Part shown: piece by piece, positions 1 to 64,000 of the stretch
How the letters are laid out: each line of letters begins with the position of its first letter
Numbering within the stretch: the stretch's first letter is position 1
Assembly (NCBI GenBank): GCA_018817515.1
Contig: JAHIUD010000067.1
Location: 1-64,000, forward strand
Reading direction: 5' to 3'
Source of the DNA: Pseudomonadota bacterium
GTDB taxonomy: Bacteria; Desulfobacterota; Desulfovibrionia; Desulfovibrionales; Desulfovibrionaceae
Length of the DNA stretch: 64,000 bases
Translations under genes and position numbers: made by a program
Notes under the pieces: model-generated
Seen by the model: only the letters and a program-made list of their open reading frames with translations
Database searches by the model: none
What the model was told of the DNA's origin: nothing

Positions 1-18
1 AAAATCCTGGGTGCTCAT
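1..18 (-). CDS. 5' end of an unidentified minus-strand gene
   Basis: Reading the minus strand from 18 gives an ATG followed by codons for MSTQDF before the window ends. A good Shine-Dalgarno sequence (GAGGTGA) lies seven bases upstream of this ATG, which is why I call a start here. Only six codons are visible, so the product cannot be named. The gene would be divergent from the FAD/Fe-S oxidoreductase that starts at 260. Confidence 0.5.
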
Positions 19-137
19 GAGCGAATCACCTCGTGGTAGAAGAATGTTCGGCGTACGCCGGGCGGCGTGCGAAACCAGTCCCATACTCGGACTGACCCTG
101 CCTGTAAAGCGGTGCGGGAGACCTGGGCCAGCCGCAC

Positions 138-166
138 TTGCCAAGCGCCTGGGCCGGACCTATAGT
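138..166 (+). promoter_or_regulatory. Likely sigma-70 promoter for the FAD/Fe-S oxidoreductase
   Basis: TTGCCA at 138-143 and TATAGT at 161-166 are separated by exactly 17 bases. Each hexamer has five of six consensus bases. The site lies about 95 bases upstream of the ATG at 260. The rest of the 241-base divergent intergenic region (19-259) shows no other clear signal. Confidence 0.6.
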
Positions 167-259
167 TCCTTCTCGAGTCCACAAGGGCATCGAGCCGTTT
201 CATTACCCCCCCACAACAAACCGCAACAAACCACCTTATCGCCCCGGAGCTGACGCCAC

Positions 260-3200
260 ATGCCGCTGATTGGTCCGCATATCTCCATTTCCGATGAACG
301 CATCCTGACACGCGTGCTGGGCCTGGAGGCCTCGCCCGAGGAGGGCGGGTTTGCCCAGTGGCCCGACGGCGTGCGCGAGCTGGCCGTGAGCCTGGCCGCC
401 GAGCTGTTCCTGGTGCGCTACAACCCCTTTGTGGACGCCGAGCTGGTGCGCCAGAGCGTGGACCGCAAGCTGTCCATTGCCAGGCCAAGTTTGTCCGGCG
501 AGTTTCCCCGCGTGCTGGCCGGGGCTGTGGCGGGCTTTTGGGAGCGCTACGACGCCGACCAGAGCTTCGCCGTGGACTTGCGGGCCCGGCTGCGCGAGTT
601 CATGGACGGCGAGCTCATCGGCGAGCATGCCAACACGCGCATCGAGTGCGCCACGGACGCCACCGACCTGCGCCTGGAGCTGCCGCTGTTCGTGCTTTTC
701 CCGGAGACCACGGAGCAGGTGCAAAGAATCGTCAAGCTGGCCAATGAGCTCTCCTTTGGCGTGATCCCGCGCGGCGGCGGCACGGGCCTCACCGGCGGGG
801 CCATTCCCATGTTCTCGCGCTCGGTGGTCTTGTCGCTGGCGCGCTTCAAGAAGATTATTGACGTTGACCCGGAGCGCATGCTGCTCACGGCCCAGGCGGG
901 CGTCGTCACGCTCGACGCCATCAAGGCCGCGGCGGAGCAGGACCTCTTGTTCACCGTGGACCCGGCCTCCAAGGCGGCCTCGACTCTCGGCGGCAACATC
1001 TCCGAGAACTCCGGCGGGCCGTTCGCGTTCGAGTACGGCACCACCATCGACAACATCGCCTCCTTCACCATGGTCACGCCCATGGGCGAGGTCATCACCG
1101 TGCGCCGCAAGGACCACCCCGGCCACAAGATCTTCGAGGACGAGACGGCCTCGTTCGAGATTCTGGACGAGCGGGGCGTGCTGAAGGACGCCGTGGTCCT
1201 GGCCGGAACGGACGTGCGCGGCCTGGGCCTGGGCAAGGACGTTTCGAACAAGTACCTGGGCGGGCTGCCCGGCGTGCAGAAGGAGGGCGTGGACGGCATC
1301 ATCACCGAATGCACCTTCACCCTGCACCACAAGCCCAAATACTCGCGCGTGCTGGTGCTGGAGTTCTTTGGCCGCAGCATGAAGAACGCCATGTTCGTCA
1401 TCGGCGACGTGGTCGGCCTGCGCGACACCATCCGCGCCCAGGGCGACCTGGTGAAGATTTCGGCCCTGGAGGAGTTCGGCACCAAGTACGTGCAGGCCAT
1501 CGAGTACAAGAAGAAGTCCACGCAGTACGAGGGCGACCCCATCAGCGTGCTCATCCTGCAGCTGGACTCCGACGACGAGGCCGCGCTCTCCGAGGCGGTG
1601 GACGCGGTGCTGGCCATCGCCCACCCGTACCCAGCCGTGGACATCTTCGCCGCGCGCGACGAAAAGGAGGCCGAGCTGTTCTGGGAGGACCGGCACAAGC
1701 TCTCGGCCATCTCCAAGCGCACCTCGGGCTTCAAGGTCAACGAGGACGTGGTCATCCCCATGCGGGCCATCCCCAGCTTCGCGCAGTTCCTGGAGAACCT
1801 GAACCTCATCTACATGGCCAAGGTGGCGCGCAAGGCGCTTTTAGCCGTTCGCGAGTTGGTCGGAGTCCCCGTCGACGACCCGGACATCGAGTTCGGGCTC
1901 GACCGCTGCCTGTTCATACTGCAAAAGCGTACAACGGCGGGGGAGCTCTCCGACGAGGAGCTGGCCAGCGGCGTGCGCCTGCTCTTCCACGAGCTGGCCG
2001 ACAAGTACCCGCGCCTGGAGCGCGACATCGAGGCCATCTACAAGGACGCCCAGGCCCGGCGCATCATCATCGCCAACCACATGCACGCGGGCGACGGCAA
2101 CTGCCACGTCAACGTGCCGGTGAACTCCAACGACCCCGAGATGCTGGCCCAGGCCTACGAGGCCGTGGACGAGGTCTTTGCCGAGGTGTTGCGCCTCGGC
2201 GGCGAGATCTCCGGCGAGCACGGCATCGGCATCACCAAGATCGCCTTCCTGGGCCAGAAGAAGATCGACGCCCTGGCCGCCTACAAGCGCATCGTGGACC
2301 CGGCCGACGTGCTGAACCCCGGCAAGCTGACCCGGCGCGCGCTGCCCGTGGAGCCCTACACCTTCTCCTTCAACCGGCTCATCGGCGATTTGCAGAAGAC
2401 GGCGCTGAAGGACAAGGAAACGCTCATCGACCTGCTCAAGCATGTGCAGACCTGCACGCGCTGCGGCAAGTGCAAGCAGGTGTGCCCCATGTACTCGCCC
2501 GCGCGCGGCCTTTTGTTCCACCCGCGCAACAAGAACTTAAGCCTGGGCGCGCTCACCGAGGCCATCTACTACTCCCAGGTGCAGGGCGGCGAGCCCGCGC
2601 CCAGCCTGCTCGACGAGCTGCGGCGCATCATGGACCACTGCACGGCCTGCGGCAAATGCCAGGGCGTGTGCCCGGTGAAGATCGACTCCGCCGGGGCCGC
2701 GCTGCAAATCCGCTCGTTCCTCGAATACAAGGGCAAGGGCGGGCACCCCATCAAGACCGCGCTTTTGTCGCACTTCGCCGAGGACCCCTCGAACCGCCTG
2801 CCCAAGGTGGCCAAGTTCCTGTCGCTCGGCCAGGCCGCAGCCAACAGCGTGCTCGGACTCGTGCCCGGGCACTTCCGCAAGCGCCTGGAGAGCCCGGCCC
2901 TGCAGGGGCCAGGCCCGCTCATCGACCTGCGCAACCTGTCCCAGGAGCTGGGGCTGGCCGAGCATTCGCTGTTCCGCTCGTCCGCCGCGGCCTTTGACGA
3001 CACCGTGCTCTACTTCCCGGGCTGCGGGGCAGGGCTGTTCAGCCACGACATCGGCCTGGCCGGGGTGTACCTGCTGCTCAAGGCCGGGGTGAACGTGGTT
3101 TTGCCCGAACGCCACCTCTGCTGCGGCTATCCGCTGCTCTCCAGCGGCTGCACCGAGGCCTACGGCACCAACCGCCACCGCACCATCCAGGCCATCCTGG

Positions 3201-3844
3201 ACACGCTCATCGCCACGGGCCGCGCGGGCATGAAGGCCACCACCCTGGTGACAAGCTGCGGCACCTGCCGCGAGGCCATCGAGACCTACGACTTCACCCA
3301 GGAGCTCTCCGAGCCCCTGCGCCACCTGGACATCGTGCAGTTCCTGCTGGGCCGGCTGGACATCCCCAAAAGTGAGGACGCGGTGCTCTACCACGCGGCC
3401 TGCCACGCGGAGTGGGTGGACGTGCCCAAGGTCAAGGCCCCGGAGATCTACCGCAAGGCGCTCTCCGACGCGCTGGGCGGCAAGGTCCGGCTCTCGCCCG
3501 GCTGCTGCGGCGAGTCCGGCCTGGGCGCGCTGACCAGCCCGGCCATTTACAACCGCCTCCGCGACCGCAAGAAGGAGCAGTTGGCGCTTGATCTTGCGCG
3601 ACCGGACTCCGACAACAAGAAGGGGCGCCCGGACCGCCACACGCCCATCCTGGTGGGCTGCCCCTCGTGCAAGATCGGCGTGAAGCGCTGCCTGATGCAG
3701 ATGCACCGGCCCAACGACGTGCTGCACACGACAGAGCACCTGGCCGAGAAGCTGGGCGGGCCCAAGTGGCAGAAAGACCTGAAGCGCATGATCGACAAGG
3801 GCGAGAAGAAGGGCAAGATGGTCATCGTGGACGGGGGCAAATAG
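260..3844 (+). CDS. Fused FAD-binding and Fe-S oxidoreductase (D-lactate dehydrogenase-like)
   Basis: A protein of 1194 residues joining a GlcD-type flavin dehydrogenase to a GlpC/CscF-type iron-sulfur subunit. The FAD-binding domain carries PRGGGTGLTGG near residue 170, and the FAD-linked C-terminal part has HAGDGNCHVN near 610 and GEHGIGITK near 650. Two ferredoxin motifs follow (CTRCGKCKQVCP near 731, CTACGKCQGVCP near 794), then two cysteine-rich CCG motifs (CCGYPL near 953, CCGESG near 1081). This arrangement is typical of membrane-associated 2-hydroxyacid dehydrogenases that pass electrons from D-lactate or a similar acid to the quinone pool. The substrate is inferred, not shown. The ATG at 260 has a GGAG upstream. 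It is a single-polypeptide version of the split glcD/cscF pair at 9086-11764. Confidence 0.9.
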   Translation: MPLIGPHISISDERILTRVLGLEASPEEGGFAQWPDGVRELAVSLAAELFLVRYNPFVDAELVRQSVDRKLSIARPSLSGEFPRVLAGAVAGFWERYDADQSFAVDLRARLREFMDGELIGEHANTRIECATDATDLRLELPLFVLFPETTEQVQRIVKLANELSFGVIPRGGGTGLTGGAIPMFSRSVVLSLARFKKIIDVDPERMLLTAQAGVVTLDAIKAAAEQDLLFTVDPASKAASTLGGNISENSGGPFAFEYGTTIDNIASFTMVTPMGEVITVRRKDHPGHKIFEDETASFEILDERGVLKDAVVLAGTDVRGLGLGKDVSNKYLGGLPGVQKEGVDGIITECTFTLHHKPKYSRVLVLEFFGRSMKNAMFVIGDVVGLRDTIRAQGDLVKISALEEFGTKYVQAIEYKKKSTQYEGDPISVLILQLDSDDEAALSEAVDAVLAIAHPYPAVDIFAARDEKEAELFWEDRHKLSAISKRTSGFKVNEDVVIPMRAIPSFAQFLENLNLIYMAKVARKALLAVRELVGVPVDDPDIEFGLDRCLFILQKRTTAGELSDEELASGVRLLFHELADKYPRLERDIEAIYKDAQARRIIIANHMHAGDGNCHVNVPVNSNDPEMLAQAYEAVDEVFAEVLRLGGEISGEHGIGITKIAFLGQKKIDALAAYKRIVDPADVLNPGKLTRRALPVEPYTFSFNRLIGDLQKTALKDKETLIDLLKHVQTCTRCGKCKQVCPMYSPARGLLFHPRNKNLSLGALTEAIYYSQVQGGEPAPSLLDELRRIMDHCTACGKCQGVCPVKIDSAGAALQIRSFLEYKGKGGHPIKTALLSHFAEDPSNRLPKVAKFLSLGQAAANSVLGLVPGHFRKRLESPALQGPGPLIDLRNLSQELGLAEHSLFRSSAAAFDDTVLYFPGCGAGLFSHDIGLAGVYLLLKAGVNVVLPERHLCCGYPLLSSGCTEAYGTNRHRTIQAILDTLIATGRAGMKATTLVTSCGTCREAIETYDFTQELSEPLRHLDIVQFLLGRLDIPKSEDAVLYHAACHAEWVDVPKVKAPEIYRKALSDALGGKVRLSPGCCGESGLGALTSPAIYNRLRDRKKEQLALDLARPDSDNKKGRPDRHTPILVGCPSCKIGVKRCLMQMHRPNDVLHTTEHLAEKLGGPKWQKDLKRMIDKGEKKGKMVIVDGGK

Positions 3845-3846
3845 CC

Positions 3847-4629
3847 GTGGGCTCTGGCCGGTTCCTGGGGGAGTGCTGCGCCAAGTCCGCCAGCCCGCAT
3901 GCCCCGCCTGTTGCTGTCGACTTGGGCCATGGCTTCGGCCTTGGTCCTGGTTTCGGCCCGGATTTGGCCGCCCTGGAAGCCACCCTGCGCGCGCACCTGA
4001 CCGCGCGTTTGGCCGTTGCCGGGGCCTGCGACCCGGCCCACGACATCCTGCACCTGGAGCGCGTGGTGGCCACGGCCAAGAAGATCTGCGCCGCAGAGGG
4101 GGCCGACCCGGCTGTGGTCATTCCGGCGGCCTGGCTGCATGATTATGTGGTGGTGGCCAAGGACGACCCCCTGCGCAACCAGGCGTCAAAGTTGGCGGCC
4201 CAGGCCGCGCGCGCGTACCTCGTCAGCATCGGCTACCCGGCGTGCGTATCCGCCAAGCAGTCCAAGGCCCTGCATGTGGCCATCGCCCACGCCATCGAGG
4301 CGCACAGCTTCAGCGCGAACATAGCGCCGCAGACGCTGGAGGCCAAGGTGGTGCAGGACGCCGACCGGCTGGACGGCATCGGGGCCATCGGCATCGCGCG
4401 TTGCTTCGCGTGCTCTGGCACCATGAACCGGCCCTTTTACAGCGCCGATGATCCCTTCTGCACCGCGCGCGAACCGGACGACGGCCTGTTCACCATCGAC
4501 CACTTCTATCGCAAGCTCTTCAAGACCGCCGCCACCATGCAGACCGCTGCGGGCCGCAAGGAAGCGGAGCGGCGGGTGGAAGTCATGCGGGGGTATTTGG
4601 CGGAGTTGGGGGCGGAGTTGGGGGAGTGA
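3847..4629 (+). CDS. HD-domain phosphohydrolase, YedJ-like
   Basis: The core resembles the E. coli YedJ family of HD-superfamily metal-dependent phosphohydrolases. It has a first histidine in DPAHDILHLERV, the HD pair in AAWLHD, a following HAIEAHSFS block and the conserved VVQDADRLDGIGAIGIAR segment, which together supply the expected metal ligands. The substrate of this family is not established. The frame is open far upstream into the preceding gene. I chose the GTG at 3847, three bases after the preceding stop, because no in-frame ATG precedes the conserved region; the exact start is uncertain. The first 40 or so residues are low in complexity (Gly/Phe/Pro). The close spacing suggests co-transcription with the oxidoreductase. 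Confidence 0.8.
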   Translation: MGSGRFLGECCAKSASPHAPPVAVDLGHGFGLGPGFGPDLAALEATLRAHLTARLAVAGACDPAHDILHLERVVATAKKICAAEGADPAVVIPAAWLHDYVVVAKDDPLRNQASKLAAQAARAYLVSIGYPACVSAKQSKALHVAIAHAIEAHSFSANIAPQTLEAKVVQDADRLDGIGAIGIARCFACSGTMNRPFYSADDPFCTAREPDDGLFTIDHFYRKLFKTAATMQTAAGRKEAERRVEVMRGYLAELGAELGE

Positions 4630-4698
4630 GGGTAGGGTGCTTATTTAGTCGAGTATAAAGTTGTGTCCTGTCTATTCGCACGGATAGGTGAGGTGCCT

Positions 4699-5232
4699 AT
4701 GTCATTTTCTGTGATTTTTGATGTTCAAGACGCGCTGATTCGTGAGCTCAGTAGAGCAATAACTGGGAGATTGTTTAGTGATGACCAGATTCGTTCAATA
4801 ACGAAAGGCACAATAGGGCGATTAGTTTCAGACTATTTTCCGAGTAGTTGTGATGACAAGGCTGCTCATGATCGTGTCGAAGAAGCAAAAGATCATCTGA
4901 ATGCTGCAAATGTAATTTTGTCGAGCATGCAGACAGAGTTGTCTACACAAGTCGAAAAGTTAAACCAAGTCATTTCAGATATTGACGAGAAGAAAAAGAT
5001 TGCAGAGCGATATGATGCGATTGCGGCGACGAATAAAGATCAAGTTGAGGCATATAAGGCTGAACTAGGCGAAATTATCAGGGCAGAGATTGAAATTCAA
5101 TCGAATAAAGACAGGGGATTAAGGCGAGCAGTTTCAGTCGCAGTCTGGGTGATTACACTGGTTGCCGGTGCAACGCTTGGAACATATTTCAAAGAAATTG
5201 TTGTTTGGGTCAAAAGTTTGATGTTGGCTTGA
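4699..5232 (+). CDS. Orphan coiled-coil protein with a C-terminal membrane segment
   Basis: I do not recognise this 177-residue protein. The ATG at 4699 follows a GGTGAGGTG ribosome-binding site, so I prefer it to the open frame's earlier start at 4663. The middle (roughly residues 55-140) is rich in Asp, Glu, Lys, Gln and Ala with heptad-like spacing, consistent with a coiled coil. Near the C-terminus a hydrophobic stretch (AVWVITLVAGATLGTYF) looks like one transmembrane helix, followed by a short tail. The gene is visibly AT-rich compared with both neighbours and uses codons such as ATA, AGA and TTA that are rare around it, which suggests horizontal acquisition. A phage-related or defence role is possible, but nothing in the sequence proves it. 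A TATAAA at 4654 may be a -10 element, but no matching -35 is visible. Confidence 0.75.
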   Translation: MSFSVIFDVQDALIRELSRAITGRLFSDDQIRSITKGTIGRLVSDYFPSSCDDKAAHDRVEEAKDHLNAANVILSSMQTELSTQVEKLNQVISDIDEKKKIAERYDAIAATNKDQVEAYKAELGEIIRAEIEIQSNKDRGLRRAVSVAVWVITLVAGATLGTYFKEIVVWVKSLMLA

Positions 5233-5541
5233 GCGTTGATGCCATGAGGTAGTGCTTGGAGGATAACACTGAATGTTGAGGTTTATTTCCCCTTGACAAC
5301 CCCTCCCATCCCCCTTACTTACCCCGAGTCCGGGGGCAATCCCCGGCGCGGCATTCGTTCTTGAGAGGCGCGGCAAAGCTGCACAGCCCGCCACAAAAAT
5401 CCTCAGTACCCACGCCGAATCGACCACTGCCCCGATAGAGCCATCCTGTCCCGGCCCGCAGCGACCGCCACTTGATACGCTCTTCGCCGCCGTCTGACGT
5501 ATTTTTGCGTCGCGCGGCCCCTCTCTTACAAAGGATTTATT
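5233..5541. other. Intergenic region and long leader of the DEAD-box helicase
   Basis: This 309-base stretch holds no convincing gene. It contains a possible promoter (5293-5321) and a small GC hairpin, CCGGGG at 5330-5335 with CCCCGG at 5341-5346. If transcription starts near 5328, the helicase mRNA has a leader of about 210 bases. Long structured leaders are known for cold-inducible helicases, but no cold-shock element was recognised here. Confidence 0.4.
5293..5321 (+). promoter_or_regulatory. Possible sigma-70 promoter for the helicase
   Basis: A perfect -35 hexamer TTGACA (5293-5298) is followed after 17 bases by TACTTA (5316-5321), which is a poor -10. The call rests mostly on the -35 and on the position upstream of the helicase. 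Confidence 0.35.
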
Positions 5542-7116
5542 TTGACCTTTGATTCCTTCGGTTTTCCGTCCCTGATCCTGTCCAACATCAAGGCCCTGGG
5601 CTACACCACCCCCACCCCCATCCAGACCCAGGCCATCCCCATGGTCATGGAAGGGCGCGACCTCATGGGCCTGGCCCAGACCGGCACCGGCAAGACGGCG
5701 GCGTTCCTGCTGCCCATCCTGAACCGCCTGATGGCCCACAAGCCCGCTGGCCCGCGCCGCAAGATCCGCGCGCTCATCCTCGCCCCCACCCGCGAGCTGG
5801 CCGAGCAGATCCACGAGGCCGCCATGGACCTTGCCCGCGCCACCGGCATCCGCAGCACCACCATTTACGGCGGTTGCGCCATGAGCCGTCAGCTCCAGGC
5901 CCTGCGCCAGGGCACGGACATCGTGGTGGCCTGCCCGGGCCGCCTGCTGGACCACATGGGCCAGCGCACGGTCGACCTCTCCGGCGTGGAGATGCTTGTC
6001 CTCGACGAAGCCGACCAGATGTTCGACATGGGATTTTTGCCCGGCATCAAGAAGATTCTGGCGGCCCTGCCCAGAGAGCGCCAGAGCATGCTCTTCTCGG
6101 CCACCATGCCCGACGCCATCCGTGGCCTTGCGGCAGAGTGCCTGAACAACCCCGAGACCGTCCGCGTGGGCAACTCCAACCCGGTGGAGACCGTGACCCA
6201 CGGCATCTACCCGGTGGGCCAGCACCTCAAGACCAGCCTGCTGCAGGCCCTGCTGGAGCGCCACAAGACCGGCTCGGTCCTGGTGTTCACGCGCACCAAG
6301 CACCGCGCCAAGCGCCTGGCCGAAACCCTGGCCAAGAACGGCCACGCGGCCACGTCCATCCAGGGCAACCTGTCGCAGAACCAGCGCAAGTTCGCCATGG
6401 ACGGCTTCCGTTCGGGCCGCTACCGCGTGCTCGTGGCCACGGACATCGCCGCCCGCGGCATCGACGTCAGCCAGATCGAGCATGTGGTCAACTACGACGT
6501 GCCGAGCACGCCGGAGACCTACACGCACCGCATCGGCCGCACCGGCCGCGCCTCGCGCACCGGCGAGGCCCACACCTTCGTCACCGGCGAAGACGTCTCC
6601 ATGGTGCGCGCCATTGAACGGCTCCTGCGCGAGCCGCTGACCCGCATGAAGCTCGAAGGCTTCGACTACAACCAGTCCATTCCCGCCGGCGAGAAGGAAA
6701 TGTTCCACCGTCCGCCGCTGGAGCCCCGTGGACGCCCGAGCAGCAACCGTCCGGCCCAGGGCCGTGCGCCGAGCCGCTCCTCCGGCAACTCCTACGGCAA
6801 CTCCTCTGGCGGAGGTGGCGGCAGCTCCTACGGCAAGCCGTCCGGTAATTCGGACAGCCGCCCGGCCGTGGGCTACAGCAACCGTCCCACCAGCCAGCCC
6901 GGCGACGACATCTACGCCGCTGACCGCAGCAATGGCGATCGTCCGCGCGGCGACCGTCCCGGCTACGGCCGTCCGCAGGGCGAGCGTCCCGGCTACGGCC
7001 GTCCGCAGGGCGCACGTCCCCAGGGTGCGCGTCCGCAGGGCACCGGCTACCAGGGCAACCGCCCCCAGGGCGCACGCCCGCAGGGCGGCCAGGGCGAGAA
7101 CTCCGGCAACCGCTAG
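5542..7116 (+). CDS. DEAD-box ATP-dependent RNA helicase, RhlE-like
   Basis: A 524-residue RNA helicase. Motif I (AQTGTGKT) is near residue 46, the DEAD box (VLDEADQMFDMGF) near 153, SAT (LFSATMP) near 184, and motif VI (HRIGRTGRAS) near 333. After about residue 375 the protein becomes a disordered tail with a Ser/Gly segment and repeated GRPQG and RPQGARPQG units, a typical RNA-binding extension. The start is a TTG at 5542, preceded by AAGGA seven bases upstream; no ATG or GTG fits the conserved N-terminus. Such helicases act in ribosome assembly and mRNA decay, often at low temperature. A strong terminator follows at 7185. Confidence 0.93.
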   Translation: MTFDSFGFPSLILSNIKALGYTTPTPIQTQAIPMVMEGRDLMGLAQTGTGKTAAFLLPILNRLMAHKPAGPRRKIRALILAPTRELAEQIHEAAMDLARATGIRSTTIYGGCAMSRQLQALRQGTDIVVACPGRLLDHMGQRTVDLSGVEMLVLDEADQMFDMGFLPGIKKILAALPRERQSMLFSATMPDAIRGLAAECLNNPETVRVGNSNPVETVTHGIYPVGQHLKTSLLQALLERHKTGSVLVFTRTKHRAKRLAETLAKNGHAATSIQGNLSQNQRKFAMDGFRSGRYRVLVATDIAARGIDVSQIEHVVNYDVPSTPETYTHRIGRTGRASRTGEAHTFVTGEDVSMVRAIERLLREPLTRMKLEGFDYNQSIPAGEKEMFHRPPLEPRGRPSSNRPAQGRAPSRSSGNSYGNSSGGGGGSSYGKPSGNSDSRPAVGYSNRPTSQPGDDIYAADRSNGDRPRGDRPGYGRPQGERPGYGRPQGARPQGARPQGTGYQGNRPQGARPQGGQGENSGNR

Positions 7117-7184
7117 ACCCTGCCTTATGCCTGGCCATGGCCCTGCCATTGACGCCGGGCCGCACATGACCTAGTCCAGAATAC

Positions 7185-7226
7185 AAGCCGCCCGGAGGGG
7201 GAGATTATCCCCCTCCCGCGCGGCTT
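7185..7226 (+). terminator. Hairpin terminator after the helicase gene
   Basis: AAGCCGCCCGG-AGGGGGA pairs with TCCCCCTCCCGCGCGGCTT around a short loop, with one mismatch and one bulge. It is a long GC-rich stem 70 bases after the helicase stop. There is no long U-tract, so termination may be partial. Confidence 0.6.
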
Positions 7227-7289
7227 GTCTGAATGTTTGGCCCACAGTTTGCTATCGCATGCGCAACGCCTTCCAAACCGGAGTGCTGC

Positions 7290-8795
7290 ATGGGCAATAT
7301 TCTCATCATCGATGACGACGCCGAGGTCCGCGAGACCCTGCTGTCTCTCACGCGGCGCATGCGCCACGCTGGCGAGGCCGTGGGCTCCATCGCCGACGGG
7401 CTGGAGCGGCTGCGCCAGGGCGGCGTGGACGTGGCGTTCCTTGATGTGAGCCTGCCCGACGGCAACGGCCTGGACGCGCTGGCCGAGATCAAGGCCCTGC
7501 CGGACTCTCCCGAGGTCATCATCCTCACGGGCCGTGGCGATGCCGACGGCGCGGAGCTGGCCATCCAGGGCGGCGTCTGGGACTATCTGCTCAAGCCTTC
7601 CCCCATCAAGGAGACCATGCTCGCCCTTGAGCGCGCGCTGAAGTACCGCGAGGGCAAGCGCGGCTCGTGCGGCCCCGTGGCCCTGGTCATGGAGGACGTG
7701 GTGGGCAAGAGCCGGGTCATGCGCGCCTGCTTCGACGCCGTTGCCGGTGCCGCCGGCGCGGCCTCCAGCGTGCTCATCACGGGCGAGACAGGCACCGGCA
7801 AGGAGCTCTTCGCCCGCACCATCCACCAGAACAGCGCCCGCTCGGCCAAGCCCTTCGTGGTGGTGGACTGCGCGGCCCTGACCGAAACCCTGGTGGAGAG
7901 CACCCTCTTCGGCCACAAGAAGGGCGCCTTCACCGGCGCGGACAGCGATCGCGTGGGCCTGGTCAAGCTGGCTGACGGCGGCACCCTTTTCCTGGACGAG
8001 GTCGGCGAGATGCCGCTCAATCTCCAGAAGGCCTTCCTGCGCGTGCTGCAGGAGCGCCGCTTCCGGCCAGTCGGCGCCACGCAGGAGGTGGAGAGCGACT
8101 TCCGGCTCATGGCCGCCACCAACCGCGACCTGGACGCCATGGTGGAGGAGGGGGCTTTTCGCAGCGACCTTTTGTACCGCATCAAGACCATCCCCATCTG
8201 CCTGCCGCCCCTGCGCGATCGGCCCGAGGACATCAAGCCCCTGTGCGTGTTCCGTGTGGGGCAGCTGTGCGAGCAGTACAATCTGCCGCTCAAGGGCTTT
8301 GACCAGGACTTTTTCCACGTGCTGGAGGGCTACGCCTGGCCTGGCAACGTGCGCGAGCTGTTCAACGTCCTGGAGCGCGCCTTCGTGTCCTCCAATACGG
8401 CGCGCACCCTGTTCTCCATGCACCTGCCCCAGGACGTGCGCATCAAGGTGGCCAAGGCCTCCCTGCGGCGGCCTGCGGGCGCGGACGCCCAGCCAGAGGC
8501 CCAGGCTGCGGCCGTGGCGGCCAGCGCTCAAGCGGCAGGCATAGCGACAGGTGCAGCGGCCACGCCCTGCTGCGACACCTGGCCGGAGCTTACCCAGGCC
8601 CTGGGCGAGACCCTCAAGTCCTGCAAGGACGTGGTCGAGCGCCGCTACCTGGAGGCCCTGCTCAAACGCACCGGCGGCGACGTGCAGAAGGCCGTGGAGG
8701 CCTCTGGCCTGTCGCGCTCGCATCTGTACGCCCTGCTCAAGAAGTGGGGCCTCTCCATGGACGGCCCCGGCATAGGCTCCGCCGACCCCGTCTGA
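7290..8795 (+). CDS. Sigma-54-dependent response regulator, likely activator of the lactate genes
   Basis: A 501-residue NtrC-family activator. The receiver domain (about 1-120) has the acidic IDDDAEV pocket, the phospho-acceptor Asp in FLDVSLPDG, the Thr in ILTG and the Lys in LKPS. The AAA+ domain (about 145-375) has Walker A GETGTGKE, the sigma-54-contacting GAFTGA loop and Walker B GGTLFLDE. The C-terminus is a Fis-type helix-turn-helix (GGDVQKAVEASGLSRSHLYALL). The ATG at 7290 has GGAG six bases upstream; an in-frame upstream extension lacks a ribosome-binding site. No kinase gene is adjacent. Its place immediately before the lactate operon and its sigma-54 promoter matches DVU3023 of D. 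vulgaris, the activator of the lactate operon. That assignment is by context and family. Confidence 0.92.
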   Translation: MGNILIIDDDAEVRETLLSLTRRMRHAGEAVGSIADGLERLRQGGVDVAFLDVSLPDGNGLDALAEIKALPDSPEVIILTGRGDADGAELAIQGGVWDYLLKPSPIKETMLALERALKYREGKRGSCGPVALVMEDVVGKSRVMRACFDAVAGAAGAASSVLITGETGTGKELFARTIHQNSARSAKPFVVVDCAALTETLVESTLFGHKKGAFTGADSDRVGLVKLADGGTLFLDEVGEMPLNLQKAFLRVLQERRFRPVGATQEVESDFRLMAATNRDLDAMVEEGAFRSDLLYRIKTIPICLPPLRDRPEDIKPLCVFRVGQLCEQYNLPLKGFDQDFFHVLEGYAWPGNVRELFNVLERAFVSSNTARTLFSMHLPQDVRIKVAKASLRRPAGADAQPEAQAAAVAASAQAAGIATGAAATPCCDTWPELTQALGETLKSCKDVVERRYLEALLKRTGGDVQKAVEASGLSRSHLYALLKKWGLSMDGPGIGSADPV

Positions 8796-8847
8796 TTCTT
8801 CGGACAGGTCCTCCGCTCTCGAATCCTCTCCTTCCGCAGTTCCTTAT

Positions 8848-8859
8848 CCGGTCAACCGG
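8848..8859. promoter_or_regulatory. Candidate enhancer dyad upstream of the lactate operon
   Basis: CCGGTCAACCGG is a perfect dyad, CCGGT and ACCGG separated by CA. Its centre lies about 151 bases upstream of the GG of the -24 element at 9004, a normal position for a sigma-54 activator site. A dyad with the same arms lies about 167 bases upstream of the por sigma-54 promoter (36192-36203). A looser palindrome, GGACAGGTCC, lies at 8802-8811. Confidence 0.55.
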
Positions 8860-8934
8860 GGCAAGCGCTCGCTTTGCAGCTTTCATCCTATTCCCGCGTT
8901 CAGGCACTCAGTCTGAGATTCTGGACAAGGCCCG

Positions 8935-8981
8935 CTGTAACAGACCGCCGCGAACTGTAATATTGGCGTAACACGCCGACA
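8935..8981. promoter_or_regulatory. Small dyads close upstream of the lactate sigma-54 promoter
   Basis: CTGTAACAG (8935-8943) is a 4+1+4 palindrome and GGCGTAACACGCC (8965-8977) is a 5+3+5 inverted repeat. TGTAAT recurs at 8956-8961 between them. They sit 25-70 bases before the -24 element and could bind an accessory regulator or a bending protein. No family consensus was recognised. Confidence 0.25.
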
Positions 8982-9002
8982 ATAAATGACGTTCTTGCAT
9001 GC

Positions 9003-9017
9003 TGGCACGCATGTTGC
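9003..9017 (+). promoter_or_regulatory. Sigma-54 promoter of the lactate operon
   Basis: TGGCACGCATGTTGC matches the -24/-12 consensus TGGCACG-N4-TTGC at every defined base, with GG and GC ten bases apart. A transcription start near 9029 is predicted, giving a leader of about 57 bases before glcD. The gene just upstream encodes a sigma-54 activator. Confidence 0.9.
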
Positions 9018-9085
9018 CTTACTCCGGCTGTATGAGACTTCGGCCCGAATCAGGGTCCGCACGCCACACCCAGGAGACTTAAAGC

Positions 9086-10465
9086 ATGAACGATGCGCTG
9101 CTCAAAGAATTTCAGGCTCTTGTCGGCAAGGACAACGTCATGGAGAGCGAGGCTGACCGCTTCTCCTATGCTTATGATGCGGCTGTCCTGGAGTCCGTGA
9201 TGCCCGGCCTCGTGGTCCGGCCCCAGACGCGTGAGGATCTTGGCAAGCTGGTCAAGCTTTGCAATGACAACGGCCTGCCCATCACCGTGCGCGGTAGCGG
9301 CACCAACCTTTCCGGCGGCACCATCCCCAGCAAGGGCGGCGTGGTCATTCTGACCAACGCGCTGAACAAGATTCTGGAGATCAACGAGGCCGACCTTTAC
9401 GCCGTGGTCGAGCCCGGCGTCATCACCGCCAAGTTCGCGGCCGAAGTCGCGGCGCGCGGCCTGTTCTATCCGCCGGACCCCGGCAGCCAGGCCGTCAGCA
9501 CCCTCGGCGGCAACGTGGCCGAGAACGCGGGCGGACTGCGCGGTCTCAAGTACGGCGTGACCAAGGACTATGTCATGGGCGTGGACTTCTTCGACGTGGA
9601 CGGCGAGATCGTGAAGAGCGGCTCGCGCACGGTGAAGTGCGTCACGGGCTTGAACCTGGCTGGCCTCATGGTCGGCAGCGAGGGCACCCTTGGCGTGTTT
9701 GAGAAGCTCATCCTGAAGCTGACCCCGCCGCCGCTCGCCGCCAAGGCCATGATGGCCATCTTCGACGACGTGAACAAGGCCTGCGAGACCGTGGCCGCCA
9801 TCATCGCCGCCAAGATCGTGCCCGCCACCCTTGAGTTCATGGATAATTTCACCATCCGCACAGTTGAGGACTTCGCCCACGCCGGGTTGCCCGTGGACGC
9901 CAAGGCGCTCCTGCTCATCGAGGTGGACGGCCACCCCGGCCAGGTGGCCGACGAGGCCGAGAAGGTCGAGGCCATCTGCAAGCAGCTTGGCGCCGTGCGC
10001 ATCCAGGTGGCCAAGGACGCCGAAGAGCGCAACAAGGTCTGGGAGGCACGCCGCGCGGCCCTTTCCGCCCTGGCGCGCGTTTCCCCCACCACCGTGCTGG
10101 AGGACGCCACCGTTCCGCGCAGCAAGATACCCGCCATGATGCATGCGCTGGAAGGCATCGCCGACAAGTTCAAGCTGACCATCGGCACCTTCGGCCACGC
10201 GGGCGACGGCAACCTGCATCCGACCATCCTCACCGACCGCCGCAACACGGAAGAGTGGCACCGCGTGGAGGCCGCCATCGACGAGATCTTCGACGTGGCC
10301 CTGAGCCTTGGCGGCACCCTGTCCGGCGAGCACGGCATCGGCCTGGCCAAGAGCAAGTACATGGAAAAGGAAACCAGCCGCGCCACCATTCTGTACTCCC
10401 GCCGCCTCAAGAAGGCCCTTGACCCCAAGGGCATCCTGAATCCCGGCAAGATCATCGGGGAGTAG
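9086..10465 (+). CDS. glcD: FAD-binding (D-)lactate dehydrogenase subunit, GlcD family
   Basis: A 459-residue FAD_binding_4/FAD-oxidase_C protein. The flavin-binding loop is VRGSGTNLSGG near residue 69, followed by STLGGNVAENAGG and a C-terminal domain with HAGDGNLHPT and GEHGIGLAKSKY, as in GlcD and D-lactate dehydrogenases. It probably oxidises D-lactate to pyruvate and passes electrons to the Fe-S partner encoded ten bases downstream (10475). It is the first gene after the sigma-54 promoter, with AGGAGAC upstream of the ATG. The order glcD-cscF-pta-ackA matches the D. vulgaris lactate operon, where these genes are DVU3027-3030. Glycolate as substrate cannot be excluded from sequence alone. 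Confidence 0.93.
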   Translation: MNDALLKEFQALVGKDNVMESEADRFSYAYDAAVLESVMPGLVVRPQTREDLGKLVKLCNDNGLPITVRGSGTNLSGGTIPSKGGVVILTNALNKILEINEADLYAVVEPGVITAKFAAEVAARGLFYPPDPGSQAVSTLGGNVAENAGGLRGLKYGVTKDYVMGVDFFDVDGEIVKSGSRTVKCVTGLNLAGLMVGSEGTLGVFEKLILKLTPPPLAAKAMMAIFDDVNKACETVAAIIAAKIVPATLEFMDNFTIRTVEDFAHAGLPVDAKALLLIEVDGHPGQVADEAEKVEAICKQLGAVRIQVAKDAEERNKVWEARRAALSALARVSPTTVLEDATVPRSKIPAMMHALEGIADKFKLTIGTFGHAGDGNLHPTILTDRRNTEEWHRVEAAIDEIFDVALSLGGTLSGEHGIGLAKSKYMEKETSRATILYSRRLKKALDPKGILNPGKIIGE

Positions 10466-10474
10466 GGGGCAGCC

Positions 10475-11764
10475 ATGGCCGACATGCACGAACTCCTGCG
10501 CCTGCTTGGCGAGCTTGACGACCAACTGGTCAGCTGCATGCGTTGCGGCATGTGCCAAGCCGTATGTCCCATCTACAGCCAGACCGGCCGCGAAGGCGAT
10601 GTGGCGCGCGGCAAGATAGCGCTGCTGGAAGGCCTGGCCCACGAGATGGTCAAGGACCCTCAGGGCGTCCAGGACAAGGTCACGCGCTGCCTCTTGTGCG
10701 GCTCCTGCGCGGCCAACTGCCCCAGCGGCGTCAAGGCGCTTGACATCTTCCTCAAGGCGAGGGTCATCCTCACCGGCTACCTGGGCCTGTCCAAGGTCAA
10801 GCAGGTCATCTTCCGGGGCATGCTGACCAAGCCCGGGCTGTTCAACACCATGCTCGGCGTGGCCAGCAAGTTCCAGGGCCTGTTCACCTCCCCGGTGAAC
10901 GACATCATCGGCTCGTCCTGCTCCAAGTTCCTCTCGCCCGTGCTGGGCGACAGGCACCTGATGCTCCTGGCCAAGACGCCCCTGCACTCTGAAGTTCCGA
11001 GCCTGGACACCCCGGCTGGCAAGAGCGGGCTCAAGGTGGCCTTTTTCCCCGGCTGCCTGGCGGACAAGATCTTCCCGCGCGTGGGCCATGCTGTGCTCAA
11101 GGTGCTAAGCCACCACGGCGTGGGCGTGTTCCTGCCTGCTGGACAGGCCTGCTGCGGCATTCCGGCCCTGTCCTCGGGCGACAAGCAGAGCTACGAAAAG
11201 CTTGTGCGCGCCAACCTGGACCTGTTCGCCGGCAAGGAGTTCGACGCCCTGGTGACGCCCTGCGCCACCTGCACCTCGACCATGAAGAAGATCTGGCCGG
11301 CCATGGCCGCTGGCATGAGCAAGAAGGACCAGCAGCGCATCGCCGACCTCTCGGCCAAGGTCATGGACGTCAACGCCTTCGTGGCCGACAAGCTCGGCCT
11401 GACCCCCTCGGCGCCCAAGGCTGGCGCGGTGAGCGTCACCGTGCACGACCCCTGCCACCTGAAGAAGTCGCTGGGAGTATCCGCCCAGCCGCGCACCATC
11501 CTGCGCATGAACCCGGCCTATAATGTCGTGGAAATGGCCGCATCCGACGCATGTTGTGGATGCGGAGGCAGCTTCACCTTGCAGCACGCGGAGATCTCGT
11601 CCATTATCGGCAAGCAGAAGCGGGACAACATCGTGGGCTCCAAGGCCCAGGTGGTCGCCACAGGATGTCCCGCCTGCATGCTGCAGATCTCCGATATGCT
11701 CTCACGCTCCGGCGACCAAATTGCCGTGAGGCACCCCATGGAGATCTACGCAGAGTCACTCTAG
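10475..11764 (+). CDS. Fe-S electron-transfer subunit of lactate dehydrogenase (CscF/GlcF type)
   Basis: A 429-residue partner of GlcD. Two [4Fe-4S] ferredoxin motifs are at the N-terminus (CMRCGMCQAVCP near residue 20, CLLCGSCAANCP near 71). Two CCG-domain motifs follow (CCGIPALSSG near 225, CCGCGGSF near 359), the hallmark of GlpC/GlcF/heterodisulfide-reductase-B-like subunits. It should carry electrons from the flavin subunit to the quinone pool or a membrane redox complex. The ATG at 10475 comes nine bases after the glcD stop, with a G-rich ribosome-binding site inside that gap. Confidence 0.92.
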   Translation: MADMHELLRLLGELDDQLVSCMRCGMCQAVCPIYSQTGREGDVARGKIALLEGLAHEMVKDPQGVQDKVTRCLLCGSCAANCPSGVKALDIFLKARVILTGYLGLSKVKQVIFRGMLTKPGLFNTMLGVASKFQGLFTSPVNDIIGSSCSKFLSPVLGDRHLMLLAKTPLHSEVPSLDTPAGKSGLKVAFFPGCLADKIFPRVGHAVLKVLSHHGVGVFLPAGQACCGIPALSSGDKQSYEKLVRANLDLFAGKEFDALVTPCATCTSTMKKIWPAMAAGMSKKDQQRIADLSAKVMDVNAFVADKLGLTPSAPKAGAVSVTVHDPCHLKKSLGVSAQPRTILRMNPAYNVVEMAASDACCGCGGSFTLQHAEISSIIGKQKRDNIVGSKAQVVATGCPACMLQISDMLSRSGDQIAVRHPMEIYAESL

Positions 11765-11804
11765 CGGAAGGTCCTCTCCCGGCGTCGGCGTTCTCGCCCC
11801 CCAG

Positions 11805-11816
11805 CCCCCCCCCCCC
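11805..11816 (+). repeat. Homopolymer of twelve C in the cscF-pta spacer
   Basis: Twelve consecutive C residues lie in the 109-base gap between cscF and pta. Such a tract is prone to slippage and to sequencing error. It is not in a coding region, so length changes would alter only the spacer. Confidence 0.9.
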
Positions 11817-11873
11817 AAATAACGCCGCCGCCGGGAGACTCCATGGAAGCCAAACAACATCAAGGAGAGTATT

Positions 11874-13979
11874 GTGGCTGACACTTTATTCGTCACCGGA
11901 GTTGAACCGCGCAGTGGCAAGTCCGCCATTGTGCTGGGCCTCATGCAGCTCCTCCTGCGCGACATTCAGAAAGTGGCGTTCTTCCGGCCCATCATCAACT
12001 CCTCCGAGGTCACGGCCAAGGATCACGACATCAACCTCGTGCTCAACCAGTTCAACCTGGACATGCGCTATTCCGAGACCTTCTCCTTCACCATGCAGAA
12101 GGCGCGTGAGATGATCAACCAGGGCCAGCACGAGGCCCTGCTCGAAAAAATCCTGAACGACTTCAACTCGCTCAAGGGCCGCTTCGACTTCATCCTCTGC
12201 GAGGGCACGGACTTCCTGGGTTCGGACCCGGCGTTCGAGTTCGACACCAACGCCGACATCGCCGCCAACCTGGGCTGCCCTGTGCTGCTGGTGTGCAATG
12301 CGCAGAAGAAGACCCAGGAGGAGGTCGTGGCCTCCTCGCTCTTGACCATTGAATCCTTCGAGGACAAGGGCCTGGACATCCTGGCCGCCATCATCAACCG
12401 CGTGGAGGATGTGGAAGGCCAGAACATGGTGGAGGAGCTTCGCCAGAAGATCCGCTGCCCGGAATGCTTCCCCATCTACGTCATCCCCGAGGAGTCGAAG
12501 CTCGGCAAGCCCACCGTGGCCGATGTGGTCAAGTGGCTGGACGCCCGCGTGCTCTACGGCGGCGACATGCTCTCAAACCTCGTGGACTCCTACGTCATCG
12601 CGGCCATGCAGCTGGGCAACTTCCTCGACTACATCGAGCGCGGCAGCCTGGTCATCACCCCCGGCGACCGGTCGGACATCATCCTGGGCAGCCTGGCCTC
12701 GCGGCTTTCCACAAACTATCCCGACATTTCCGGCATCCTGCTCACCGGCGGGCTCGACCCCTCCGAATCCGTGCGCAGGCTCATCGAGGGCTGGGTGGGC
12801 GCGCCCATCCCCATCCTCATTGCCGAGGGCCACACCTACAAGACCGCGCGCATCCTGTACGACTTGTACGGGCGCATTGAGCCCGGCGACCAGAACAAGA
12901 TCCAGTCGGCGCTGCGCGTGTTCGAGGAGCATGTGGACCTGCCCGAGCTCAGAACCAAGCTCGTGGCCGCCAAGCCCACCACCGTGACGCCGAAGATGTT
13001 CGAGTTCAGCCTCATCCTCAAGGCCAAGGCCATGAAGCAGCACATCGTCCTGCCCGAGGGCACCGGCGAGCGCATCATGCGCGCGGCCGACATCCTGCTC
13101 CGGCGCGGCGTGTGCGACATCACCCTGCTCGGCAAGGAAGTGGACATCCGCACCAAGATGAGCCAGCTGAACCTGGAGCTTGAGGGCGTCCAGATCGTGG
13201 AGCCCGGCAAGTCCAAGCACTACGAGGAGTATGTTCAGACGTACTACGAATTGCGCAAGCACAAGGGCATCCGCGAGGAGGACGCCCGCGACCGCATGCT
13301 CGACCCGACCTTCTACTCGACCATGATGGTCCACAAGGGCCACGCCGACGGCATGGTCTCCGGGTCCATCACCACCACCCAGCAGACCATCCGCCCGGCC
13401 TTTGAGATCATCAAGACCAGGCCCGGCTCCCGCATCGTCTCCAGCGTCTTCTTCATGTGTCTGAAGGACCGTGTGCTGGTCTACGGCGACTGCGCCGTGA
13501 ACCCCAACCCCACGGCCGAGGAGCTTGCCGAAATCGCGGTGCGCAGCGCCGAGACCGCCCAGCTCTTCGGCATCGAGCCGCGCATCGCCATGCTCTCCTA
13601 TTCCACCGGCGCCTCGGGCAAGGGCCTGGACGTGGAGAAGGTCATCAAGGCCACCGCGCTCGCCCATGAGCTCGCCCCGGAACTGCTGTTGGAAGGCCCG
13701 CTGCAGTACGACGCCGCCGTGGACATCGAGGTGGCCCACACCAAGATGCCCGACAGCGCCGTGGCCGGCCGCGCCACCGTGTTCATCTTCCCGGACCTGA
13801 ACACCGGCAACAACACCTACAAGGCCGTGCAGCGCTCCGCCCAGGCCGTGGCCATCGGTCCTGTGCTCCAGGGCCTGAACAAGCCCATCAACGACCTCTC
13901 GCGCGGCTGCACCGTGCCGGACATCGTCAACACCGTCGCCATTACCGCCATCCAGGCCCAGGCAGTGAAGAAGGACTAA
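11874..13979 (+). CDS. pta: Phosphate acetyltransferase, long form
   Basis: A 701-residue Pta converting acetyl-CoA and phosphate to acetyl phosphate. The N-terminus is a dethiobiotin-synthetase-like P-loop domain (TGVEPRSGKS near residue 8), the middle is a DRTGG domain (about 215-330), and the C-terminal third (about 380-700) is the catalytic PTA_PTB domain with GSRIVSSVFFM and SYSTGASGKG. This is the long enterobacterial-type architecture. The start is a GTG at 11874 with a strong AAGGAGAG four bases before it. ackA begins nine bases after the stop, so the two are co-translated or nearly so. Confidence 0.96.
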   Translation: MADTLFVTGVEPRSGKSAIVLGLMQLLLRDIQKVAFFRPIINSSEVTAKDHDINLVLNQFNLDMRYSETFSFTMQKAREMINQGQHEALLEKILNDFNSLKGRFDFILCEGTDFLGSDPAFEFDTNADIAANLGCPVLLVCNAQKKTQEEVVASSLLTIESFEDKGLDILAAIINRVEDVEGQNMVEELRQKIRCPECFPIYVIPEESKLGKPTVADVVKWLDARVLYGGDMLSNLVDSYVIAAMQLGNFLDYIERGSLVITPGDRSDIILGSLASRLSTNYPDISGILLTGGLDPSESVRRLIEGWVGAPIPILIAEGHTYKTARILYDLYGRIEPGDQNKIQSALRVFEEHVDLPELRTKLVAAKPTTVTPKMFEFSLILKAKAMKQHIVLPEGTGERIMRAADILLRRGVCDITLLGKEVDIRTKMSQLNLELEGVQIVEPGKSKHYEEYVQTYYELRKHKGIREEDARDRMLDPTFYSTMMVHKGHADGMVSGSITTTQQTIRPAFEIIKTRPGSRIVSSVFFMCLKDRVLVYGDCAVNPNPTAEELAEIAVRSAETAQLFGIEPRIAMLSYSTGASGKGLDVEKVIKATALAHELAPELLLEGPLQYDAAVDIEVAHTKMPDSAVAGRATVFIFPDLNTGNNTYKAVQRSAQAVAIGPVLQGLNKPINDLSRGCTVPDIVNTVAITAIQAQAVKKD

Positions 13980-13988
13980 CAGACCGTC

Positions 13989-15200
13989 ATGAATATACTT
14001 GTCATCAATTCCGGCAGCTCCTCCATCAAATACCTGCTGCTCGACATGCGCACCGAGGCGGTGCTCTGCTCTGGAGCCGTGGAACGCATCGGCGAGGAGA
14101 TGGGCAACCTGAGCCACAAGATCGCTCCCGGCACTATGGGCGAGAGCCAGGTCAGCCTGAGCGAGCCCATTGCCAATCACGAGAAGGGCATGCATCTGGT
14201 CATCGCGCTCATCACCGATCCTGAGCGCGGCGTTGTCAAGAGCAAGGACGAGATCACCGCCATCGGCCACCGCATCGTGCAGGGCGGCGATCTGTTCACG
14301 GCGTCCTGCCTGGTGGACGACGAGGTCGTGGCGGGCCTGGAGAAGCTGGTGCCGCTGGCGCCCGTGCACAACCCCGGGCATCTGGCCGGCATCCGCGTGG
14401 CCCGGGAGCTGTTCCCCGGCACCCCGCAGGTCACGGTGTTCGACACCGTGTTCCATCAGACCATGCCGCCGCGGGCCTTTATGTACGCCTTGCCCTACGA
14501 ACTCTACGATGAGCTCAAGCTGCGGCGCTACGGCTTCCACGGCACCTCCCACTGCTACGTCACCAAGGAGGCGGCGAAGTTCCTGGGCAAGCCGGTGGAT
14601 GACGTGAACCTCATCACCGTGCACCTGGGCAACGGCAGCTCCATGTGCGCCGTGCAGGGCGGCAAGAGCGTGGACACGAGCATGGGCCTCACGCCGCTTG
14701 AGGGGCTGATCATGGGCACCCGCTGCGGCGACACGGACCTGGCCATCTATCCGCTGCTTGAGGCGGCCAAGGGCCTGAACATTACCGAGATCAACGACTT
14801 GACCAACAAGAAGAGCGGCTTCAAGGGCATTTGCGGCATGAACGATCTGCGCGACATCCACAAGGCCGTGGCCGAGGGGAACGCGCGGGCCAGGCTCGCC
14901 CTGGACATGTTCGGCTACCGCAACCGCAAGTACATCGGTTCTTACATGGCGGTGCTTGGCCGCGTGGACGCCATCGTGTTCACGGCCGGCATCGGCGAGA
15001 ACGATCCTGTCTCGCGCGAGCTGTCTTGCCGGGGGCTTTCGGCCCTGGGCGTGGAGCTCGACCATGAGCGCAACCAGTCTGGGGAGCGGGGCGCGCGCGA
15101 CATCGGCGCCAAGTCTTCCAAGGTGCGCGTTCTGGTGATTCCCACCAACGAGGAGTTGGAGATCGCCAGGCAGACGGCTGAGGTGCTGCGGGCCCGTTAA
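13989..15200 (+). CDS. ackA: Acetate kinase
   Basis: A 403-residue acetate kinase of the ASKHA fold that makes ATP from acetyl phosphate, the substrate-level phosphorylation step of lactate oxidation. Visible signatures are the N-terminal phosphate loop NSGSSSIKY, the catalytic-region motif YGFHGTSH, the adenosine-region HLGNGSSMCA and the C-terminal VFTAGIGEND. The length is normal for the family. It sits directly after pta and before the lactate permease, from which it is separated by a perfect hairpin at 15229-15259. Confidence 0.97.
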   Translation: MNILVINSGSSSIKYLLLDMRTEAVLCSGAVERIGEEMGNLSHKIAPGTMGESQVSLSEPIANHEKGMHLVIALITDPERGVVKSKDEITAIGHRIVQGGDLFTASCLVDDEVVAGLEKLVPLAPVHNPGHLAGIRVARELFPGTPQVTVFDTVFHQTMPPRAFMYALPYELYDELKLRRYGFHGTSHCYVTKEAAKFLGKPVDDVNLITVHLGNGSSMCAVQGGKSVDTSMGLTPLEGLIMGTRCGDTDLAIYPLLEAAKGLNITEINDLTNKKSGFKGICGMNDLRDIHKAVAEGNARARLALDMFGYRNRKYIGSYMAVLGRVDAIVFTAGIGENDPVSRELSCRGLSALGVELDHERNQSGERGARDIGAKSSKVRVLVIPTNEELEIARQTAEVLRAR

Positions 15201-15228
15201 GAGATATCGGCGAAAACCCCGTGCGGAT

Positions 15229-15259
15229 AGTTGTCCGTCGCGGGAAGCAACGGACAACT
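15229..15259 (+). terminator. Intercistronic hairpin between ackA and lldP
   Basis: AGTTGTCCGT (15229-15238) and ACGGACAACT (15250-15259) form a perfect 10-bp stem with an 11-base loop, followed by TTTA. It ends just before the AAGGAGGAG ribosome-binding site of lldP. It could be a weak terminator, an RNA-processing site or a 3'-end stabiliser that lets ackA and lldP levels differ. Confidence 0.6.
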
Positions 15260-15279
15260 TTACTGCAAGGAGGAGTCTT

Positions 15280-16941
15280 ATGGATCCAATGGTGGCACAG
15301 GCAGTTGAAACCTGGAAACAGGTCTACACGCCCATCGGTGATGGCGGCTACATTCTTCCTGCCTTGGTGGCAGGCATCCCGCTCTACATTCTGTTCTACA
15401 TGCTCGCGGTGCGCCGCGCCAAGGGCCATTTCGCCGCGGGTGTCGCGCTCCTGGCCGCCATCGGCATCTCCGTCGCCATGTGGGGCATGCCCGCCAAGCT
15501 GGCGATCTCGTCCACGCTTTACGGCGCCGCCATCGGCATCTTCCCCATTTGCTGGATCGTCATCACGGCCATCTGGGTCTACAACATGACGGTTGAGTCG
15601 GGGCAGTTCGAGGTCATCAAAACCTCGTTGGCCTGCGTCACCGAGGACCGCCGCCTACAGGCCATCCTCATCGCCTTTGCCTTCGGCTCCTTCATCGAGG
15701 GCACCGCAGGCTTCGGAACCCCGGTGGCCATCACCGCGGCCATGCTGGTCGGCCTCGGGTTCAACCCGCTGTACGCGGCCGGTTTGTGCCTCATCGCCAA
15801 CACCGCGCCCGTGGCCTTCGGCGCCCTGGGCATCCCCATCATCGCCGTGGCCGAGCTGACCAAGATCGACCTCATGAAGATCAGCGCCATCGTTGGCCGC
15901 CAGCTGCCTTTCCTGTCCATCATCGTGCCCCTGTGGCTGTCCGTCACCATGTGCGGTTTCAAGCGTTCCATGGAGATCCTGCCCGCCATCATCGTGGCTG
16001 GCGTGTGCTTCGCCGGTTCGCAGTTCGTGGTGTCCAACTACGTCGGCCCGATGCTGCCTGACGTCATCTCGGCCATCGTGACCATCGTGGGCATGTTTGC
16101 CTTCCTCAAGGTCTGGAAGCCCAAGACCATTTGGCGCTTTGAAGACGAGCCCGCCACCACCGGCCCGGCCGTCTGCCACTACAGCTCGAGCGAAGTCCTG
16201 CGCGCCTGGATGCCGTGGCTCGTGCTGGCCGTCGCGGTCTTTGTCTGGGGCCTCAAGGACGCCCAGGCCATCCTGAACACCGTGACCATGAAGCTCGACT
16301 GGCCCGCCCTGAACAACCTGGTCATCAAGACCGTGCCCATCGTCTCCGCCGACAAGGCCTACGGCGCCGTGTTCAAGTTCAACTGGCTGTCCTCGCCCGG
16401 CTCCGCCGTTTTCGTGGCCGGCCTCCTGTCCATCTTCGTCCTGCCGAACTACAGCGCTGGCAAGGCCTTTGGCTGCTTCTTCCGCACCATCAAGCAGCTG
16501 CGCTTCCCCATCGTGACCATCGCCATGATCGTTGGCCTGGCCTACATCATGAACTACTCCGGCATGAGCTCCTCGCTGGGCCTCGCCTTCACGCTGACGG
16601 GCAGCTGGTTCCCGTTCTTCGCGCCGATCATCGGCTGGTTGGGCGTGTTCCTGACTGGTTCCGACACCTCGTCGAACCTGCTCTTCGGCAGCCTGCAGCA
16701 GACCACCGCCAACCAGATTGGTGTTGACCCGGCCCTGTGCGTGGCCGCCAACTCCTCGGGCGGCGTCACCGGCAAGATGATCTCCCCGCAGTCCATCTCC
16801 GTGGCCACCGCCGCCGCGAACATGGTCGGCCAGGAGGGCAACCTGTTCCGCTTCACCCTCAAGCATTCCATCGCCATGTTGCTCGTGGTCTGCGTACTGA
16901 CGTACCTGCAGGCCTACACCCTGAGCTGGATGCTGCCGTAA
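15280..16941 (+). CDS. lldP: L-lactate permease
   Basis: A 553-residue polytopic inner-membrane protein of the LldP/LctP family (Lactate_perm), proton-coupled importers of lactate and related 2-hydroxyacids such as glycolate. The chain is a succession of hydrophobic helices with family signatures such as FGSFIEGTAGFGTPVAITAA in the first half and GSDTSSNLLFGSLQ and NSSGGVTGKMISPQSI in the second. A very strong ribosome-binding site (AAGGAGGAG) precedes the ATG. It is the entry step for the dehydrogenases encoded on either side of it. Confidence 0.96.
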   Translation: MDPMVAQAVETWKQVYTPIGDGGYILPALVAGIPLYILFYMLAVRRAKGHFAAGVALLAAIGISVAMWGMPAKLAISSTLYGAAIGIFPICWIVITAIWVYNMTVESGQFEVIKTSLACVTEDRRLQAILIAFAFGSFIEGTAGFGTPVAITAAMLVGLGFNPLYAAGLCLIANTAPVAFGALGIPIIAVAELTKIDLMKISAIVGRQLPFLSIIVPLWLSVTMCGFKRSMEILPAIIVAGVCFAGSQFVVSNYVGPMLPDVISAIVTIVGMFAFLKVWKPKTIWRFEDEPATTGPAVCHYSSSEVLRAWMPWLVLAVAVFVWGLKDAQAILNTVTMKLDWPALNNLVIKTVPIVSADKAYGAVFKFNWLSSPGSAVFVAGLLSIFVLPNYSAGKAFGCFFRTIKQLRFPIVTIAMIVGLAYIMNYSGMSSSLGLAFTLTGSWFPFFAPIIGWLGVFLTGSDTSSNLLFGSLQQTTANQIGVDPALCVAANSSGGVTGKMISPQSISVATAAANMVGQEGNLFRFTLKHSIAMLLVVCVLTYLQAYTLSWMLP

Positions 16942-16965
16942 CCCCAAACCCTTAAGCCTCTCCGG

Positions 16966-16998
16966 AGCCGGGCCGCCCATGATTGGGTTGGCCCGGCT
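16966..16998 (+). terminator. Hairpin after the lactate permease
   Basis: AGCCGGGCC (16966-16974) pairs perfectly with GGCCCGGCT (16990-16998) over a 15-base loop. There is no U-tract, so it is more likely a partial terminator or mRNA-end stabiliser than a full stop, since lutC and lutB follow on the same strand. Confidence 0.45.
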
Positions 16999-17105
16999 TC
17001 AACACAAATTTCCGGCCCGCCCCAATGTGGACGGCCGAACCCGGCGGAAGAAGGCCGCACAAGCGCCGCCGCCAAAGCCTGCAACGAGAATTACGAGGTG
17101 CGACC

Positions 17106-17732
17106 ATGAGCGACAAAGCGCGACTTGCTGATTTGATGGCGGAGAAGGCTGGGCTTGTTTCGGCCATCGTCACCCGGATCAAGACCCTGGACGAGGCCTT
17201 TGCCTACACCCTGGACGTGTGCGACAAGAAGGAAGCCTGCCAGCTTCTGCCCTCTGGCTGCGAGGCGGACCTCTCCGCTGGCGCCGGCGCTCTCTGCGAC
17301 GCCAAGCTCGGCAAGATCATCGCCGCGCCCGGACTCCCTGCCGAGGCCGCCAAGGCCTTGGGCGACGCCTGCTCCGCGCAGGGCGTCACCTTCATCACCC
17401 AGGGCATGCGCTCGCACCTCTCCGGCGTGGACATCGGCTTCACCATCGCCGAGGCGGCCATAGCCGAGACCGGCACCTGCGTGCTCGACTCCAAGAGCGA
17501 GGAGCTGCGCCTAGCCACCATGATCTGCGAAGTGCACGTCTGCGTGGTGGCGACCTCAAGCATCCGCGAGACCAGCTCCGAGGTCGAGAGCCTGCTGCGC
17601 ACCCTTTGCAAGGACGCGCCCGGCTATGTCGCCTTCATCACCGGCGCCTCGCGCACGGCGGACATCGAGCGCGTGCTGGCCATCGGCGTGCACGGCCCGC
17701 TTGAACTGCACATTCTGCTTCTGGAGGACTAG
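17106..17732 (+). CDS. lutC: LUD-domain protein, LutC-like lactate utilisation subunit
   Basis: A 208-residue LUD (DUF162) protein related to LutC/YkgG. Its conserved part includes GVDIGFTIAEAAIAETGTCVLDS and the ending FITGASRTADIERVLAIGVHGP. In Bacillus, LutABC together oxidise L-lactate to pyruvate; the separate LUD subunit is needed for that activity. The ATG at 17106 follows GAGGTG. It lies three bases from lutB, so translation is probably coupled. The D. vulgaris counterpart is DVU3032. Confidence 0.92.
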   Translation: MSDKARLADLMAEKAGLVSAIVTRIKTLDEAFAYTLDVCDKKEACQLLPSGCEADLSAGAGALCDAKLGKIIAAPGLPAEAAKALGDACSAQGVTFITQGMRSHLSGVDIGFTIAEAAIAETGTCVLDSKSEELRLATMICEVHVCVVATSSIRETSSEVESLLRTLCKDAPGYVAFITGASRTADIERVLAIGVHGPLELHILLLED

Positions 17733-17735
17733 GCC

Positions 17736-19886
17736 ATGCAGAACGCACGTGATCTCAAGGAATACAAGGGCGAGCTTAACGGCGCGCTGGGCAACGAGTT
17801 TCTGCGCACCGCCATGGACAACTTCGCCATGGCCTACCGCGTGAGCCGCGCCAAGGCCTTTGCGGGCATGGACGTGGAGGGGCTGGTGCAGGACATCGCC
17901 CGTGGCAAGGACCAGGCCATGGCCCGCATGGACGAGCTCTTCGAGGAATTCAAGAAGCAGGCCGAGCGCCAGGGCGTCACCGTGCATGTGGCCAAGACCG
18001 GCCAGGAAGCCAACGAGATCATCGGTCGCATCGCGGAGAAGGCGGGCGTCAAGCGCATCGTCAAGTCCAAGTCCATGACCGCCGAGGAGACGCTGCTGAA
18101 CCACTACCTTGAGGACATGGGCCTCAACGTGGTGGAGACCGACCTCGGCGAGTGGATCATCCAGCTGCGGCACGAGGGTCCGACGCACATGGTCATGCCC
18201 GCCATCCACCTCTCGCGCTATCAGGTGGCCGAGCTGTTCAGCGATGTCACCGGCACCAAGCAGGAGGGCGACATCCAGAAGCTGGTCAAGGTCGCCCGGC
18301 GCGAGCTGCGCGCCAAGTATGTGCAGGCCGAGATGGGCATCTCCGGCGGCAACTTCGCCATCGCCGAGACCGGCACCATCGCCCTGTGCACCAACGAGGG
18401 CAACGCCCGCCTGGTGACGACCCTGCCGCGCGTGCACGTGGCCCTCGTCGGCCTGGACAAGCTCACCCCGACCATCAACGACGCCCTGCGCGTCATCAAG
18501 GCCCTGCCGAGAAACGCCACGGGCCAGGCCATCACCTCCTACGTCACCTGGATCACCGGGCCTGGCGAGTGCGGGGCCTCCCCGGACGGAAAGAAGGAGA
18601 TGCACGTGGTCTTCCTGGACAACGGGCGGCGCGCCCTGGCCAAGGACCCGGTGTTCTCCCAGGTGCTCCGCTGCGTGCGTTGCGGCGCCTGCGCCAACGT
18701 CTGCCCGGTGTACCGCCTGGTGGGCGGGCACCAGTACGGCCACATCTACATCGGGGCCATCGGCCTCATCCTGACCTACTTCTACCATGGCCGCGAGAAG
18801 GCCAAGAACCTCGTGCAGAACTGCATCAACTGCGGGGCCTGCAAGGCCGTGTGCGTGGGCGGCATCGATCTGCTCAGGCTCATCAAGGAGGTCCACGCCC
18901 GCATCCAGGACGAGGAGGGCCACCCGCTCCAGAGCCAGCTCCTGGGCATGGTCTTGAAGAACCGCAAGATGTTCCACACGCTGCTGCGCTCGGCCCGGGC
19001 CGTGCAGAAGCCGGTCACCGGCGGCACCCCGTACCTGCGCCACCTGCCCATGATCTTCGCGCGCGGGCAGGAGTTCCGGGCCCTTCCGGCCATCGCCGAG
19101 AACGCCTTCCGCGACCAGTTCGAGGCCCTGAAGCCCCGTGTGGCCACCCCGAAGTACCGCGTGGCCCTGTTCTCCGGCTGCGTGCAGGACTTCGTGTACC
19201 CGGAGCAGGCCGTGGCCGCCGTGAAGATCCTGGCCAAGCACAACGTGGCCGTGGACTACCCCATGGGCCAGTCCTGCTGCGGCCTGCCGGTGCAGATGAT
19301 GGGCGAGCGCGAGGCCAGCCGTTCCGTGGCCGCGCAGAACGTTACGGCCTTTGATCCCGCCGGATACGACTACATCCTGACCCTGTGCGCCTCCTGCGCC
19401 TCGCACCTGAAGCATGGCTACCCGGATATCCTGGGCAAGGACCCCAAGCTGGCGGTGAAGGTGCAGCAGTTTGCCGACCGCGTCATCGACTTCAGCTCCT
19501 TCGTGCACGACGTGCTGAAGGTCGAGCCCGCGGAGTTCCGCGCGGACGGCAAGAAAGCCACCTACCACGCGCCTTGCCACCTCTGCCGTGGCCTGGGCGT
19601 CACCAAGGCCCCGCGTGAGCTCATCGTCACCGGCGGCCTGGAGTATCTGCCCGCCGACGAGGAGGACGTGTGCTGCGGCTTTGGCGGCACCTACTCCATG
19701 AAGTTCCCGGAACTTTCCGCGGAACTGCTGAAGAAAAAGCTTGCGAACGTGGAAAAAACCGGCGCAGAAGTGTTGCTTACGGACTGCCCCGGCTGCATCA
19801 TGCAGCTGCGCGGCGGGCTTGAGGCCAAGGGCAGCCGCCTTGAGGTCCGCCACGTGGCCGAGGCCCTGGCCGACCGGCTCAAGTAG
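17736..19886 (+). CDS. lutB: L-lactate dehydrogenase Fe-S subunit, LutB with fused LutA-like CCG domain
   Basis: A 716-residue protein. The N-terminal half (to about 300) is a LUD domain with the GISGGNFAIAETGTI block. Next come ferredoxin motifs (CVRCGACANVCP near 311 and CINCGACKAVC near 361; the latter lacks the usual Pro). The C-terminal part carries two CCG motifs (CCGLPVQM near 513, CCGFGGT near 645), which in Bacillus are on the separate LutA. It therefore combines LutB and LutA in one chain and should act with LutC as the L-lactate dehydrogenase, passing electrons to the membrane. The D. vulgaris counterpart is DVU3033. Confidence 0.92.
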   Translation: MQNARDLKEYKGELNGALGNEFLRTAMDNFAMAYRVSRAKAFAGMDVEGLVQDIARGKDQAMARMDELFEEFKKQAERQGVTVHVAKTGQEANEIIGRIAEKAGVKRIVKSKSMTAEETLLNHYLEDMGLNVVETDLGEWIIQLRHEGPTHMVMPAIHLSRYQVAELFSDVTGTKQEGDIQKLVKVARRELRAKYVQAEMGISGGNFAIAETGTIALCTNEGNARLVTTLPRVHVALVGLDKLTPTINDALRVIKALPRNATGQAITSYVTWITGPGECGASPDGKKEMHVVFLDNGRRALAKDPVFSQVLRCVRCGACANVCPVYRLVGGHQYGHIYIGAIGLILTYFYHGREKAKNLVQNCINCGACKAVCVGGIDLLRLIKEVHARIQDEEGHPLQSQLLGMVLKNRKMFHTLLRSARAVQKPVTGGTPYLRHLPMIFARGQEFRALPAIAENAFRDQFEALKPRVATPKYRVALFSGCVQDFVYPEQAVAAVKILAKHNVAVDYPMGQSCCGLPVQMMGEREASRSVAAQNVTAFDPAGYDYILTLCASCASHLKHGYPDILGKDPKLAVKVQQFADRVIDFSSFVHDVLKVEPAEFRADGKKATYHAPCHLCRGLGVTKAPRELIVTGGLEYLPADEEDVCCGFGGTYSMKFPELSAELLKKKLANVEKTGAEVLLTDCPGCIMQLRGGLEAKGSRLEVRHVAEALADRLK

Positions 19887-19914
19887 TCGAACCATCACAC
19901 CGGAGGTCAGCGAC

Positions 19915-20928
19915 ATGAAGGACGTGCGCAAGACGGCCCGCGAACTCATGAATGGGTATTGCAAGGTTTGCCCCATTTGCAACGGCAAGGCTTGCGCCGG
20001 GGAGGTCCCCGGCATGGGCGGCCTGGGCACTGGCTCCTCGTTCATGAACAACGTCGCGGCCCTGGCGCAGGTGCGCTTCAACATGCGGCTGATCCACGGG
20101 GCCGAGATTCCGGACACCTCGACCACGCTGCTCGGCCGCAAGCTGTCCATGCCCGTGCTGGCCGCGCCCATCGGCGGCGTGTCCTTCAACATGGGCGGCA
20201 AGATCACCGAGCAGGAATACTGCGATGCGGTGCTCGGCGGGTGTGTGGACAAGGGCGTTCTGGGCTGCGTGGGCGACGGCGTGCCGCCGTTCATCCACGA
20301 GTCCGGCTTCGCCACCATTCAGGCCCTGGGCGGTGCTGGCATCCCCTTCATCAAGCCCTGGGAAGACAAGGAACTCTACGAGAAGCTGGACCGGGCCGTA
20401 GCCACCGGCGCGGACATCGTGGGCATGGACATCGACGCCGCCGGGTTGGTGACCCTGCGCCTCATGGGGCGGCCCGTTGGTCCCAAGCCACTGGAAAAGC
20501 TCAAGGACATCATTGGCCATGTGCCCGCCAGATTCGTCCTCAAGGGTGTCATGACCCCGGACGACGCCAAACGGGCCGTGGACGCCGGGGCTGCGGGCCT
20601 CGTGGTCTCCAATCACGGCGGGCGGGTGCTGGACCATACGCCCGGAACCGCCGAGGCCCTGCCTGCCGTGGCCGCCGCGGTGAAGGGCCAGATCGCCATC
20701 CTGGTGGACGGCGGCGTGCGCACCGGCGGCGATGTGCTGAAGATGCTGGCCCTGGGAGCGGACGCCGTGATGATCGGCCGCCCCTTCTGTACTGCCGCCC
20801 TGGGCGGCCTGCGCGAGGGCGTGGGCAAGTACCTGGACCAGGTGCGCGGGGAGTTGGCCCAGGCCATGATCCTCACCGGGTGCGCCAGCGTTGCCGACGC
20901 TGACCGCAACATCCTGTTCGGGGCCTAG
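19915..20928 (+). CDS. FMN-dependent alpha-hydroxy-acid dehydrogenase-like protein
   Basis: A 337-residue FMN_dh (lactate oxidase/glycolate oxidase family) TIM barrel. Expected landmarks are visible: the Lys in [15 protein letters not shown], the active-site His region [10 protein letters not shown], and the phosphate-binding [20 protein letters not shown]. The N-terminus is unusual, with [22 protein letters not shown] supplying four cysteines within a short span, which might bind a metal or Fe-S cluster. A CGGAGGT site precedes the ATG at 19915. It follows lutB by 28 bases, so it is probably a further 2-hydroxyacid-oxidising enzyme in the lactate operon. Its true substrate and electron acceptor are unknown. 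Confidence 0.88.
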
Positions 20929-20938
20929 GAGGCGTCAT

Positions 20939-22453
20939 ATGGGAGAGCGAGGAACCGACCCCCTGCGAGCCGGGGGCGTGGCCGCCGTGGCGGCAGTGAC
21001 TTTTCTGCTATTCCTTGGACTTGTCTCTGCTCTTGAAATGTCTCGTTCAGCCGATACCTTCCGGCTGGGGCTGCCGCACTTCGCGGCGGCCCTTCTTTTT
21101 TCCGGCCTGGCCGCGCTTGCGCTGGCCTTTCGCGAACGCGCCCTGGCCAGGCGCCTGGAGTCGGACGCTTTGCAGTCCGCCCAGACGGCTGCGGAGCTGA
21201 AGCACCAGACCGGCCTGGCCCAGGGCATCCTCGGCGGTCTGCCGGTGCCCTTCCTGCTGGTGGACGAGCAGGAGCGAGCCGTGTGCTCCAACATGGAATG
21301 CCTGCAGATGCTTGAGCTCGACGGCAAGCCCCAGGACTACTACGGCCAGACCCTGGCCCAGATCTTCTACAACGATCCCGGTCGCAAGACCGCTGTCGGC
21401 AGGAGCATCAAGGACGGCGAGGTGTTCCGCAATCTTGAGGTGGCCATCAAGGGCCACAAGGGCGGCACGCGCAACGTGCTGGCCAACGTCTTCGCCCTTC
21501 ACGACTCCGACCGCCGCTGCATTGGCGGGCTGTGCCTGTACCTGGACATGACCGCGCTCAAGCAGAAGGAGCAGTCCCTCATCTCCAAGGACGAGAGCAT
21601 CAGCCAGACCGCGCTGGACGCCAACGCCCTGTGCGCCCGCCTGCGCGACGCCTCGGCCCGGCTCTCGACGACCATCAGCCATACCACGCAGGGAAGCGAG
21701 GCCCAGAAGGTGCGCGTGGGCGAGATCGGCGTGTCCATGGATCAGATGGGCATCGCCGTGGTCGACGTGGCCAAGAACGCCTCCTCGGCCTCCCAGGGCG
21801 CGGACGCGGCCCGCCAGCAGGCGGAGCAGGGCCAGCGCGTCGTAGCCGAGGTCATCACGGCCATCCACGGCGTGTCTGAGCGCACCCAGGCCATGCAGGA
21901 GCGCCTCACGGAGCTCGGCGGCCAGGTGGCTGGCATTGCGCAGATCCTGAACGTCATCAACGACATCGCCGACCAGACCAATCTGCTTGCGCTCAACGCC
22001 GCCATCGAGGCCGCGAGAGCAGGCGACGCCGGGCGCGGGTTCGCCGTTGTGGCCGACGAGGTGCGCAAGCTGGCCGAGAAGACCATGACCGCCACCAAGG
22101 AGGTGGCCCAGGCCATCGGCTCGGTGCAGGATGGCGCGCGCCGCGCCTCCGAGGGCATGACTGGCGCTGTCGAGGCCGTCAACACCAGCACAACCCTGGC
22201 TGACAGCGCCGGACAGGCGCTGCATGAGATCCTGCGCATCTCGCAGGGCTCGGCGGACCAGGTGCGAAACATAGCCACGGCTTCGGAAGAGCAGTCCGCC
22301 TCGGCGGAGGAGATTTCCCGGGCCGTGGACCAGGTACGCACGGTTTCCGACCAGACGGCCCAGGACATGGTTCAGGCCACCCAGGCCGTGGAGGAGTTGG
22401 CGCGGCTGGCCGACGAGCTCACGGATATCATCACCAAGATGCAGACCTGCTGA
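20939..22453 (+). CDS. Methyl-accepting chemotaxis protein with cytoplasmic PAS domain
   Basis: A 504-residue chemoreceptor. Two hydrophobic segments (about residues 12-32 and 42-62) leave only a few periplasmic residues between them. A PAS-like domain (about 95-205) follows, then the signalling coiled coil with the highly conserved tip [20 protein letters not shown] and [16 protein letters not shown]. With so little outside the membrane, sensing is probably internal, for instance of redox state or a metabolite. The AGGAGG ribosome-binding site overlaps the stop of the preceding gene, so it is translated as part of the lactate operon. Confidence 0.93.
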
Positions 22454-22491
22454 CCGCAGGGCTGACATAACCAGGCAAGGAGCAAACCCGA

Positions 22492-22794
22492 ATGATCAAG
22501 CATATCGTGATGTGGACGCTGAAGGACGAGGCCGAGGGCGCGGGCAAGGCCGCCAACGCGCAGAAGATGAAGGAGCTGCTCTCGGCCCTGCCGCCGCTCA
22601 TCCCCGTCCTGCGCGAGCTGGAGGTGGGCGTGGACGTGTTCGCCGCCAGCCCGGCCTGCGACGTGATCCTTTACACCGCCTTTGATACCCGCGCCGACCT
22701 TGACGCCTACCAGGTCCACCCGGAGCACCAGAAGGTCGTGGCTTTTGTAAAGCAGGTCGTGGCCTCGCGCAGCGTGGTTGATTACGAGATATAG
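22492..22794 (+). CDS. Dabb-family stress-responsive alpha/beta-barrel protein
   Basis: A 100-residue ferredoxin-like-fold protein of the Dabb (stress responsive A/B barrel) family. It starts with the typical MIKHIVMWTLKDEA and has the family ending with HPEHQKVVAFVKQVVASRSVVDYEI-type residues, including the conserved Tyr and His in AYQVHPEHQ. Members are dimeric and mostly of unknown function. It has AAGGAG before its ATG and is the last gene before the terminator at 22821, so it appears to close the lactate operon. Confidence 0.85.
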   Translation: MIKHIVMWTLKDEAEGAGKAANAQKMKELLSALPPLIPVLRELEVGVDVFAASPACDVILYTAFDTRADLDAYQVHPEHQKVVAFVKQVVASRSVVDYEI

Positions 22795-22820
22795 TGATCG
22801 CCCTGTCTCTCTTTCCTTAG

Positions 22821-22850
22821 AGCGGCCCGGTTTTCGGGCCGCTTGCTTTT
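22821..22850 (+). terminator. Intrinsic terminator of the lactate operon
   Basis: AGCGGCCCG (22821-22829) and CGGGCCGCT (22835-22843) form a perfect 9-bp stem with a GTTTT loop, followed by TGCTTTTGCTT. It lies 27 bases after the Dabb gene stop. Confidence 0.85.
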
Positions 22851-22922
22851 GCTTGCCTTCGCAGTGAATAATTGTAATACTTACTAGATGTAATGAGTAA
22901 TACGGAATGGGCGGAGGATCAC

Positions 22923-24086
22923 ATGGGTCAAGAGGAGAAGGTTTGCAAGGTGCCGGAGTTGCCCGAGATCTGGGAGCTGCTGCAGCGCGCCGGCCTGAGC
23001 GAGGATGCGCTGAAAAACGAGCTGGGCGAGGGCGATCAGGCTTATGCAGACGCCTTGTACCTGCTGACGCGAATGCGCTTTGCGGTGGAGGACTCGCGCT
23101 GCTACTGGAGCGAGGTCCTTCTCCATATGGAGGGCCTGAACCTGGCCCTGGGGCGCGATGTGGGGCTGCGGGTGGCCATGTGCGACTATTTCATGAACCT
23201 GCACCCGCTGATGCGCGATCCGGTCATCGTGGAGGTGCAGGTGCTTCTGCAAAAGGAGCGCGGCGCCCTAGTGGACGAGCTCACCGAGCTCTACAACCGC
23301 CGCTACTTCAATGACGCCATCCAGCGCGAGGTGGAGCGCTTCAAGCGTTTTGCCCAGCGCTTCTCGCTGGTCATGCTTGATGTGGACCACTTCAAGCGCT
23401 TCAACGACACCTACGGCCATCTGGTTGGTGATGATGCCTTGAAGAACGTGGCCAACGCCTTGCGCGAGACGGCCCGCACCTTCGACCATGTGGTGCGCTA
23501 CGGCGGCGAGGAGTTTGCGCTCATCCTGCCGCACACCGACGCCGACCAGGCCACGGCTGCGGCCGAGCGCTTGCGTCAGGCCGTGGAAAACCATCCTGTG
23601 ATGGTCGAGGGCAAGCCCGTGCGGCTGACCGTGAGCCTGGGCGTGGCCACCTTCCCCGAGGACGCCATCAACGCCCGCGACCTGATCGCCCGGGCCGACG
23701 AGGCGCTCTATGAGGCCAAGCTCAACCGCAACCGCGTCTGCTCCTACACCGAGAAGAACCGCCAGTACCCGCGCGCGCCCCTCGGCCTGACCATGCTTTT
23801 CGACAGTCCGGGAAACGAGAGGGTGACGGTCCGTGTGCTGAACATCAGCTTCGGCGGCATGCTCTGCCAGTCGCCAGCGGCCATCCTCCCCGGCACACTG
23901 GTCGAAGCCGTGCTGGGCGACCATCCCGGAGCCCCAGAGCGGAGGCTGCGCTGCCGCGTGGTGCGCCTGGAGCGTGAAGACGAAGGCGGACCATACGAGA
24001 TCGCGCTGATCTTCGACGGCATTGACGACGAAGTCCGGCGCGCCCTGGTGCGACTGGTCGAACTGGATCAGGGGATGGGCAGCTAA
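22923..24086 (+). CDS. Diguanylate cyclase with C-terminal PilZ domain
   Basis: A 387-residue soluble protein. After about 120 residues without a recognised domain comes a GGDEF domain (about 120-285) with an intact GGEEF signature (YGGEEFALILP), so it should make cyclic di-GMP. The C-terminal 100 residues look like a PilZ domain, with Arg residues in NRQYPRAPLGL and the NISFGG motif that bind cyclic di-GMP. Product synthesis and sensing are thus joined in one chain. I chose the ATG at 22923 because of the strong GGAGGA in front of it; an earlier in-frame ATG at 22893 lacks one. Confidence 0.92.
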   Translation: MGQEEKVCKVPELPEIWELLQRAGLSEDALKNELGEGDQAYADALYLLTRMRFAVEDSRCYWSEVLLHMEGLNLALGRDVGLRVAMCDYFMNLHPLMRDPVIVEVQVLLQKERGALVDELTELYNRRYFNDAIQREVERFKRFAQRFSLVMLDVDHFKRFNDTYGHLVGDDALKNVANALRETARTFDHVVRYGGEEFALILPHTDADQATAAAERLRQAVENHPVMVEGKPVRLTVSLGVATFPEDAINARDLIARADEALYEAKLNRNRVCSYTEKNRQYPRAPLGLTMLFDSPGNERVTVRVLNISFGGMLCQSPAAILPGTLVEAVLGDHPGAPERRLRCRVVRLEREDEGGPYEIALIFDGIDDEVRRALVRLVELDQGMGS

Positions 24087-24150
24087 GCCTTCCTGGCCCC
24101 CCTTGGCCTTCGGCGCAGTCTTCATTTACCGCGTCTCCCTCCTGTAATTG

Positions 24151-24179
24151 TTGCCAGTACGACTCCCAGGTGCTACAGT
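24151..24179 (+). promoter_or_regulatory. Likely sigma-70 promoter of the NMT1/PAS kinase
   Basis: TTGCCA (24151-24156) and TACAGT (24174-24179) are separated by 17 bases. Just downstream, GGCAGGC (24192-24198) and GCCTGCC (24205-24211) form a perfect 7-bp hairpin in the presumed leader, which could be an operator or an RNA structure. Confidence 0.5.
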
Positions 24180-24281
24180 TCGTACCAGTATGGCAGGCCT
24201 GTTTGCCTGCCGTGAGTGGGGGAATTGATGTCCTGTCCTGGTCAGGCTGGAGTGAGGCGAGAGAAATTGAGGGTGAGGCCC

Positions 24282-28514
<4,233 letters not shown>

Positions 28515-28643
28515 CCCGTGAGCAGAAATCACTTGGCCTGATGCGGCGATTGCGCTAAGCGGCTTCTCGTCGCGCCCTGCAACGCGCCCCATTACTGCGC
28601 CCTATTACCGGGCCATTGAGAGCAAACTTCCAAGGAGCACGCC

Positions 28644-29087
28644 ATGACCACAGACGATACCACCGGACTCAAGCACCTGGGCTCCGGCAAAACCAGCTAC
28701 GCCTTCGAGGAACCCACCGCCGCCATCCTCGAAGCCTTCCCCAACAAATATCCGGACCGCGACTACCAGATATGCTTCGAACACCCGGAGTTCACCAGCC
28801 TGTGCCCCAAGACCGGCCAGCCGGACTTCGCCACCATCGAGATCACCTACGTCCCGGACCTGCTGTGCATCGAAACCAAGTCCCTCAAACTCTACTTCAC
28901 CGCCTATCGCAACCATGGCTCGTTCATGGAAACCATCACCAACAAGATCCTGGATGACCTCGTCAGCGTGTGCCAGCCCAGGCAAATGCAGGTCGTGGCC
29001 ATGTTCAACCCGCGCGGCGGCACCAGCCTCACCGTCACCGCCGAGTACACCAAGGACGACGCCGCTCCCATGGGCACCCGGTTTTAA
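28644..29087 (+). CDS. queF: NADPH-dependent 7-cyano-7-deazaguanine reductase
   Basis: A 147-residue short-type QueF that reduces preQ0 to preQ1 in queuosine synthesis. It has the nucleophilic Cys in TSLCPKTGQPDF and the family signature IETKSLKLYFTAYRNHG. AAGGAG lies before the ATG. The gene converges on queD-queE-queC, which supply its substrate; the two transcription units meet at the inverted-repeat cluster 29098-29419. I saw no preQ1 riboswitch in its leader. Confidence 0.95.
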   Translation: MTTDDTTGLKHLGSGKTSYAFEEPTAAILEAFPNKYPDRDYQICFEHPEFTSLCPKTGQPDFATIEITYVPDLLCIETKSLKLYFTAYRNHGSFMETITNKILDDLVSVCQPRQMQVVAMFNPRGGTSLTVTAEYTKDDAAPMGTRF

Positions 29088-29207
29088 GCCGGGAGCTGCC
29101 TCCGGCGGCCTGGGGCCCCTTCGGGGTTCACAACGGCCCCCGGACCCCCCATTGGCCTGGGCCGCGGTGGCGCGGGCAGAGGGCAAGGCTGGGCTGACCC
29201 TGGCAAT

Positions 29208-29249
29208 GCGTTCGGAGTTTCGAGGGGAGACCCTCGAAACTCCGAACGC
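29208..29249. repeat. Perfect 19-bp inverted repeat with GAGA loop
   Basis: The left arm is 29208-29226 (starting GCGTTCGGAG), the loop is GAGA at 29227-29230, and the right arm is 29231-29249 (ending CTCCGAACGC). All 19 positions pair. There is no U-tract. Confidence 0.95.
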
Positions 29250-29328
29250 GGTTGGCCCCCCTTCCGGGGGAGGAGCGTTGGGGGTTGGGCCCTGGGGAAA
29301 GACACTCTCCCGTGACTTCCCCAAACAA

Positions 29329-29373
29329 GCCGAAAGGGCTGTTTCAGGTTCCTCCTGAAACAGCCCTTTCGGC
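29329..29373. repeat. Perfect 20-bp inverted repeat
   Basis: The left arm 29329-29348 (starting GCCGAAAGGG) pairs base for base with 29354-29373 (ending CCCTTTCGGC). The five-base loop is TTCCT. It may serve as a terminator for either queF or queC. Confidence 0.95.
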
Positions 29374-29385
29374 GCTCTGGGGATT

Positions 29386-29408
29386 CCAAAGGGCCTCAGG
29401 CCCTTTGG
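29386..29408. repeat. 11-bp inverted repeat overlapping the queC stop codon
   Basis: CCAAAGGGCCT (29386-29396) and AGGCCCTTTGG (29398-29408) pair perfectly around a single C. The queC stop codon (29396-29398, minus strand) lies at its centre. Confidence 0.9.
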
Positions 29409-30124
29409 CCGCCGGAGGCATTCTTCTCCCTGTACTGCTCCCAGCCTGCCGCCCGCAATTCGCAGGCCGGGCAGGTGCCGCAGCCATGTCCCCAGGCGTG
29501 GCGTTCGCCGCGTTGGCCTTGGTAGCAGGTGTGGGTGTGTTCCAGGATGAGTTCCACCAGGGCTGTGCCGCCGAGGGAGTGGGCCAGCACCCAGGTTTCG
29601 GCCTTGGTGAGCCACATGAGTGGGGTGTCGATGACCAGGCGCGCCTGCATGCCCAGGTTGATGGCCACTTGCAGGGCCTTCATGGTGTCGTCGCGGCAGT
29701 CCGGGTAGCCGGAGAAGTCCGTCTCGCACACGCCGGTGACGAGGTGCTTCAGGCCACGCCGGTAGGCCTGGGCTGCGGCCAGGGTCATGAAGATGAGGTT
29801 GCGGCCCGGCACGAAGGTGCTCGGCAGGCCAGAGGCGGTCATGGAGATCTGCACGTCGTGGGTCAGCGCGGTCTCGCCCAGTTGTTGGAACACATTCAGC
29901 GTCAGCAGCGAGTCCGGTCCGAGGCGCTTGTCCCATTCGGGCGAGAGGGCGCGCAGGCGGGCGAGGACTTCGCTGCGGCAGGCGAGCTCAACGGCGTGGC
30001 GCTGGCCGTAGTCGAAGCCGATGGTCTCCACTCGCTGGAAGCGGGAAAGGGCCCAGGCCAGGCAGGTGGTGGAGTCCTGCCCGCCGGAAAAGACGATAAG
30101 CGCGCTGTCGGCGTTGTGTTCCAT
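29396..30124 (-). CDS. queC: 7-cyano-7-deazaguanine synthase
   Basis: A 242-residue QueC that makes preQ0 from 7-carboxy-7-deazaguanine with ATP and ammonia. The PP-loop motif [11 protein letters not shown] is at the N-terminus, and the zinc-binding cysteines are in the C-terminal [11 protein letters not shown] with an upstream Cys in CYQG. The ATG at 30124 has GGAG eight bases upstream; an in-frame GTG nine bases earlier does not. The last residues (ASGGQRA) are encoded by the inverted GCCTCCGGCGGCC repeat, so the repeat seems to have replaced the original 3' end. It is the last gene of queD-queE-queC. Confidence 0.95.
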
Positions 30125-30142
30125 GTTTCCCACTCCGAAAAA

Positions 30143-30793
30143 TCAGACGCCGCGCGCGTCGGGCGGCCAGATGTGTTTGTGCTGTTGCAGGTTCAGGCGC
30201 ACGTGGAGGCGGTCTTGCAGCAGCCAGCGGGCCAGTTCCGCCGGGGCCAGGGCGCCATGCAGGGGCGAGGCGTTGACCGTGTTGCGCGCGGTGTCGAGGC
30301 GCGGCAGGAGCGAGAGCATGTGGGCGTAGTCGTCCCTGTTCCCGATGACGAACTTGACTTCGTCGCGCGCGCGCAGGCGGGAGAGGTTGCCCAGATCCAT
30401 ACGCTGCGCCTCGCCGCTTGTGGGCCCCTTCATGTCCACGATGGCGATGGCCTCCGGCGGCAGTACGCTGATGTCCTGGCTGCCGTTGGTCTCCACCAGC
30501 ACGGTGAGGCCCAGGGCCGCCAGCCGGGCGGCCAGCTCGGGTGTTTCGGCCTGGAGCAGCGGCTCGCCCCCGGTGATTTCCGCCAGGCGGCAGCCGGTGG
30601 CGCGTACTTCCTCCACGAGGTCGTCCACGCTGCGGTCCACGCTACGGGTCGAGCCCCCCTCATAGGCATAGGCCGTGTCGCACCAGCGGCAGCGCAGGTT
30701 GCAGCCCGTCAGGCGCACAAAGGCGCAGGGCCAGCCCGCAAAGCTCGACTCGCCCTGGATGCTCGTGAAGGTTTCGCAGACCTGCAGACTCAA
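30143..30793 (-). CDS. queE: 7-carboxy-7-deazaguanine synthase
   Basis: A 216-residue radical SAM enzyme that converts 6-carboxytetrahydropterin to 7-carboxy-7-deazaguanine. The CX3CX2C cluster motif is CNLRCRWC, preceded by the family signature ETFTSIQGESSFAG; ITGGEPLLQ is also present. The start is inferred to be a TTG (30793-30791) that overlaps the queD stop as TTGA. The conserved region begins only a few residues later, and no ATG or GTG is available at a suitable place. That overlap indicates translational coupling to queD. Confidence 0.93.
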   Translation of the reverse strand: MSLQVCETFTSIQGESSFAGWPCAFVRLTGCNLRCRWCDTAYAYEGGSTRSVDRSVDDLVEEVRATGCRLAEITGGEPLLQAETPELAARLAALGLTVLVETNGSQDISVLPPEAIAIVDMKGPTSGEAQRMDLGNLSRLRARDEVKFVIGNRDDYAHMLSLLPRLDTARNTVNASPLHGALAPAELARWLLQDRLHVRLNLQQHKHIWPPDARGV

Positions 30794-31185
30794 GGCGCTT
30801 CCCAGTAGGTGACGCCCGCGCCCGGGGTCTCGGCCACATGCACCTTGGAGATCCGGGCCGAGGCGGTGTCCGGCCCTGCGGCCAGCAGGCGCGAGAGCTC
30901 CTCGAAGAGGTGCCGGGCAATGTTTTCCGCCGTGGGGTTCTGTTCGGCAAAGGGCGCAAGGTCGTTCAGGAAGACGTGGTCCAGGCTGCCCAGCGCCTCC
31001 TTTACCAGGGCCTTGATGGCGCGGAAGTCCAGGCCCATGCCCAGGTCGTCGAGGTCGGTGCACAGCACGTACACCGTGACGCCCCAGTTGTGGCCGTGGG
31101 TGTTCCTGCAGTTGCCGGGGTAGCCGTCGAGCCGGTGCGCGGCGCAGAATTCCGCGCTCACGGAGAGTTCGTAGTTGCGTGTCAT
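30790..31185 (-). CDS. queD: 6-carboxy-5,6,7,8-tetrahydropterin synthase
   Basis: A 131-residue QueD/PTPS-family protein that turns dihydroneopterin triphosphate into 6-carboxytetrahydropterin, the first committed step towards preQ0. Zinc ligands are in CAAHRL and THGHNWGV, with the catalytic Cys in GNCRNTHGH. It starts 50 bases downstream of the ygiD-like gene. TTGACG, 17 bases and TACATC in that gap could be its promoter, though the -10 is poor and the ribosome-binding site is weak. Confidence 0.95.
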   Translation of the reverse strand: MTRNYELSVSAEFCAAHRLDGYPGNCRNTHGHNWGVTVYVLCTDLDDLGMGLDFRAIKALVKEALGSLDHVFLNDLAPFAEQNPTAENIARHLFEELSRLLAAGPDTASARISKVHVAETPGAGVTYWEAP

Positions 31186-31235
31186 GGGCCGGATGTAAGG
31201 CTTCGGCGCGCAGGCGTCAACACCGGCTGGTGCGG

Positions 31236-32054
31236 CTAGTTCCAGGCATAGGCGGCCATGGACAGCACCCCGAAGGTGTAGCCGTCGTGCAGCAGCTTTC
31301 CCGCACCGCTGCTGGTGCCTGCGCCATTACCCTCGCCGATGCCTGCGCCCAGCGCCACCAGCAGCGGCAGGTAATGGTCGGGCGTGGGGTGATTGCGCGG
31401 GGCAAACGGCCCTTGGCGCAGGTAATGCAGCAGGGCCTCAATGTCGTCCGCTCCGCCCGTGACGATGCGCGCGGTGAGCCAGTCGGCGAAGGCCTTGGCG
31501 TAGGGGGCGGGGGCCTCGTCCAGGCCGTGGCTGAAGACTTCGCGCAGGTTGTGGGTGGCGTTGCCGCTGGCCATGATGAGCACGCCCTCCTGGCGCAGGG
31601 GGGCCAGGGCCTGGCCCATCTCCAGATGGTGCCTGGGCGTCAGGTGCGACTGGATGGACAACTGCACCAGCGGGATGTCGGCCTGGGGGTACATGAGGCT
31701 CAAGGGCACCCAGGCCCCGTGGTCAAGGCCGCGCCGCCTGTCCATCTCGGCGGGGATCTGCGCGCCCTGGAGCAGGCTGGCGCCGCGCTCCGCCAACTCC
31801 GGAGCGCCGGGGGCAGGGTAGCTTTGCTCGTAGAGCTCGTCCGGGAAGCCGTAGAAGTCGTGCATGGTGTGCGGGTGCGGGCTTGCGCTCAAGAGCGGTT
31901 TGGCGGTGTCCCAGTGGGCGGATACGCAGAGGATGGCCGTGGGCCGGGGCATTGTCTGGCCCAGGCCGCGCAGGAAGTCGCGTGTGGGCACCGGGTCCAT
32001 GACCAGGGTGGGCGAGCCGTGCGAGACAAAAAGGGAGGGCAGGGCGGTCGGCAT
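31236..32054 (-). CDS. ygiD: YgiD-type extradiol ring-cleavage dioxygenase family protein
   Basis: A 272-residue class III extradiol dioxygenase (LigB superfamily, 4,5-DOPA dioxygenase-like). It has the N-terminal SLFVSHGSPTLV, the SAHWDT motif, DHGAWVPLSLMYP and GNATHNLRE, which carry the histidines expected to bind a metal. Family members cleave catechol-type rings; the physiological substrate in most bacteria is unknown. It lies upstream of queD on the same strand, but there is no functional reason to link the two. Confidence 0.88.
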   Translation of the reverse strand: MPTALPSLFVSHGSPTLVMDPVPTRDFLRGLGQTMPRPTAILCVSAHWDTAKPLLSASPHPHTMHDFYGFPDELYEQSYPAPGAPELAERGASLLQGAQIPAEMDRRRGLDHGAWVPLSLMYPQADIPLVQLSIQSHLTPRHHLEMGQALAPLRQEGVLIMASGNATHNLREVFSHGLDEAPAPYAKAFADWLTARIVTGGADDIEALLHYLRQGPFAPRNHPTPDHYLPLLVALGAGIGEGNGAGTSSGAGKLLHDGYTFGVLSMAAYAWN

Positions 32055-32215
32055 GGCGGACTCCCGTTGTTATGCATGCTGGGGCATAGAAGGTAGCACC
32101 TCCGCTCGATTTGGCAAGACCCTGTGCTGGATTTGGATGCTCGGCGCATGTGCGCAAAAAACGCTGGATTGAGAGAGGCTCTGATTCCTGGGTTCTGGGG
32201 GGCTATGCTTGGACG

Positions 32216-32257
32216 ATTAATAAAAGAGGCCCCGGAACGTTTGTCCCGGGGCCTCTT
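32216..32257 (-). terminator. Intrinsic terminator of the pyruvate:ferredoxin oxidoreductase gene
   Basis: On the minus strand a perfect 12-bp stem (AAGAGGCCCCGG with CCGGGGCCTCTT, arms 32224-32235 and 32246-32257) is followed by TTTATTAAT. It lies 26 bases after the por stop. Confidence 0.9.
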
Positions 32258-32282
32258 GTTTCAAGTGTGTTCTTGCTGTTGG

Positions 32283-35972
<3,690 letters not shown>

Positions 35973-36017
35973 CTATTGGTAGCGTGCTTCAGGACGTAGA
36001 TCAAAAATAAAGACTTG

Positions 36018-36032
36018 GCAACTTGTGTGCCA
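36018..36032 (-). promoter_or_regulatory. Sigma-54 promoter of por
   Basis: On the minus strand TGGCACACAAGTTGC has the -24 TGGCAC and -12 TTGC elements with the same five-base spacing as the lactate operon promoter at 9003. Transcription would start near 36006, about 70 bases before the ATG. The rest of the 349-base divergent region to sulP holds a dyad at 36190-36205 and an imperfect TTTTCG/CGAAAA palindrome near 36110-36125, but no gene. Confidence 0.85.
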
Positions 36033-36189
36033 AAAAGAACGAGATAATTTTTAGTGTAATAATGCAGTGTGTTGTGTGGTCAGCCGTGTAAAAATGAGCC
36101 AAAGTTGCCCGTTTTCGTCCGAAAAATCGGCCAGTTCCAAAAGGGTTGCAAGGCCGGACTGGCATGGCTTTGCGGGGGAAATATGGTCC

Positions 36190-36205
36190 GTCCGGTGAAC
36201 CGGAC
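36190..36205. promoter_or_regulatory. 16-bp palindrome, candidate enhancer for por
   Basis: GTCCGGTGAACCGGAC is a perfect dyad (7+2+7). Its core CCGGT-N2-ACCGG is the same as the dyad at 8848-8859 before the lactate operon. Its centre is about 167 bases upstream of the -24 GG of por. It is also about 90 bases upstream of sulP, so a role in sulP control is an alternative. Confidence 0.6.
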
Positions 36206-36285
36206 AAGTTCAGGCTGGCGCCCAGGGCTTTCTTGGGCTACGTAAGACAAAGATTGGGGAATACCGCGAACGCGCCGGGAGAAGC

Positions 36286-38142
36286 ATGGAGCAGTGTGAG
36301 TTCACTCCGCCCAAAGGTCCCTGGGCCAGGAAATCCGACCAGTTGCTGGACCAGCTGAGGGGGCTGCTACCCTTCCTCGCCTGGTGGCCCCAGGTGAACA
36401 GGCGCACGCTCAAGGCCGATCTTTGGGCCGGGCTCACGGGTGCGGTCATCGTGCTGCCCCAGGGCGTGGCCTTCGCAGCCATCGCCGGCCTGCCTCCGGT
36501 CTACGGACTCTATGCGGCCATGGTGCCGGTGGTCATCGCTGCACTGTTCGGCTCGTCCTACCACTTGGTCTCCGGCCCCACCACTGCCATCTCGCTGGTC
36601 ATCTTCGCCAACATCAGCCGCTTGGCCGATCCCGGCAGCGCGGAGTACATCCGCTTGGTGCTGACTCTGACCCTGCTGACCGGCATGTTCCAACTGGGGC
36701 TGGGCCTGGCGCGGCTGGGCGTGGTGGCCAATTTTGTCTCGCATTCCGTGGTCACGGGCTTCACCGCCGGGGCCGCCATCCTTATCGCCACCAGCCAGCT
36801 GGGCACCTTTCTTGGGCTGGACCTGCCGCGCGGCGGCACCTTCCTGTCCACCTGGGGCAACATGCTGCACTCCCTGCCCGAGGCCAATCTCTACGTGCTC
36901 GGCCTGGGCGCCTTCACCATGCTCCTGGCTCTTATCATCCAGCGATTCCTGCCCCGCTGGCCGAAGCTCCTGCTGGCACTGATTGTGGCCAGTCTGCTGA
37001 GCTTCGCCGTGGACGGCCCGAAGCACGGGGTGCTGCTGGTGGGCGCGCTGCCAGCAGGCTTGCCGCCCTTCACCCTGCCTGATTTCGGTTTTGCCGACCT
37101 GCGGCGGCTTGTGCCTGGAGCGCTGGCCGTGGCCATGCTCGGCCTGGCCGAGGCCGTAAGCATCGCCCGGGCGGTGTCCACGCGCTCCCAGCAGATGATC
37201 GACAACTCGCGCGAGTTTGTGGGCCAGGGCCTGGCAAACGTGCTCGGCAGCCTGTTTTCGGCCTATGCCTCGTCGGGTTCCTTCACACGCACGGGGCTGA
37301 ACTTCGAGTCCGGTGCCAAGACCCCGCTGGCCGCCGTATTCTCGGCCCTGCTGCTGGTGTGCATCGTGCTGCTGGTGGCTCCGCTTACGGCCTATCTGCC
37401 TGTGGCGGCCATGTCCGGGGTCATCCTGTTGGTGGCGGTGAACCTGCTGGACCTGCACGGCATTCGGCACATTATCCGCACGGACAAGAACGAAACCGGA
37501 ATCCTTGCCGTGACCTTCCTGGCCATCCTCTTTGTGCAGATGGAGTTCGCCATCTTCTCCGGCGTCATCCTCTCGCTCTTGATGTACCTCAAGCGCACCT
37601 CGCACCCGAATTTTACTGTGCTGGCCCCGGACCCGCAGAACCCGCGCCATCCCTTGGTCAACGTGGCCCGCAAGGAACTCAAGGAGTGCCCGCAGATCAA
37701 GATCCTGCGCCTGGACGGGAGCATATTCTTCGGCGCGGTGAACCACATCTCCGAAGAGCTGCACCGGGTCATGAACAAGTTCCCGGAACAGTGCCACATC
37801 CTCATCGTGGGCGGCGGCATCAACTTCATTGACGCCAGCGGCTGCCACATGCTCTTCAACGAGGCCTTGAGCCTCAAACTCTCCGGCCGTGACATGTTTT
37901 TCTGCTCGCTCAAGGAGGAGGTGCTGGAGATGCTCCGGCGCGGCATGTGCCTGAAACGCCTGGGCGGCGAGCACATCTTCGAGTCCGAGGGGCTGGCCAT
38001 CGCGCATATGGTGCCCCGGCTCGACCCGGAGCGCTGCGCCTGCTGTTCGGCCAGGGTGTTCCTCGAATGCGACCGCATGCCCGGCGGCGAGGAGCACGAC
38101 CACTACCCGCCGCACGATACCCCGCAGAGCGGCGGCTCGTAA
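36286..38142 (+). CDS. SulP-family anion transporter with STAS domain
   Basis: A 618-residue inner-membrane transporter of the SLC26/SulP family. The early signature VVLPQGVAFAAIAGLPPVYGLY-type region is near residues 52-75, followed by many hydrophobic helices. A cytoplasmic STAS domain follows (about 465-570, with ILRLDGSIFFGAVNHI and the GINFIDASGCHML helix). Family members import sulfate, bicarbonate or dicarboxylates; sulfate uptake is plausible in a sulfate reducer but is not demonstrated by the sequence. The short tail is rich in Cys, His and Asp. The ATG has GGGAG five bases upstream. It is divergent from por. Confidence 0.92.
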   Translation: MEQCEFTPPKGPWARKSDQLLDQLRGLLPFLAWWPQVNRRTLKADLWAGLTGAVIVLPQGVAFAAIAGLPPVYGLYAAMVPVVIAALFGSSYHLVSGPTTAISLVIFANISRLADPGSAEYIRLVLTLTLLTGMFQLGLGLARLGVVANFVSHSVVTGFTAGAAILIATSQLGTFLGLDLPRGGTFLSTWGNMLHSLPEANLYVLGLGAFTMLLALIIQRFLPRWPKLLLALIVASLLSFAVDGPKHGVLLVGALPAGLPPFTLPDFGFADLRRLVPGALAVAMLGLAEAVSIARAVSTRSQQMIDNSREFVGQGLANVLGSLFSAYASSGSFTRTGLNFESGAKTPLAAVFSALLLVCIVLLVAPLTAYLPVAAMSGVILLVAVNLLDLHGIRHIIRTDKNETGILAVTFLAILFVQMEFAIFSGVILSLLMYLKRTSHPNFTVLAPDPQNPRHPLVNVARKELKECPQIKILRLDGSIFFGAVNHISEELHRVMNKFPEQCHILIVGGGINFIDASGCHMLFNEALSLKLSGRDMFFCSLKEEVLEMLRRGMCLKRLGGEHIFESEGLAIAHMVPRLDPERCACCSARVFLECDRMPGGEEHDHYPPHDTPQSGGS

Positions 38143-38162
38143 TCCGACGTCCCCTGATCCGG

Positions 38163-38801
38163 CTAGGCCAAGAGCAGGCGCAGGCCGTCGCGGACGTAGA
38201 AGCCCGCGTAGCAAAGCAGCATCACGCCCAAGCCCCGCATGGCCAGCACGTAGCCCCGGCTGCCCAGCACCGGCCCGGAGCGCCAGGTCAGAAGCGCCAC
38301 GCCGATCTTGGACCCGACGATGGTCAGGAAAAAGGCCAGGAGAAAACTGGTCAGGGTGAGCCAGCCGTCGGCCCGGGCCTCCACGATCAGGGGCGCGCCC
38401 ACGGTCATCCAGAACAGGTACGGGCTGGGGTTGAGGAAATTGGCCAGCACGCCCTTGCTTATGCTGCCTGGCGCCTGCTGTGGCTTTTGGCCTTTCTGCC
38501 CGGAGCCGGGCGGTTTGAAGCGCAGGCAGCCCAGCGCGCAATAGAGCAGGAAGACCGCGCCGCACAGGGTCAGCCCCCCGAGGAAGGCGCCGTGCCCGGC
38601 GGCGCTGCTGGTCAGCAGCAGGGCGCCCAGGATGATGGGCGAGTCGGTGAGCAGGGGGGCCAGCGCCACCTTGCCGCCCTCGCGCGGGCCGTGGGCCAGG
38701 GTCTGGGCGATGACCAGGGCCAGCAGCGGGCCCGGGGTGATGCCTGCGGAGAGTCCGAAGGCCGCGCCCGAGAAGGCGGCCACGCCTGCGCCGGTGATCA
38801 T
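38163..38801 (-). CDS. LysE/RhtB-family amino-acid exporter
   Basis: A 212-residue membrane protein with the LysE-family N-terminus FGLSAGITPGPLLALVIAQTL and about six hydrophobic segments. The SKGVLANFLNPSPYLFWMTVGAP block is also characteristic. Members export amino acids such as lysine, threonine or homoserine; the substrate is not predictable here. It begins ten bases after the stop of the GGDEF/EAL gene on the same strand, so the two may share a transcript. It is convergent with sulP, with 20 bases between the stops. Confidence 0.88.
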   Translation of the reverse strand: MITGAGVAAFSGAAFGLSAGITPGPLLALVIAQTLAHGPREGGKVALAPLLTDSPIILGALLLTSSAAGHGAFLGGLTLCGAVFLLYCALGCLRFKPPGSGQKGQKPQQAPGSISKGVLANFLNPSPYLFWMTVGAPLIVEARADGWLTLTSFLLAFFLTIVGSKIGVALLTWRSGPVLGSRGYVLAMRGLGVMLLCYAGFYVRDGLRLLLA

Positions 38802-38811
38802 GGCCGGGCGC

Positions 38812-40581
38812 TCAGGAGCCTATTGCTTCCGAGGTGAACGTCTGCAAAAAGGCCTCGGCGCGCTCCTCGGTCAGCGGGCGCGAGAACAGGTAGCCCTGGA
38901 AGTACTCGCAGCCCAGGCCGGTGAGAATGTCATGCTGGTTGGCGTTTTCCACACCCTCGGCCACCACGTCCATGCGCAGGCTTGTGGCCAGCTGGATGAT
39001 GGCGCGCACGATCTCCAGGTTGTCCTTGCCATCCTCCAGCATGCGCACGAAGGAGAGGTCGATCTTCAGGTGGTCCAGCGGCAGCCGCGTGAGGTAGGCC
39101 AGGGACGAATATCCGGTGCCGAAGTCGTCCACGGAGAAGGACACGCCCATTTCGCGCAGCTCGTGCATCTTGGAGATCACCGAGGAGCCGCTCTGCATCA
39201 GCGCCGTCTCGGTCACCTCCAGCTTGAGGTTCTTGGCGGGCAGGCGGGTGTCCTGCAAGATCTCGCGCATGCGCGGCAGAAAGTCGTTCTTGGGCACCTG
39301 CTGGGGCGAGAGGTTCACGGACATCATGGCGTTGTCCAGGTGCGGGTAGCGCTCGCGCCATCTGGTCAGGATGCGGCTGGCCTCGCGCAGGGCCCAGTAG
39401 CCGATCTCCACCACCTTGCCGGAGTCCTCGGCCACGGGGATGAATTCGCCGGGCATGATGAGCCCGCGTTCCGGGTGCCGCCAGCGGGCCAGGGCCTCGA
39501 AGCCGAAGAGCTGGCGGTTCTTGCCAAGCTGCAGGATGGGCTGGAATTCCAGGAAGAACTCGCCTCGGGCCAGCCCCCGGTCCATGTCGTTTTCCAGGCG
39601 CACCACGTTCAGGGTCTGGCGCAGCAGCGACTGGGTGAAGCTCTTCATGCGGTTGCGGCCCTGGGATTTGGCGTGGAGCATGGCCAGGTTGGCGTTGCGC
39701 AAGGCCTCTTCCGGGCTGCCGGCCAGGTCCTGACCCAGGGCCAGGCCGATGCTCGCGGTGACGGTGATGTCCTCGCCCTCGGTTTCGAAAGGCTCGGCCA
39801 GAGCTTGGCGGATGCGCTTGATGGCCTGGATGGGGCGCTTGTAGCTGTCGAACTCCTCCATGAGCACCACGAACTCATCGCTGCCGATGCGGGCCACGGT
39901 GTCCAGTTCGCGCACGCTGGCGCGCAGGCGCCGGGCAACGTCCACGAGCACCGCGTCGCCTGCGGTGTGGCCCAGGGTGTCGTTGATGTTCTTGAAGCGG
40001 TCGAGGTCGATGTAGAAGATGGCGTGGCGGTAGTCGGCGCGTCTCTTGGCGCGCTGCAGGGCGATGCCGATGCGTTCCAGGCACATGCTGCGGTTGGCGA
40101 TGCCCGTGAGCGGGTCCTGCTGGGTCAGGTGGCGCAGGCGCGTCTCCATGACCTTGCGCTCGCTGCGGTCCTGGAACATGCAGGCGCAGAGGCCGGGCTC
40201 GACCTGGAAGCAGTGCATCTCAAAGGCCCCGGCGATGTTCTGGTCGCGGTATTCCAACTGCTCTATGTGGACGGTGGAGCCCTTGGCGCAGACCTCGCGA
40301 AAGTGGTCCGGGGCCTCGGTGCCGATGAGGCCGGGGAAGGCTTCCTCCAAGCTCAGGCCGAGCAGGGGGCTGTTGTCCACATGCAGAAGCTTGTCCGCTG
40401 CGGGGTTGGCTCCGGTGAAGGTCAGGCGTCCATCGGATTCCAAACGGAAGAGATGGATGCCCATGGGCGAGGATCTGAGGAGGTTCTGATAACGCCGCTC
40501 AGCGCCTTTGCTGGCGTGGGGGACTTTCGTGTCCGTCACAGGCTCGTCGCTGGCCGCTTTGGGAGGGCGTTTGGGTGCCAT
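38812..40581 (-). CDS. PAS-GGDEF-EAL protein, cyclic di-GMP turnover
   Basis: A 589-residue soluble protein with an N-terminal PAS domain (about 25-140), a GGDEF domain and a C-terminal EAL domain. The GGDEF signature is altered to GSDEF (ARIGSDEFVVLM), which may reduce cyclase activity. The EAL domain keeps its key residues (FEALARW, EVTETALM, VDDFGTGYSSL, KIDLSFV, EGVEN), so phosphodiesterase activity is expected. The ATG at 40581 is preferred; an earlier in-frame ATG at 40635 has no ribosome-binding site and would add a low-complexity leader. The 182 bases upstream to mscL are divergent. Confidence 0.92.
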   Translation of the reverse strand: MAPKRPPKAASDEPVTDTKVPHASKGAERRYQNLLRSSPMGIHLFRLESDGRLTFTGANPAADKLLHVDNSPLLGLSLEEAFPGLIGTEAPDHFREVCAKGSTVHIEQLEYRDQNIAGAFEMHCFQVEPGLCACMFQDRSERKVMETRLRHLTQQDPLTGIANRSMCLERIGIALQRAKRRADYRHAIFYIDLDRFKNINDTLGHTAGDAVLVDVARRLRASVRELDTVARIGSDEFVVLMEEFDSYKRPIQAIKRIRQALAEPFETEGEDITVTASIGLALGQDLAGSPEEALRNANLAMLHAKSQGRNRMKSFTQSLLRQTLNVVRLENDMDRGLARGEFFLEFQPILQLGKNRQLFGFEALARWRHPERGLIMPGEFIPVAEDSGKVVEIGYWALREASRILTRWRERYPHLDNAMMSVNLSPQQVPKNDFLPRMREILQDTRLPAKNLKLEVTETALMQSGSSVISKMHELREMGVSFSVDDFGTGYSSLAYLTRLPLDHLKIDLSFVRMLEDGKDNLEIVRAIIQLATSLRMDVVAEGVENANQHDILTGLGCEYFQGYLFSRPLTEERAEAFLQTFTSEAIGS

Positions 40582-40763
40582 GGGGTTCCGTTGGTTCAGA
40601 GTCCGTGGAGACTGACTATTTGTTAGCAGCATCATGATGAAATGGGAAGCGGTGCGAGGCGCGATTGCGTAGTCGAGGCTTTACGCAGGCGTTCAGGCTG
40701 TGATAGCTAAACGCTGGCCTGGAGACGGGCCAGGAGTCGAAAAGAATCGTATGGAGGTTCGGG

Positions 40764-41222
40764 ATGCTTAAGGAATTCAAGTCGTTCATCATGCGGGGCA
40801 ACGTGGTGGACATGGCCGTGGGCGTGGTCATCGGCGCGTCCTTTGGCGGCATCGTCAAGTCCCTGGTGGACGATGTGCTCATGCCGCCCATTGGCCTGCT
40901 GCTTGGCCGGGTTGATTTCTCCAACCTGTATCTGACCCTGCGCGACGGCACCACGCCCGGCCCCTACGCGGCCCTGGCCGAGGCCAAGAAAGCCGGCGCC
41001 GTTACCCTGAACCTGGGCCTTTTCGCCAACACGGTGATCAACTTCGTCATCGTGGCCATGGCCATCTTCCTTGTGGTTCGCGCCATGAACCGCCTGCAGG
41101 CCATGCAGAAGGCCAAGGAGCCCGAGGCCGAGCCCACCACCAAGGAGTGCCCCTTCTGCGCCAGCAGCATCAACCTCAAGGCCGTGCGCTGCCCGCAGTG
41201 CACTTCGGAGCTGGCTGGCTAG
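40764..41222 (+). CDS. mscL: Large-conductance mechanosensitive channel with C-terminal zinc ribbon
   Basis: A 152-residue MscL. The first transmembrane helix and its N-terminal helix are typical ([31 protein letters not shown]). The second helix is near residues 88-108. Instead of the usual short charged C-terminal helix alone, the last 28 residues contain CPFC and CPQC pairs 12 residues apart, a zinc-ribbon pattern. It protects cells from hypo-osmotic shock by releasing solutes. GGAGG lies six bases before the ATG, and a terminator follows at 41282. Confidence 0.95.
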
Positions 41223-41281
41223 ACCGTACCTTTTCTGCTCCATGAGGCGACTTTTTCCCGCCTTCCTGTAATAGCGCCTAT

Positions 41282-41317
41282 CGCGTCATCGTTATTCTGC
41301 GGGGACGCGTTTTTTTT
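41282..41317 (+). terminator. Terminator after mscL
   Basis: CGCGTC (41282-41287) pairs with GACGCG (41304-41309) and is followed by eight T. The stem is short and the loop long, but the T-tract is good. Confidence 0.6.
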
Positions 41318-41611
41318 GGGGGCAGTACAGTGCATGCTGGCGCACCGTCCACGGATGCATGGCAAGCGTTGATTCCATCGCTAGGCTGCTTGTTGTTTTT
41401 GCTGTCTGTTCAGCGAATATGTATTGCAGTAGCGATTATGATGAATTATCTTTATTTATCTAGTGGGCTTGCGAATTGCCAGTGCTCAGGAGGTTATCAG
41501 CATAACGGGCCGCTTTTTATATCCCTCAAGCCCTCGGCCCAATCTTTATTGCTTGGCCGATCTGCAACCGCGTCGCATGCTCTGCGATGCCATACGCTGA
41601 GGGTGAATTCT
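41318..41611. other. AT-richer leader of the Cache/PAS kinase
   Basis: These 294 bases have lower GC than their surroundings. The frame of the following gene is open through them, but the translation looks random and lacks a signal or domain. I see no clear promoter hexamer pair, riboswitch or small gene. Confidence 0.4.
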
Positions 41612-44600
41612 ATGCCTTTGAATAAACTGGACAAGCTTCATACCCGAATATTCGCCATCGTCCTCTTGGCCATGCTGCCAGTGCTCATCATGGCCCTGTT
41701 CATCGCCAAGGACCGCTACCAGGAGGCCAAGGCCAACGCTTTGAGCGCCAGCCGCCAACTGGCCTTGCAATATTCCCGCGAAGGCATGGCCCTGTTCGAC
41801 AGGGTCCTCTTGCAGATGTCCGACCTCGCCGCATCCCCTGAGGTCAAGACCCAAAACAGTGCGGCCTGCACAGAGATCTTCAGGATCCATAGCCGTGTGC
41901 ACCCCGCCTACGGCGCCATCGTTTTGAGCCGTCCGGACGGCAGTCTCGTCGCCAGCTCCATGCGGCAACCTGACACGAAATCCTTGGCCACGCAGAGATG
42001 GTTCCATGATGCCGTTCGCAACAAGACCCTTACTCTCGGCGCGTATCAAGACGCCAAGAACGGCGAGCCTGCGCGCCTGCCCCTGGCCCTTCCGGTGCTG
42101 GCCCCGGACGGCTCGGTACTCTCCGTGTTGAGCATCTCTCTTGACCTGAGGGTCTTGGCCGACCTGCTGGATGACTTGTCACTGCGCGAAGGCGTTGCGG
42201 TGTCCGTCATCGACCGCTTCGGGGTGATCCTCGCCCGTTTCCCCGCCGCCCCCAATGCCGTTGGCGAATCCGCGCCCGCTGCGGAGACGTTCCTGCCCGG
42301 TTACGCGCCCGATGGGCTGAATACCTGGGAGGCCAAGGGCGTGGACGGCATGTCGCGCCTCTATTACCTTGCCTCGCTGCTCAAGCAGGACAGGATGGGC
42401 CTCTTCCTGCGCATAGGCATGCCCAAGGCGCAGGTTCTTGCCGCCGTGGACCACGGGCTCGTCCGGGACCTTTCTTTCATCGCCGCCATGACCGTCCTCG
42501 CCTTTTTCATCACAGGGCTCTTCAGCAACGCCTTCGTGCTGAAGCAGGTGCGGCAGCTCTGGCAGGCGACCAAGCTGATGTCCGAGGGTGATTACGGCCA
42601 CCGCATCGGCGCAACCGGCAGCGGCGAGCTGATTGAGCTGTCCATGGCCTTTGACGGCATGGCCGATGTTCTGGAATCCAAGACAAACAGGCTGGCCACG
42701 GCGGAGCGCAAATTCCGGAAGATCTTTGAGCATTCCGTCAACGGCATCTTTCAGACCACCCCGGAGGGGCGTATTCTGGAGGCCAACCCGGCCCTGGCAA
42801 GTATGCTCGGCTACGAGTCCCCGGAGGCATTGATCCACAGCGTCAGCGACATCGCCACACAGCTCTATGCCGAACCCGGGATACGCGAGGAGGTCCTGCT
42901 GCGTCTGAGCCGGGACGGTGTGGTCTCTGGCTTTGAGATGCCCGCCAAACGAGCCAACGGAGAGCGCATCTGGGTGTCGCTCAACGTGCACGTCGTCCGT
43001 AACAACGATGGAGGCATCGGCTATCTTGAGGGCTCCGCCGAAGACATCACCTATCGCAAGATGATCGAAGAGGACCTGAAGAGACAACAGGAAAAGCTCC
43101 AGGCCCTGCTGGACTATTCCCCGGCCATGATCAACATCCGGGACGGCAAGGGGAACTACATTCTCGGCAACCGCATCCACCAGGATGTGCATGGCCTGGG
43201 CCAGGAGGTCCTCGGCAAGGGCGTGGACGACCTTTTCCCCCCAGAGGTGGCGCGGCGCATCCTTGAGGAAGATCGTCAGGTCCTCGCCGAGGGCAAGGCC
43301 TTGACCTTTCAGCGTCCCTTGCGAATCCAGGGGGTCGAGCGGCATTTCCTGACCGTCAAGTTCCCGCTGTTCAACGAGTTCGGCCAGCCTGACCGGATAT
43401 GCAGCATCGCCTACGACATCTCGGAATACGAGCAGGTGCGCGAGGCCCTGCGCCAGAGCGAGGAGAAGTACCGGACCATGATCCAGACCTCGCCGGACCT
43501 GATCTGGATGTTCGACCCCAAGGGCTATATACTGGAGGCCAACAACGCCAGCCGCGACCTGCTGGGCTATGAGCCCGAGGAGCTGCGCGGCATGCACCTG
43601 CAGAACCTCTTTCACCCGGACGATGCGCGGGCCCATGACCGCGAGCTGCTGCTGTCACAGCTTGTGGGGCACGGGGAAAAGAGGCAGCCGCCCCCTGCCT
43701 TGATCAATGAGCGCAGACAACTGCCAAGGGGCACCCGGGACTTGACCGTGCGTCTGCTGCCAAAGCCCAACGGCCGCCAGGCGCCGCAGCCGCGCCATTT
43801 CGAGCTGTCCTCCTGCGGGCTGTGGCGGAACATGACCTTCCTCGGCACCATGGCGGTGATCCGGGACGTCACCAAGCGCAGGAAGGCCGAGCTGGCCCTG
43901 CGCGAAAGCCAGGACCTGCTGGCGTACGCCCAGTCCCTCGGCAAGATTGGCGGCTGGGCCATCAACCTCGAAACAAAAGAGAGCAAATGGACCGACGAGG
44001 TCTTTCATGTGCTTGGATATAAGGGTCGGAATGTTCCAACGGTTGACGAGGGAGTAGTACTCTTCGCGCCTGAGGACAGGGCGCGGTTCCTCGAGGCCAT
44101 GCGCAAGGCCGAGCTGGGCGAATCCCTCGACCTGGAGCTGCGCCTGGCGCAACGCGACACCAGCCAGCGCTGGGTGCGGATCATGGGCAGGATCCAGGAC
44201 AGGGAGGGCGTCCGGATGCTGGGCGGCCTGGTGCAGGACATCACGGACAGCAAGAATCTGGAGCTCCTGCGCGATGACATCGACAACATCATCCGGCATG
44301 ATTTGAAGACGCCGCTCAACGGCATCATCAACCTTCCCCAGATCATCATGGCCGGTTCGAACCTGAACCAGGATCAGATCGAGTGTCTGGGCTACATCGA
44401 AATGAGCGGCAGGAAGATGCTGCGCCAGGTGGAGATGGCCCTCGACATCATGAAGATCGAGCGCGGAAACTTCCAGTTCCAGCCCTATACCCTTGACCTC
44501 TTGGAGATCTGCCGGGTCATCATCCAGGAGCTGCGGGAATCCGTGGAACGCAAGAGGCTCGCCATGGAAGTCCTGCTCCAGGGCGAGCCGGTTGCGGACT

Positions 44601-44947
44601 ATGCCAGCTTCGAGGTGAGCGGCGAGGAGCGGCTCTGTTTCCCCATGCTTGCAAACCTGTTCGCCAACGCCATCGAGGCCTCGCCAGCCGGCGAACGCAT
44701 CACGGTCAACATGACCGCTGGCGAGGAGCATGTCGTGAGCATCCGCAACATGGGACCGGTTCCCCTGGACATTCGCGAGCGGTTTTTCGAAAAGTTCGTG
44801 ACCAGCGGCAAGACCAAGGGCACGGGGCTTGGCACCTACTCGGCCTGGCTCTTCGCCAAGGCCCAGGGCGGATCCGTGGAGCTGGACGCCTCCGAGGAAG
44901 GGGCGACCACCGTGGTGGTGCGCCTGCCCAAGGCGACTGTCCACTAG
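41612..44947 (+). CDS. Membrane sensor histidine kinase with Cache, HAMP and four PAS domains
   Basis: About 1111 residues. A first membrane helix (about 12-32) and a second (about 288-312) enclose a periplasmic Cache-like domain. A HAMP segment (about 312-360) and four PAS domains (starting near 365, 496, 615 and 765) follow. The kinase core has a HisKA-like motif NIIRHDLKTPLNGII (His about 896) and an HATPase domain with NLFANAIEA and TKGTGLGTYSA. There is no receiver domain. I chose the ATG at 41612 because GAGGGTGA lies six bases upstream and the first helix follows at once. The ligand and partner regulator are unknown. Confidence 0.92.
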   Translation: MPLNKLDKLHTRIFAIVLLAMLPVLIMALFIAKDRYQEAKANALSASRQLALQYSREGMALFDRVLLQMSDLAASPEVKTQNSAACTEIFRIHSRVHPAYGAIVLSRPDGSLVASSMRQPDTKSLATQRWFHDAVRNKTLTLGAYQDAKNGEPARLPLALPVLAPDGSVLSVLSISLDLRVLADLLDDLSLREGVAVSVIDRFGVILARFPAAPNAVGESAPAAETFLPGYAPDGLNTWEAKGVDGMSRLYYLASLLKQDRMGLFLRIGMPKAQVLAAVDHGLVRDLSFIAAMTVLAFFITGLFSNAFVLKQVRQLWQATKLMSEGDYGHRIGATGSGELIELSMAFDGMADVLESKTNRLATAERKFRKIFEHSVNGIFQTTPEGRILEANPALASMLGYESPEALIHSVSDIATQLYAEPGIREEVLLRLSRDGVVSGFEMPAKRANGERIWVSLNVHVVRNNDGGIGYLEGSAEDITYRKMIEEDLKRQQEKLQALLDYSPAMINIRDGKGNYILGNRIHQDVHGLGQEVLGKGVDDLFPPEVARRILEEDRQVLAEGKALTFQRPLRIQGVERHFLTVKFPLFNEFGQPDRICSIAYDISEYEQVREALRQSEEKYRTMIQTSPDLIWMFDPKGYILEANNASRDLLGYEPEELRGMHLQNLFHPDDARAHDRELLLSQLVGHGEKRQPPPALINERRQLPRGTRDLTVRLLPKPNGRQAPQPRHFELSSCGLWRNMTFLGTMAVIRDVTKRRKAELALRESQDLLAYAQSLGKIGGWAINLETKESKWTDEVFHVLGYKGRNVPTVDEGVVLFAPEDRARFLEAMRKAELGESLDLELRLAQRDTSQRWVRIMGRIQDREGVRMLGGLVQDITDSKNLELLRDDIDNIIRHDLKTPLNGIINLPQIIMAGSNLNQDQIECLGYIEMSGRKMLRQVEMALDIMKIERGNFQFQPYTLDLLEICRVIIQELRESVERKRLAMEVLLQGEPVADYASFEVSGEERLCFPMLANLFANAIEASPAGERITVNMTAGEEHVVSIRNMGPVPLDIRERFFEKFVTSGKTKGTGLGTYSAWLFAKAQGGSVELDASEEGATTVVVRLPKATVH

Positions 44948-44957
44948 GCGTCGGGCA

Positions 44958-45785
44958 CTAGGCGTCGGGCTGGACCGGCTTGGGCTCGCGGAACGGGTTG
45001 CGGTGCGCGGCGGTCATGAACAGGTACGGGTAGTTGGCCTTGAGGTGGCGCATGTAGTCCAGCCACTGCCAGGCCAGCAGGCGGTAGGCGCGCTCCAGGT
45101 CGCCGCAGACGTGCGTGGCGTCGGCAGGGCTGAGCGAGCTCAAGTCGAAGCGGAACTCCAGCTCTTCCTTGATGTGCAGCACGGCCCAGAGCAGGTCCGT
45201 GCAGGTCTCGTGCTCCAGCAGGTTCGGGTTCTCCAAAAGCCGGATGAGCAGTGGGCTCTTCTCCGTCAGGAAGGCCTTGATGTCCTCCAGGTCCGCTGCC
45301 GTGGCCGCGACCTTGTACCCGTGCTTGGAGATGGAGGCGGCGCACTTGCGGAAGTACTGGTCGGACCAGCCGTCGGCTTCGGGCAGGCGTGAGCGCAGCC
45401 CCTCCAGGTCCGTGTCCAGCAGGGCCAGCTTGCGCAGCAGCCTGGTTCCGGCCTCGCTGAAGAACACGCCGATGACCATGTTCAGCTTTTCCTTGCGCTC
45501 TTTTTGCGCGCGCCGGGTCAAGAGGTGGTCCGAGGTGGCGGCCACGGCGTTCATGAACGAGCCCACGCCGGTGAGGATCATGATGCCCGCCACCACGCGG
45601 CCAGCGCCGGTGTGCGGCACCACGTCGCCGAAACCCACGGTGGACATGGTGACCACGCTGAAATAGAGCGAATCCGCGAAGTCGAAACCTTCCACCTGCA
45701 TGAGCGCCAGGGTGCCTGCCATGAGCACCACCGCCAGCACGCCCAGGGCCGCCAGCACGCGTTTTTGTCCGGCATCAAGCTGCAT
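44958..45785 (-). CDS. Two-helix potassium-channel-like protein with cytoplasmic domain
   Basis: A 275-residue protein with two transmembrane helices (about 9-29 and 58-78). Between them lies a pore loop with the selectivity-filter sequence TMSTVGFGD, as in Ion_trans_2 K+ channels. The remaining 190 residues are soluble and carry no RCK/TrkA signature that I recognise. It starts two bases after the buk stop, so it appears to be the last gene of the ACT-ptb-buk unit. Confidence 0.88.
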   Translation of the reverse strand: MQLDAGQKRVLAALGVLAVVLMAGTLALMQVEGFDFADSLYFSVVTMSTVGFGDVVPHTGAGRVVAGIMILTGVGSFMNAVAATSDHLLTRRAQKERKEKLNMVIGVFFSEAGTRLLRKLALLDTDLEGLRSRLPEADGWSDQYFRKCAASISKHGYKVAATAADLEDIKAFLTEKSPLLIRLLENPNLLEHETCTDLLWAVLHIKEELEFRFDLSSLSPADATHVCGDLERAYRLLAWQWLDYMRHLKANYPYLFMTAAHRNPFREPKPVQPDA

Positions 45786-45787
45786 GC

Positions 45788-46885
45788 TCAGCCCTCCCCC
45801 TGAAGATACCGGCGCACGTGCGCCGAGTCGGCCAGCGCGGCCAGCGCGCCTGCGGCCAGGGCGTGCATCTCCTGCACCTCTGGCAGCAGCACCACCGGGG
45901 CCATCCAGGACACACGGCGCGTGATGGCGTCGGCCAGAAGCGTGCTTTTGATCATGCCGCCGGTAAGCACCACCCCGGACAGGGGCGCAGTGTCGTCCTC
46001 AAACAGCGCCGCCGCCATGGAACCCACGGCCTTGGCCACCTGGTAGGCCAGGGTCTGCACCAGCACCGAGGCGCTCTCGTCCCCGGCGCGGGCGCGGGCT
46101 TCGATGACGCGCAGGTCGTTGGTGCCTGCGTGGGCATAGAGCCCGCTTGTGGTTAAAAGCTCGCGGCAGAGCGCCGCCGGGTCCTCGCCGCGGCGTATCA
46201 GGTCAAGCACGGCCAGGCTTGGCAAGGTGCCGGCGCGTTCGGCGCTCATGGGGCCCTCGCCGTCCACGCCGTTGGTCACGTCCACGATGCGGCCCCGGTC
46301 GTGCGCACCCACGCTGACCCCGCCGCCCAGGTGCGCCACCACGAACTTGGAGTCCTGGTAGCGCAGGCCGAGGTCGGCGGCGGCGCGGCGGCCCGCGGAG
46401 CGCTGGCTGAGCGCGTGGAACACGGTGCGCCGCATGACGCGCGGCAGGCCGGTCAAGCGCGCCACTTCGCGCAGCTCGTCGGTGACGGGCGGGTCGACCA
46501 CAAAGGCCGGGCAGCCGGACTTCGTCGCGAACTCCCGGGCCAGGGGGGCGCCCAGGTTGCACGGATGCTCGCCGAAGCGCGCCCGGGCCAGGTCGTCCAG
46601 CATGGCTTGATCCACGGCGTAGACGCCGCCGGGCAGGGGCCGGAGCAAGCCGCCGCGTCCGGCCACGGCAGCGAAGCGCGCTCCGTTCAGATGCCGTGCC
46701 ACGGCCTGGGCCACGGCCTCGCGCCGCAGCGCCAGCTGGTCCTGGACCGTGCCGCAGGCGGCGAGGTCCGCCTTGGCGTGGCTGATCTCCTCGGAAAACA
46801 GCTCGGTTTCGCCCTCGAACACGGCCACCTTGGTGGAGGTGGAGCCTGGGTTGATGCATAGGATGCGCGGGCTGTTGCGGGTCAC
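45788..46885 (-). CDS. buk: Butyrate kinase
   Basis: A 365-residue ASKHA kinase of the Buk type, converting butyryl (or branched acyl) phosphate and ADP to the acid and ATP. The N-terminus ILCINPGSTSTKVAVFEGE is diagnostic and separates it from acetate kinase; VAHLGGGVSVGAHDRGR and VVLTGGMIKS are also present. Its ATG overlaps the ptb stop as ATGA, so the pair is translationally coupled. Together they would recover ATP from an acyl-CoA; which acyl-CoA is not shown. Confidence 0.94.
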   Translation of the reverse strand: MTRNSPRILCINPGSTSTKVAVFEGETELFSEEISHAKADLAACGTVQDQLALRREAVAQAVARHLNGARFAAVAGRGGLLRPLPGGVYAVDQAMLDDLARARFGEHPCNLGAPLAREFATKSGCPAFVVDPPVTDELREVARLTGLPRVMRRTVFHALSQRSAGRRAAADLGLRYQDSKFVVAHLGGGVSVGAHDRGRIVDVTNGVDGEGPMSAERAGTLPSLAVLDLIRRGEDPAALCRELLTTSGLYAHAGTNDLRVIEARARAGDESASVLVQTLAYQVAKAVGSMAAALFEDDTAPLSGVVLTGGMIKSTLLADAITRRVSWMAPVVLLPEVQEMHALAAGALAALADSAHVRRYLQGEG

Positions 46886-47835
46886 GCTGAGCCTCCAGCG
46901 AGATAGGCCGCCAGGGCGATGGAGGCGAACTTGGAGCGCTCGGAGTCCCCGCGCGAGGGCACGACCACGGGCACGCGGCTGCCCACCACCACGCTGGCAA
47001 GCGTCATGTTCATGAAGGAGTTCAGCGTCTTGTACAGAATATTACCGGACTCGATGTCCGGGGTGCAGAGGATGTCGGCGTGCCCGGCCACGGGGTGGGT
47101 GACGCCCTTCATGGTCGCGGCAGCGGACGAAACTGCCAGGTCAAGGGCTAGGGGGCCGGCCACCATGGCGTCGCCGAACTCGCCGGAGTCGGCCATTTTG
47201 GCGATGATGTCCGCGTCCAGGGTGGCGGGCATGGCCGGGTAGTTGACCTTTTCCGTGGCCGCCAGCATGGCCGCGCGCGGCCGCGATATGCCCAGCCTGC
47301 GGGCCACGGCCAGGGCGTTCTTCAGGATGTCCACCTTGCGTTGCAGGGTGGGGCGGATGTTCACCCCGGCGTCGGTGAGCAGCATGAGCCGCTGCTGGCC
47401 CGGCTCACCGCTGGTCACGGCGCTTGGCGCATCGAAAACGGTGACGTGGCTGAGGATGCCGCCTGCGGGCACGAGCCCCGCCTCCTTGACCAGCACGGCC
47501 TTGAGGATGGTGCTGGTGCTCACCAGGCCCTTCATGATGAGCTCCGCCCGGCCCTGGCGGAAATAGTCCACGGCCAGGGTGACTGCCTGGGTGTCGTCCG
47601 GGCAGTCCTGGCATTCAAAGTCGTCGAGGTTGAGCCCCAGGTCCTTGGCCACGGCGCGCGTGCGGGCCATGTCGCCCATAAACACCGGCTCGGCCAGCCC
47701 CTCCGCCGCGGCGTGCAGGGCCGCGCGCAGCACGAACTCCTCGGCGCAGGGCGCGATGGCCACGCGCACCGGACGCCCACGGGCCGTGACGGCCTGCACC
47801 ACCTGGGCCAGGCTGGTCAGGCGCGGGGTTTCCAC
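46882..47835 (-). CDS. ptb: Phosphate butyryltransferase
   Basis: A 317-residue member of the PTA_PTB family, shorter than Pta and consisting of the catalytic domain only. Motifs such as ELIMKGLVSTSTILKAVL and LTDAGVNIRPTLQRKVDILKNA match phosphate butyryl/acyl transferases. The start is a GTG at 47835 that overlaps the stop of the preceding ACT-domain gene (TAGTG), with GGAG seven bases upstream; the frame is open further upstream but only by reading through that gene. It supplies the acyl phosphate for Buk. Confidence 0.93.
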   Translation of the reverse strand: METPRLTSLAQVVQAVTARGRPVRVAIAPCAEEFVLRAALHAAAEGLAEPVFMGDMARTRAVAKDLGLNLDDFECQDCPDDTQAVTLAVDYFRQGRAELIMKGLVSTSTILKAVLVKEAGLVPAGGILSHVTVFDAPSAVTSGEPGQQRLMLLTDAGVNIRPTLQRKVDILKNALAVARRLGISRPRAAMLAATEKVNYPAMPATLDADIIAKMADSGEFGDAMVAGPLALDLAVSSAAATMKGVTHPVAGHADILCTPDIESGNILYKTLNSFMNMTLASVVVGSRVPVVVPSRGDSERSKFASIALAAYLAGGSA

Positions 47836-48314
47836 TAGTCGTCTCCGCGCTTGAGGGCGATCTTGCCGCTCCTGGCCATGCTCAGGATGCCAAAGGGCGC
47901 CAGCATCTTGATGAGGCCCTCCACGCGCTCGGAGTCGCCGGAGAGCTCGACGGTGAGGCTTTTTTCGCCCATGCCGACGACGCTGGCGCGGAAGACCTCC
48001 AGGATCTGCATGAGTTGTGAGAGGTTGTCCGTGCCGCGCGCGATCTTCATGAGCACCAGCTCGCGGTCCAAGAACTCCTTGCGCGCCAGGTCGTCCACCT
48101 GGATGACGAAGTCCATCTGGGCCACGGCGCTGGTGATGACGTCGACATCGCCGTCCGGGGCCTCCAGGCAGATGACCATGCTCGTCACCGCAGGATTGTC
48201 GGTCTCGCCGCAGGCTATGCTCTGGATGTTCAGGCTGCGTTTCTTGAACTCTGTGGCCAGGTCGGCGAGAACGCCCGTGCGGTTTGCCACCAGGGCGAAG
48301 ATGGTATGTTTCAC
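47835..48314 (-). CDS. IlvH-like acetolactate synthase small-subunit (ACT domain) protein
   Basis: A 159-residue protein with the layout of acetolactate synthase regulatory subunits. It has an N-terminal ACT domain (ALVANRTGVLADLATEFKKR, NIQSIACGETDNP) and a C-terminal domain (LVLMKIA, EVFRASVVGMGEKSLTVELSG, ending ARSGKIALKRGDD). No catalytic ilvB or ilvC gene is in this window. A GTG start at 48314 is chosen because AAGGAG lies nine bases upstream. It overlaps ptb, so it is the first gene of the ptb-buk operon. It may sense a branched-chain amino acid for a distant IlvB, or have been recruited for another purpose. Confidence 0.85.
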   Translation of the reverse strand: MKHTIFALVANRTGVLADLATEFKKRSLNIQSIACGETDNPAVTSMVICLEAPDGDVDVITSAVAQMDFVIQVDDLARKEFLDRELVLMKIARGTDNLSQLMQILEVFRASVVGMGEKSLTVELSGDSERVEGLIKMLAPFGILSMARSGKIALKRGDD

Positions 48315-48506
48315 TGCGGGCTGCTCCTTGCTGTGCGTTGTTCGCTGCAAGGCATAATATTAACGCAAGTCCGCAAGGAAGCAAAGTGTCGGCTTGAACT
48401 GGTCGGGCTTTGGCAGGGTATTGCCATTGCTGCGATCAACGGATATGTATGTGAGCATGAGGCTACCGGAATCCGCAGAGCAATATTTGTCCCGCCGTGG
48501 TGCCTT

Positions 48507-49358
48507 GTGAAGGTCCGCTGCTGGGGCGCGCGCGGTTCCATCCCGGTTTCCGGGCCGGAATATGTCCGCTATGGCGGAGACACCACCTGCCTTTCGATCC
48601 GCTCCAAGAACGACGCGCTGTTGGTCATCGACGCCGGCACGGGCATCCGCAGGCTGGGCTGCCAGTTGATGGAGCAGGGCCGCGAGGACCTGACGCTATT
48701 GTTCACCCACACCCACTGGGACCACGTGCTGGGCCTGCCGTTTTTCAAACCTCTGTACAACCCGAAGGTCCGCATAGACTTGTACGGCAGCCCCGGCCTG
48801 CAGGGCAACATCGTGAAGCTTCTGACGCGGGTCATGGCTCCGCCGCTGTTCCCGATGCCCTTCGCGCAACTGCCGTCCAGCATCACGGGGCTTGAGTGGC
48901 AGGGCGGGAGCCTGCAGTTGGACAGCCTGCGGGTGACGCGTATCGCGCTCTCGCACCCGAACCTGGGCGTGGGCTACCGCATCGAGGAGGACGGCAAAAG
49001 CTTCGTCTTCCTCACGGACAACGAGCTCTCGCAACACCACCGGGGCGGGCGCAGCTTTTCGGAGTACGTGGATTTCTGCCGCGGGGCCGACCTGCTCGTG
49101 CATGATGCCGAATACACGCCCGAGGAGTATCCGAGCCGCAGGGGCTGGGGGCACTCGCACTTTGAGGACGCAGCCCGGCTGGCCAAGGTTGCCGGGGTGA
49201 AGACTCTGGGCCTGTTCCACCACAACCAGGAGCGCACGGATGACGCCATGGACGAGCTTGTGCGGCGCACCCGCGAGTTTCTGTCCGGTCCCGGCGCGGG
49301 GAGCGGCCCTGTGCCTGCGTGCCTGGCCTTGACCCAGGATTCCAGCTTCGACCTCTAG
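48507..49358 (+). CDS. Metallo-beta-lactamase-fold hydrolase
   Basis: About 283 residues. It opens with VRCWGARGSIPVSGPEYVRYGGDTTC, a start typical of one branch of MBL-fold phosphodiesterases, and has the metal-binding HTHWDHVLGLPFF plus downstream Asp/His (LVHDAEYTPEEY, GWGHSHFEDAARLA, LFHHN). Substrates in this branch may be cyclic nucleotides or RNA, but this is not certain. The GTG at 48507 gives the family N-terminus, though its ribosome-binding site is weak. It is divergent from the ACT-ptb-buk operon; the 192-base gap holds no clear promoter. Confidence 0.85.
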   Translation: MKVRCWGARGSIPVSGPEYVRYGGDTTCLSIRSKNDALLVIDAGTGIRRLGCQLMEQGREDLTLLFTHTHWDHVLGLPFFKPLYNPKVRIDLYGSPGLQGNIVKLLTRVMAPPLFPMPFAQLPSSITGLEWQGGSLQLDSLRVTRIALSHPNLGVGYRIEEDGKSFVFLTDNELSQHHRGGRSFSEYVDFCRGADLLVHDAEYTPEEYPSRRGWGHSHFEDAARLAKVAGVKTLGLFHHNQERTDDAMDELVRRTREFLSGPGAGSGPVPACLALTQDSSFDL

Positions 49359-49506
49359 CCTGCCCCGACAGCCTCCGGCTGCCCGAGGGGGCCCCTGCCC
49401 ATCGCGCTCCGAACCCCGGCTGTACTTGATTTCTGTCCCAGGACATGCCACACCCGCAAGTGCCTTGCGAAAGGCAATCGGTGCGGCAACAAGGGGGAAG
49501 TGTTTG

Positions 49507-49905
49507 ATGCGCGTGCTCATCGTGGATGACGATTTCTACAGCCGGATCATGCTTCATGACATGATGCGGCCCGTTGCGGAATGCCACATCGCGGTCAACG
49601 GCGAGGAAGCCGTTGGCGCCTTCAAGAAGGCCCTGGAGGACGGACGTCCCTACGACCTGGTCTGCATGGACCTGGTGATGCCTGAGATGGACGGCCAGCA
49701 GGCCCTGCGCGAAATGCGCGCTTACGAGGAAGAGATGGGGCTGAGCGACGCCCAGCGCTGCAAGGTCATTGTCATAAGCATGCTTGAGGACTCTCGCGAG
49801 ACCAATGACGCCTTTTTCCTCGGCGGGGCCGACTGCTTCCTGGTCAAACCCATCGAGGAGGAGCGCTTCATGGCTGAACTCCGCGCCCTGGAGCTCATGG
49901 CCTAG
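49507..49905 (+). CDS. Stand-alone response-regulator receiver protein
   Basis: A 132-residue CheY-like single-domain protein. It has the acidic pocket VDDDFYS, the phospho-acceptor Asp in VCMDLVMPEMDG, the switch residue in VISM and the conserved Lys in LVKPI. There is no output domain, so it works through protein contacts or as a phosphorelay carrier. The ATG is preceded by GGGGGAAG. No kinase is adjacent, though two large kinases are in this window. Confidence 0.92.
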   Translation: MRVLIVDDDFYSRIMLHDMMRPVAECHIAVNGEEAVGAFKKALEDGRPYDLVCMDLVMPEMDGQQALREMRAYEEEMGLSDAQRCKVIVISMLEDSRETNDAFFLGGADCFLVKPIEEERFMAELRALELMA

Positions 49906-49964
49906 CCAGGGCCTGATCCAGGTTCCCGGCCCGGTGTTCGGAGGCGGGACGAGCGGACGGGGGC

Positions 49965-49999
49965 AGCGGCCTGGCCGTAGCCTTCCGCCGCTTTTTTTT
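49965..49999 (+). terminator. Terminator after the receiver gene
   Basis: AGCGGC (49965-49970) pairs with GCCGCT (49987-49992) and is followed by an eight-T run. The loop also contains a GGCC/GGCC self-complementary stretch. Confidence 0.7.
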
Positions 50000-50109
50000 G
50001 GGGCGCTGCCGCCCCTTGGCGACATTTGAACTTCGACGAAAAGTCGGCTAATGAAGCCTACGACGTCGCACGGCCCCAGGCGGCCTAAAGCGACCCACAG
50101 GACAGGTGC

Positions 50110-51627
50110 ATGAGTCAGATTCTCGGGATCAAATTCAGCGACCACGGACCGGTGTGCTATTTCGCCTCCGGAGCCCATGTGATGCGCGTGGGGCAGTCCG
50201 TGCTGGTGGAGACCGACCAGGGCCTGGCCCTGGGGCGCGTGGCCACCGTGGCGGCCCCGGAGGCCGCTCACCAGGACGCCCATGTGGTCGTCATCGCTTC
50301 GGCTGATGGCGCAGCGGCCGACACTGCTGCGGCCGACACTGCTGCGGCCGACACTGCCGCGCCGGTCAAGGCTCCGGCCCCCTTTGAGGCGGTGCTGATC
50401 AGCGCGGAGTGGCAGGATGAATTTTCGCAGCCGGAGTCCTCGCAGCCGGAGTCCTTGCAGCCCGGTGCGCCCAAGGACCAGGGCGGCGACAGCCTCTCGG
50501 AGCGGCCGCAGGAGACCCCCAGCGGCGGCGTCTATTCCCTGGAGCAGGCCGCCCAGTACCAGCCCAGGCCGGTGACCTCCGCAGGGCTGCAGAGCATTTT
50601 CCGCATGGCCGGGCAGCAGGACCTGGAGACAGGGGCCGAGAACAAGCGCCTGGCGCGCCGGGCCTTCAACTTCTGCCGGGGCTGCATCTCCAATCAGGCG
50701 CTGGACATGAAGCTCGTGGACGTGGAGGTGCTGCACGACCGCAGCAAGATGATCTTCTATTTCACCGCGCCAAACCGCATCGACTTCCGCGAGCTCATCA
50801 AGAGCCTGGTGCGCGAGTTCCACACGCGCATCGAACTGCGCCAGATCGGCGTGCGCCACGAGACGCAGATGATCGGCGCCATCGGCAACTGCGGGCAGGT
50901 CGTCTGCTGCCGCCGCTTCCTGCGCAAGTTTGCGCCGGTGACCATCAAGATGGCCAAGGAGCAGAACCTGTTCCTGAACCCGGCCAAGATCTCCGGCATC
51001 TGCGGGCGGCTCTTGTGCTGCCTGAGCTACGAGCAGAAGGGGTATGAGGAATTCCACAAGCAGTGTCCCAAGATCGGCAAGCGCGTTCCCACGGCCATCG
51101 GCACCGCCAAGGTGCTGCGCGCCAATTTCTTCAAGAAGTCCATTTCCGTCTGGGTCGAGGACCTCGGTGAGCGCGAGTTCACCCTGGAGGAATGGAAGGA
51201 CCTGGTGAGCCGCCAGCTTTCGCCCGAGGGCGCGGCCCAGGCTCCGGAAGGCCATGCCCCGGAGCGCCAGGGACGCCAGGGCGCCAGTCGGCCGTCTGCT
51301 GGGCGCCCGACCAGGCCGGAACGTCCCGCACGTCCTGAGAGGCCGGAAAAGGGCGACAGGCCGGAGAAAGCCGAAAGGGCCGAGCGTGCTGAGAGGCCCG
51401 AGAGAACCGAACGGCCCGAAAGAGCTGAAAAGCCCGAAAGGCCGGAAAGAGGCGAAAGGTCCGAGCCCAGGGCTCAGGCTGCCGCCAGCCCCGAGACCGC
51501 GCCCAGAGAGACGGGCGGAGCCCCGGCAGAGCCCGGCAGCGAGCGTTCCGCCAGGCCCGAGGGTGAGGCCGGACGCTCCCGTCCCAGGCGCAAACGTCGC
51601 AAGGGCAGGGGCCCCAAACCCGCCTAG
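50110..51627 (+). CDS. ricT: PSP1-domain protein RicT (YaaT), enlarged
   Basis: A 505-residue protein whose core (about 1-65 and 165-365) matches the RicT/YaaT family. The cysteines expected to bind Fe-S clusters are in FCRGC, GNCGQVVCC and CGRLLCC, plus KQCPK. In Bacillus, RicT works with RicA and RicF to direct mRNA processing by RNase Y. Two regions are unusual: an Ala/Glu/Pro-rich insertion after residue 65, with tandem AADTA and SQPE repeats, and a C-terminal tail of over 100 residues built from RPERPE- and AERAERPE-like units ending in a basic RPRRKRRKGRG. metG follows 53 bases later on the same strand. Confidence 0.92.
   Translation: MSQILGIKFSDHGPVCYFASGAHVMRVGQSVLVETDQGLALGRVATVAAPEAAHQDAHVVVIASADGAAADTAAADTAAADTAAPVKAPAPFEAVLISAEWQDEFSQPESSQPESLQPGAPKDQGGDSLSERPQETPSGGVYSLEQAAQYQPRPVTSAGLQSIFRMAGQQDLETGAENKRLARRAFNFCRGCISNQALDMKLVDVEVLHDRSKMIFYFTAPNRIDFRELIKSLVREFHTRIELRQIGVRHETQMIGAIGNCGQVVCCRRFLRKFAPVTIKMAKEQNLFLNPAKISGICGRLLCCLSYEQKGYEEFHKQCPKIGKRVPTAIGTAKVLRANFFKKSISVWVEDLGEREFTLEEWKDLVSRQLSPEGAAQAPEGHAPERQGRQGASRPSAGRPTRPERPARPERPEKGDRPEKAERAERAERPERTERPERAEKPERPERGERSEPRAQAAASPETAPRETGGAPAEPGSERSARPEGEAGRSRPRRKRRKGRGPKPA
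50314..50358 (+). repeat. Three tandem 15-bp repeats inside ricT
   Basis: The unit GCGGCCGACACTGCT occurs three times in a row, the last copy differing in the final base, and encodes AADTA each time. It keeps the frame, so copy-number change would only alter protein length. Confidence 0.95.
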
Positions 51628-51680
51628 GCCAAGTGGGCCGCCACATTCCCAGAGCCAGGAAACGCTTCAAGGAGTCGAGA

Positions 51681-53666
51681 TTGAAACGCTTCTTCGTCAC
51701 CACGCCCATTTTCTACGTCAACGCGAAGCCGCACCTGGGCCACGCCTTCACCACCATCCTGGCCGATGCCATGACCCGATTCCACCGGCTCATGGGCGAG
51801 GATGCCTTTTTCCTCACCGGCACGGATGAGCACGGCGACAAGATCGCCAAGGCTTCCGAGGAGGCCGGGCAGTCGCCCAAGGAGTACGCCGACCAGATCA
51901 GCGGACTCTTCCGCGCGCTGGGGCCCATGCTCGGCGCAAAGCCCGACCACTTCATCCGCACCACCGACCCCGAGCACATCAAGACCGTGCAGAAGGTCTT
52001 GCAGAAGGTCTACGAGACCGGCGACATCTATTTCGGCGAGTACGGCGGGCATTACTGCTTCGGCTGCGAGCGTTTCTACACCGAAAAGGAGCTTGTGGAC
52101 GGCATGTGCCCGGACCACAAGACCAGGCCGGAGTACATCGCCGAGAAGAACTACTTCTTCCGCATGTCCAAGTACCAGGCCTGGCTCATCGAATACATCA
52201 ACCAGAACCCGGACTTCATCCGCCCGGCGCGCTACCGCAACGAGGTCTTGAGCCTGCTGGAGTCCGGCGCGCTGGAGGATCTCTGCATCTCCCGGCCCAA
52301 GAGCCGCCTGACCTGGGGCATCGAGCTGCCCTTTGACCAGGACTTCGTCTGCTACGTCTGGTTCGACGCGCTGTTGAACTACGTCAGTGCGCTGAACTAC
52401 CCGCGCGGCGACAAGTTCAAGAAGTTCTGGCCCGCCAACCATATCGTGGCCAAGGACATCCTGAAGCCCCACGCCGTGTTTTGGCCGACCATGCTCAAGG
52501 CCGCGGGCATTGCGCCCTACCAGTCCTTGAACGTGCACGGCTACTGGCTGGTGCGCGACACCAAGATGTCCAAGTCGCTGGGCAACGTGGTCGAGCCCAA
52601 GCAGATGGTCGACGCCTACGGGACCTCGGCTTTCCGCTACTTTCTGCTGCGTGAGATGGCCTTCGGTTCGGACGCCTCGTTTACGGAAGAGGCGCTGGTG
52701 GGCCGTCTGAACGCCGACCTGGCCAACGACCTGGGCAACCTGTTCAACCGCGTGCTGGCCATGACGCACAAGTATTTTGAGGGCAAGGTGCCCAGCCCCG
52801 CGGCCGAGTCCGAGGAGGACGCCGAGCTCAAGCGCCTGGGCCGCGACGCCATGCGCAATTTCCAGGGACATTTCGCAGAGTTCCGCACAGCGCGTGCGCT
52901 GGAGTCCCTCTGGGAGCTGGTGCGCGCCCTGAACAAGTACATCGACACCACCGCGCCCTGGACCCTGTTCAAGAACAAGGACAAGGCCCGCCTGGGCACG
53001 GTGATGTACATGCTCCTTGAGCACATGCGCAAGATCGCCGTGCACCTCTGGCCGGTGATGCCCGAGGCCAGCGTGAAGATGCTGGAGCAGCTCGGCTGCT
53101 GCTTCGACCTTGACAAGGTGAACCTGGCCAAGGAACCCGAGGTCTGGGGCTTGCTCGATTCCGGCCTGACCGTGCTGCAGAGTTCCAACCTGTTCCCGCG
53201 CGTGGAGGTGCCCGAGCCCGCGCCGCCAGCGGTGGTGGAGGCGGAAGCGCCCAAGGCCAAGGCCAAGACCAAAGCTCAAGATGGAGAACCCAAGAAGAAG
53301 GCCGCGCCCAAGGCCCCGGAAGCGCCCGTGGGCCCTGCCGAGTCCATCGAGTTCGCCGACTTCCAGAAGCTCGACCTGCGCGTGGGCACCGTGCTCTCCG
53401 CCGCCAAGCACCCGGACGCGGACAAGCTCCTTGTGGTCCAGGTGGCTCTGGGCGAGCCCGAACCCCGGCAGATAGTGGCCGGTCTGGCCGACCGCTTCAG
53501 CCCGGACGACCTTGTGGGCAAGCAGGTCGTGGTGGTGGCCAACCTGGCCCCGCGCAAGCTGCGCGGCCTCATGAGCCAGGGCATGATCCTGGTGGCCAAG
53601 GACGCCGAGGTCACGCGCCTCTTGACCGCTGCCGGAACCGTGGACGACGGCGGCAAGGTGGCCTAG
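51681..53666 (+). CDS. metG: Methionyl-tRNA synthetase
   Basis: A 661-residue MetRS. The HIGH equivalent is PHLGHAFTT near residue 17, a zinc knuckle is in CFGCERFYT with CPDH, and KMSKS is in DTKMSKSLGN. After an Ala/Lys/Pro-rich linker (about 515-550) a C-terminal tRNA-binding domain begins at FADFQKLDLRVG. The start is a TTG at 51681 with AAGGAG about seven bases upstream; the family N-terminus (KRFFVTTPIFYVNA) begins at the next codon and no ATG is available. A long terminator follows. Confidence 0.97.
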   Translation: MKRFFVTTPIFYVNAKPHLGHAFTTILADAMTRFHRLMGEDAFFLTGTDEHGDKIAKASEEAGQSPKEYADQISGLFRALGPMLGAKPDHFIRTTDPEHIKTVQKVLQKVYETGDIYFGEYGGHYCFGCERFYTEKELVDGMCPDHKTRPEYIAEKNYFFRMSKYQAWLIEYINQNPDFIRPARYRNEVLSLLESGALEDLCISRPKSRLTWGIELPFDQDFVCYVWFDALLNYVSALNYPRGDKFKKFWPANHIVAKDILKPHAVFWPTMLKAAGIAPYQSLNVHGYWLVRDTKMSKSLGNVVEPKQMVDAYGTSAFRYFLLREMAFGSDASFTEEALVGRLNADLANDLGNLFNRVLAMTHKYFEGKVPSPAAESEEDAELKRLGRDAMRNFQGHFAEFRTARALESLWELVRALNKYIDTTAPWTLFKNKDKARLGTVMYMLLEHMRKIAVHLWPVMPEASVKMLEQLGCCFDLDKVNLAKEPEVWGLLDSGLTVLQSSNLFPRVEVPEPAPPAVVEAEAPKAKAKTKAQDGEPKKKAAPKAPEAPVGPAESIEFADFQKLDLRVGTVLSAAKHPDADKLLVVQVALGEPEPRQIVAGLADRFSPDDLVGKQVVVVANLAPRKLRGLMSQGMILVAKDAEVTRLLTAAGTVDDGGKVA

Positions 53667-53716
53667 CAGGAAGCCTCTGCGCCGGACGTTGCTCCAGGCG
53701 CGTTTTCCATATCGGC

Positions 53717-53755
53717 AAAAGGGCCGGAGCTGGCGACACCAGTTCCGGCCCTTTT
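53717..53755. terminator. Bidirectional terminator between metG and the DUF748 gene
   Basis: AAAAGGGCCGGAGCTGG (53717-53733) pairs over 17 positions with CCAGTTCCGGCCCTTTT (53739-53755), one of them G-U. A and T runs on both sides make it work in either direction for the convergent genes. Confidence 0.92.
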
Positions 53756-53786
53756 GCTTTGCATGGGCGCCAGCAGGACTTGGCTG

Positions 53787-56700
53787 CTATTTCAGGCTGA
53801 AGTCCACGCGCCCGCCAGCCGGAACCCCCTTGGGCGGGGTGCCGCCGGTCTTGGGCGCCAGCAGGAACACGCGACCTTGATCGATGCCGCCCTTTTCCAC
53901 CAGCCAGGCCTGCACGGCGATGCCGCGGTCCTTGGCCAGTCGGGTCAGCTCGTCGGGACCGATCTTGATGTTCGCCAGCAGCAGGGCCTGCATATCCTCC
54001 GGGGGCAGCCCCTTGGCCAGTCCGATGAGGTTGCGGGGCTTCTTGATGTCTGCGGCCTTGTACACCCGCTCCAGATAGCGCGGGTATTCCTCGGCTGTGA
54101 CGGTCACTTCGGCCAGGCTACCGCTGGCCTTGCCCCGGCGCGCCAGTTCGGTGGCCTTTGCGGACTTCACGCGGCGGTCCAGGATGGCTTGCTTGAGGCC
54201 CTCCTGCTCCAGCGCCGGGTCGGCGCTGCCGGTGACCTCGATCTTCAGGGTTTCGCGTTCCTTCAGCGCCTTGGCCAGGGTTTGCAGGGTCTTTTCCGCC
54301 GCAGGGGGCAGGGCGGCCTGTCCCGGCTCAAAGGAGAGGTAGGACAGCTCCTCGCCCCCGCCGAACATGGAGGACAGGAGCGCGAACGGCGAAGTGGCGG
54401 CCTTCACGATGAGGTTCAGGATGACCTTGACGATGATCCCGCCCAGGCTGAACTGGGGATCGTTCAGCGACCCCTGGATGGGCAGGTTGATGTCGATCTC
54501 GCCCTTGGAATTCTTGAGCAGGGCCAGCACCAGGTTGATGGGGATGGACATGGCGTCCGGGCTTTCCACCTTGTCGCCGATGGTCAGCTGGTCGAGGAAG
54601 ATGTTGTTCTCGGCCGTGAGGTTGCCCTTGTCCACCTGGTAGTGCACGTCCACGGAGAGCTTGCCCTTCTCGATGGCGTAGCCGATGTGGCGACCGGAAT
54701 AGGGGCTGAAGGTCGACATCTCGATGCCCTTGGCCACGGCCTTGATGTCCAGGCTGAGGGGCTTGCCCAGCGGGTCCATCTTGCCGCTGATCTCCAGGGG
54801 CGCTGTGCGGTCCACCTTGCCCTTGATGGCCACGTCGGTGAGGGTGCCTGCGGCCAGGGGCCCGATACGGCCGCTTAGGTCCGTGAGGTTGGCGGTGTAG
54901 TTGGGCTTGATGAAGCGGTCGGTGAAGTTGATGTTGCCGCCGCTCAGGACGATCTTTCCGATGCGGATCTGCGGGCCGGGCTCCTGCTTGCCCGGGGTCG
55001 TCTTGGCTGCTTCGGTCTTGGCGATTTCGGGCTTGGCAGGCTCAGGTTTGCCGGCCTGGTCAACCTTGGTCGCGGCTGGCGCGTCCTTGGCGGTGTTGCC
55101 GGGCTCCTGCTTGTTCTGCATGACGTCCTGGAGGTTCAGGTGCCCCTCGGGTGTGAGCAGCAGGCGGGCGAAGAATCTGGCGATGGCTATCTCGTCCACC
55201 CCGAACCGCAAGGGGGAAGTCCCGACGGACAGGCCGGAGAGCTTCAGGCTGTGCCAGCGCAGCAGGTCGGTGGCGTTGACCTTGTCGTGGACGCTCAGGT
55301 CGATGAGGGCCACCTCGCCCTTGAAGGAGGTGTCCGGGTCGCCTACCTTGAGGTTGCCCTTGATCGAAACATCGCCCTTGGTCAGCACCGCGTTGAGATC
55401 GCCGGTGAACCAGCCCTGCAGGGCCACGAGGTCGACCTGGCTCAAGGCCAGGGACAGTTCGGCGCGCACGGGCTCGGGCTGCACAGTGCCAGCGATCTTG
55501 ACGCTGCCGTGCTCGTTGATGCGTGTGGAGAAGTCCAGCTTGGCCGTCTGGTCCGCGCCGCTGGCCAGTCCGTCGAGGCCCAGGGCCAGGGCGTCGGCCA
55601 CAAGGGGCCGGACCTTGGGCAGGGTCTCGTCGGAATAGCGCAGGGTGCCGTCGGCCACGGCGATGTGCTTCACCTGCCACTTCCAGGCCGCAGGAGCCGC
55701 AGCGCCCTTGGCCGCTTGCACGGGTTTGGCGGGCTTTTTTGCCGAGTCATGAGGCTTTGCACCCGTCTTGTCCGCAGCTTTGCCGATTGTCTTGTCAGAA
55801 TGCGGCGCAGCGGTTCCCGGCGCGCCCAGGGCCGCCTGGATGTCCAGCTTGCCGCTGGCCAGCCTGCGCGCCACGCCAAAGGGCTTGCTCAGCCGGACCT
55901 CCTCCACCAAGGCCTGGCGCTCGGCGTTGGAGACGTTGATGCCGCTGACATCCAGCGCCGCGAAGCCCAGGAACGGCTGCTTGTCCCCGGCCTTGGCCAG
56001 GGCCAGGTCTGCGATGCCGAGCTTGGCCCGGACCAGTCCGGCCAGGGTGGCCTCGTCCAACTGCAGGTTGGTCTTGCCCACGGTGAGGCGCAGCTTCGCC
56101 CCACCTGGCTGTGCGCGGGTGAGCGCGACCTCGCGCAGGGTGGTCAGGCCGCTTAGGCGCACGCGCGACTCCTTGCCCTCCTGCGCGAACTCGACCACGA
56201 GGTTGGAGTCTAGCCTTGCGGACTCCAGCCGCACGGGCAGGTCTTGCGGTGCGTATTGAAACACGCGCATCAAGTCGAAATCATTAAGCTTGAATTCAAT
56301 GGATGCTGTCTTGCCCGGGGCGAAGGGGCGCAGTTTGCCCGCCAGGGCGACGGGTGCGCCGTTGACCTTGGCCGAGAACCTGGGCAGCACGTCGCTTTTC
56401 ACGGTGCTCGAAGTGTTGGCGATGAAGGGAATGCCCAGGCTGATCTCCGTGATCTCCTGACGGCCTTTCTGGAGGTTGTCCTCAAACACAAGGGCCCCGC
56501 CCTCCAAGGTGATGTTGGACACGGAGAACTCCGGCGTGGGGCTTGGCGGGGTGGCCGGGGCAGCCGAGGGGGCGAGCCATTTGTCCAGCAGGTCCGAGAT
56601 GTTGTAGCGGCCGGAGGCCTCGCGGATCAGATGCAGTTTCAGGCCTGTGAGGCGCACCTCGCTGACCACGGGGATGCCGCGCACAAGGCTTGAGGAGGAG

Positions 56701-57017
56701 ACATTCACATAGAGTCGGTCGAAGTCGAGCAGTGGGGCGTCCGTGCCGTTGGCCTGGCTGATGGAGAAGCCGCTGACCGTGGCCGCGAGGGCATAGGGCG
56801 ACACCTCGATGCGCTGGACGCGGACCGGTCTGCCGAACTCCTCGGACAAGAGCGCCTCCAGTTTCGCCTTGGCGAAGCCGGGCAGCCAGAAGTATCCGAG
56901 CAGTCCGAACAGCAGCACGAGCGCCGCCACGCTGGACAGGCCGTAGCGGACGAACTTGCGGTGCAGCAGGGTGCGGGCCTTTTCCTTGAGCACTGTCATG
57001 ATGGAGGAGGTTGTCAT
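53787..57017 (-). CDS. DUF748/AsmA-like envelope protein
   Basis: About 1076 residues. One transmembrane helix near the N-terminus (YGLSSVAALVLLFGLLGYFWL) is followed by a long periplasmic chain of beta-rich segments typical of DUF748 proteins, distant relatives of AsmA and of lipid-transfer bridge proteins. Two Ala/Lys/Pro-rich linkers (near residues 425-445 and 640-680) divide it. The C-terminus (ALKERETLKIEVTGSADP and after) resembles an OmpA-like domain. A role in envelope lipid traffic or outer-membrane upkeep is inferred from the family. The start is uncertain; I use the ATG at 57017, but others lie at 57047 and 56999. Confidence 0.85.
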   Translation of the reverse strand: MTTSSIMTVLKEKARTLLHRKFVRYGLSSVAALVLLFGLLGYFWLPGFAKAKLEALLSEEFGRPVRVQRIEVSPYALAATVSGFSISQANGTDAPLLDFDRLYVNVSSSSLVRGIPVVSEVRLTGLKLHLIREASGRYNISDLLDKWLAPSAAPATPPSPTPEFSVSNITLEGGALVFEDNLQKGRQEITEISLGIPFIANTSSTVKSDVLPRFSAKVNGAPVALAGKLRPFAPGKTASIEFKLNDFDLMRVFQYAPQDLPVRLESARLDSNLVVEFAQEGKESRVRLSGLTTLREVALTRAQPGGAKLRLTVGKTNLQLDEATLAGLVRAKLGIADLALAKAGDKQPFLGFAALDVSGINVSNAERQALVEEVRLSKPFGVARRLASGKLDIQAALGAPGTAAPHSDKTIGKAADKTGAKPHDSAKKPAKPVQAAKGAAAPAAWKWQVKHIAVADGTLRYSDETLPKVRPLVADALALGLDGLASGADQTAKLDFSTRINEHGSVKIAGTVQPEPVRAELSLALSQVDLVALQGWFTGDLNAVLTKGDVSIKGNLKVGDPDTSFKGEVALIDLSVHDKVNATDLLRWHSLKLSGLSVGTSPLRFGVDEIAIARFFARLLLTPEGHLNLQDVMQNKQEPGNTAKDAPAATKVDQAGKPEPAKPEIAKTEAAKTTPGKQEPGPQIRIGKIVLSGGNINFTDRFIKPNYTANLTDLSGRIGPLAAGTLTDVAIKGKVDRTAPLEISGKMDPLGKPLSLDIKAVAKGIEMSTFSPYSGRHIGYAIEKGKLSVDVHYQVDKGNLTAENNIFLDQLTIGDKVESPDAMSIPINLVLALLKNSKGEIDINLPIQGSLNDPQFSLGGIIVKVILNLIVKAATSPFALLSSMFGGGEELSYLSFEPGQAALPPAAEKTLQTLAKALKERETLKIEVTGSADPALEQEGLKQAILDRRVKSAKATELARRGKASGSLAEVTVTAEEYPRYLERVYKAADIKKPRNLIGLAKGLPPEDMQALLLANIKIGPDELTRLAKDRGIAVQAWLVEKGGIDQGRVFLLAPKTGGTPPKGVPAGGRVDFSLK

Positions 57018-57218
57018 GGCTCTCGGGGGCTGAGGTTTGCTCGCCATGGGCAGTCATGTCGACTGCCGTTCAGGATCAAATAGGCTGATGTCGTATTTTT
57101 AACAATGTGCAAGTCCGCGTTCCAAGTCAAGAGCGCTTTGTGTTGCACGCGCTGCCCCCAAGAACCATGCGCTTCAGAGGGGAGGCGGGAGTGGCCGCGC
57201 CCCGGCCAGGAACGAGAA

Positions 57219-57250
57219 ATCCCGGTTCCGCTGTGCGCCGAAACCGGGAT
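57219..57250 (-). terminator. Terminator of the COG4315 gene
   Basis: ATCCCGGTT (57219-57227) and AACCGGGAT (57242-57250) form a perfect 9-bp stem. On the minus strand it is followed by TTTCTCGTT. It lies 40 bases beyond the stop of the gene at 57290. Confidence 0.6.
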
Positions 57251-57289
57251 GGTCAGTCTGACGTTTGCGCCCATGGCGCACGTTGGTTC

Positions 57290-57706
57290 CTATTTCTTCG
57301 GGAAGTTGGCCGGGTCGATGACGTACCAGGCGCCGCCCACGCCTTGTCCGGTGGTGTCGCCGGGGGCCTTGTCCTTGAAGAAGTAGTACAACGGAGCGCC
57401 CTTGTACGTCACCTGCGGCTTGCCGTCGTCACGCTTGAACACCCCGAAATCCTTTGCGTTGAGCCCGGCCTGAGGGTCAACCTTGTCGGCGACGTAGGCT
57501 GGCCATTTCTGGAGGCATTCGCCGTTGCACACGGATTTTCCGTCTGCGTCCTTGGTGAAGTAGTAGAGAGTCATGCCCTTGGCGTCAGCGATGTAGGATC
57601 CGATCCCGTCCTTCTTCATGATCTTGGTCTTGTGGTGGTCTGCAAAGGCTGGAAGCGCAGTGAGCATGACGGCCAGTATGGCGAACACAGCGATCTTCTT
57701 CAGCAT
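57290..57706 (-). CDS. Secreted COG4315-type repeat protein
   Basis: A 138-residue exported protein. The signal peptide is clear (MLKKIAVFAILAVMLTALPAFA). The mature part has two copies of the COG4315/PF03640 motif: MTLYYFTKDADGKSVCNGEC with KWP, and PLYYFFKDKAPGDTTGQG followed by AWYV. A Cys pair (VCNGEC) is in the first copy. Family function is unknown; related genes are often near redox or electron-transfer genes. AGGAG lies five bases before the ATG, and a good promoter is at 57780-57808. Confidence 0.9.
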   Translation of the reverse strand: MLKKIAVFAILAVMLTALPAFADHHKTKIMKKDGIGSYIADAKGMTLYYFTKDADGKSVCNGECLQKWPAYVADKVDPQAGLNAKDFGVFKRDDGKPQVTYKGAPLYYFFKDKAPGDTTGQGVGGAWYVIDPANFPKK

Positions 57707-57779
57707 ACAAACTCCTGGGTTTGTGGCAGGCCGAGCACGATGCCGGGCCAAAAAGGGAACAGGGGACTTCGAATGATGG

Positions 57780-57808
57780 ATATTATCCCTGGCTGTGAAT
57801 CGGGTCAA
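57780..57808 (-). promoter_or_regulatory. Sigma-70-like promoter of the COG4315 gene
   Basis: On the minus strand TTGACC (57808-57803) and TAATAT (57785-57780) are separated by 17 bases. The start of transcription would be about 65 bases before the ATG. Confidence 0.6.
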
Positions 57809-57875
57809 GGTGTGCGGGAATATTCCACGTCCGCCTGGGCCAAAGCGGCGACCGGCCGGACCGTGTCGGGGGGGC

Positions 57876-58703
57876 TCAGCGCTTGAAGAAGGCCACGTAT
57901 TCCTGGTTGCCCTTGGGCCCCAGCAGGCTTGATGGCGCCGTGCCCACCAGGGTGAGCCCCAGCGTGTCCCGGCAGAAGGCGACGACGCCATCCAGGGCCT
58001 CCTGGCGGTCGGCCTCGTCGCGCACCACGCCCCGGTCCGTGCGTCCGGCGGGCAGCTCGAACTGCGGCTTCACCAGCAGCACCAGCTCGCAGGCGGGTTT
58101 CATGAGCGGCAAACAGCCCGGCAGGATGGCCGTGAGCGAGATGAAGGAGACATCGGCGGTGAGCACGTCCAAGGGCTCCGGAAACAGTCCCCCCATCTGA
58201 ATGGGCGGCGGCTGGCGCAGGTTCAGGCGTTCAAGCACCACAACGCGCGTATCGCTGCGCAGCTTCCAGCTGAGCTGGCCGTAGCCCACGTCCGCCGCAT
58301 AGACGCGCGTAGCGCCGAACTGCAGCAGGCAGTCGGTGAAGCCGCCAGTTGACGCGCCCGCGTCCAGGCAGGTCTTGCCCGAAGGGTTGAAGCCGAGGGT
58401 CTCGATGGCCGTGAGCAGCTTGTAGCCGCCCCGGCTGACGAAGCGGTCCTGGCCGCGCAGGGTGAACTCCGTGTCGTCCGGGAACTGCTGCCCCGGCGAG
58501 CTGACGGGCACCTTCTGGCCGTCCTTCAGGTAGTGCGCCCCGCCGGACATGATCAGCCGCATGGCGATCTCTGGCGTGTCGGCCAGACCCTGCTGGGCCA
58601 TGAGCCTGTCCGCCCGCATCTTGGTGCGGTACTTCCTGGGTTTGGCTGGTTCTACCACTTCGGGCACTTCGGGCACTTCGGGCACTTCGGGCAATGCTGG
58701 CAC
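57876..58703 (-). CDS. tlyA: TlyA-family rRNA methyltransferase / hemolysin-like protein
   Basis: A protein of up to 275 residues combining an S4 RNA-binding domain (RADRLMAQQGLADTPEIAMRLIMSG) with an FtsJ-like SAM-dependent methyltransferase domain (KTCLDAGASTGGFTDCLLQFGA, with VSFISLTAILP and VKPQFE). TlyA methylates 2'-hydroxyls in rRNA in mycobacteria. The GTG at 58703, three bases after the thrC stop, adds a VPEVPEVPEVVEP leader coded by 9-bp tandem repeats. An ATG at 58619, just before the S4 domain, is the alternative start. The gene follows thrC on the same strand. Confidence 0.9.
   Translation of the reverse strand: MPALPEVPEVPEVPEVVEPAKPRKYRTKMRADRLMAQQGLADTPEIAMRLIMSGGAHYLKDGQKVPVSSPGQQFPDDTEFTLRGQDRFVSRGGYKLLTAIETLGFNPSGKTCLDAGASTGGFTDCLLQFGATRVYAADVGYGQLSWKLRSDTRVVVLERLNLRQPPPIQMGGLFPEPLDVLTADVSFISLTAILPGCLPLMKPACELVLLVKPQFELPAGRTDRGVVRDEADRQEALDGVVAFCRDTLGLTLVGTAPSSLLGPKGNQEYVAFFKR
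58656..58691 (-). repeat. Four tandem 9-bp repeats at the tlyA 5' end
   Basis: CACTTCGGG (plus strand) occurs four times without interruption and encodes repeated Val-Pro-Glu on the minus strand. The unit length preserves the frame. Confidence 0.95.
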
Positions 58704-58706
58704 GCG

Positions 58707-60143
58707 TTATTTCTTGGCCAGACCCAGGCGGGCCACCACATTGTCGGCGGCCTGCACCACGTAGTCCTTTTCGGCCAGACGGTCCTTGTCGCCCTGGGTG
58801 ATGATGAGCTCGGGCCGGTTGGCCAGCTCGGGCTTGGGGACCACGCCGAACTCTGCGGGGAAACTGTTCTCGAAGTACATCTCCTGGAAGCCGATGAACT
58901 TCAGGTGGTGGGCCGTGGCGTCGAGCACCAGGGTCTCCGCCGCGCTGACCAGGCCGAGCTCGCGCGCGCGCTTGGCCCCGGCCAGGCACTCGCCGCCCTG
59001 GGTGCAGGCGATGTGCCCATGGCGGTTGGCCTGGATCATGGAGTCCATGATCTGCTGCTCCGTGACCTGGATGACCTGGAAGGAGCCGGTGCCGCCGAGC
59101 TGTTCGTACTTCTCGGCAAAGTGGCGCACGCGCGGGAAAGAGACCGGGTTGCCGATCATGGCCGCCTGGGCCACGCTGGCCGTGACCGTGACGGGCTTGT
59201 ACTCGCGGTCTTTGGCCTCGGCCGCGTAGTAGCGGTACACCGGGTCCGCGTGGTGCGACTGCACGCCGAAGATGCGCGGCAGGGACTCGATGATCCCGAG
59301 CGCGTGGAGCTTCAAAAAGCCGCCCATGATGGCCGTGATGTTGCCCGCGTTGCCGATGGGCACGAACACGCACGTGCCGCGCATGTCCCAGTCGTACCAC
59401 TGGGCGACCTCAAAGGCGTAGGACTCCTGGCCCAGGATGCGCCAGGCGTTCTTGGAGTTCAGCAGGGCCACGCGGTAGTTGTCGGCCAGGTGCTCCACCA
59501 CCTTCATGCAGTCGTCGAACACGCCGGGCACCTCCAGCACCACGGCGCCGCTGCCCAGCGGCTGGGCCAGCTGCTGGGGGGTGACCTTGCCCGCGGGCAG
59601 GATCACCGCGCTCTTGACCGCGCCGCCCACGTAGGAGGCGTACAGCGCGGCCGAGGCCGAGGTGTCGCCGGTGCTGGCGCAGATGGCCAGGACCTCGGTC
59701 CAGCCCTTGGTGCGGATGAGGCTGTTCAGGAAGCTGAAGGCGCAGGCCATGCCCCGGTCCTTGAAGGACGCGCTGGGGTTCTGGCCGTCGTTCTTGTATA
59801 CGGTCTTGAGGCCCAGCTCGGCGCGCAGGGCAGGGGGGGAGTCCACAAGCGGGGTGTTGCCCTCGCCGAGGTACAGGATGTCCCCCTGCTCCAGCACCGG
59901 GGCCATGAGCTCATAGAAGCGGAAGATGCCGCGCAAGGCCGGGATCTTGCTGGCTGCGCGGGCATCGAAGATCCTGCGCCACTCGGCCGCCGGGGTGGCC
60001 TTGAGCTGGTCGAAATTCAGGTCCTGAAGCACGAACACGCCGCTGCAGGTGGGGCAGGTGTAGTGCAGCTCGCCGATATCAAAGGTGGCGCCGCAGCCGA
60101 GGCAGACGTAGTGCAGGTGACCGCGGTAGGTGGGGAAGGACAT
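58707..60143 (-). CDS. thrC: Threonine synthase
   Basis: A 478-residue PLP enzyme converting O-phosphohomoserine to threonine. The N-terminus has a zinc-ribbon-like element (CLGCGATFD and CPTCSG). The PLP lysine is in NPSASFKDRGMA and the phosphate-binding loop is around PIGNAGNITAIMGG. The length fits the bacterial long class. tlyA follows with three bases between stop and start, which suggests a shared transcript despite unrelated functions. Confidence 0.95.
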   Translation of the reverse strand: MSFPTYRGHLHYVCLGCGATFDIGELHYTCPTCSGVFVLQDLNFDQLKATPAAEWRRIFDARAASKIPALRGIFRFYELMAPVLEQGDILYLGEGNTPLVDSPPALRAELGLKTVYKNDGQNPSASFKDRGMACAFSFLNSLIRTKGWTEVLAICASTGDTSASAALYASYVGGAVKSAVILPAGKVTPQQLAQPLGSGAVVLEVPGVFDDCMKVVEHLADNYRVALLNSKNAWRILGQESYAFEVAQWYDWDMRGTCVFVPIGNAGNITAIMGGFLKLHALGIIESLPRIFGVQSHHADPVYRYYAAEAKDREYKPVTVTASVAQAAMIGNPVSFPRVRHFAEKYEQLGGTGSFQVIQVTEQQIMDSMIQANRHGHIACTQGGECLAGAKRARELGLVSAAETLVLDATAHHLKFIGFQEMYFENSFPAEFGVVPKPELANRPELIITQGDKDRLAEKDYVVQAADNVVARLGLAKK

Positions 60144-60187
60144 GGCGACTCCTTGGCGTAGGCGGTGGCGTATGTGCGGGCCGGGCT

Positions 60188-60694
60188 CTAGGCCGCGAAC
60201 CGGCTGATGCTCATGACGATGATGGTGGCCCCGATGGCCGACTTGCCGACCAGCCCGAAGCTGCGGCCCCAGAAAGACCCCCAGGCGGCCGCAGCGGCCT
60301 TCTGCGACGTTTCCCGGCGCAGGCGCTCGACCACGAAGCAGCCGACCCAGGCGCCGAGCAGGGCGCCCGCCAGGCTGCCCAGGCCAAGAGCGAAGGGCGC
60401 GAGGAGGATGGCCCCGGCGATGCTGCCCACGATGCCGCCGAAATTCCCGGCTCCGCTGGCCCCGCCGCGCCTGCCGCCGATGAGCTGGGCAACGAGCTCC
60501 AGGACCTCGCCCAGCACCGCCGCCGCCGCCATGAGGCCCACAAAGGCCCAGGTGATGCGGCCGTCCGGGCCGAGCCAGGCCGCCAGGCAGAGCACGCCGA
60601 GCATGAGCCAGTTGCCCGGCAGGGAGAGCAGGTTGAGCCAGAGGAAAGAGAACAGGATCAGGCCCAGGCCCAGGCCCCAGAGCAGGTCCATCAT
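60188..60694 (-). CDS. DUF456 membrane protein
   Basis: A 168-residue hydrophobic protein with about four membrane segments and several Gly-rich stretches. LPGNWLMLGVLCLAAW and the FGGIVGSIAGAILLAP region are typical of the DUF456 family, whose function is unknown. Two adjacent ATGs (60694 and 60691) are possible starts. It lies between paaK and thrC on the same strand with short gaps (about 36 and 44 bases). Confidence 0.87.
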   Translation of the reverse strand: MMDLLWGLGLGLILFSFLWLNLLSLPGNWLMLGVLCLAAWLGPDGRITWAFVGLMAAAAVLGEVLELVAQLIGGRRGGASGAGNFGGIVGSIAGAILLAPFALGLGSLAGALLGAWVGCFVVERLRRETSQKAAAAAWGSFWGRSFGLVGKSAIGATIIVMSISRFAA

Positions 60695-60730
60695 CCGCCT
60701 CGCACGCCCGTCATTCGCCCCGCACGCCCA

Positions 60731-62023
60731 TTACTTGTCCCGCAGGTCCACCACGCGCACGGCCTTGCCCTCGCCCTTGGGGATGGAGTCGTGCTGCACC
60801 AGCTCCACGCGCGGGGTGACCAGGATCTCGTCGCGCAGGCGCGAGGCGATCTTCTTCTGCAGGCCGGTGAGGGCGCGCATGTCCTCGACGAAGAACTCGT
60901 CCTTGATCTCCACCTTGACGCGCAGCTGGTCCATCTCGCCCTCCTTGAAGAGCTCGATGACGTAGTTCTGCGCCACCTCGGGCAGGGACATGAGGGCCTG
61001 CTCGATCTGCATGGGGTAGATGTTGCAGCCCTTGATGATGAGCATGTCGTCGGCGCGGCCGGTGATGCGGTCGATGCGCACGTGGGTGCGGCCGCAGGCG
61101 CAACTACCTGGGATGAAGCGCGTCAGGTCGCGCGTGCGGTAACGCAGGAGCGGCATGCCGGTGCGGCAGAGGGTGGTCATGACCAGCTCACCGACCTCGC
61201 CCTCCTTGACCCATTCGCCGGTCTCGGGATCGATGATCTCGGCGATGTAGGCGTCTTCCCAGAGGTGCATGCCGGCCTGTTTTTCGCACTCGAAGGCCAC
61301 GCCCGGGCCGTTCATCTCGGTCAGGCCGTAGGAATTGAAGGCCTTGAGGCCCAGGAGCTCCTGGATGCGCTGGCGGGCCTCCTCGGTGTGCGGCTCGGCG
61401 CCGATGAGGGCGAAGCGCCAGTTGAGGCTTTTGGGGTCCACGCCCTCGGCCTTGAGAAAGCTGGCAAAGTGCAGGGCATAGGAGGGGATGATGTGGATGC
61501 CGGAGACGTGGAAGTCGCGCAGGAGCTTGAGCTGGCGCTTGGAGTTGCCCGCGCCCGCAGGCACGGTCAAGAGGCCCAGGCGCTCGGACCCGTAGTGGAT
61601 GCCCAGGCCGCCGGTGAACAGGCCGTAGCCGCTCATGTTCTGGAACACGTCGCCCTTGCGCAGGCCCACGGCGTACATGCAGCGCGCCACCAGCCCGGCC
61701 CAGGAGTCGAGGTCGTTCTGGGTGTAGAAGATGGCCGTGGGCGTGCCCGTGGTGCCGCTACTGGCGTGCAGGCGCACGTACTGGTCCATGGGCTGGCACA
61801 GGAAGCCATAGGGGTAGTTGCTGCGCAGGTCGTCCTTGGTGGTGAAGGGCAGCTTGCGGATGTCGTCGGGGGAGGTGAACTGGTCGGGGCTGATGCCGAG
61901 CTGGCCCAGGCGGGAACCGTAATAGCTGGAGCGCATGCAGGTGGCGATGGTGCTTTTGAGACGCTCGGTCTGCAGTTTTCGCAGGGATTCGCGGGCCAGT
62001 CCCTCTGCGGCTTCGTAATGCAT
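60731..62023 (-). CDS. paaK: Phenylacetate-CoA ligase family protein
   Basis: A 430-residue adenylate-forming CoA ligase. The AMP-binding P-loop is RLHASSGTTGTPTAIFYT, followed by NSYGLTEMNGPG, RYRTRDLTRF and ITGRADDMLIIKGCNIYP. In anaerobes such enzymes often activate aryl acids produced from aromatic amino acids by 2-oxoacid:ferredoxin oxidoreductases, acting in reverse to make ATP; that role is possible here but not shown, as no iorAB genes are in view. The ATG at 62023 is chosen, close to GGGGGAG; a TTG four codons earlier is the alternative. Confidence 0.92.
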   Translation of the reverse strand: MHYEAAEGLARESLRKLQTERLKSTIATCMRSSYYGSRLGQLGISPDQFTSPDDIRKLPFTTKDDLRSNYPYGFLCQPMDQYVRLHASSGTTGTPTAIFYTQNDLDSWAGLVARCMYAVGLRKGDVFQNMSGYGLFTGGLGIHYGSERLGLLTVPAGAGNSKRQLKLLRDFHVSGIHIIPSYALHFASFLKAEGVDPKSLNWRFALIGAEPHTEEARQRIQELLGLKAFNSYGLTEMNGPGVAFECEKQAGMHLWEDAYIAEIIDPETGEWVKEGEVGELVMTTLCRTGMPLLRYRTRDLTRFIPGSCACGRTHVRIDRITGRADDMLIIKGCNIYPMQIEQALMSLPEVAQNYVIELFKEGEMDQLRVKVEIKDEFFVEDMRALTGLQKKIASRLRDEILVTPRVELVQHDSIPKGEGKAVRVVDLRDK

Positions 62024-62052
62024 GTGCTCCCCCAATGGCGCGGTGTTTGGTG

Positions 62053-63507
62053 TCAGCTTGGCTGGAAGTATTCCGAGGGATACGGAACAGTATTGAAGCT
62101 TTCAAATCTGCTATATTTTTTCTTGAAGTATAGCTCAATTTCACCAACTGGGCCGTTTCTCTGCTTGCCGATAATGATTTCTGCTACGTTGGGTTTGGTT
62201 GACTTCTCTTTTTGGTACACGTCATCGCGGTAGATGAACATGATGACGTCGGCGTCCTGCTCAATGGCGCCGGACTCGCGCAGGTCGGAGAGTAGGGGGC
62301 GCTTGTCACTGCGTTCCTCGACCTTGCGGTTGAGCTGCGAGAGCGCGATGACCGGGATCTGCATTTCCTTGGCCAGGGCCTTCAGGTTGCGCGAGATGTC
62401 GGAAATTTCCTGTTCGCGGGAGTCGATGTCGCGGCTGGCGCGCATGAGCTGGAGGTAGTCGACAATTACAAGGCCCAGGCCGTGCTCACTCTTAATACGT
62501 CGACAACGCGCGCGCAGTTCCATAGTCGAGAGCGCCGCCGTGTCATCTACAAATAATTTCGCTTCGGAAATTTTTGATGCAGCATCAGTAAGTTTTATCC
62601 AATCCTCGTGATCAAAATTGCCACGGCGTACCTTGCTTTGATCAACCTGACCTTCGCAACACAATAGGCGCATCATTATCTGATCCATAGACATTTCGAG
62701 TGAGAAAATTGCAACAGTAGGTGCTTTGTCACTTTTTGCTGCATTTAGCCCTAGATTAAGTGCAAAAGCAGTTTTGCCCATGCTTGGCCGTGCAGCGACA
62801 ATGATGAGGTCGGAAGGCTGTAGGCCAGCAGTAATTTCATCAAGTTTATCGTAACCAGTTGACAAACCAGTAACAAGAAGATCGCGACCTTTTATGTTAG
62901 TTAAATGTGTGCAAACGCGATTTGCCAGCTCTCTTCCAGAGCAAATGGTGTTGGTGGAGCGTGAGTCACCGATTTCAAAGATTGCCTGTTCACTTTTGTC
63001 AAGCAAGTCTTCGAGATCTTGTGACTGATAGCTGTTGCTGATGATCTCGCTGGCAGCTTCGATGAGTTTTCGAGCGACTGCTTTTGTGCGTACAATTTCT
63101 GCGTGATGCAGAGCGTTGGCCGCGCTCACCGGGGAGTTTGTCAACTCAGCCAGATACACCGGCCCGCCCACGCTCTCCAGTTTTCCGGTCTGCGTGAGGT
63201 GCTCGCCAACGGTTATCAAGTCAACTGGCGAGTTTTTTGAGTAGAGAGTTTCAAAGGTGCGGTAAATGATGCGATGTGCTGGGGAGTAAAAATCATCGGC
63301 GGAGATAAGGTCGACCAGGGAGTGGAAGAGCGAATTGCGTAAAAAAACCCCCCCCAGAACCGCCTGTTCGGCTTCCAGGTTCTGCGGGGGGACTCTGCGC
63401 GAGAGAGCGGCGGAGGCCCGTTCCAGGGCCTCCGCGCCGTCTGCTCGCTTGCTGCCCTTGCTATGCCTCGGGCTGCTCAAGTTCGGGTTCTTTTTCCGGC
63501 TGTCCAT
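62053..63507 (-). CDS. dnaB: Replicative DNA helicase
   Basis: A 484-residue DnaB. The N-terminal domain begins with VPPQNLEAEQAVLGGVFL, and the RecA-like domain has Walker A AARPSMGKTAFAL, VDYLQLM and the ending DLRESGAIEQDADVIMFIYRDD. The ATG at 63507 lies inside the end of rplI, a 47-base overlap; no ATG or GTG follows the rplI stop before the conserved domain. Base composition varies along the gene: about 62490-63110 and 62060-62240 are markedly AT-rich with codons unlike the neighbours, while 62241-62480 and the 5' end are GC-rich. Confidence 0.96.
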   Translation of the reverse strand: MDSRKKNPNLSSPRHSKGSKRADGAEALERASAALSRRVPPQNLEAEQAVLGGVFLRNSLFHSLVDLISADDFYSPAHRIIYRTFETLYSKNSPVDLITVGEHLTQTGKLESVGGPVYLAELTNSPVSAANALHHAEIVRTKAVARKLIEAASEIISNSYQSQDLEDLLDKSEQAIFEIGDSRSTNTICSGRELANRVCTHLTNIKGRDLLVTGLSTGYDKLDEITAGLQPSDLIIVAARPSMGKTAFALNLGLNAAKSDKAPTVAIFSLEMSMDQIMMRLLCCEGQVDQSKVRRGNFDHEDWIKLTDAASKISEAKLFVDDTAALSTMELRARCRRIKSEHGLGLVIVDYLQLMRASRDIDSREQEISDISRNLKALAKEMQIPVIALSQLNRKVEERSDKRPLLSDLRESGAIEQDADVIMFIYRDDVYQKEKSTKPNVAEIIIGKQRNGPVGEIELYFKKKYSRFESFNTVPYPSEYFQPS

Positions 63508-63946
63508 GCTTGATCACACGCAGTTTCAGTTCGCCCTTCACGTCGGGGTGCAGGCGGATCTCCACGTCGTACTCGCCCAGCGACCGGATGGCGTCGGGCA
63601 TGTCGATCTTGCGGCGGTCGATCTCGATGCCCTGCGCGAGCAGTGCGTCGGCGATGTTGACCGCGGTGACGGAGCCGTAGAGCTTGTCGCCTTCGCCCAC
63701 GCGCACGGTGATGGACACCTTGGCGGCTGCGATCTTGGCGGCCAGCTCGGTGGCCTCGGAACGCAGGGAGTCGGCCATGCCGGCCAGCTTCTTGCGCTCC
63801 AGTTCAAACTGTTTCAGATTGGCCTCGGAGGCCATCATGGCCAGGCCCTGGGGAATCAGGAAGTTTCGCCCAAAGCCGGGCTTGACAGCGACGATGTCCC
63901 CCAGGCGGCCCAGGGCATCAACGTCGGCGCGCAGGATGAGTTTCAT
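63461..63946 (-). CDS. rplI: 50S ribosomal protein L9
   Basis: A 161-residue bL9. It starts MKLILRADVDALGRLGDIV with KPGFGRNFLIPQGLAM, and its long connecting helix and C-terminal domain are complete. A Glu/Pro-rich tail (QPEKEPELEQPEA) is added, and its coding bases overlap the start of dnaB. AGGAGG overlaps the stop of the upstream rpsR. The order rpsR-rplI-dnaB is common in bacteria. Confidence 0.97.
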   Translation of the reverse strand: MKLILRADVDALGRLGDIVAVKPGFGRNFLIPQGLAMMASEANLKQFELERKKLAGMADSLRSEATELAAKIAAAKVSITVRVGEGDKLYGSVTAVNIADALLAQGIEIDRRKIDMPDAIRSLGEYDVEIRLHPDVKGELKLRVIKHGQPEKEPELEQPEA

Positions 63947-63957
63947 GTCATGCCCTC

Positions 63958-64000
63958 CTAGACGGTCTTCTTCTTGACGTCCGTGCTGTGCACGGTGGTG
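63958..64000 (-). CDS. rpsR: 30S ribosomal protein S18, C-terminal end only
   Basis: The minus strand entering from the window edge encodes TTVHSTDVKKKTV and a TAG stop at 63958-63960. Its place directly before rplI, and the resemblance of the HSxDVKKK tail to Desulfovibrio S18 as I remember it, support rpsR. The rest lies outside the window. Confidence 0.75.
   Translation of the reverse strand, partial: TTVHSTDVKKKTV

Follow-up and report, generated by a model that had tools for sequence, protein, structure and literature searches.

The product of por is a central enzyme of pyruvate oxidation, and the hosts considered here are sulfate-reducing bacteria. Sigma-54 promoters follow the consensus TGGCAC-N5-TTGC, whose GG and GC elements stand at a fixed spacing. 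The closest described system is the luo operon of Desulfovibrio vulgaris Hildenborough (DVU3025-3033), a set of nine genes with por at its head (PMC4481167), as the first-pass annotation of the present DNA had stated. In the portion of that account available to us, a predicted sigma-54 promoter precedes por, as it does here, and the transcript starts 12 bp after the -12 element (PMC4481167). According to the accessible parts of a second study, the regulator is LurR (DVU3023), with DVU3025-3033 and DVU2451 as its targets; its sites are 16-bp palindromes, GTCYG-N6-CRGAC, and it binds before por (PMC6456213). In a lurR deletion mutant por and ack fall about 2-fold during growth on lactate, with no such drop on pyruvate (PMC6456213).

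The locus described here lies in a stretch of 64,000 nucleotides from a member of the Desulfovibrionaceae (the window), and like the D. vulgaris operon, as far as the available account of the latter extends (PMC4481167), it includes por, lldP, dldA, dldB, pta, ack, lldG and lldH. What differs is the arrangement: instead of being the first gene of a nine-gene transcript, por is separate, oppositely oriented and probably transcribed as a single gene. The luo operon without por occupies 9086-19886 on the plus strand, as judged from NCBIfam matches and from its order versus relatives, with dldA starting at 9086, dldB at 10475, pta at 11874, ack at 13989, lldP at 15280 and lldG at 16983, followed by lldH at 17736-19886. 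Upstream of it, lurR (7233-8795, plus strand) encodes an NtrC-type response regulator with a receiver, an AAA+ domain that keeps GAFTGA and a Fis-type HTH; its true start is probably slightly downstream of the annotated position 7233. A LurR orthologue of this composition encoded beside the lactate genes is a likeness to the published regulon, within the coverage of its two sources (PMC6456213; sigma-54 regulome, PMC4641369), and a lurR orthologue precedes luo or por across the family. Unlike in that regulon, in which a neighbouring lurS is common without being defining, the lurS kinase gene is not found beside lurR in this genus. Instead, the gene before lurR in the window codes for a DEAD-box helicase, as it does in 8 of the 9 other genus loci read; none was seen in L138.

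por itself (32283-35936, minus strand) encodes a full-length pyruvate:ferredoxin oxidoreductase (PFOR) of 1217 amino acids (it scores 1956 bits on TIGR02176, where the cut-off is 911) and is the only PFOR match in its own genome (G000). Directly 3' of the gene lies a terminator-like hairpin with a 15-bp stem and a T tail (32224-32257, minus strand), assigned by stem length and place; terminator-like sites number 5 in the window versus 4.8 in shuffles, so that there is no excess by count. With such a hairpin immediately behind it, por is probably monocistronic. The first-pass annotation had put the gene about 10 kb downstream of the operon's end and on the opposite strand. The strands are indeed opposed; the distance stands (9.8 kb) if the operon runs to the end of a chemoreceptor (MCP) gene at 22453, but from the end of lldH (19886) it is 12.4 kb. 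About 12 kb past lldH, on the other strand and with a promoter and hairpin of its own, por would not be co-transcribed as the first luo gene. Where one contig holds both genes (the window, G014, G005, G001 and G008), lurR and por lie 23 to 177 kb apart. A gene for a SulP-family permease, sulP (36286-38142, plus strand; Pfam PF00916), diverges from por in all 15 genus genomes, and no tandem repeats are present at 35900-36300.

The putative promoter of por, TGGCACACAAGTTGC, was found by pattern search as a -24/-12 box of the sigma-54 type at 36032-36018 on the minus strand, 96 bp 5' of the por ATG. It has the GG, the GC and the fixed spacing, and an rpoN gene is present in the genome. The window holds two exact matches to TGGCAC-N5-TTGC, this one and TGGCACGCATGTTGC (9003-9017, plus strand), the predicted promoter of the lactate operon. 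Both carry the full TTGC, whereas the D. vulgaris box has TTGT at its end and shares sequence with a predicted sigma-70 promoter (PMC4481167). That the two boxes share the same spacing, as had been pointed out in the first-pass annotation, is correct but carries no weight, because the search pattern fixes the spacing of every match. Counts are no more informative: with up to one mismatch the pattern occurs 3 times in the window versus 7.8 expected from shuffles, and the window count was dropped as evidence because shuffles give no fewer. The case for the por box rests on position and conservation, not on count.

That conservation is pronounced. Across 15 genomes of the genus (the window, L123-L133, L094, L095 and L097) the 15-bp box is identical, spacer included, at positions -95 to -99, which bears out the claim that a detached por has a promoter of the sigma-54 type of its own. 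In an alignment of the por intergenic region from these genomes (349 columns, 65 of them invariant, mean pairwise identity 56%), the longest invariant run is exactly the box (-96 to -82, 15 bp) and the next longest is 7 bp. The unremarkable pattern count would suit the idea of a chance resemblance, in which the 15-mer is no promoter, but invariance in 15 genomes amid divergent sequence, directly before por, makes this extremely unlikely. By this alignment the por promoter is under clear constraint, which could also reflect selection for por expression itself. The box is also held more strictly than that of luo, which is exact before dldA in L202 and in 8 of 9 other genus loci, L140 carrying CGGCAC instead, with spacer letters that vary. 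One weak, overlapping sigma-70-like match occurs before por (TTGGCA-18-TATTTT), and its second hexamer is unconserved in the alignment. A search for por in a scattered contig sample gave a best identity of about 70% and was left out of the counts; the exact por 15-mer was not found in one other genome of the order, a sample too small to count. Two shorter blocks are likewise invariant in 15 of 15 genomes: AGAGGGA (35944-35950, minus strand), the presumed ribosome-binding site, and ACGCTAC (35979-35985, minus strand) in the 5' leader. The latter sits within a wider block, ACGCTACCAAC...CCAAACC, is not seen in the aligned region of G029, a genome of another genus, and is possibly a control element acting at the RNA level.

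The first-pass annotation overlooked that palindromes of the LurR type stand before both por and luo. Relative to the motif RTCYRN6YRGAC, por has a distal site without mismatches (GTCCGGTTCACCGGAC read towards por, 36190-36205) and a proximal one with 1 mismatch (GGCCGATTTTTCGGAC read towards por, 36117-36132); luo has two exact sites (GTCTGATTCTTCGGAC, 8790-8805, and GTCTGAGATTCTGGAC, 8911-8926) and another with 1 mismatch (8930-8945). In both cases the sigma-54 box lies downstream of the palindromes. A layout with 16-bp palindromes about 100-250 bp before the -24/-12 box is that of the LurR regulon as far as the sources at hand describe it (PMC6456213, PMC4641369), with the difference that two LurR-type promoters, not one, serve the former operon gene set here. 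An exact palindrome precedes por in 14 of the 15 genus genomes (none in G007), the proximal 1-mismatch site recurs near -195 in 13 of them (not in G012 and G011), and at least one exact palindrome precedes dldA in 9 of 9 genus loci and in L202. The distal por site keeps to -258 to -270 across the genus; its inner letters differ and the palindrome stays, which points to selection on the site itself.

Taken by itself the LurR motif discriminates poorly: with 1 mismatch it occurs 117 times in the window versus 76 expected, which is weak alone, and exact matches genome-wide (179) barely exceed those to a reversed control (164). It is meaningful solely in combination with a sigma-54 box. Among 19 exact sigma-54 matches in the genome of the window, those of luo and por are the only ones preceded at 20-260 bp by a LurR palindrome without mismatches; a 1-mismatch palindrome falls in that interval at two further boxes. 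Over the 15 genus genomes the combined pattern gives 14 matches in 10 genomes against 1 for the reversed control; 9 are luo (by position after lurR), 4 are por and 1 lies elsewhere (G010:C51). The pattern misses por in 11 of 15 genomes and luo in 6; in most genomes the proximal por site is an imperfect palindrome, and some of the assemblies are incomplete.

The por-first arrangement known from D. vulgaris recurs in the family. We compared 100 stretches around por or luo, chosen from among 288 family genomes to span genera; other genera account for 80 por loci in this set. Half of those, 40 loci in 13 genera that include g39 and g4, the two nearest genera with por first, have por at the head of luo and lurR no more than about 2.5 kb before it in the same orientation. 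A sigma-54 box with two or fewer mismatches is found in 39 of the 40 promoters (2.97 expected from shuffles), an exact LurR palindrome in 28 (0.39 expected) and both in 27 (0.02 expected); the shuffles were made with a custom script that resorts to plain shuffling where the dinucleotide walk fails. Among these 40 promoters, the box terminates in TTGT in 24, like that of D. vulgaris, whereas TTGC is found in 6 (five from genus g39, and L211). The genus loci scored in the same way have the box in 11 of 11 cases and box plus palindrome in 10 of 11, and G029 has both. At 39 other por loci the box occurs in 9 (3.94 expected) and both elements in 3; this class includes por-first luo loci whose lurR escaped the strand and distance rule, and the three with both elements (L180, L187 and L190) are all of that kind.

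These comparisons bear on which protein would act at the por promoter. It might depend on sigma-54 and yet be activated by a different enhancer-binding protein of the LurR/NrfR type, so that luo and por have the promoter type in common and not the signal. In D. vulgaris the motifs bound by NrfR and LurR are almost identical (PMC6456213), and paralogues of LurR at 46-49% identity are encoded in the genome. Such an activator is nevertheless improbable: exact LurR palindromes single out luo and por among the 19 exact sigma-54 boxes, all but one of the 14 combined-pattern matches belong to luo or por, and the lurR-adjacent por promoters of the family show a similar layout. We favour LurR as the probable activator.

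How por came to stand apart is suggested by G029, the one genome of g7, the closest genus outside that of the window, in which the order is lurR-dldA-dldB-lldP-por-pta-ack-lldG-lldH. Here por lies in the middle of the operon and already has its own box, TGGCATACAAGTTGC at -86, with LurR sites, in addition to another set before dldA. In a tree of por, genus g4 (por first), g39 (por first), G029 (por in the middle) and the genus of the window, g1 (por off), branch in that order, with SH-aLRT values of 97-99 at these forks; the tree, built in quick mode from this single gene, does not settle 14 of its 55 inner branches. Because of this branching order, por-first is, on the por tree, the ancestral arrangement for the line of the genus and the split is derived, so that the gene-order comparison, together with the por-first arrangement behind lurR at half of the por loci read outside the genus, speaks against the ancestral split that the first-pass annotation had allowed for. 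Two LurR promoters probably existed before por left luo, and the promoter of por inside luo in G029 points to a departure together with the LurR module. The same genome helps to weigh whether the LurR-like sites serve sulP, or both genes, with por merely a neighbour. Divergence of sulP from por in every genus genome and a distal site nearer to sulP fit such a role, but no -24/-12 match with at most 1 mismatch is directed at sulP within the window, and similar sites stand before por in G029, where por is in the operon without sulP, and at por-first loci of other genera. An assignment of the sites to sulP is accordingly given very little probability, and we continue to regard them as sites of the por promoter.

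Outside this line, por is found away from luo without the module. Genomes of g35 (G215), g34 (G212), g23 (G154, G155 and G151), g30 (G174) and g25 (G166) have lurR and the lactate genes together or near each other and por elsewhere. Upstream of por, exact LurR palindromes are missing from the genomes read of these five genera, and even the best sigma-54-like boxes differ from the consensus at 2 or more positions, mostly at 3 or 4; G174 is the exception with TGGCATGAGACCTGC (2 mismatches, -97), and its por follows genes weakly similar to dldA (41%) and dldB (30%). In G018 and G152, which have lurR, the stretch read contains no luo genes and por lacks the module, and in the g18 genomes G052, G056 and G108, which have no LurR match at 1e-140, por lies with pta and ack, again without the module. 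A different picture is offered by G278 (g42), in which por faces away from lurR and is preceded by TGGTACGCATCTTGT at -54 and by two LurR palindromes, both exact; pta and ack follow lurR and have a separate box and LurR sites. This por, truncated where the contig stops, is absent from the por tree; it looks like a separate case of por outside luo keeping the LurR module. In G047-G049 (g17), lurR is present and no PFOR match is found at 1e-200, the best being about 1e-39; in G048 luo genes follow lurR without por among them.

The first-pass annotation had read the retained promoter type as selection for joint control. Constraint on the por promoter and LurR-type palindromes at both promoters agree with this, but the five genera with por away from luo and without the module mean that joint control is, as far as gene order and promoters indicate, not required across the family. 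Within genus g1, joint control of por and luo is a good inference. Alternatively, the promoter may have moved passively with por and been kept because a single-copy, probably essential gene needs a promoter, irrespective of luo. por is a one-match gene in its genome, D. vulgaris por could not be deleted according to the available part of PMC4481167, and in other lineages a por standing away from luo lacks the module. We consider passive carriage unlikely, though less so than the alternatives above, in that the LurR palindromes, and not just the core box, have been kept amid greatly changed surroundings, and G278 appears to be a second por outside luo with a retained module. The favoured reading, which we regard as likely, is that por belongs to the LurR/sigma-54 lactate regulon and has been relocated.

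The site, the genes, their conservation and the series of gene orders can be read directly from the DNA, and a course of events can be proposed from them. In the common family state por stands behind lurR as the first luo gene, and its promoter consists of a -24/-12 box preceded by LurR palindromes. As a first step toward the genus, por would have taken up a place within the operon under a separate copy of the LurR/sigma-54 promoter, as in G029; it would then have left the operon, and would now be divergent from sulP with its own promoter and terminator. By analogy with D. vulgaris, sigma-54 RNA polymerase would wait at TGGCACACAAGTTGC, and LurR, bound about 100 and 170 bp further upstream at its two sites, would open the por promoter simultaneously with that of luo, so that PFOR and the lactate enzymes could rise together on lactate despite two transcripts. 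LurR binding, activation and a lactate response at por and luo of this genus are all projected from that organism. LurR cannot account for all of por expression: some LurR-independent expression of por is expected because PFOR is needed on pyruvate too.

The arrangement is real and well conserved, and it is a variant of the known LurR regulon rather than a new kind of system. LurR, its sites and the sigma-54 promoter of luo have already been published; the variant is the detached por unit. Among titles and abstracts, none was found that describes a detached por with its own LurR promoter; Fig. 9 and the supplement of PMC4481167, outside this coverage, may show the split. A gene that often heads the lactate operon in related genera has departed from it in g1 and kept the same type of control switch, and the two separated pieces can probably still switch on together. 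The gene orders form a nested series, from por first, to por in mid-operon with its own promoter, to por standing apart and still under that promoter. Along this series an operon of central energy metabolism breaks up while its control elements remain. It is conceivable, though we would give it rather less than even chances, that the LurR/sigma-54 control region is a portable unit with which genes exit a core energy operon and stay in the regulon, PFOR having become a stand-alone LurR gene. If so, the strict stand-alone promoter would allow PFOR to be adjusted separately from the lactate dehydrogenases. Lineages in which por stands elsewhere than luo and has no LurR control provide a ready contrast, and because they are at hand the old question of whether operons are kept for co-regulation becomes testable on one gene, por.

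Several further features deserve mention. A sigma-54 box at G000:C40:37489-37503 (minus strand; L226) equals the luo box in all 15 letters and has no LurR palindromes 20-260 bp upstream. Unlinked from lurR, a LurS-like hybrid kinase is encoded at G000:C40:22173-25187 (L247). Six LurS-like kinases compared fall into two types, four being nearest to LurS of g4 (47-50%) and the other two to LurS of g39 (about 50%), with g24 close behind. A kinase in the window (hk41, 41330-44947) was dropped as a LurS candidate, since its similarity covers no more than 270-283 residues at about 30% identity. A large fusion protein of FAD oxidase and 4Fe-4S parts, encoded ahead of the lurR region (260-3844, plus strand), is perhaps another D-2-hydroxyacid dehydrogenase. 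After lldH, an ORF without a Pfam match and then the MCP chemoreceptor gene occupy 19959-22453 (plus strand), with a terminator-like hairpin 3' of the latter at 22820-22844. The same pair stands behind lldH in L126, L136, L137 and L140, and L202 has the ORF and no MCP match; perhaps lactate chemotaxis is tied to the luo operon through this receptor.
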